Source: a virus. From it: 24,552 nt of DNA. The position numbers and the translations under genes were made by a program. How positions within the stretch are numbered: position 1 is the stretch's first letter; each line of letters begins with the position of its first letter. Shown in pieces: positions 1 to 24,552 of the stretch. A model generated the notes under the pieces. It saw only the letters and a program-made list of their open reading frames with translations, was not told where the DNA came from and did no database searches. Location of the stretch: the IMG/VR virus record IMGVR_UViG_3300032092_000242, positions 1 through 24,552 of that record. One strand, 5' to 3'.

Positions 1-1
1 A

Positions 2-295
2 AATACAGTTAATAATAGTATTAGTACGACAATTGATCCTATCACATTTGATCCAATAAACACTTCAAATTTAACATATAATACAGTAAATTCAATTGCT
101 GAATTTGCAAATACTTTATATACTTTGTTACATGACAGGCGGGTACATGATGAGAATTTTTATACAAAATCAAATCAATTGGTTAACGAAGCTAAAAATA
201 TACGCAGATATGAAAATTTAGGAGCATCTGAAGACAATCTAGTTCAAAATCTTATTGGAAGTGATAAATTAAAATCTAGGCTTGCTAACCAGTGA
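2..295 (+). CDS. C-terminal part of an unidentified structural protein (5' end outside window)
   Basis: An open frame enters from the left edge and ends at TGA 293-295, leaving about 97 residues. The visible part begins rich in Asn, Thr, Ser and Ile, then becomes more charged and probably helical (around LHDRRVHDENFYTK and ENLGASEDNLVQ). I recognise no domain. It lies directly upstream of the gp25-like gene, where T4-like phages carry other baseplate genes such as gp53 or gp5, so a baseplate or virion role is likely. That rests on position only. Its stop codon lies inside the late-promoter-like 15-mer that precedes the next gene, so the two genes are separated by only 12 bases. Confidence 0.6.
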   Translation, partial: NTVNNSISTTIDPITFDPINTSNLTYNTVNSIAEFANTLYTLLHDRRVHDENFYTKSNQLVNEAKNIRRYENLGASEDNLVQNLIGSDKLKSRLANQ

Positions 296-303
296 CATAA
301 ATA
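296..303 (+). promoter_or_regulatory. T4-late-promoter-like motif CATAAATA before the gp25-like gene
   Basis: CATAAATA fits the NATAAATA late-promoter consensus of T4-like phages. It sits in the 15-mer AGTGACATAAATAGA (291-305), repeated exactly at 5306-5320. The motif ends four bases before the ATG at 308. If the T4 spacing holds, transcription would start at or next to the ATG, giving an almost leaderless message. The motif match is seen; promoter activity and start site are inferred. Confidence 0.6.
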
Positions 304-307
304 GAAA

Positions 308-712
308 ATGGCAACAACAATAATAACAACAACTAGAGAATGGCGAGATTTAGATTTAAATTTCAATATTCATCCAATCCGTAAAGACATTAACAAACAC
401 AGGGCTGAGTTTGCGGTAATTAATTCCATTAAGAATTTAATTTTAACTAATCACTATGAGATCCCTTTTCAACCAGAAATTGGATGTAATATTCGAAAGC
501 TTTTGTTTGAACCATTGGATATGATCACAGCATCTTTAATTGACCGTGAAATTGTAGAAACAATAAACAATTTTGAGCCAAGAGCAAATGTTACAAAAAT
601 TGTTGTTTCTCCAGATTTCGATAATAATGGTTTTAAAGTTGAATTATTGTTTCAAATTATTAATAGAACCGATCCGATAGCAATCAAATTTTTCTTAGAG
701 CGAGTCCGATAA
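308..712 (+). CDS. 25: Baseplate wedge subunit, gp25-like
   Basis: This 134-residue protein matches the size of T4 gp25 (132 residues). It carries the family signature: an IG.N.RKLLFEP segment at about residues 58-69, then an N-FEPR motif with Glu-Pro-Arg at 90-92. That EPR motif is shared by gp25 and the TssE sheath-initiator proteins of type VI secretion. In T4, gp25 sits at the inner baseplate next to gp6 and helps start sheath polymerisation. The ATG at 308 is the only reasonable start, since the next Met is at residue 72. No ribosome-binding site is visible; the late-promoter motif occupies that space. The stop codon TAA (710-712) abuts the ATG of the gp6-like gene, which suggests translational coupling. 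Confidence 0.93.
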   Translation: MATTIITTTREWRDLDLNFNIHPIRKDINKHRAEFAVINSIKNLILTNHYEIPFQPEIGCNIRKLLFEPLDMITASLIDREIVETINNFEPRANVTKIVVSPDFDNNGFKVELLFQIINRTDPIAIKFFLERVR

Positions 713-2764
713 ATGGCAGATAATCGTTTACAAGTTGCAGAGCTTGATTTTGATACAATCAAAACCAATTTAAAAACATATTTAAAACAACAAACAGAAT
801 TTCAAGACTACGATTTTGAAGGCTCTGGGCTTAATGTTTTAATTAATCTTTTAGCATATAATACTCATTATAATGCATACTATCTTAATATGGTAGCTAA
901 TGAATCATTTTTAGATACAGCTTTATTGAGAGATTCTGTTGTTTCACATGCTAAAACATTAGGGTATGTTCCTTATTCTAAAACATCAGCTACAGCAGTT
1001 ATTGATTTAACGATAGAAACCAATAGTACAACAATTGATACTGTAACAATACCCAAAGGTTTTGTGTTTATATCCAGCCCTAGTGATAATCAATCTTATA
1101 ATTTTGCTGTTATGGGTGACACAACGGTTACAAAAAGTGGAACAAAATATTTTTTTGAGGGATTAGAAATTAAAGAAGGTGAATTTGTATCTTATTCTTT
1201 TACACAAAACGACGGAGAAAATCCAAAAGCTATTTTTGAAATTCCTGATTCTAATATTGATACAAATACTATTTCTGTATCTGTTAGGCCGTCTTCAAGC
1301 AATTCACAAATAAGTATTTTTAATAAAGCTACGGATATTTTAGATGTTACAAACTCATCTGAAGTATATTTTTTACAAGAATCTAAAGGCGGCAAATATA
1401 AAATTTATTTTGGTGACGATGTTATTGGTAAAAAAATTAATGATGGTGCAATAATTAATTTAACATATCTGTCAACAAATGGCCCTGCCGCAAATAAATC
1501 TTTAAGTTTTACTGTGGGTGCTCCTATTTCTGGATATACCGATATTACTATTACCACTTTAAGTGCTGCAGCTGGTGGAAAAAATAGAGAAACAGTTAAT
1601 GAAATTAAATACAATGCTGTAACTCAATTTGCTACACAAAATAGATTAGTCACTTTTAAAGATTACGAATCTTACATTATTAAAAATTATCCATCACTAG
1701 ATTCTATTTCAGTTTGGGGTGGCGAAGAAGAAACTCCTCCAGTTTATGGCAAAGTTTATATATCCATTAAACCAAAAACAGATTACTATATTTCTGAAAC
1801 TGAAAAACAAAGAATTTTAAATGATATCGTTAAGCCAAAATCTATTGTTTCCGTTCAAGCAGAATTTAAAGATCCTGAATTCTTGTACTTATTGATTAAC
1901 AATACCATACAGTATGATCCTAAGAAAACAACTGTAAGTGCGGATGGCATTAAAAATAATATTAGAAACGCCATCATAGCATACAGAAATTCAAAATTAA
2001 ATAAATTTGGTGCTAAATTTATTTTGTCTAAGATGCAAGATTCAATTGATTCTACAAATTTAAATTCTATTGTTGGCTCCGAATCTGTTGTTAGGTTACA
2101 GAAAAGATTTTTGCCTATTTTGAATCAATCTAAAAATTACGCAATCGATTTTAATGCACCTTTAAAACGTGGTACAATTACAAATAAACTAACATCAACC
2201 AGTTTTAATGTTTTGGATGTGGATGGTATTGAAAGAACTGTTATCTTTGATGAAATACCACAGTCATCTTCAGGCATTACCTCAATCGGTGTTACTGATG
2301 CGGGTACAGGCTATACCTCTGCACCAACAGTAACCATCACAGGCGATGGTACTGGTGCAACAGCTGAAGCCATTATTGTTAACGGCAGAGTTCAGAATAT
2401 TAATATTGTGGATCGTGGAACCGATTACACACGAGCTGTAGTAACAGTTACCGGTGGTGATGGATATGGAGCTTCAGCCGTTGCAATAGTAGATGGTCGA
2501 GTAGGAACACTCAGAACAATTTATTATGATTCAGCTGCACAAAGACAAATCGTTGATGATAATGTTGGTGAGATTGATTATACCGCTGGTTTAATTAACA
2601 TTTTTGATATTAACATGTTATCTGTTGCTTCAGCTGACGGTTACATAAGACTATCATTTGAGTCGGAAAAAGGTATTGTTGAAACTATTAGAAGTACAAT
2701 TATTACAATTGATGAAACCGACCCTACATCCATTACAATTGATTTAGTCAAAATATCTGATTAA
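713..2764 (+). CDS. 6: Baseplate wedge subunit, gp6-like (baseplate J family)
   Basis: The protein has 683 residues; T4 gp6 has 660. Its N-terminus carries a conserved helical block at about residues 38-80 (GSGLNVLINLLAYNTHYNAY, then NESFLDTA and RDSVVSHAKTLGYVP), typical of gp6/baseplate-J proteins. In T4, gp6 dimers form the continuous inner ring of the baseplate and contact gp25, gp53 and gp7. Residues about 521-600 hold two tandem beta units of the form GxGYxxxPxVxI..GxGAxA. T4 gp6 lacks these as far as I recall, but similar units occur in the next genes. The start codon directly follows the gp25-like stop codon, with no clear ribosome-binding site. The gene order 25-6 and the sequence make the assignment strong. 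Confidence 0.92.
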   Translation: MADNRLQVAELDFDTIKTNLKTYLKQQTEFQDYDFEGSGLNVLINLLAYNTHYNAYYLNMVANESFLDTALLRDSVVSHAKTLGYVPYSKTSATAVIDLTIETNSTTIDTVTIPKGFVFISSPSDNQSYNFAVMGDTTVTKSGTKYFFEGLEIKEGEFVSYSFTQNDGENPKAIFEIPDSNIDTNTISVSVRPSSSNSQISIFNKATDILDVTNSSEVYFLQESKGGKYKIYFGDDVIGKKINDGAIINLTYLSTNGPAANKSLSFTVGAPISGYTDITITTLSAAAGGKNRETVNEIKYNAVTQFATQNRLVTFKDYESYIIKNYPSLDSISVWGGEEETPPVYGKVYISIKPKTDYYISETEKQRILNDIVKPKSIVSVQAEFKDPEFLYLLINNTIQYDPKKTTVSADGIKNNIRNAIIAYRNSKLNKFGAKFILSKMQDSIDSTNLNSIVGSESVVRLQKRFLPILNQSKNYAIDFNAPLKRGTITNKLTSTSFNVLDVDGIERTVIFDEIPQSSSGITSIGVTDAGTGYTSAPTVTITGDGTGATAEAIIVNGRVQNINIVDRGTDYTRAVVTVTGGDGYGASAVAIVDGRVGTLRTIYYDSAAQRQIVDDNVGEIDYTAGLINIFDINMLSVASADGYIRLSFESEKGIVETIRSTIITIDETDPTSITIDLVKISD

Positions 2765-2768
2765 TTAA

Positions 2769-5315
2769 ATGTCCAATTTAAAAACATCCATACTTGTTGC
2801 ACAACAAGTACCTGAATACATAAATGATGAATATCCTTTATTCATTTCTTTCCTTGAAGCATATTATGAATTCATGGAAGAAGCTCAAGGCAATCAAAAA
2901 AACAATGTATTGACTCTCAGCAAAAACATGAGATATGTTTCAGATGTAGACGCATCTATTGGCGCATTTGAAAAAAGTTTCTTTAATAACTTTGCCTCTT
3001 TGATTCCTAGAGATGTTGAGGTAAATAAAGAAACACTTATTAAAAATGTTTTACCTCTTTATATTTCTAGAGGCAATGAAAAGTCATTTAAGTTATTGTT
3101 TAGAATGTTGTTCAATGATGAAGTTGATGTTATCTTACCAAAAAATAATGTCTTGCGAATATCAGATGGTAAATGGACAGTTGACAATCTTTTAAAATTA
3201 GAAACTGATATTCGTAGCACATATACAGGTACAGGTTCAAATACCACATTCTTTTTGGCTCAACAAGTTGATCCTGATGCGGTTGAAGTTTATGTTGACG
3301 ATGTGTTAAAAACAATTAATACCGATTACACAATTCGAAAAGAATCTAGGAAGTTGGTTTTTAATTCTGCGCCTGTTTCAAACACAGCAATTAAAGTTGT
3401 ATATGATGACTTTGATGTTACCCAACTAAACAATAGAAAAATTACAGGCCAAACATCAGGTGCTACTGCTATTATTGAAAGTGCTTCAAAGCGTATTATT
3501 ACCGACCGATTAAACTTTGGTTTGCCATTTGAATTAATTATTGATAAGAAAACTTTAAGTGGCATATTTACCAATGGCGAACAAGTCATAACGGATATTA
3601 TTGATCCTAATGGAACAAAGATAACACTTGTTGCGGATACATTTTCAATATTAACATCCATTTTGGTTACAGGTTCTGGTGCTTCATATAATGTTGGTGA
3701 CACCGTAACTATTCTTGGTGGTGGCGCAACAAGTGCTGCCACGGCAGAAGTTGAATCTGTAACAGCTGGTCTAACAAATCGTATTGTTGTTAATTATGGC
3801 GGCGCAGGATTTAGTACTGCTTCTTTAATTTCAAGCTCTAACACTCCAGGCAACTCATTTCTTACTGGCGCTGTTGATGGTGTTGATACTTCTGGCGCTA
3901 ATACTAATATTACATTTTTAGTTAATGATGATATTATTAATACGTATTCAAATATTACTTTATCTGCGGTTGATTATGGGTTTCCTTCACAGGTTATTCC
4001 AGCTGGCGAAAATATCAATACACGAATTTTTGATGCATTAAGCTCACTTACAATTACTAACTTAGGCCCAATAACCAATGCTATTATTTTATTCTCTAAT
4101 ACATCTGTAAATACGGCTATACTAGATTCTCAAGGTTCTCTTTATTTCTTAGGCAGTACGTTAAGTGATATCAAATCTTTTCGGGCAGTTGGTAGAATTG
4201 ATGTATATAATGGCGGAGTAAATTACAAAGTTGGTGATGAAATTATTTTTGGTTCGAACCCTTCAGGCACATATGGATATGGCGCTGCAGCTGCGGTTAC
4301 CGAAGTGGCTGGTTCAGGTACAATTACTAAAATAAAAGTTCAATCTCAAAGAGCTGCTGGCACCGCAAACATTTCAAATAATTCAATTGTTGTTACTGGA
4401 ACAGGTACATCTTTTGGTGCAGCAGGAGAGCCTGGTGTTGGAGATAAAATTACTATTAGAAGTCAAGAACGATTTATTAATGCAGTCACATCTTCTACTA
4501 CCGCAACCGTAAATGCAGCCTTCTCATTTAGTGATGGAACTGTATATTCAAACAATTCACCAATAGGTTCATTGTCGAGAGGTGTTATTGGTGGCATTAA
4601 CTATACTCAAGGCAGTTTCCCAACAGTTACAGTTTCCTCATCTAATGGTTCTGGTGCTAATATTGCAATCACATCTTTGATGGGTGATGGTGAAAATTTG
4701 AATGCTCTTACCGATACCGTTCCTGGTCAAATTTTAAGAATTAGAGTTACATCAGGTGGTGCTGGTTATCAGTACATTCCACAAGTTGATTTGATAAACT
4801 TTGGAGATGGCTCTGCAACTGCAACAGCTCAAGTTGGTAATTCTTATTCCACTTTATCTGGCCGATGGACAACATCTGATTCCATTCTATCAAGTTCTGA
4901 AAGAAAACTCCAAGGTAATAATTATTATGTGGATTATTCTTACATAACATCCTCTCTGACAGAGTTTACAAAATATAAAGATGTTCTTCGCCAACTTTTA
5001 CATCCATCTGGATTTGTAAACTATGCAGATTTGAATAAGAATTTAACTATAACACAGAAAGACACAGCTGTTTCCAGAACTATTACTAACCAAATTTCTG
5101 GTACAGTATCAGTATCAAACGGGTCAATCTATGTTACTGGAGTAAACACCAAATTTAATATTGCAAACTCACTTGGATCAATCACACTTGGTACCAATGT
5201 TGCAGTTAATGGCGAATTAAGAATTGTAAATAGTATCATAAGTAACACAAATATTTCGGTTTCTTCTGCATGGACTATGAATGCCAGCGCTCAAACTTTA
5301 ATTATAGTGACATAA
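2769..5315 (+). CDS. Baseplate wedge protein in the gp7 position
   Basis: The 848-residue product lies between the gp6-like and gp8-like genes, exactly where T4 carries gene 7 (T4 gp7 has 1032 residues). Residues about 1-150 are helical and resemble the N-terminal block of related aquatic T4-like phage proteins (VPEYINDEYPLFISFLEAYYEF, written here only as far as EAYY in the core match; then LPLYISRGNEKSFKLLFRML). From about residue 290 it is a chain of Gly/Ser/Thr-rich beta segments, with GxGY-type units near 298-325, 476-510 and 656-690. The C-terminal 120 residues include a helical stretch (FTKYKDVLRQLLHPSGF). Start ATG 2769 comes four bases after the previous stop. I call it gp7 by position; sequence similarity to T4 gp7 itself is not visible to me. 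Confidence 0.7.
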   Translation: MSNLKTSILVAQQVPEYINDEYPLFISFLEAYYEFMEEAQGNQKNNVLTLSKNMRYVSDVDASIGAFEKSFFNNFASLIPRDVEVNKETLIKNVLPLYISRGNEKSFKLLFRMLFNDEVDVILPKNNVLRISDGKWTVDNLLKLETDIRSTYTGTGSNTTFFLAQQVDPDAVEVYVDDVLKTINTDYTIRKESRKLVFNSAPVSNTAIKVVYDDFDVTQLNNRKITGQTSGATAIIESASKRIITDRLNFGLPFELIIDKKTLSGIFTNGEQVITDIIDPNGTKITLVADTFSILTSILVTGSGASYNVGDTVTILGGGATSAATAEVESVTAGLTNRIVVNYGGAGFSTASLISSSNTPGNSFLTGAVDGVDTSGANTNITFLVNDDIINTYSNITLSAVDYGFPSQVIPAGENINTRIFDALSSLTITNLGPITNAIILFSNTSVNTAILDSQGSLYFLGSTLSDIKSFRAVGRIDVYNGGVNYKVGDEIIFGSNPSGTYGYGAAAAVTEVAGSGTITKIKVQSQRAAGTANISNNSIVVTGTGTSFGAAGEPGVGDKITIRSQERFINAVTSSTTATVNAAFSFSDGTVYSNNSPIGSLSRGVIGGINYTQGSFPTVTVSSSNGSGANIAITSLMGDGENLNALTDTVPGQILRIRVTSGGAGYQYIPQVDLINFGDGSATATAQVGNSYSTLSGRWTTSDSILSSSERKLQGNNYYVDYSYITSSLTEFTKYKDVLRQLLHPSGFVNYADLNKNLTITQKDTAVSRTITNQISGTVSVSNGSIYVTGVNTKFNIANSLGSITLGTNVAVNGELRIVNSIISNTNISVSSAWTMNASAQTLIIVT

Positions 5316-5318
5316 ATA
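5311..5318 (+). promoter_or_regulatory. T4-late-promoter-like motif CATAAATA before the gp8-like gene
   Basis: CATAAATA lies in a 15-mer (5306-5320) identical to the one before the gp25-like gene. It overlaps the last codons of the preceding gene (TGA ends at the base before the next gap) and ends six bases before the ATG at 5325. T4 spacing would again put the transcript start at about the ATG. No Shine-Dalgarno sequence is present between motif and ATG. Confidence 0.6.
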
Positions 5319-5324
5319 GATTTT

Positions 5325-6926
5325 ATGGCAGCAATAACTAACAAAAAATTATCTTTTAATACAGCAGAACAATTCAAAGAATCGTTCTCGGAGGCTAATC
5401 CAACTATAGCATATGTCTTTATTGGAAACCATGTCCCCTATGCAAATGAGTCTTCTCCAGATTCTATTGTCGATACAATATCAGCAGAAAAAAATACTTG
5501 GGATAACATCTTTGCTGCGAAAAGAGCAACGGGAAATGATGTTGAATTAGTGGTTCCAAAGATTAACTGGACCTCAAATACCAAATATCGTCAATATGAT
5601 GATACAGTTGAAGTTTCAACATTATTGTCTTCAAACACCACACAAAATTTGAAACCGATGTATGTAATCACATCGGCAAGAAATGTTTACAAGTGTGTTT
5701 CCAATAATGCATCTGCAAACTCCACAGTCGAACCTTCAGGTGACTATACAACTTCTAACGGTAACATCTCTACAGGTGATGGGTTTGTTTGGAAGTATAT
5801 GTACAATGTTAAACCATCAAATAAATTTTTAACAACGCAATGGATACCAGCACCGACCTCTACAGCTGCATTAGACTATGGCGTCAATAGTTCTGGCGTT
5901 GTTGATGGAGAACTAACTACAATTGTTGTTACTAATCCAGGTGTTAATTATAGACAAGCTTCTAACATTAGGGTTGATTCTTTTACCTCTGGCCAAACAT
6001 CGCTAAAGCTATCAAACACCTCACTAACTTTGTCTGTATTCAGTATTCCAACTTTGTTCAATTTAAGTAACTTGACCATTAGTGGAACAGGTATATTGGC
6101 AGATACTTTTATTAGTTCTATTTCAAACACAACAGGTATTATAACACTCTCATCTGCCACAAGTGGAGTTGGTGGTAATGCTAATAACATAACAATCTCA
6201 ACCAGAGTTTATATTGCTGGTGATGGTATTGGTGCTGTCGCAAGCGCTACACTTTCCAACACTTCTTCTGGTGCTTCAGCAGCTCAAGCTAATATATCAA
6301 AGATTACTGTTTCTACTATTGGTTCTGATTATACCACAGCAAATGCATTCATTTACGGCTCAGGTTCTGGTGCTCAAACTAGAGTTATTTTACCGCCAAA
6401 GTTTGGCCACTCTTTTAATCCTGCTAAAGAATTAAGTGCAAATAATGTAATGGTTGCTGTTAGAATTGGTGAAATTGATTCTACTGAACAAGGATTAATT
6501 TCAATTGATACTTCGTTTAGACAAATTGGACTGTTGAGGGATCCATATAAATATGGATCAACTGTCGCAGCAAATACTGCTACAGCTAATTCTGTTATAT
6601 CACAGACTACCAATTTAGATGTTGTTGCTGGAACTTCTTTTTCTTTGAATGAATATGTTTATCAAGGATCAGTATCTAATCCAAATGCCTACGGTTTTAT
6701 TAACGCACAGACTACCAACGGAGTTAGATTAACAAAAGTCAAAGGGACATTTGTTACTGGTCTTCCACTCATTGGTTTTAACTCTGGCTCTTCTAGAACA
6801 GTTACCGCAACAGCTCAACCAGAATTCGAACCATATACAGGTGATATAATGTATACGGAAAATATAACAAAACTCGACCGGGCAGATGGCCAGGCGGAAA
6901 ATATTAAACTAGTCGTAAGTTTTTAA
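5325..6926 (+). CDS. 8: Baseplate wedge subunit, gp8-like
   Basis: The protein has 533 residues; T4 gp8 has 334. The N-terminal 180 residues keep the gp8 pattern. A beta strand reads YVFIGNHVPYANESSPD, followed by a W-D-N block and a VVPKINW segment matching the VIPRRDW region of T4 gp8. Then come YKCVSNN and the GDGFVWKYMYNV motif (near 151-162), which matches GDGYVWEYLFEI in T4 gp8. In T4, gp8 forms dimers at the outer wedge and binds gp7 and gp10. The extra length is mostly Ser/Thr/Asn-rich beta repeats between about 195 and 360, including GxNY and GSDY units related to those in the neighbouring wedge proteins. The C-terminal part (PPKFGHSFNPAKEL onward) is the conserved second half. ATG 5325 directly follows a late-promoter-like site. 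Confidence 0.85.
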   Translation: MAAITNKKLSFNTAEQFKESFSEANPTIAYVFIGNHVPYANESSPDSIVDTISAEKNTWDNIFAAKRATGNDVELVVPKINWTSNTKYRQYDDTVEVSTLLSSNTTQNLKPMYVITSARNVYKCVSNNASANSTVEPSGDYTTSNGNISTGDGFVWKYMYNVKPSNKFLTTQWIPAPTSTAALDYGVNSSGVVDGELTTIVVTNPGVNYRQASNIRVDSFTSGQTSLKLSNTSLTLSVFSIPTLFNLSNLTISGTGILADTFISSISNTTGIITLSSATSGVGGNANNITISTRVYIAGDGIGAVASATLSNTSSGASAAQANISKITVSTIGSDYTTANAFIYGSGSGAQTRVILPPKFGHSFNPAKELSANNVMVAVRIGEIDSTEQGLISIDTSFRQIGLLRDPYKYGSTVAANTATANSVISQTTNLDVVAGTSFSLNEYVYQGSVSNPNAYGFINAQTTNGVRLTKVKGTFVTGLPLIGFNSGSSRTVTATAQPEFEPYTGDIMYTENITKLDRADGQAENIKLVVSF

Positions 6927-6935
6927 GGACGGTCA

Positions 6936-9900
6936 ATGGCTCTTGATACCAATTTTAATGTAAATCCATATTATGATGACTATGATGAAGATAAGAAATT
7001 TCTTCGCATGTTATTTAAGCCAGGCTATGCTGTTCAGGCTCGTGAGTTAACACAACTTCAAACAATTTTACAGAAACAAGTACAGAGATTTGGTAATCAT
7101 GTATTTAAAAATGGCTCTGTTGTAACAGGTGGCCAAACTTTTTTCCAAAATGTAATTTCTTTAAAGTTAGATTCAACTTTTCTAGGTTCTGCGGTAACAG
7201 TTAGTAACTTTACTGATAAAACACTCGTTGATAATAATACCAATCCTACGCAAAGAGCTTTTGTACTTAAAACTTTTGATGCTGACGCAGGCACTGGTGA
7301 TCCTAAAACTTTATTGATTAAAGAAATTTATGGCACTCCATTTGTAGCTGGTAACACAATTAAAACTTTTGAGACTAACACCGTATCTGCAAATATAGCT
7401 ACAGCAGGTGTTGGCACTGGCCAAGTTTTTTCAGTCAATGAAGGCGTATATTATTATGAAGGATTCTTTGTTAAAACGGATGCACAAACTATTGCCGTTT
7501 CAAAGTATTCACAAACAGCCAATGCACGAATTGGTTTTGAAATTACAGAATCAACAGTATCTTATACTTCCGATACTTCATTGTTGGATCCAGCTCAAGA
7601 CGCCTCCAACTTTCAAGCTCCAGGTTCCGACCGTTACAAGATTCAAATGACTCTTACAATGAGAAGTCTCGAATCTATAGACGATACAAAATTTATAGAA
7701 CTTGCTCGAATTGAAGAAGGCACTTTGACCAAGTACGATAGATTTCCAATTTATGCAGTATTGGAAGATACTCTTGCTCGAAGAACGTATGACGAATCTG
7801 GCAATTACACAGTTAAACCATTTAAATTAGCGATTGAAACATCATCTGCAAACTCTGCTAACATGAGTCTTATCTTGTCACCAGGTAAAGCTTATGTTTA
7901 TGGTTATGAACTTGAAACAGTTGGATCAACAATAATTAATATTCCAAAACCAAGAGAATTAGCTTCTGTAACAGGTAAGCGTATTACAGCCGACTATGGA
8001 TATTATGTCTATGCTAATACTCTCTATGGCACGTTGCCAATCAATAGTCTCCAGACAGTAGACCTACATTGTGTTCCAAACAGTTCAATCAATGTAACAT
8101 CCACTGCAACAATTTCAAATACAAAAGTTGGTACAGCTAGAATTAAATCGGTTCAATTTGATTCAACTTCAAATACATCTAATGCCTCAACATATGAATA
8201 CAAGGTATTTTTAACAGATGTAAATGTTGGTTCATTAACCGGTTCCGTAAATAGTGCAATTAATATAACACATGTTCAAATTGCAAACACACTAGGATTG
8301 GCTAATAATCGTTTAACAACCGATAATGCTTATCGTGGTGCCAAATTTAGAATTACTTCAGGTCCAGGCGCTGGAGAATTAGCAAAAATTATTACTAACT
8401 ATAGTGGCGTAAATCAGACAATTCAGTTATCTGAGCCATTCATTACACCACTAACAACAGCTTCTACATACTCAATTGATTTTGAATTTAATGATGTTAA
8501 GTCTGTTGTTGTTACATCTGGCGCCGGTGCAGCTGCAAGAGTTGCTGCGGTTGATATTGACGACCGGTCAAAAGACCACTCAACGGCATTTGATGACACT
8601 TATATTTCTGATACAACTTCAGAACAATTATTGTTTGCTTTAGGTGAAAACTTTGTTGCCAATAATACAATTACAGGTCTCTCATTATCATATAGAAGAT
8701 TGTATGAGTCGCTAACATTTGCATCAGGCCTGTCTCCAACATTGTCAGTAGGTGCTGGCGAAGCTTTATCTACAGCATCTTCCACAAGTACAAGGCAATC
8801 AAATTATCAAGTCGTGGTTACAAATGCTGGTACTTCTTCATATCAACTTGGTAAAACAATTCCTACTGACTTGTTTACAGTTGATATTGCCACAAGAAGA
8901 ATTACAGTTACTAATGGTTTGAATTTAACTGCTAACGTCTATGCAACCATTGATTCCACTTCTCCTAATGAGAAAACGAAAACATACGTGCAGGCAAACA
9001 CAGATTTGCAATTAACATCAGGTTTAAATCTTTTCAGTAATGGTGCCGTAAACCTATTCACAACACCTGGTCAACTCCATATTTCGGCAAACACAGTTGT
9101 TAAGTCACCTACAGTATCTCAGTCATTGTATGTTCCTGATGTAATTAGAGTTGTTTCCGTATTAGACTTTAACAATACAAACATTACACAGGCCAATGTG
9201 GCAAGTGCTATTGATATTACATCAAGGTACACGTTAGATAATGGCCAAAGAGATTCTTATTATGACCATGCATCTATTAAATTAAAACCTGGTGTTTCTG
9301 CTCCAGTCGGTCCACTCGTTGTCAAATTTGATAAGTTCTCATCATCTGGTGCTGGATTCTTTAATGTGGATTCTTATGATGCAGCTTTTGGTTATGAGAA
9401 TGTGGGTTCATATACATCAACCAATGGTATTGAATATTCTCTCCGTGACTGTTTAGACTTTAGACCAGTTCGTGCTGCGGCAACTGTTGCAACGGCAAAT
9501 ACTGTAACATTTGATGTTGACTCATCTACAACCGGTCCAAAAATTCCAGAAAATGGTTCTGATATTATTTTGAGTTATCAATATTATTTGCCAAGACATG
9601 ATAAAATTATTCTAAACAAAGATAGAACATTTGAAGTTATTAAAGGCATCTCTAGTTTATATCCAGAAGATCCAAAAGATAAAGACAATGCTATGACATT
9701 GTATATCTTGCGTAGTCCTGCATATGTTGCCAACACATCTAATGTTACAACACAATATATCAACCACAGAAGATACACAATGCGTGACATTGGTGCTATT
9801 GAAAAACGTGTTGAAAATATTGAGTATTACACAGCATTGTCACTACTTGAACAGAACGCAATTTCTAAACAAGACTTGACAATTTTGGACTCTGCAAACT

Positions 9901-12866
9901 TGCCTAGATTTAAAAATGGTATTGTTGTTGATTCTTTTGATGGCCATTCAGTTGCCGATGTGGCAAAAGTTGACTATCGTGCATCTATTGATTCACAAGC
10001 AAAAGAATTGAGACCATCATTTAACATTACACCAATCACATTGGAATTTGATGCGGCCAATTCATCTGGCTTCCAACAAAATGGTTCATCAATTATCATA
10101 TCAACAACTGATACCACATTCATCAGTCAACCAAAAGCTTCTAGATCGTTGAGTGTTAACCCATTCAATGTGACTAGTTATATTGGTAAAGTTTTTATTG
10201 ACCCAACAACAGATATTTGGTTAGATACAAATAGACTGCCACAAGTTGTTATTAATGTTGGTGGTACTAAAGATGTATGGGATAAAATTACATCCTCAAC
10301 ATCTCCTTTTGATTTCACTTGGGGCAATTGGCAAGAAAACTGGACAGGAAGAACAGTCACAACTGAACAAGACAACCTTGAAACTACAAGACAATTTGGT
10401 ACAGCAACACGTTCAGGTATAGTTTCTAGGGTTGTGCCAGAGACCATCACACAAAGTATTGGTGATAGACTTATAGACTTTTCTATTATTCCGTTTATGC
10501 GTGAGAAAGGTATTGTAGTTGTTGGCTCTGATTTTAAACCAAATATCACAATGTTTCCTTTCTTTGATACTACATTGATTGAAAGTTTTACATCTCGGGC
10601 TAATAAGTTTATTCTGCGTGAAAACAAATTAAATTACCGCACAGAGGTAAGTAATTTTGAACTAGTTAATATTTTCAATAACACAACCTCAACCACAAAC
10701 GGTACGGCTGTTATTGTAAGAACTTCAAATACTGAAGCATTTATTATTAACAACCAGCCTAGCGGATCATATAACTTGGCTTCCGCCAACTTGATTGGCC
10801 AAAGCACAGGAACAACTGCTAGAATAGTTGGTTATGAACACTATAGTGGTTTGTGTCAAGGTGCTGCGGCATCTTCTATCACACTAGATTTGGATGCTAC
10901 AACAGCCAATAACATTACCGATTATAACGCAGCTACAATCTTTGTTGTTTCAGGAACTGGTGCTGGTCAACAAGCAACTATTTCAACATATAATCCAGCT
11001 ACAAGAGTGGCATCAATTTCATCTTCTTGGACTACAACGCCAGTTGCAAACAATTCAGTATACTCAATTGGCAGATTAAAAACTACCGCAGCAGGTGATG
11101 TTGCAGGTTTATTTACTATACCTGCTTCCACTTTCCGCATTGGTGAGAAACGCTTAAGATTGATTGATAATAATATCAATGATGTTGTAACTTCATCCAC
11201 AAACGGAGATACTTCATTCTTTGCACAAGGTTTAATTCAAACTGTAGAAGAAACAATTCTTTCAATTACACAACCAACAATTCAAAGAAGTGCGGTAAAC
11301 GCAGAACAACCTATTTCTAGGATTATAGGACAAAGAAGAATCCCAGATCCTGATATATCTGGATGGTTTGATCCACTTGCACAAACATTCTTAGTTGACC
11401 CATTAACATACCCACAAGGTGTGTATATAAGTCGTTTGAGTGTTTGCTTTAAAACAAAAGATGATACTGTTCCAGTTACAATGCAATTGAGGCCAACGGT
11501 TAACGGTGTTCCATCTGCATCAATCATTTATCCAAATGGTACTGTTGTATTGACTCCTGATAAAGTTAACACAACTGATTCTCCAGATTTGGATGATGCT
11601 ACAAAATATACTGAGTTTAAGTTTGATGCACCTGTATACATGCAGCCTGGTGAACATTCATTCGTATTGTTCTCCAACTCAAACAAGTATGAAGCTTATA
11701 TTGCTGAGATTGGTAAGTTAGATATTGTCCAACAAAGACAGATTTCAGAACAGCCATATGGTGGTTCTCTATTCCTATCTCAAAACGGTTCTACTTGGAC
11801 TGCTGATCAAAATTCAGACATGTTGTTTAGAATTTACCGAAATGTATTTTCAACATCACCTGCACAATTGCGATTTAGAGCAATTGCACCAGCTGCAAAT
11901 GTGCCATATGATTTAATGCACCTAATCACAAATGATGTGGTTATTTCTAATACGTCTGTATCTTACCAATTTAATTCTGTAGTTGATGCTGGCGGTGGTT
12001 CAGCTGGTTTTAAACCAATTACGCCACTTAAAGACTATTACATGGATGATGGCGGAGGTCGCCGTGTAATTACAACAAGCAATAACTCTTTGATTGTAAA
12101 TGCAACATTGACTTCATTGAATCCAGCAGTTACTCCAGTTGTAGATTCAACTCGTTTTGGCGCTTTAACAATTCGTAATATCATCAATGATTTGCCACTA
12201 AGAAATTCTGAGGTATTTGTTACTTCATCAGGCACAGGTTACGCAAACACTAGTGATGTTACGGTAACTATTACAGGCGGTGGTGGTTCAGGTGCAACCG
12301 CTGTGGCAAATGTTGTAAGTAATACAGTTAATTCAGTTTACATTACAAATCCAGGTTCTGGTTATACAACTTCTCCTATAATCACATTAACGCCTGGCTC
12401 AGGTGGTGGTTCTGGTGCTGTTGCAATTTACAATGGTGAAGATAAACAGTTTGGCGGAAACTCTTATGTTCGTTATATTCTCCGTAAAATTATTTTGAAT
12501 GATGGTTTCGATTCGGGTGATTTGCGTGTATACTTAACAGCTTTCAAACCAGCTGATGCAAAAATACTTGTTTATTACAAGATTCTTTCTAAGTCCGATT
12601 CTGATTTGTTCGATAATAAGAACTATCAGTTAATGACAGAACTTGGCAACGAAAACTTTGTTGCTGTTAACCGAAATGATTATCGTGAATTGGTATTTGC
12701 ACCTGGAACTGGTGGTGTAGCAAACAATTCTGTTAGTTATACAACTGATACAACCGGTTTCTCAACATTTAGAACCTTCTCAATTAAGATTGTAATGGCA
12801 GGTACAGATACAATCGATGTTCCAAAGATTCGTGATGTTCGTGCAATTGCATTCCCAGCAGGTTAA
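6936..12866 (+). CDS. Very large baseplate/tail structural protein, DUF4815 family
   Basis: At 1976 residues this is the largest gene here, and it follows the gp8-like gene where T4 has genes 9-12. The N-terminus (NPYYDDYDEDKKF, then GYAVQARELTQLQTILQKQ to about residue 60) is the signature I know from the DUF4815 family of aquatic T4-like phages. The middle is a long series of Thr/Asn/Ser-rich beta segments. Near residue 1476 lies WFDPLAQTFLVD, followed by a receptor- or jelly-roll-like beta region. Residues about 1762-1835 carry two GxGYxxxPxI units. The C-terminus (about 1840-1976) is a conserved ordered domain ending in VPKIRDVRAIAFPAG. It probably forms an outer baseplate or fibre-anchoring element; exact role unknown. 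A Shine-Dalgarno AAGGA at 6925-6929 supports ATG 6936. Confidence 0.82.
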   Translation: MALDTNFNVNPYYDDYDEDKKFLRMLFKPGYAVQARELTQLQTILQKQVQRFGNHVFKNGSVVTGGQTFFQNVISLKLDSTFLGSAVTVSNFTDKTLVDNNTNPTQRAFVLKTFDADAGTGDPKTLLIKEIYGTPFVAGNTIKTFETNTVSANIATAGVGTGQVFSVNEGVYYYEGFFVKTDAQTIAVSKYSQTANARIGFEITESTVSYTSDTSLLDPAQDASNFQAPGSDRYKIQMTLTMRSLESIDDTKFIELARIEEGTLTKYDRFPIYAVLEDTLARRTYDESGNYTVKPFKLAIETSSANSANMSLILSPGKAYVYGYELETVGSTIINIPKPRELASVTGKRITADYGYYVYANTLYGTLPINSLQTVDLHCVPNSSINVTSTATISNTKVGTARIKSVQFDSTSNTSNASTYEYKVFLTDVNVGSLTGSVNSAINITHVQIANTLGLANNRLTTDNAYRGAKFRITSGPGAGELAKIITNYSGVNQTIQLSEPFITPLTTASTYSIDFEFNDVKSVVVTSGAGAAARVAAVDIDDRSKDHSTAFDDTYISDTTSEQLLFALGENFVANNTITGLSLSYRRLYESLTFASGLSPTLSVGAGEALSTASSTSTRQSNYQVVVTNAGTSSYQLGKTIPTDLFTVDIATRRITVTNGLNLTANVYATIDSTSPNEKTKTYVQANTDLQLTSGLNLFSNGAVNLFTTPGQLHISANTVVKSPTVSQSLYVPDVIRVVSVLDFNNTNITQANVASAIDITSRYTLDNGQRDSYYDHASIKLKPGVSAPVGPLVVKFDKFSSSGAGFFNVDSYDAAFGYENVGSYTSTNGIEYSLRDCLDFRPVRAAATVATANTVTFDVDSSTTGPKIPENGSDIILSYQYYLPRHDKIILNKDRTFEVIKGISSLYPEDPKDKDNAMTLYILRSPAYVANTSNVTTQYINHRRYTMRDIGAIEKRVENIEYYTALSLLEQNAISKQDLTILDSANLPRFKNGIVVDSFDGHSVADVAKVDYRASIDSQAKELRPSFNITPITLEFDAANSSGFQQNGSSIIISTTDTTFISQPKASRSLSVNPFNVTSYIGKVFIDPTTDIWLDTNRLPQVVINVGGTKDVWDKITSSTSPFDFTWGNWQENWTGRTVTTEQDNLETTRQFGTATRSGIVSRVVPETITQSIGDRLIDFSIIPFMREKGIVVVGSDFKPNITMFPFFDTTLIESFTSRANKFILRENKLNYRTEVSNFELVNIFNNTTSTTNGTAVIVRTSNTEAFIINNQPSGSYNLASANLIGQSTGTTARIVGYEHYSGLCQGAAASSITLDLDATTANNITDYNAATIFVVSGTGAGQQATISTYNPATRVASISSSWTTTPVANNSVYSIGRLKTTAAGDVAGLFTIPASTFRIGEKRLRLIDNNINDVVTSSTNGDTSFFAQGLIQTVEETILSITQPTIQRSAVNAEQPISRIIGQRRIPDPDISGWFDPLAQTFLVDPLTYPQGVYISRLSVCFKTKDDTVPVTMQLRPTVNGVPSASIIYPNGTVVLTPDKVNTTDSPDLDDATKYTEFKFDAPVYMQPGEHSFVLFSNSNKYEAYIAEIGKLDIVQQRQISEQPYGGSLFLSQNGSTWTADQNSDMLFRIYRNVFSTSPAQLRFRAIAPAANVPYDLMHLITNDVVISNTSVSYQFNSVVDAGGGSAGFKPITPLKDYYMDDGGGRRVITTSNNSLIVNATLTSLNPAVTPVVDSTRFGALTIRNIINDLPLRNSEVFVTSSGTGYANTSDVTVTITGGGGSGATAVANVVSNTVNSVYITNPGSGYTTSPIITLTPGSGGGSGAVAIYNGEDKQFGGNSYVRYILRKIILNDGFDSGDLRVYLTAFKPADAKILVYYKILSKSDSDLFDNKNYQLMTELGNENFVAVNRNDYRELVFAPGTGGVANNSVSYTTDTTGFSTFRTFSIKIVMAGTDTIDVPKIRDVRAIAFPAG

Positions 12867-12869
12867 AAT

Positions 12870-13097
12870 ATGCCATTAGTACAAGTTAACGATTCTACTT
12901 TTGTTCGAGATACTCATTCCAAAGCCATTCTAAATACAGACATAAATGGTTTAAATGAGTATCGTATGAAGCGTGAAATCTCTAAACGCCAGCAAGAAGA
13001 AAAACAACAAGATAAACAACGACTGGATAAGCTAGAACAAGATATGCAAGATATTAAACAGTTGTTATTGCAAATTGCTGCAAATCAGGATAAGTAA
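12870..13097 (+). CDS. Small coiled-coil protein of the tail gene cluster
   Basis: The protein has 75 residues. The N-terminal 30 residues contain a short motif (FVRDTHSKAILNTD, then GLNEYRMKR). I recall similar motifs in small proteins that follow the large tail gene in other aquatic T4-like phages. From about residue 33 to the end it is highly charged and Gln-rich, with a heptad pattern (LDKLEQDMQDIKQLLLQIA), so a parallel coiled coil is very likely. It starts three bases after the 1976-residue gene. Its TAA stop overlaps the next ATG as TAATG (13095-13099), implying coupled translation. A linker, trimerisation or assembly role is plausible but unproven. Confidence 0.75.
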   Translation: MPLVQVNDSTFVRDTHSKAILNTDINGLNEYRMKREISKRQQEEKQQDKQRLDKLEQDMQDIKQLLLQIAANQDK

Positions 13098-13921
13098 TGC
13101 CTATAATTTCACAATTAAATACCGCAAACACATTCAGTCAATGGTTGACGGGAACACAAGACCTCATCACAAGGACTAACTCCTTGGTCGAAGGTGGCAG
13201 TGGCTCCATTTTCTATTCAAATACCAACCTTTCGGTTGCTAACAACCTTACAATTGGTGGCGATTTAACAGTATCGGGAAATATTGTCCTTGATTCAATT
13301 AGTTTTGATGATATCAACTCTAATGGTTCGGCTTCTTTTGCAAACAATCTATCTGTAACAGGTAACACAACTTTAACTAATCTTGCTGTATCTGGATCAG
13401 CAAATATTTCCACTTTAACAAGTGCATCCGGTCTATTAACTTCATCTACAAATATTCTTGTCAATGGATTTGCATTTTCTTCAAATGCTAATGTAAGAAC
13501 TGGTGTTACTACTTTTGCTGTTACGAATTCAGGTTCAGGTGCTTATCTATTTGACCAATATTCTGGTAACAATCCTGACATATATTTACATCCAGGCCAA
13601 ACAGTTTCATTTAATATTAATGCTTCAGGACATCCATTTTTAATAAGACAGTCAAATGGCGGAGTACTTTATAATGTAGGACTTACTCATGTATCAACAG
13701 CTGGTGTTGTTACTACTGAAAGTGGTGCTCAAGCAAAAGAAACTGGAACACTTATCTGGAAAGTTCCTTTTGCATTAACAGGTAACACTTATGTTTACCA
13801 GTGTCAAAATCACTCAGGTATGGTAGGCAACTTAATTATACAACAAACTGTAACAGCTGTTGGACTTATAGCCTCAGCTGTTTCAGGTGATGGCCTGGCC
13901 TTTGCAATTGCACTAGGTTAA
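13097..13921 (+). CDS. Fibre-like tail protein with C-terminal cupredoxin-like domain
   Basis: The protein has 274 residues. Residues 1-35 look like a baseplate-attachment segment (SQLNTANTFSQWLTGTQDLI). Residues about 45-130 are fibre-like beta repeats (LTIGGDLTVSGNI, NNLSVTGNTTL, LAVSGSANIST). Residues about 138-250 look like a cupredoxin fold: GQTVSFNINASGHPFLI, a central strand, then TYVYQCQNHSGMVGNLII. His179, Cys236, His239 and Met242 fall where type-1 copper ligands lie in plastocyanin-like domains, although the C-x2-H-x2-M spacing is shorter than in plastocyanin. I recall similar domains in marine cyanophage tail proteins. Copper binding is inferred. The C-terminus (GLAFAIALG) resembles that of the 14285 fibre. 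Start ATG 13097 overlaps the previous stop. Confidence 0.75.
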   Translation: MPIISQLNTANTFSQWLTGTQDLITRTNSLVEGGSGSIFYSNTNLSVANNLTIGGDLTVSGNIVLDSISFDDINSNGSASFANNLSVTGNTTLTNLAVSGSANISTLTSASGLLTSSTNILVNGFAFSSNANVRTGVTTFAVTNSGSGAYLFDQYSGNNPDIYLHPGQTVSFNINASGHPFLIRQSNGGVLYNVGLTHVSTAGVVTTESGAQAKETGTLIWKVPFALTGNTYVYQCQNHSGMVGNLIIQQTVTAVGLIASAVSGDGLAFAIALG

Positions 13922-13924
13922 ATA

Positions 13925-13932
13925 GATAAATA
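13925..13932 (+). promoter_or_regulatory. Late-promoter-like GATAAATA within a tandem TAAATAGA
   Basis: The octamer TAAATAGA occurs twice in tandem at 13919-13934, the first copy beginning in the TAA stop codon of the preceding gene. The second copy makes a full NATAAATA match (13925-13932). With T4 spacing, transcription would start near 13938, leaving about 16 bases before ATG 13954. AAGGA at 13940-13944 would then be a usable ribosome-binding site. This is the best-formed promoter-leader-gene arrangement in the window. Confidence 0.65.
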
Positions 13933-13953
13933 GAATATCAAGGAAAATAAAAG

Positions 13954-14271
13954 ATGGCTAATACCTTCAAGAATTATTTCGGTGCAAATGTATCCGCAAA
14001 TACTACAATTTTTACCGCTGGCAGTGGTGTCTCAGCAACTGTCATTGGCATGTCCATTGCAAACTTAACAACTTCTCCAGTAAGTTGTAATGTGTTTGTA
14101 ACTGCAAGTGCAGCTGACTATTACATGGTTCGAAATGCTACGATTGCAGTCGGAGGCGCCTTTGTTCCGATTGGTGGAGATCAGAAGTTGGTCCTAGAGG
14201 CAACAGATGCAATTAAGGTTTCATCATCAGCCGGGTGTGATGTGATCCTGTCTGTCCTAGAAATAACTTAA
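13954..14271 (+). CDS. Small beta-rich virion structural protein
   Basis: The 105-residue product is almost entirely predicted beta strand. Short hydrophobic segments (VSATVIGMSIANLT, SCNVFVTASA, YYMVRNATIAVGGAFVPIGG) are separated by small polar turns, and it ends in an Asp-Ala-Ile-Lys-Val strand (TDAIKVSSSAGCDVILSVLEI). The layout parallels the 125-residue protein at 14954: a strand about the component's measured variable, an I.VP.G- or VPIGG-type turn, then a D.I.+.SS segment and a final strand before E-I. They may be distant relatives. I recognise no named family. It has its own late-promoter-like site and Shine-Dalgarno sequence, so it is probably an abundant virion protein such as a fibre collar, tip or decoration subunit. 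Confidence 0.7.
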   Translation: MANTFKNYFGANVSANTTIFTAGSGVSATVIGMSIANLTTSPVSCNVFVTASAADYYMVRNATIAVGGAFVPIGGDQKLVLEATDAIKVSSSAGCDVILSVLEIT

Positions 14272-14284
14272 TTGGAGTTAACTA

Positions 14285-14947
14285 ATGTCTTTTCTAGGTA
14301 ACACACCCACCACTCAGTCATTTACATCTCTTACTGAAAGATTCAATGGCGATGGTAGCACAACTACTATCACATTGTCTAGAGCGGTGTATAATCCCTC
14401 TGACATTGAAGTTCTTGTTAACAATGTTCAACAGGATCCATATGAGGCATATACTGTAAACGGAACACAAACCCTCACGTTTACTGGAGCACCATCAGTT
14501 GGCACTGGTAATATTATTGTTACCTATCGCAACTATACAATCACTAAATTTATTCCTGCTGAAGGTACTTTAACTGCTGCATCAATTATAGACGGTTCAA
14601 TTACTGGTGTCAAGCTTGCATCTAGTACAATTACTGGCGATAAGATTGGATTGACTGCAATTACTGGTAACCTGATAGCTGCTACCACTATTACAGGCGA
14701 TAAACTTGGCCTATCATCAATCACTAGTAATCTGATTGCAGCTAACGCTATAACTACAGCAGCAATTGCAGATGGTTCAATCAATACATCCGAACTAGCA
14801 TCAGGAGCTGTAACAGGCGATAAGATTGGCCTTACAGCAATCAACGCAAATAACATCGTTGACGGAACAATTTCAAACGCAAAACTTGCATCACCAGGTG
14901 CAACAACAGGAAAGGCAATAGCGATGGCTATTGTATTTGGAGGATAA
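14285..14947 (+). CDS. Tail fibre-like protein A with pentad-repeat shaft
   Basis: The protein has 220 residues. Residues 1-80 form a beta domain (MSFLGNTPT, FNGDGSTTTITL, TLTFTGAP) that is clearly paralogous to the start of the gene at 17989. Residues 101-210 are an unusually regular shaft: 22 consecutive five-residue units, each beginning with I, L or V with few exceptions (ITGDK, LGLSS, ITSNL, IAANA). Such repeats are common in phage fibre shafts and probably build an elongated beta structure. The C-terminus ends in AIAMAIVFGG. GGAG at 14274-14277, seven bases before the ATG, supports the start. Bases 14687-14817, coding for the middle of the shaft, are repeated perfectly in the 17989 gene. 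Confidence 0.78.
   Translation: MSFLGNTPTTQSFTSLTERFNGDGSTTTITLSRAVYNPSDIEVLVNNVQQDPYEAYTVNGTQTLTFTGAPSVGTGNIIVTYRNYTITKFIPAEGTLTAASIIDGSITGVKLASSTITGDKIGLTAITGNLIAATTITGDKLGLSSITSNLIAANAITTAAIADGSINTSELASGAVTGDKIGLTAINANNIVDGTISNAKLASPGATTGKAIAMAIVFGG
14687..14817 (+). repeat. 131-bp perfect direct repeat, copy 1
   Basis: This segment of the fibre A shaft is identical, base for base by eye, to 18349-18479. Both copies are in the same reading frame (residues about 135-178 here). The first mismatch on the right is C14818 versus T18480; on the left the sequences diverge just before ACTATTACAGG. Identity at synonymous positions over 131 bp, next to flanks that differ freely, points to recent duplication or recombination rather than protein-level selection. 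Confidence 0.95.
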
Positions 14948-14953
14948 AACTAA

Positions 14954-15331
14954 ATGGCCGCACCTAATATTGTCAACGTATCGTTGATTAATGCAAATTC
15001 AAACAACATGACCTTGTCTACCACAAGTGAGATTGGTTTGCTTAGCAATCCAGCTTCAAGTGGTAAAGTTTACAAAATTAATACTATTCTAGTAGCAAAC
15101 AGAGAGACTAATGCTAATTCAGTTAATGTAACAGTTAACGTCTATACTGGTGCTGCACTGACTGGTTCAGGATTCCCAATTGCACAATTAATTCCAGTTC
15201 CAGGTAGTACTACTTTGGTTATTATTGATAAATCAACGTCATTTTATTTGGAAGAAAACGAATCTATTGGTATTAAATCCGGAACTTCTAATGGCCTTGC
15301 CAGTTTGATTTCTTGGGAAGAAATTTCTTAA
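14954..15331 (+). CDS. Small beta-rich virion structural protein
   Basis: The 125-residue product is a predicted beta sandwich. A strand KVYKINTILVANR is followed by VNVTVNVYTGA, the turn LIPVPGSTTLVIIDKSTS, and the closing segment FYLEENESIGIKSG with a final ISWEEIS. I recall similar 100-130-residue virion proteins in other aquatic T4-like phages, often with the same LEE(N/D)-ESI segment, but cannot name the family. Its overall layout parallels the protein at 13954. GGAGGA at 14939-14944 overlaps the end of the preceding gene and sits nine bases before ATG 14954, a strong ribosome-binding site. It stands between the fibre A gene and the first glycine-rich gene of cassette 1. Confidence 0.7.
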   Translation: MAAPNIVNVSLINANSNNMTLSTTSEIGLLSNPASSGKVYKINTILVANRETNANSVNVTVNVYTGAALTGSGFPIAQLIPVPGSTTLVIIDKSTSFYLEENESIGIKSGTSNGLASLISWEEIS

Positions 15332-15343
15332 TTGGCGTAAAAG

Positions 15344-16198
15344 ATGTCCAAACGCTATCCTGGCGGATATATCTCCGCAACAATAAACCCTTTTTTGTTA
15401 AATGGGGAAGCACTGTTTACGGTTCCTGGGGCTTATACATGGGTTTGCCCTGATGGTGTGACGCTTGTTTCTGTTCTTTGTGTAGGTGCTGGCGGCAGTG
15501 GTCGCAGAGATGATACTTACGCATTTGGAAGTGGCGGGGGTGGTCTTCGTTACTACAATAACTTTGCGGTCACTCCCGGCGCTTCTTACCAGTTAACTGT
15601 TGGCGCAGGAGCAGCTGCAGGAGTAACTGCGGTCGCTGGCGGTGATAGTTGGTTTAATGGCGTATCTACAGCAACAGCTACGGTTTGGGCTGGCGGTGGC
15701 GGTGTAAACAACACAAGTAGTGGTAGTGGCGGTGCGGGCGGCACAGGGTCAACTATTGCGGGTTCTATTGGCGGTGGCGATGGCGGTGCTGGCGGGAATA
15801 GAGCTGCATCAACTTCTGGTGGAGGCGGCGGCGCAGGCGGGTATTCTGGTAATGGAGGCGCAGCTGGTGCTGTAGGAACAGGCGGAGGAGGCGGCGGCGG
15901 GGGCACAGGTTCTACCGACGCTAGTGGTGGTGGTGGAGGTGTTGGTCTCTTTGGTCAAGGCACAAATGGTGCTGCTGGAACAGGTACAACTGGCGGCGGC
16001 GGTGCAGGATCAAGCGGCTCTAATGGTGGCAGTGTTGCAGGCCTACAGATTAATGGTGGCACCTACGGAGGCGGCGGCGCTAGCCGTGATTCAGCTTCTG
16101 GTAATGGGGGTCGTGGCGGTGGCGGTGCAGTTCGTATTATTTGGTCTGGTTATCCTACAATCACCCGTACATTTCCATCAACCAACGTAGTGAGATAA
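15344..16198 (+). CDS. Glycine-rich tail adhesin-like protein, family A, copy 1
   Basis: The protein has 284 residues. A short unique N-terminus is followed by an ordered beta head (residues about 26-60: FTVPGAYTWVCPDGVTLVSV then LCVGAGG) and by a glycine-dominated body to about residue 255. It ends with AVRIIWSG and TRTFPST. Family A has three members in this window (here, 16201 and 18939). They share the head pattern Y-[ST]-W-V-x-P-x-G-V-T, the GVGL.G.G.NGA.G motif and the AVRIIW...R.FPST tail. Gly-rich tip adhesins with polyglycine-II helices are known from gp38 of T2-type and S16 phages, so a receptor-binding role is attractive. Fold and function here are inferred. The body is GC-richer than the baseplate genes because of its GGN codons. 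Confidence 0.75.
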   Translation: MSKRYPGGYISATINPFLLNGEALFTVPGAYTWVCPDGVTLVSVLCVGAGGSGRRDDTYAFGSGGGGLRYYNNFAVTPGASYQLTVGAGAAAGVTAVAGGDSWFNGVSTATATVWAGGGGVNNTSSGSGGAGGTGSTIAGSIGGGDGGAGGNRAASTSGGGGGAGGYSGNGGAAGAVGTGGGGGGGGTGSTDASGGGGGVGLFGQGTNGAAGTGTTGGGGAGSSGSNGGSVAGLQINGGTYGGGGASRDSASGNGGRGGGGAVRIIWSGYPTITRTFPSTNVVR

Positions 16199-16200
16199 TC

Positions 16201-17109
16201 ATGGCTGTAGGTATTTTAACATTAAAACAGATAGCACAAGCTGTAGGTTCAAAGACATTAACGGTTAATCAAGGTCAGAATTTTTATACCGGTGTTGGTA
16301 CATATTCATGGGTTGCTCCAGTAGGAGTTACTGCGGTTTCCGTTGTCTGCGTAGGAAAAGGCGGTACTGGAGGACCTTCCCAAAGAACAATCTGTGCTGT
16401 TGATTCTGACACATATGATGGAGGAGGTGGAGGAGGAGGGGGAGGTTTAATGTTTTTAAACAATTACTCTGTAACACCGGGCACTTCGTACACGGTTTCA
16501 ATAAGCTCAGGTGGTTCTGCTACATTTGTTAGTTCATCCGTAGCAGAAGGTAGAATAGGCGGTACTGGTGGCAGTAGTAATGGTGGTGTTGGCGGCACTA
16601 CCTCAGGCAGTGCCCAGGCGGTAGGTTTTGATGGTGGCGCTGGCGGTAACGGAAAAAGCGGCTCAAGCAGTCAACAAGACGCAGACGGTGGAGGCGGCGG
16701 AGGTGCTGCTGGATACCAAGCTGAAAGTGGTGCTGGTGGTAATGATCCGAGTGGTGGTAATGCAGGAATTGGCGGCGGAGGAGGCGGAGGAGGTAGTGGC
16801 CTTACTGGTGATGGTTCTGTTTCTCGATCTGGCGGAGGTGGAGGTGGTGTTGGTCTTTTAGGGCAAGGATCCAACGGAGCTGCTGGAACAACCACAGGAG
16901 GCGGTGGTGGTGGTGGTAGTGATGGCGCAAACGGAACTACCGGTGCAATTGGTGATGGTGTTGCAGGTGGTGCATATGGTGGTGGTGGAGGCGGTGCAGG
17001 AGCCAACCTTGCCGGTAATACTAATGGGGGTACTGGCGGCCCAGCCGCAGTTAGAATTATATGGGGTGCAGGTCGGGCATTTCCTTCAACAAACACAGGA
17101 GATTTATAA
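16201..17109 (+). CDS. Glycine-rich tail adhesin-like protein, family A, copy 2
   Basis: The protein has 302 residues when started at ATG 16201, two bases after the preceding stop. An in-frame ATG at 16141 would overlap the previous gene by 58 bases and add residues without family resemblance, so I reject it. After a 28-residue N-terminus comes the head (FYTGVGTYSWVAPVGVTAVS), then VVCVGKGG, an 11-Gly run, the motif GVGLLGQGSNGAAG and the tail AAVRIIWGAGRAFPST. The body is nearly all Gly, Ser, Ala, Asn and Thr, as in a polyglycine-II or similar glycine-bonded structure. Its stop overlaps the next gene as TAATG at 17107-17111. A role as a tip or receptor-binding subunit is inferred from the family and position. 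Confidence 0.75.
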   Translation: MAVGILTLKQIAQAVGSKTLTVNQGQNFYTGVGTYSWVAPVGVTAVSVVCVGKGGTGGPSQRTICAVDSDTYDGGGGGGGGGLMFLNNYSVTPGTSYTVSISSGGSATFVSSSVAEGRIGGTGGSSNGGVGGTTSGSAQAVGFDGGAGGNGKSGSSSQQDADGGGGGGAAGYQAESGAGGNDPSGGNAGIGGGGGGGGSGLTGDGSVSRSGGGGGGVGLLGQGSNGAAGTTTGGGGGGGSDGANGTTGAIGDGVAGGAYGGGGGGAGANLAGNTNGGTGGPAAVRIIWGAGRAFPSTNTGDL

Positions 17110-17606
17110 TGGAACTTTTTATTCGCATCGTAGATGGTCAGCCTTTTGAGCACCCAATTATGGGTGATAACTTTCGTCAAGCATTCCCTCATATTGACGT
17201 TAACAATTTGCCCGCAGAATTTGTAAAGTTTGAGCGTGTTGAATGCCCATATTTAGCAACAACTTTTCAAGTAGATGAAGCAGATTATCAATGGGATAAC
17301 GGAATTGTAAAAGATGTTTGGTTTGTGCGTGAAATGACTGATGAAGAACGTGCAGTAAAAATGCAACAATTTACAGACAGTGCCAATAGAGCTGTTGAGT
17401 TCTTTAAAGAAACGGCACAGGAAAAAATTGAATCTGCGCCGAATGAAGAAGCTCGTCAAGCGTGGGTCGATTACCTTGCAGCACTTAATGCGTGGGTGTT
17501 AGTTGATGCTGTTAACCCACAGTACCCAGCTAAGCCCGCTGTTAAAGCTGATGGCACACTAGTTGACTTAACTGTTTCGGGAAGTGAGCCAAATGTTGTC
17601 GGTTAA
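17109..17606 (+). CDS. Tail accessory (possible fibre-assembly) protein, paralog of the 19936 gene
   Basis: The protein has 165 residues with ATG 17109 in the TAATG overlap; an upstream in-frame ATG at 17061 lies inside the previous gene and is not used by the paralog. Residues 1-80 align without gaps at first with the 19936 product: M-x-L-x-I at the start, His15-Pro16, Asn21 with Gln24-Ala25-Phe26, a V.-ERVE-.P segment, DVW, and R.MT.EE at about 74-80. The C-terminal half differs: a charged helix (AVEFFKETAQEKIES), then a Trp-containing segment and a Pro-rich end. Phage genes placed right after adhesin genes often encode chaperones for their assembly, so that is the best guess. I do not recognise a named family. 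Confidence 0.7.
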   Translation: MELFIRIVDGQPFEHPIMGDNFRQAFPHIDVNNLPAEFVKFERVECPYLATTFQVDEADYQWDNGIVKDVWFVREMTDEERAVKMQQFTDSANRAVEFFKETAQEKIESAPNEEARQAWVDYLAALNAWVLVDAVNPQYPAKPAVKADGTLVDLTVSGSEPNVVG

Positions 17607-17898
17607 ACCGCTTGAAAATATGGGAGATATTCATGGCGGCATGTATGACTTTGAAAAAGCAGGAGACATTCTGCCCAAACATATTCATAACGAAAATAAT
17701 GTTCACATCACAATTGTTGCTCGTGGAAAAATAAAAGCCTACTCACACGACTGGGAAAAAGAAGCTGTGGCAGGACAACTGATGGATTTTCGTCCCGGTG
17801 AGCCTCATGAAATAATGGCGCTTGAGGATAACACTCGTATCTTCAATATTGTTAAAAAGTTTGGTGGTGTGTCTGACGATACGCAAACGGTATACTAA
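17593..17898 (+). CDS. Small cupin-domain protein
   Basis: The 101-residue product overlaps the previous gene by 14 bases. I choose ATG 17593 over GTG 17584 because GGGAAG at 17579-17584 sits eight bases before the ATG. Cupin motif 1 is seen as G24-x5-H30-x-H32 with G45 following; the position usually held by Glu is His38. Motif 2 is seen as G61 with PGEPH (68-72), giving His72. His30, His32, His38 and His72 could bind a metal. Single-domain cupins include isomerases, dioxygenases and simple binding proteins, so the reaction cannot be told. Its place at the end of an adhesin cassette, mirrored by the 2OG oxygenase in the next cassette, suggests a role linked to the adhesins or to host-surface sugars. 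Confidence 0.8.
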   Translation: MLSVKPLENMGDIHGGMYDFEKAGDILPKHIHNENNVHITIVARGKIKAYSHDWEKEAVAGQLMDFRPGEPHEIMALEDNTRIFNIVKKFGGVSDDTQTVY

Positions 17899-17932
17899 TA
17901 TAGGAAGCATTTGATAATGTCATCCTATATTA
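17896..17932 (+). terminator. Strong hairpin at the end of cassette 1
   Basis: TAATATAGGA (17896-17905) pairs perfectly with TCCTATATTA (17923-17932). Inside, GCATT can pair with AATGT (one G-U pair) around a TGAT loop. The stem starts in the TAA stop codon of the cupin gene. No U-tract follows; instead a late-promoter-like site begins at the next base. It may be a terminator, an RNA-processing site or a 3' stabiliser. The hairpin is certain; its function is inferred. Confidence 0.6.
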
Positions 17933-17940
17933 ACTAAATA
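17933..17940 (+). promoter_or_regulatory. Late-promoter-like ACTAAATA at the start of cassette 2
   Basis: The 15-mer ACTAAATAGAGTAAA (17933-17947) is identical to 21422-21436 before the third fibre gene; the next eight bases also match in five positions. It has the TAAATAGA core but C in place of A at the second motif position. It follows directly on a hairpin. A leader of about 40 bases would carry AAAGG at 17976-17980, eight bases before the TTG start at 17989. The conserved spacing and duplication argue for a working promoter. Confidence 0.6.
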
Positions 17941-17988
17941 GAGTAAACAATCAATACTAAGCCCAACGCAATATAAAAGGATAATAAA

Positions 17989-18936
17989 TTGGCCTTCCTT
18001 GGAAATCTACCCACATCAGCGACCTTTGCTATTGACTCCTTCAATGGTGACAATAGCACAGTCAACTTTACCTTGCGTGAAGCACCAGTAACCACTAGCT
18101 CTATTCTTGTGTTCGTTGGTGGTATTCGCCAGCATACAGATACATATTCGTTATCTAGCACAACACTTACCTTCTCAGAAGCACCACCAACAGGCACAAA
18201 TAATATCCAAGTATTGTTCCTTGGACTTGGTGCTAGTCCACATATTCCATCAGACTTCTCTGTATCTACAGTTAAAATTCAGACTAATGCTATTACTGGT
18301 GACAAGATTGCACCAACTACATTAACTGGCAACCTGATAGCATCAGCAACTATTACAGGCGATAAACTTGGCCTATCATCAATCACTAGTAATCTGATTG
18401 CAGCTAACGCTATAACTACAGCAGCAATTGCAGATGGTTCAATCAATACATCCGAACTAGCATCAGGAGCTGTAACAGGTGATAAACTTGGAACAGGCTC
18501 AGTTACCTCCAATAGTTTTGCACCAACAGTCACAACAGGTAATGTTAACCTATCTGGTGCAACTAGTTTTCTCAGTACAGTATTTGAAACAGCCAATGTG
18601 ACTACCTTGATGGGTGCTAATACAACTATTAATGTGGCACAACCACTTATAGTATTTACTGCTAACTCATCTGCAAACAGTACAATTAACTTTACAGGTC
18701 TTGCTGGTATGCCAGTAGGTAATACTGCATCGTTTACTATTATTAATCCAAATAGTGCTAATGGAAAATATATTAACGTATATCAAGTTGATGGTAGTGC
18801 AACAATCGTAAAATGGGCAGGAGGTGCACCACTTGGCGGTACATCAGCCAACACGGACATATATTCATTCAGTATTATTAAAACCTCTGCAACACCAACT
18901 TACAATGTGTTTGCATCTGTACAGAGTTTCTTTTAA
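17989..18936 (+). CDS. Tail fibre-like protein B with pentad-repeat shaft (TTG start)
   Basis: The protein has 315 residues. The TTG start at 17989 is supported in two ways: AAAGG lies eight bases upstream, and the first residues (MAFLGNLPT) align in register with MSFLGNTPT of the 14285 gene. Residues 1-80 are the shared N-terminal beta domain (FNGDNST, TLTFSEAP). Residues about 101-180 are five-residue units beginning with I, L or V, as in fibre A, including the stretch coded by the 131-bp direct repeat. The C-terminal 130 residues are unrelated to fibre A: a beta domain (TTINVAQPLIVFTANSSANS, then MPVGNTASFTIINPN and a YNVFASVQSFF end). That domain is a good candidate tip or tip-attachment region. 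It heads cassette 2. Confidence 0.78.
   Translation: MAFLGNLPTSATFAIDSFNGDNSTVNFTLREAPVTTSSILVFVGGIRQHTDTYSLSSTTLTFSEAPPTGTNNIQVLFLGLGASPHIPSDFSVSTVKIQTNAITGDKIAPTTLTGNLIASATITGDKLGLSSITSNLIAANAITTAAIADGSINTSELASGAVTGDKLGTGSVTSNSFAPTVTTGNVNLSGATSFLSTVFETANVTTLMGANTTINVAQPLIVFTANSSANSTINFTGLAGMPVGNTASFTIINPNSANGKYINVYQVDGSATIVKWAGGAPLGGTSANTDIYSFSIIKTSATPTYNVFASVQSFF
18349..18479 (+). repeat. 131-bp perfect direct repeat, copy 2
   Basis: This is the second copy of 14687-14817, 3,662 bp away, in the same orientation and coding frame (residues about 121-164 of fibre B). The two copies enclose the rest of fibre A, the 125-residue protein, two glycine-rich genes, an accessory gene, the cupin, a hairpin and a promoter. 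Crossing over between them would join the N-terminus of fibre A to the C-terminus of fibre B in frame. Confidence 0.95.
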
Positions 18937-18938
18937 TT

Positions 18939-19898
18939 ATGCCTTTATTTCGAAAATTAGTTAGTGTTCCCAAAGCAGCTAGTGTTGGTAAGAGGAAAGA
19001 AAGAGCAGCTTTTGTTGCACCTCCGGGCCAAGATTCTTACACAACGGCAGGTAATTACTCTTGGGTTGCACCAGCTGGGGTAACCTCTGTCTCTGTTGTT
19101 ACTGTTGGAGGTGGTGGTGGATCCGGAAAAGGAAATGCCAGTGGTGTTCCTGGTGGCGGCGGAGGCGGTGGCCTTGGATATCGTAATAACATTACTGTTG
19201 TTCCCGGTGTTTCGTATGCAGTAGTTGTTGGCGTTGGTGGTCCTGGATCAACAACTACTGCTACCTCCGGTACTGCTGGTGGTGCCTCTTCGTTTGTAGC
19301 AGGAACCACCACATCAGGTTCTGGTGGTAATCCGGGCACGTATGTTTTTGGAACCACTGGCGTCGGTGGATCGGGTGGTTCATATGCCGGTGATGGCGGT
19401 GGTAATGGTGGTGCTGGTGCATCTTCTAGCGGCGCCAATGGCGGAGGTGGCGGTGGTGCCGGAGGGTATTCTGGCAATGGTGGTACAGCTGCTCCTGATG
19501 CTAGTGTCGCTGGAGGTAATGGCGTCGGTGGTGGCGGAGGAGGCGGCGGCGGCGGGGCCAATGGCGTTGCTTGCGAAAACTCAACGAATGGAGGCGGTGG
19601 CGCTGGCGGCGGTGTGGGCTTATTAGGCGAAGGCTCAAATGGTGCTGGAGGCGCTATAGCTGTATATGGCGAAGGTGGTTTTGGTGGAGGAGGCGGCTCA
19701 AGCGGTGCTGCAGGTGGCACCACCAACCCCAGTAGCTATGGGTTTTCCAGTGGCGGGTTGCGTGGTGGAGGGGGTGGTGCTGGTACTAAGGGTTCTGGAA
19801 CTTTTGCTAATGGGGGGTCTGGAGGTGCTGGCGCAGTCCGTATCATCTGGCCCGGCACAACTCGCACATTCCCTTCAACACGCACGGCGAATGAATAA
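18939..19898 (+). CDS. Glycine-rich tail adhesin-like protein, family A, copy 3
   Basis: The protein has 319 residues and starts two bases after fibre B. Its N-terminus is basic and unlike the other copies (MPLFRKLVSVPKAASVGKRK). The family A head follows (residues about 33-58: YTTAGNYSWVAPAGVTSVSV), then a long glycine body including runs of 7 to 12 Gly. It has the GGGGGAGGYSGNGG segment shared with copy 1, the GVGLLGEGSNGAGG motif and the tail AVRIIWPGTTRTFPST. A single Cys lies in ANGVACENST. The basic N-terminus may be an attachment segment that fits it to a different partner than copies 1 and 2. Receptor binding is inferred. Its TAA stop overlaps a late-promoter-like site. Confidence 0.75.
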   Translation: MPLFRKLVSVPKAASVGKRKERAAFVAPPGQDSYTTAGNYSWVAPAGVTSVSVVTVGGGGGSGKGNASGVPGGGGGGGLGYRNNITVVPGVSYAVVVGVGGPGSTTTATSGTAGGASSFVAGTTTSGSGGNPGTYVFGTTGVGGSGGSYAGDGGGNGGAGASSSGANGGGGGGAGGYSGNGGTAAPDASVAGGNGVGGGGGGGGGGANGVACENSTNGGGGAGGGVGLLGEGSNGAGGAIAVYGEGGFGGGGGSSGAAGGTTNPSSYGFSSGGLRGGGGGAGTKGSGTFANGGSGGAGAVRIIWPGTTRTFPSTRTANE

Positions 19899-19904
19899 TA
19901 AATA
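19897..19904 (+). promoter_or_regulatory. Weak late-promoter-like AATAAATA before the accessory and oxygenase genes
   Basis: AATAAATA fits NATAAATA but lacks the GA that follows the motif in the other sites of this window. It overlaps the stop codon of the glycine-rich gene and lies 31 bases before ATG 19936, with TAGGA at 19923-19927 as a ribosome-binding site. The 37-base gap is extremely AT-rich, so a chance match is possible. Confidence 0.35.
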
Positions 19905-19935
19905 ATTGATTAATTAGTTAGTTAGGATAAAAAAT

Positions 19936-20409
19936 ATGAATCTTTATATTGAAACTGAAAACAGCACAATTAAAAATCACCCTGCTTTTGAGAACAACCT
20001 AATCCAAGCATTTGGTTCAGTCCCTGCACACTGGGAGACATTCATTCGTGTTGAGCGCCCTATTTTGGGCGTATATGAGTTGATGACCGCAGAAGAACCT
20101 ACTTACGAAAAAGTAGATGGTGTTTGGACTGATGTGTGGCATAAACGTGACATGACTGCGGAAGAAAAGACTGCTAAACAACAGGATGTTATTACTGCGT
20201 TTAATGACCGTGACCAAGCATCTAATTGGTCAGCATGGACTTTAGATGAGGCCACTTGCACAATGCAACCTCCAATCCCACGGCCTGAACCTGTAGAAGG
20301 TAAAATTGTTTTCTGGTGCGGCGCAGATGCCAACTGGAAAGAAACTCCGGCTCGTCCAGAAGGCGAGTACAAGTTTGATTTCTTTGCATGGGATTGGGTT
20401 GCAGCATGA
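19936..20409 (+). CDS. Tail accessory (possible fibre-assembly) protein, paralog of the 17109 gene
   Basis: The protein has 157 residues. Its N-terminal 80 residues align with the 17109 product: the M-x-L-x-I start, His15-Pro16, Asn21, Gln24-Ala25-Phe26, an FIRVERP segment, DVW at 66-68, and R.MTAEEK at 71-78. The C-terminal half is different and rich in Trp and Pro (NWSAWTLDEATCTMQPPIP, then FWCGADANWKETP and FFAWDWVAA). This W..de...W.pP layout occurs in several phage virion proteins I have seen, and may be a small binding module. TAGGA at 19923-19927 supports the start. The end overlaps the oxygenase gene (ATGA), so the two are probably translated together. Chaperone function is a guess from position. 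Confidence 0.7.
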   Translation: MNLYIETENSTIKNHPAFENNLIQAFGSVPAHWETFIRVERPILGVYELMTAEEPTYEKVDGVWTDVWHKRDMTAEEKTAKQQDVITAFNDRDQASNWSAWTLDEATCTMQPPIPRPEPVEGKIVFWCGADANWKETPARPEGEYKFDFFAWDWVAA

Positions 20410-21113
20410 GCAAAGTAGCCAAAAAACAAAAAGTCTGCAAAGCCGCTGAATCAGTAGCTCAAGTTGTTCTTCAAACACAACTTCAAGTTGCATACCATTT
20501 TCCGTGCCCAATTTACATCATTGAGCGACCTGATTTCTTAGAAGCAGTAAACGCTATTTCTGAAGAAGCCTTGGAAGTCCAGCGCAAAGAACGTGATCTC
20601 AATGAAATCTACCCTGTATACATGACAGGCAATTATTTTGGCGACTCACGCATGGCGGAGTTTTCTGAGTTTGTTGGCGCTACAGCTTGGAACATTCTTA
20701 ATGAACAAGGTTACGCCATGCAAAACAAAGCTGTGCAGTTTACAGAAATGTGGACGCAAGAACACCACAAACACTCTGCAATGGATGCTCACGTTCATGG
20801 CTTTGGCTCACAAATCACAGGATTTTATTTTCTTGAAACTCCAGAAAACTGTTCTCACGTTGTTTTCCATGACCCCCGTTCAGGCAAAGTTCAAATTGAT
20901 TTGCCTGAGCAAGACATGAACATGGCAACTCCTGCCAGTAAGATGATTAACTTTACGCCAAAACCCGGCATGATGATCTTTGCTAATTCATGGTTGTCTC
21001 ATTCGTTTACACGCCATGCGGCAGAACTACCAATTAAGTTTGTGCATTTCAACTTGACCGTGATTCAACAACCGCAGGCCTGCGCTATGCCACCAGCCGC
21101 AGAAATTATATGA
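20406..21113 (+). CDS. 2OG-Fe(II) oxygenase family protein
   Basis: The protein has 235 residues from ATG 20406, in an ATGA overlap with the previous gene; an in-frame ATG 18 bases upstream is inside that gene. The second half fits the putative 2OG-Fe(II) oxygenase family of T4-like cyanophages (PF13759 type). It has an AHVHGFGSQITGFYFLE strand with His129 and His131, an HDPR motif at 155-158, and PKPGMMIFANSWLSHSF with the distal His199 followed by a KFVHFN strand. One or both of His129/131 together with His199 would bind iron. The residue that usually binds the 2-oxoglutarate carboxylate is Arg in this family; here Lys211 stands there. The family hydroxylates proteins, nucleic acids or small molecules; the substrate here is unknown. 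The place between adhesin genes suggests a virion or surface target. Confidence 0.82.
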   Translation: MSKVAKKQKVCKAAESVAQVVLQTQLQVAYHFPCPIYIIERPDFLEAVNAISEEALEVQRKERDLNEIYPVYMTGNYFGDSRMAEFSEFVGATAWNILNEQGYAMQNKAVQFTEMWTQEHHKHSAMDAHVHGFGSQITGFYFLETPENCSHVVFHDPRSGKVQIDLPEQDMNMATPASKMINFTPKPGMMIFANSWLSHSFTRHAAELPIKFVHFNLTVIQQPQACAMPPAAEII

Positions 21114-21364
21114 ACACATATAAAATTCGGTTCAATAAGTCGAGAGGTCAAGCTGGTCGAGGCTCAATGGATCATGTCTGGCGTGTTTTTGAAAACGGCA
21201 AAGAATTTTTGTTTAAGAATTTAGACATTACCGTTCCTGTTAAGAGCGAAAAAGATGCTAATGGAGTTGACTACAATATCACTTGCCAAGGTTACATGAC
21301 AATGGATCGAGACACCTCTACAGCAGTCATCACATCCACGGTCAAGGAACTAGAGCCAGCATGA
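21110..21364 (+). CDS. Small conserved phage protein of 84 residues, function unknown
   Basis: ATG 21110 overlaps the oxygenase stop as ATGA. The sequence is ordered and charged (YKIRFNKSRGQAGRGSMDHV, then WRVFENGKEFLFKNL and ITCQGYMTMDRDTSTAVI), unlike the low-complexity fibre proteins around it. From memory, short proteins with the same RFNKSRGQ.GRG..DHVWRVFE and D+.TSTA.I segments occur in marine T4-like phages, often near the tail genes. No catalytic motif or membrane segment is seen. Overlap with the oxygenase suggests the two are made in a fixed ratio and may work together; that is inference only. It ends cassette 2. Confidence 0.72.
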   Translation: MNTYKIRFNKSRGQAGRGSMDHVWRVFENGKEFLFKNLDITVPVKSEKDANGVDYNITCQGYMTMDRDTSTAVITSTVKELEPA

Positions 21365-21406
21365 TGTGTGATTGAGCTAAACAACCATAACACATACATC
21401 ATAATC

Positions 21407-21421
21407 CAAACTCCCAGTTTG
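21407..21421 (+). terminator. Hairpin(s) before cassette 3
   Basis: CAAACT-CCC-AGTTTG (21407-21421) is a perfect six-base stem with a three-base loop. It ends exactly where the promoter element begins. A second, looser hairpin pairs ATGATGT (21361-21367) with ACATCAT (21396-21402). Neither has a U-tract. Together they fill most of the 94-base gap. Like the hairpin at 17896, they may end or protect the upstream transcript; evidence for termination is only structural. Confidence 0.45.
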
Positions 21422-21429
21422 ACTAAATA
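21422..21429 (+). promoter_or_regulatory. Late-promoter-like ACTAAATA at the start of cassette 3
   Basis: ACTAAATAGAGTAAA (21422-21436) repeats the 15-mer at 17933 exactly, again directly after a hairpin and before a pentad-repeat fibre gene. The ATG at 21459 follows after an AT-rich leader without a clear Shine-Dalgarno sequence. Confidence 0.6.
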
Positions 21430-21458
21430 GAGTAAATAACCAATAAAATAATAAAAAT

Positions 21459-22295
21459 ATGGCACTCTCAAAAATCACAGCAGATAGTATTACATCAAAT
21501 GTAATTACTTCAGCACTCATTGCTGATGGTCAAATTACCTTTGCTGATATCGCAAACAACTCAATCACTGGTGATAAATTAGCATCAGGTGTAACTTTAA
21601 CTAATCCTGTAGCATCTATTGCTAATGGAACTGTGTATACAACTTCTTCCGTTGGTAATATTCTTACTGTGCAGAACACAACTGCAAATGGTTACGCTGG
21701 CATTCAATTCCTTAGTGAACCTTCCGTAGGAAACGCAGGTCAGGCCGCAATTAACAGCTTTGCGCCTGCAACCGGTGACTCAATACTGGCTTTTTCAACA
21801 AGACAAGCGGCAGTACTTTCGGAAAAAGTTCGCATTAACGCATCAGGCGATGTAGGTATTGGAACAAGTTCGCCTGATAGCAAACTTCATATCACAGGTA
21901 ATACTACTAGTATTGTTGCAATAAAGATTACTAACAACAATGCAACTGGCGTAGATAAATATATCAATATGTTTGCTGGAGGAAATAACACAATTGTTTA
22001 TCCTGCCGCTTGGAATAACTCTGGAGTTATTGAATCTGCCGTTGGAGATAATTTTGTTTTAAGTGCGTACAACGGAACAATGTTATTTTATACAGGCACA
22101 AGTAGAACAGAACGGTTTCGCATTGGTTCATCAGGTGAACTTGGTATTGGCGGTGCAACATACGGCACATCAGGCCAAGTATTAACATCTGGCGGTGCTA
22201 ACGCAGCGCCTACATGGGCAAACACATCTTCGAGTGGTGGTTCTGGCGGCACCGGCGGAAATTTATATCTAGCAGTCAATTTTGGAGGATTTTAA
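21459..22295 (+). CDS. Tail fibre-like protein C
   Basis: The protein has 278 residues. Residues 6-44 are pentad units (ITADS, ITSNV, ITSAL, IADGQ, ITFAD, IANNS, ITGDK) like the shafts of fibres A and B, but here at the very N-terminus and without the shared beta domain. The rest is typical fibre sequence: KVRINASGDVGIGTSSPDS with KLHITG, a beta region, then RFRIGSSGELGIGGATYGTS and GQVLTSGGANAAPTWAN near the C-terminus. The VGIGTSSP and FRI...GELGIG pairs often stand before intramolecular-chaperone (peptidase S74) domains. Here the protein ends soon after in a short glycine stretch and YLAVNFGGF, with no such domain. It probably forms a trimeric fibre; attachment point unknown. It heads cassette 3. 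Confidence 0.78.
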   Translation: MALSKITADSITSNVITSALIADGQITFADIANNSITGDKLASGVTLTNPVASIANGTVYTTSSVGNILTVQNTTANGYAGIQFLSEPSVGNAGQAAINSFAPATGDSILAFSTRQAAVLSEKVRINASGDVGIGTSSPDSKLHITGNTTSIVAIKITNNNATGVDKYINMFAGGNNTIVYPAAWNNSGVIESAVGDNFVLSAYNGTMLFYTGTSRTERFRIGSSGELGIGGATYGTSGQVLTSGGANAAPTWANTSSSGGSGGTGGNLYLAVNFGGF

Positions 22296-22297
22296 AC

Positions 22298-22780
22298 ATG
22301 GCAGTTACAGCAACACCAGTATTTACACAGACCCCTGATGTAGGGGCAAACAATGCCGTCATTCAGACGGCAATGACCAACACAAAGGCTTTTGACGGTA
22401 CTGAAGCCACTGGCCAATCAATGGCACTTGTCTTTACTGGAGGCCCTAATGGTTCTCGTATTGACCAAGTGATGTGTCGTTTGGCTTCAACGAATGGAGC
22501 TACAGCTTCTGGTACATCAGCGGCTACTGTGGTTCGTTTCTGGATCAATAACGGTTCAGTCAACACTACAGCTAATAATAACATCTTCTTGGGTGAGGTT
22601 GCAATTCCTGCAACTGCTGTTACCGCTTTGGGAACAACTGCGCTAACCACTTACCCCTTGACCTTACCTTTGAATGGTTTAAACATCCCTACTTCTTACC
22701 GCATCTATGGTGGTTTGACTGTAGCGGCTGGCGGTACAAACGTGGGTATCGCTTTATCTGCATTCGGCGGAGACTACTAA
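22298..22780 (+). CDS. Beta-rich structural protein of 160 residues, family not recognised
   Basis: ATG 22298 is preceded by GGAGG at 22284-22288, nine bases upstream, inside the end of fibre C; an in-frame ATG at 22214 lies well inside that gene and is rejected. The product is rich in Ala, Thr, Gly and Asn with predicted beta strands (QSMALVFTGGPNGSRIDQVM, TVVRFWINNG, NNIFLGEVAIPA, SYRIYGGLTVAAGG). In composition and in strand order it recalls virion beta-sandwich proteins such as those at 13954 and 14954. A similar small protein stands between fibre and glycine-rich genes in cassette 1, so it may connect fibre and tip. No enzyme motif is visible. Confidence 0.65.
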   Translation: MAVTATPVFTQTPDVGANNAVIQTAMTNTKAFDGTEATGQSMALVFTGGPNGSRIDQVMCRLASTNGATASGTSAATVVRFWINNGSVNTTANNNIFLGEVAIPATAVTALGTTALTTYPLTLPLNGLNIPTSYRIYGGLTVAAGGTNVGIALSAFGGDY

Positions 22781-22781
22781 G

Positions 22782-23786
22782 TTGCCTCAGTCCCTTCAGC
22801 TTACGGCCTTTAACTATGTCGTTAATGAATTGGCTGTTGATATCCAGACGTTCACCTCGTCTGGTAAATGGATAAAGCCACCTCAAGCCAACATAGTACG
22901 TATCTGTGTGTGGGGCGGAGGTGGTGGCGGAGGTGGAGGTTTTTCTGGTTCAGCATCTACTTCTACTAGCGCAACTGGTGGTGGTGGTGGGGCTAGAGCA
23001 AGTTTAACTTTCCCTGCCGCGTGTTTACCCACACAAATCAATGTGACTGTTGGCGCTGGAGGAAATGGCGGAGCGGCTGGCGCAACTGGTATTGCTGGTG
23101 GAGCTTCATATTTTGGCCTTTCTACGGCTAATAACTTTTATCTTGTGGCTTTTGGTGGTGGGGCTGGTGGGGCTGGTATTACAGGTACAGCTACTACGAT
23201 AAGCGGTGGGAGTGGTGGAGGTACTGGCAGTACTGGTAACACGGCCTCAACGACTTTTGCTACTGGTGGGCTTCCATCTTCCCAATACTGGAGCGGAACA
23301 TGTAATCCAAATGCAATAGGCGGTGGCGGTGGTGGCGCTCAAGGCTCTACTGTTGTATCAGGCACTTCAGGTTCTGCTGAATGGGGCGGCGGTGCTGGCG
23401 GTAGAGGCGGAGAAGCCGCATCAACTTGCTACCGAGGTGGCGGCGGTTCAGTTTTTGGCGGCGGTGGTGGTGGCTCTGGTGGATCAATTGTTACTACTTT
23501 TAGACGCGGTACTGGCGGAGGAACTTCAGCTTATATAGGAAATCAATGTCTAAACCCTACCAATACTGCTGGCGTTAATGGCCCTGATGGATATACACAA
23601 ACATCTGGTAGCGGAAGTGGCGGCTTTGGTGGAAATAGTGCAACAGCCGCTTCTGCTGTTGGTGGTGCTGGTGGTAATGGTGGATTACCTGCTGGTGGCG
23701 GTGGTGGTGGTGGAAACTCTGATGCTGGAACTGGTGGCTCTGGCGGTATAGGCGGCAACGGTATGGTTCGTGTTTATTCTTGGTAA
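22782..23786 (+). CDS. Glycine-rich tail adhesin-like protein, family B, copy 1 (TTG start)
   Basis: The protein has 334 residues. The TTG start at 22782 is supported by GGAG at 22769-22772 and by exact register with the next gene: Thr8-Ala-Phe-Asn-Tyr12, QTFTSSG at 22-28, KPP at 32-34, Cys42, Trp44 and a nine-Gly run from 45 are at the same positions in both. The head (TFTSSGKWIKPPQANIVRI) is laid out like the family A head but differs in sequence, and the C-terminus is GMVRVYSW instead of AVRIIW. The body holds many Gly runs, several Cys (for example ACLPT, SGTCNPN, STCYRGG) and an AEWGGGAGG motif. The Cys residues are unusual against family A. A receptor-binding tip is inferred. Confidence 0.75.
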   Translation: MPQSLQLTAFNYVVNELAVDIQTFTSSGKWIKPPQANIVRICVWGGGGGGGGGFSGSASTSTSATGGGGGARASLTFPAACLPTQINVTVGAGGNGGAAGATGIAGGASYFGLSTANNFYLVAFGGGAGGAGITGTATTISGGSGGGTGSTGNTASTTFATGGLPSSQYWSGTCNPNAIGGGGGGAQGSTVVSGTSGSAEWGGGAGGRGGEAASTCYRGGGGSVFGGGGGGSGGSIVTTFRRGTGGGTSAYIGNQCLNPTNTAGVNGPDGYTQTSGSGSGGFGGNSATAASAVGGAGGNGGLPAGGGGGGGNSDAGTGGSGGIGGNGMVRVYSW

Positions 23787-23792
23787 TCAGCT

Positions 23793-24552
23793 ATGACAAT
23801 TACTAATCAACAAACAGCATTTAATTATCAAGTCACTGGCACTGATGCCAATGTACAAACATTTACGTCTTCTGGTATTTGGAACAAACCACCCAACATC
23901 AAACTAATCCGTGTATGTGTTTGGGGTGGAGGCGGTGGTGGTGGCGGCGGCAATAAAATTAATATTGCTTGTAATGCCGCTGGCGCTGGAGGCGGAGGCG
24001 GCGCTAGAGTTAGTAATTATTTCCAAGCCGCTTGTATACCCTTGCAGGTACAAGTAACCGTGGGTGCTGGCGGCGCTGGTGGTGCTGGTGGTACTAGTGT
24101 GCTTGGTTGCAATGGAAGTGTTGGTGGCACTACTACTTTTGGAACTTATTTATCTGCCTATGGTGGAGGCGGTGGGGCTGGTGGTAATTGTAGTGTCGAA
24201 TATAGCGGTGGTTCTGGAGGTGGAGGCAGCGGCGCAGGAGGTCTTTCTTCAACTACCGTTCGCAATGGTGGTCTTCCAAGCAGTACATTTTTTGGCGGCT
24301 CTACTGGGACTGACAACATGGGAACTGGCGGGGGCGCGGGTACCACAGGTTGCACTGGCAATGCCGAGTGGGGCGGCGCTGGAGGCGGTGGTTCTGTTTT
24401 TGCAAATACTGGCAGAAGAGGTAAAAGTTCTATTTATGGCGGTGCTGGTGGCGGCGGTGGCGGTGCTAGTGCTGGCGGTTCAGGCAATAATGGCGCGGAT
24501 GGAGGAAGTAACGGTTATTTTAGAGGTGGTGGTCCAACCGGTAACGGTACTG
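23793..24552 (+). CDS. Glycine-rich tail adhesin-like protein, family B, copy 2 (3' end outside window)
   Basis: ATG 23793 opens a frame that has no stop before the window edge, giving at least 253 residues. It is closely paralogous to the preceding gene: TAFNY at 8-12, QTFTSSGIWNKPP at 22-34, VCVWGGGG from 41, the AACIPLQVQVTVGAGG segment matching AACLPTQINVTVGAGG, a LPSS.F/Y segment, and AEWGG near the middle. As in copy 1, Cys residues are scattered through the body (IACNAAG, LGCNGS, GNCSVE, TGCTGN). Six bases separate it from copy 1, so the pair looks like a tandem duplication that has since diverged. The missing end should carry a VRV(Y/W)-type tail. Confidence 0.75.
   Translation, partial: MTITNQQTAFNYQVTGTDANVQTFTSSGIWNKPPNIKLIRVCVWGGGGGGGGGNKINIACNAAGAGGGGGARVSNYFQAACIPLQVQVTVGAGGAGGAGGTSVLGCNGSVGGTTTFGTYLSAYGGGGGAGGNCSVEYSGGSGGGGSGAGGLSSTTVRNGGLPSSTFFGGSTGTDNMGTGGGAGTTGCTGNAEWGGAGGGGSVFANTGRRGKSSIYGGAGGGGGGASAGGSGNNGADGGSNGYFRGGGPTGNGT

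Follow-up and report, generated by a model that had tools for sequence, protein, structure and literature searches.

The window analysed here comprises 24,552 nt (positions 1 to 24,552 of IMG/VR virus record IMGVR_UViG_3300032092_000242), and its gene order runs from baseplate genes to fibre shafts, tips and genes resembling tail-fibre assembly (Tfa) proteins. Five glycine-rich ORFs sit behind the shaft genes (Table 1), a context that points to a role in the fibre.

Glycine-rich genes of the fibre region

Table 1. Genes in the segment 13097–24552 of the window
Gene	Coordinates	Strand	Features and matches
Fibre connector protein	13097..13921	+	C-terminus ...GDGLAFAIALG; phrog_677 'baseplate wedge tail fiber protein connector', E 7e-24
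Fibre shaft 1, 220 aa	14285..14947	+	C-terminus ...GKAIAMAIVFGG; phrog_892 tail fiber protein, E 1.4e-15
125-aa protein between shaft and tips	14954..15331	+	phrog_26609, E 3.6e-4; synteny
Candidate tip A1	15344..16198	+	Tag KRYPGGYISAT, TNF-like head (predicted), glycine lattice (predicted), tail AVRIIW..FPST; PF21722, 33.5 bits
Candidate tip A2	16201..17109	+	TG domain; phrog_4474, E 1.2e-36; PF21722 below cut-off
Tail-fibre-assembly-like protein	17109..17606	+	phrog_105/188/136 tail fiber assembly, weak, E 3e-4 to 4e-3
Small cupin-like protein	17584..17898	+	PF07883, E 0.0022, under cut-off
Fibre shaft 2, 315 aa	17989..18936	+	phrog_892, E 7e-14
Candidate tip A3	18939..19898	+	PF21722, 37.5 bits; phrog_4474, E 6e-37
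Tail-fibre-assembly-like protein 2	19936..20409	+	Aligns with 17109 and nine relatives; no PHROG assembly-family match of its own
2OG-Fe(II) oxygenase, A cassette	20388..21113	+	PF13759, E 5.4e-10, above cut-off; phrog_81, E 1e-17
84-aa orphan protein	21110..21364	+	ATGA overlap with oxygenase
Fibre shaft 3, 278 aa	21459..22295	+	C-terminus NLYLAVNFGGF; phrog_18345 tail fiber protein, E 5e-11
160-aa protein between shaft and B1	22298..22780	+	Position kept in L015-L024 and L034; no Pfam or PHROG match
Candidate tip B1 (slot 1), TTG start	22782..23786	+	PF21722, 34.7 bits; AF2 model
Candidate tip B2 (slot 2), cut by window end	23793..24552	+	PF21722, 44.6 bits; complete in L014 5012-5995

A first-pass annotation of this DNA had reported five glycine-rich proteins in two families, A (A1, A2 and A3) and B (B1 and B2), and all five ORFs were found where it had placed them. 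In map order, they encode 284, 302, 319, 334 and 253 aa (the last one open) with glycine contents of 33.1, 34.4, 35.4, 31.7 and 33.6%. ORFs with at least 20% proline, which are the antisense of the glycine genes, were removed before counting. Local alignment scores within the families lay 22.8 (A1–A2), 23.4 (A1–A3), 22.5 (A2–A3) and 23.3 (B1–B2) SD above those of 200 shuffles of the same composition, so that the likeness is not an effect of composition; A2 is 48–51% identical to the other family A members. The scores between the families were 4.5–8.1 SD above shuffles. Four of the five proteins exceeded the 24.3-bit cut-off of the Pfam family PF21722 (Gly_rich_2), and 16201 pointed to it from below (12.3 bits, E 0.17). 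As the between-family scores exceed shuffles and all five proteins point to PF21722, we consider A and B to be distant relatives. The motifs reported for them hold in part. For the family A head YSWV.P.GVT, the translation of 15344 reads YTWVCPDGVT, and VCVWGGGG of family B is present in 23793, where 22782 has ICVWGGGG. The VRV-type tail ascribed to family B falls outside the window in the case of 23793.

Contig L014 is identical to window positions 18782–24552 (0 mismatches in 5771 nt) and holds the complete B2 gene of 327 aa, ending in VKVYSW. Beyond B2, it carries a third family-B gene, followed by one more oxygenase gene and one more 84-aa gene; a sixth glycine-rich tip gene thus exists in the population, past the window end.

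Among the neighbouring genes, the 125-aa protein keeps its position and size class in L006, L010, L062, L072 and L087. The 17109 gene starts with a 1-nt overlap with the end of A2; its family gave no convincing hit in Pfam or the PDB, including in a profile comparison of 17109 with the PDB. The direct repeats detected were glycine-codon repeats and one shaft repeat, in which 208 nt of shaft 1 (14622–14829) are 90% identical to 18284–18491 in shaft 2. Megablast of window positions 1–12866 returned no match, and tblastn of the whole A3 protein against cultured phages also returned none, which is no evidence of absence because the BLAST low-complexity filter probably masks A3. The nearest matches of a VrlC-like protein were proteins of Ochrobactrum, Pelagibacter and cyanophages (about 30–37% identity), and we assign no host on this basis.

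Predicted fold, variable islands and slots

We examined AlphaFold (AF2) models of one member per family, A1 and B1. Both have a predicted TNF-like plus glycine-rich (TG) fold, in which a TNF-like beta head bears a glycine lattice (pLDDT 71 and pTM 0.79 for A1; pLDDT 78 and pTM 0.82 for B1); the glycine bodies were modelled at moderate confidence (pLDDT often 40–80). The A1 model matched the fibre of cyanophage Pam3 with Z 18.5 over 187 residues and Bxb1 gp33 with Z 13.7, and the B1 model matched Bxb1 gp33 with Z 21.9 over 208 residues and the Pam3 fibre with Z 16.6. The next matches of both models were the ALK/LTK TG domains (Z about 8–9). These models agree with the earlier proposal of a beta head leading into a glycine body. 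From the idea of polyglycine-II tips, the lattice on a beta head was retained and the identity as gp38 was not. Judged by the matched structures, polyglycine-II packing of the tips is probably largely right: passages of PMC13243192 describe the Pam3 fibre and Bxb1 gp33 as PPII helical bundles resembling the S16 gp38 domain. A third glycine-rich class (L161, L109; tails YRYYTFTSSGSITF) was considered as a circular permutation of TG; its scores against TG profiles were negative for single and doubled copies and gave this no support.

Diversity was measured from contig to contig. After removal of duplicates and of TG domains with an incomplete tail (90 reduced to 81 in family A), we observed in both families that the glycine cores are fixed and alternate with variable islands, which are rich in the small residues G, S, A, T and N. 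Per-column entropy was clustered: lag-1 r was 0.56 for the 81 unique A domains and 0.44 for the 35 B domains, and the highest values reached by shuffles were 0.22 and 0.19, respectively. The contrast in mean entropy of the islands is circular because islands were defined from entropy, and the clustering test is free of this circularity. In 37 locus pairs with oxygenases 0.90–0.99 identical, mean island identity was 0.21–0.23; this pairwise test is only partly affected by the island definition, because the identity of head and core is also uncoupled from that of the flanking enzyme. The entropy and pairwise comparisons agree with the earlier statement that the non-glycine islands differ most between copies. 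For the pair L062/L072, the oxygenases are 0.99 identical and the islands 0.14; in DNA alignments, identity is 97% and 83% ahead of the TG body and 92% from the tail onward, and most of the body does not align. TG bodies are exchanged as a block between a conserved tag/head and a conserved tail.

The N-terminal parts behave differently from the bodies. A1-A2-A3 occur in fixed order with slot-specific N-terminal tags in 5/5 complete sets. Leaving out 5 of 29 slot proteins that have no recognisable head, the N-terminal parts of family A share an identity of 0.74 when taken from the same slot and 0.45 when taken from different slots, whereas the TG domains give 0.41 in both comparisons. B1/B2/B3 are orthologous slots, with the nearest head in the same slot for 33/33, and their bodies keep some slot memory (0.30 within vs 0.22 between). 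By eye, the A2 N-terminus GILTLKQ resembles a GIWTxxQ tag; the N-termini of A1 and A2 in the window are shorter than the fn3-bearing slots of L006 and its relatives. Elsewhere, the tags precede LamG (L103), beta-propeller repeats (L086) or DUF7483 (L087), so lectin-type domains sit on these N-terminal tags in other phages.

The oxygenase and its 84-aa partner

The oxygenase matches PF13759 with 40 bits (cut-off 27). H135, H137, H205 and R209 are invariant in 15 sequences and may include metal ligands; in the 84-aa protein, 37 of 84 positions are invariant in 13 sequences. We counted neighbours in the best 80 of 514 passing oxygenase loci and the best 80 of 539 passing 84-aa loci, two sets with many contigs in common. 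Among the best 80 listed, a glycine-rich tip (TG) gene lies upstream in 67/70 evaluable oxygenase loci (10 with <1300 nt upstream left out, as were 2 with <250 nt downstream), and the oxygenase lies upstream in 76/76 evaluable 84-aa loci (4 with <800 nt upstream left out). The oxygenase tree follows the tip family, with 1 change vs 17.6 in shuffles.

One reading of this linkage is that the oxygenase acts together with an obligate 84-aa partner as a dedicated, family-matched enzyme that hydroxylates tip residues in the infected cell; we put this forward only tentatively and regard it as rather unlikely. Such hydroxylation would tune adhesin chemistry or stiffness, as collagen hydroxylases do on a glycine-repeat protein, and with one enzyme type per tip family, the phage would carry matched adhesin–enzyme pairs. 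The classical targets of such oxygenases are proline and asparagine. When TG domains were compared between loci that carry the oxygenase (99) and loci that lack it (5), neither proline (p 0.24) nor asparagine (p 0.88) differed, and this comparison argues in part against a simple target. Asp plus Glu was lower in the oxygenase loci (1.1 vs 2.9%), and Cys and Tyr were higher; as 12 tests were run and the five controls are not independent, this contrast is no evidence for a target.

We give even chances to the alternative that the pair of oxygenase and 84-aa gene is auxiliary metabolic cargo lying near fibre genes, with no action on tips. Passages of PMC3037559 and PMC9599517 discuss phage 2OG-Fe(II) oxygenases as auxiliary or 2-oxoglutarate-modulating genes. 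In MW202545.1, the pair has no annotated tip gene in its vicinity and a search there found none, and five A-type tip loci with at least 1.5 kb downstream lack the oxygenase. A related oxygenase is also present on two bacterial MAG contigs, which may be binned phage DNA. Cargo is, however, harder to reconcile with the TG gene preceding nearly all evaluable oxygenase loci among the best 80 listed, and with the tracking of tip family by enzyme type, although co-transfer of the cassette alone could produce such a pattern as well. Moreover, passages of PMC3909814 list Fe(II)-dependent oxygenases among the host-recognition genes of metaviromic islands. The oxygenase may have some role in the tip system. 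Phage 2OG-Fe(II) oxygenases are commonly classed as metabolic cargo, and the present case raises the question of whether some of them work on proteins of the virion.

Proposed fibre tips and comparison with known systems

We propose that the five genes (six in the population) probably encode receptor-contacting tail-fibre tips of a T4-like phage, with a TG lattice and exchangeable bodies. In each tip, long glycine-rich chains would run out from a TNF-like beta head and back in a polyglycine-II-type lattice, with the non-glycine islands as its variable face. The short N-terminal segment (the tag, plus an fn3 domain in some phages) would fix the tip to a slot behind the shaft, probably aided by the 125-aa or 160-aa protein and the Tfa-like chaperone. 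The TG body would be swapped as a block between conserved tag/head and tail, and other binding domains could replace it. We infer that the proteins lie at the fibre tip and bind the receptor, and that the slots come together on one fibre.

Glycine-rich frames may merely resemble genes or one another, and the high glycine content, with proline-rich antisense ORFs as a by-product, would suit such a low-complexity artefact. We consider it extremely improbable in view of the within-family scores of 22–23 SD over composition-matched shuffles, the conserved non-glycine heads and tails of the unique domains (81 and 35), and predicted folds with pTM of about 0.8. The copies might also be alternative adhesins, used or expressed singly, and the first-pass annotation had read five genes as a wide or switchable host range. 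The presence of several copies, the divergence of their islands and three shafts in one genome are compatible with this. However, the slots are kept as sets (B heads 33/33, A order 5/5), and a search for inverted repeats of at least 20 nt in 13000–24552 found none, giving no support to switching by inversion. No recombinase or reverse transcriptase was among the family matches found in the window; as the window is a genome fragment, a switch could lie elsewhere. Alternative adhesins are thus an unlikely explanation. Orthologous slots, with order and tags kept, agree better with many genes that together form a multi-part tip, or that serve several separate fibres, the ends being exchangeable in either case.

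A TG fold need not be a receptor binder, because Bxb1 gp33, an equally good match, is named 'tail wing brush'. The proteins could accordingly be tail decorations or spacers, their island variation being drift in unconstrained loops. Two points would agree with this: gp33 heads the matches of family B (Z 21.9), and small residues abound in the islands. However, whole-body exchange between near-identical flanks, and LamG or propeller domains replacing the body on the same tag, are more typical of receptor-binding modules. We therefore see little probability in decorations and favour receptor-contacting tips. In this uncultured T4-like aquatic phage, the glycine-rich proteins are very probably the tips with which the tail fibres grip, the host-facing part being exchangeable and the mounting points constant. 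Host recognition of uncultured aquatic phages is mostly unreadable from sequence; the tag–slot–body code predicts the gene segment that decides specificity and the site of exchange, across contigs with differing neighbouring tail genes.

The closest known system is Pam3 gp24 (7ypx, 7yfw; chaperone gp25), a tail fibre whose TNF-like plus glycine-rich end is proposed as receptor binder in passages of PMC9608196. It shares the TNF-like head leading into a glycine-rich lattice with variable distal ends, and a small chaperone-like gene next door, here 17109 with its weak PHROG matches. In Pam3, however, a single fibre protein docks on the baseplate through an alpha-helical bundle at its N-terminus, whereas here separate small tips with short tags occupy several slots behind separate shafts; in the A1 and B1 models, no helix precedes the head, only about 20 residues with pLDDT <50. 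The mycobacteriophage protein Bxb1 gp33 (9d93) has the same predicted fold and a weak profile match (E 0.0027), but differs in phage type and in the position on the tail for which it is named. The ALK/LTK TG domain is of the same fold class in the ectodomain of an animal receptor kinase, and no homology is claimed.

The tips resemble T-even/S16 gp38 in the predicted glycine-rich PPII bundle, the variable ends and the separation from the fibre protein (passages of PMC9608196 and PMC13243192). They differ in the TNF-like head, as in Pam3 gp24, compared with the gp38 beta-helix (PMC9608196), and in their several copies and exchangeable bodies. GP38 (PF05268) was absent from all five proteins in a Pfam scan with E up to 1, and with the TNF-like head this led us to reject gp38 membership, to which the first-pass annotation had likened them. 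S16 gp38 (6F45) was absent among the structural matches listed; a six-frame gp38 family search of the window gave 0 matches, which proves little because none of its control genomes gave one either. The metaviromic islands of marine phages, for which passages of PMC3909814 describe fibres, lectin-like proteins, Gp38 and Fe(II)-dependent oxygenases as variable host-recognition genes, are similar in content; unlike in that account, the cassette, the fold, the slots and the enzyme–tip pairing come from the present contigs.

Glycine-rich genes and their cassette

The window belongs to an uncultured T4-like contig, in which baseplate wedge genes are followed by a 1976-aa DUF4815/VrlC-like protein and then by fibre genes. 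Megablast gave no near relative, and the identity of the VrlC-like protein to proteins of cultured phages, Ochrobactrum, Pelagibacter and cyanophages among them, does not exceed about 37%. We observed that the five glycine-rich proteins proposed in the first-pass annotation are indeed encoded, with 32–35% glycine, and that four of the five score above the cut-off of Pfam PF21722. Their similarity exceeds that of composition-matched shuffles by 22–23 SD within the families and by 4.5–8.1 SD between families A and B. L014, an 11.4-kb contig identical to the window over 5771 nt, runs on beyond the window end and carries an extra family B gene, B3, which brings the glycine-rich genes of the population to six or more.

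Relatives were collected via family A (11 loci), family B (22 loci) and the 2OG-Fe(II) oxygenase (best 80 of at least 514). Their recurrent order starts with a shaft and a protein of 125 or 160 aa, continues with one to three tips and a Tfa-like or other small gene, and closes with the oxygenase and an 84-aa gene. The family A cassette of the window contains a second shaft and tip, and the family B cassette begins in the window and carries on in L014. In some relatives the tail genes ahead of the cassette differ from the baseplate genes of the window; judged from this gene content, the cassette does not appear to be confined to one phage type.

Two shaft genes share a direct repeat of 208 nt (90% identical), which is likely a recombination and assembly-break site. 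The C-termini of several fibre proteins are hydrophobic peptides that resemble one another, possibly a docking surface for the next part. A small cupin-like protein lies within the tip cassette, with possible relatives found by eye in two other loci, and is possibly a further metal-binding partner. For the long antisense ORFs, which are rich in proline, the simplest explanation is that glycine codons produce them as a by-product and that they are not genes.

Coordinates of features in the window and in related loci on other contigs (L numbers)
Feature	Contig	Positions
Baseplate wedge genes	window	308-6926
Family A cassette	window	14285-21364
Shafts	window	14285-14947, 17989-18936, 21459-22295
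Tips A1, A2, A3	window	15344-16198, 16201-17109, 18939-19898
Tips B1, B2 (B2 open at window end)	window	22782-23786, 23793-24552
2OG-Fe(II) oxygenase	window	20388-21113
84-aa gene	window	21110-21364
84-aa gene	L014	7901-8155
Cupin-like protein	window	17584-17898
Possible cupin-like relatives	L086; L132	4113-4436; 3439-3786
208-nt repeat	window	14622-14829, 18284-18491
Gene ends, peptides AFAIALG, AMAIVFGG, LAVNFGGF	window	13921, 14947, 22295
Antisense ORFs (minus strand)	window	15586-15906, 16671-17192, 19055-19726
Homing endonucleases (HNH, GIY-YIG)	L062; L087; L094	2489-2989; 7974-8732; 1322-1963
B2 variants	L016; L017	5018-6112; 5018-5782
Third glycine-rich class	L161	3-965, 972-2357, 2703-3911
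Third glycine-rich class	L109	1-924

Exchange of tip bodies and probable fixed positions

The non-glycine islands had been expected to vary most, and this was borne out. In the entropy profile of 81 unique A domains, ten variable islands alternate with fixed glycine cores between a fixed head and tail. The lag-1 autocorrelation of entropy was 0.56 for these domains (at most 0.22 in 2000 shuffles) and 0.44 for 35 B domains (0.19 in shuffles). Mean entropy was 2.90 in the islands and 1.19 elsewhere, the islands themselves being defined from entropy.

In 1378 pairwise comparisons among the 53 A tips that have an oxygenase linked to them, the islands were on average 0.21–0.23 identical in each band of oxygenase identity under 0.99, and the heads 0.56–0.74 identical, so the divergence of the tips is uncoupled from that of the flanking gene. 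Of the three pairs whose oxygenases were at least 0.99 identical, two show no difference in core, islands or tail; in the third (L062/L072) the islands are 0.14 identical. When this third pair was aligned, the shaft end matched at 97% and the small gene with the tag and head at 83%, most of the TNF-like plus glycine-rich (TG) body was unalignable, and the match resumed at 92% from the tip tail through the oxygenase and the 84-aa gene. The TG body is swapped as a block. Homing endonucleases occur within or beside tip cassettes, and in L094 a GIY-YIG enzyme follows the beginning of a tip tag in the same reading frame, so these enzymes may drive tip exchange. The near-identical contigs L016 and L017 differ by a short, frame-disrupted B2 in L017, with downstream genes offset by 67 nt, reflecting either a glycine-codon deletion or an assembly error.

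The five genes had been taken as a sign of a wide or switchable host range, that is, as alternatives. The A1-A2-A3 order was found in all five loci carrying all three A tags, the short N-terminal segments specific to each slot. For these tag regions, which could be compared in 24 of 29 proteins, identity was 0.74 within slots and 0.45 between them; for the 29 TG domains it was 0.41 in either case. In the 11 three-tip B loci, the nearest head lay in the same slot for 33 of 33 heads; the B bodies have a slight slot memory (0.30 within versus 0.22 between). Tags of the YPGG..GIWTLDQ type also precede non-TG proteins, namely three Laminin_G_3 stretches in L103, SBBP propeller repeats in L086 and DUF7483 in L087. 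Of all the evidence, such replacement of one domain by another speaks most strongly for the slot being a binding position. Together with the fixed order and heads, it argues against switchable alternatives, and the multiplicity of tips most likely reflects several fixed positions.

A third glycine-rich class has tails ending YRYYTFTSSGSITF or similar; in L161 it bears the same slot tags and has its own small neighbour gene (MSHFAKVENG). Profile scores gave no support for this class as a circular permutation of the TG fold.

The linked oxygenase pair

Among the best 80 of at least 514 oxygenase-seeded loci, 70 had the 1300 nt or more upstream needed for evaluation, and 67 of these carried a TG gene within 3 kb upstream; the 84-aa gene followed the oxygenase in 75 of 78 evaluable loci, with an ATGA overlap in 58. 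Clustering of the same best 80 at 95% oxygenase identity gave 59/62 and 62/65, respectively. Two of the three loci without a TG gene (L094 and L103) have a non-TG protein on a tip tag in the last slot, identified as LamG for L103 only, and the third (L109) has a different glycine-rich protein. Loci seeded with the 84-aa gene (best 80 of at least 539, overlapping the former set) had the oxygenase in 76 of 76 evaluable cases and a TG gene in 60 of 65. The tree built from 96 unique oxygenases contains a single change of tip family, compared with 17.6 on average in 500 shuffles, and nearest neighbours share the tip family in 95 of 96 cases.

Three findings count against a functional link to the tips: five A-type tip loci with room downstream lack the oxygenase, both genes of the pair occur in the phage record MW202545.1 with no tip gene in the vicinity, and classical oxygenase target residues are not enriched in TG domains (99 oxygenase-bearing versus 5 lacking sequences). 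Any role of the enzyme is inferred. In the same comparison, acidic residues are very scarce in the TG domains at oxygenase-bearing loci (Asp+Glu about 1%), and Cys is more frequent there. A metabolic interpretation of phage 2OG oxygenases is given in PMC3037559 and PMC9599517, and a table of PMC3909814 classes Fe(II)-dependent oxygenases of metaviromic islands under host recognition; our literature search, conducted mostly without full texts, found no report of oxygenase modification of phage tips.

The 84-aa orphan is highly conserved and coupled to the oxygenase, with no Pfam, PHROG or NCBIfam match and no credible PDB match. Its two copies in the population (window and L014) are 96% identical, and their oxygenases 58%. 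Among 50,697 cultured-phage records, the oxygenase matched four and the 84-aa protein one.

Predicted fold of the tips and its structural matches

AF2 models of one A and one B protein, built from 16 and 18 aligned sequences, had pLDDT values of 71 and 78 and pTM values of 0.79 and 0.82. Strands lie mostly in residues up to 125, and the final strand (AVRIIW or VRVYSW) is C-terminal. The best VIA-align rows were the Pam3 fibre (Z 18.5) and Bxb1 gp33 (Z 13.7) for family A, and Bxb1 gp33 (Z 21.9) and the Pam3 fibre (Z 16.6) for family B; ALK/LTK TG domains scored Z about 9 with both models. Part of the published description of the fold places the backbone angles of the glycine-rich motifs near beta-sheet, and PMC13243192 describes the Pam3 and Bxb1 domains as PPII helical bundles like S16 gp38. 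The first-pass annotation, which proposed gp38-like polyglycine-II tips, was right in kind: these matches support the polyglycine-II idea, and they point to a TNF-like head. The tips are putative receptor binders. A better name for them is TNF-like plus glycine-rich fibre tips of the Pam3 gp24 / Bxb1 gp33 type, set in a cassette of several slots whose bodies are swapped and to which an oxygenase pair is linked.
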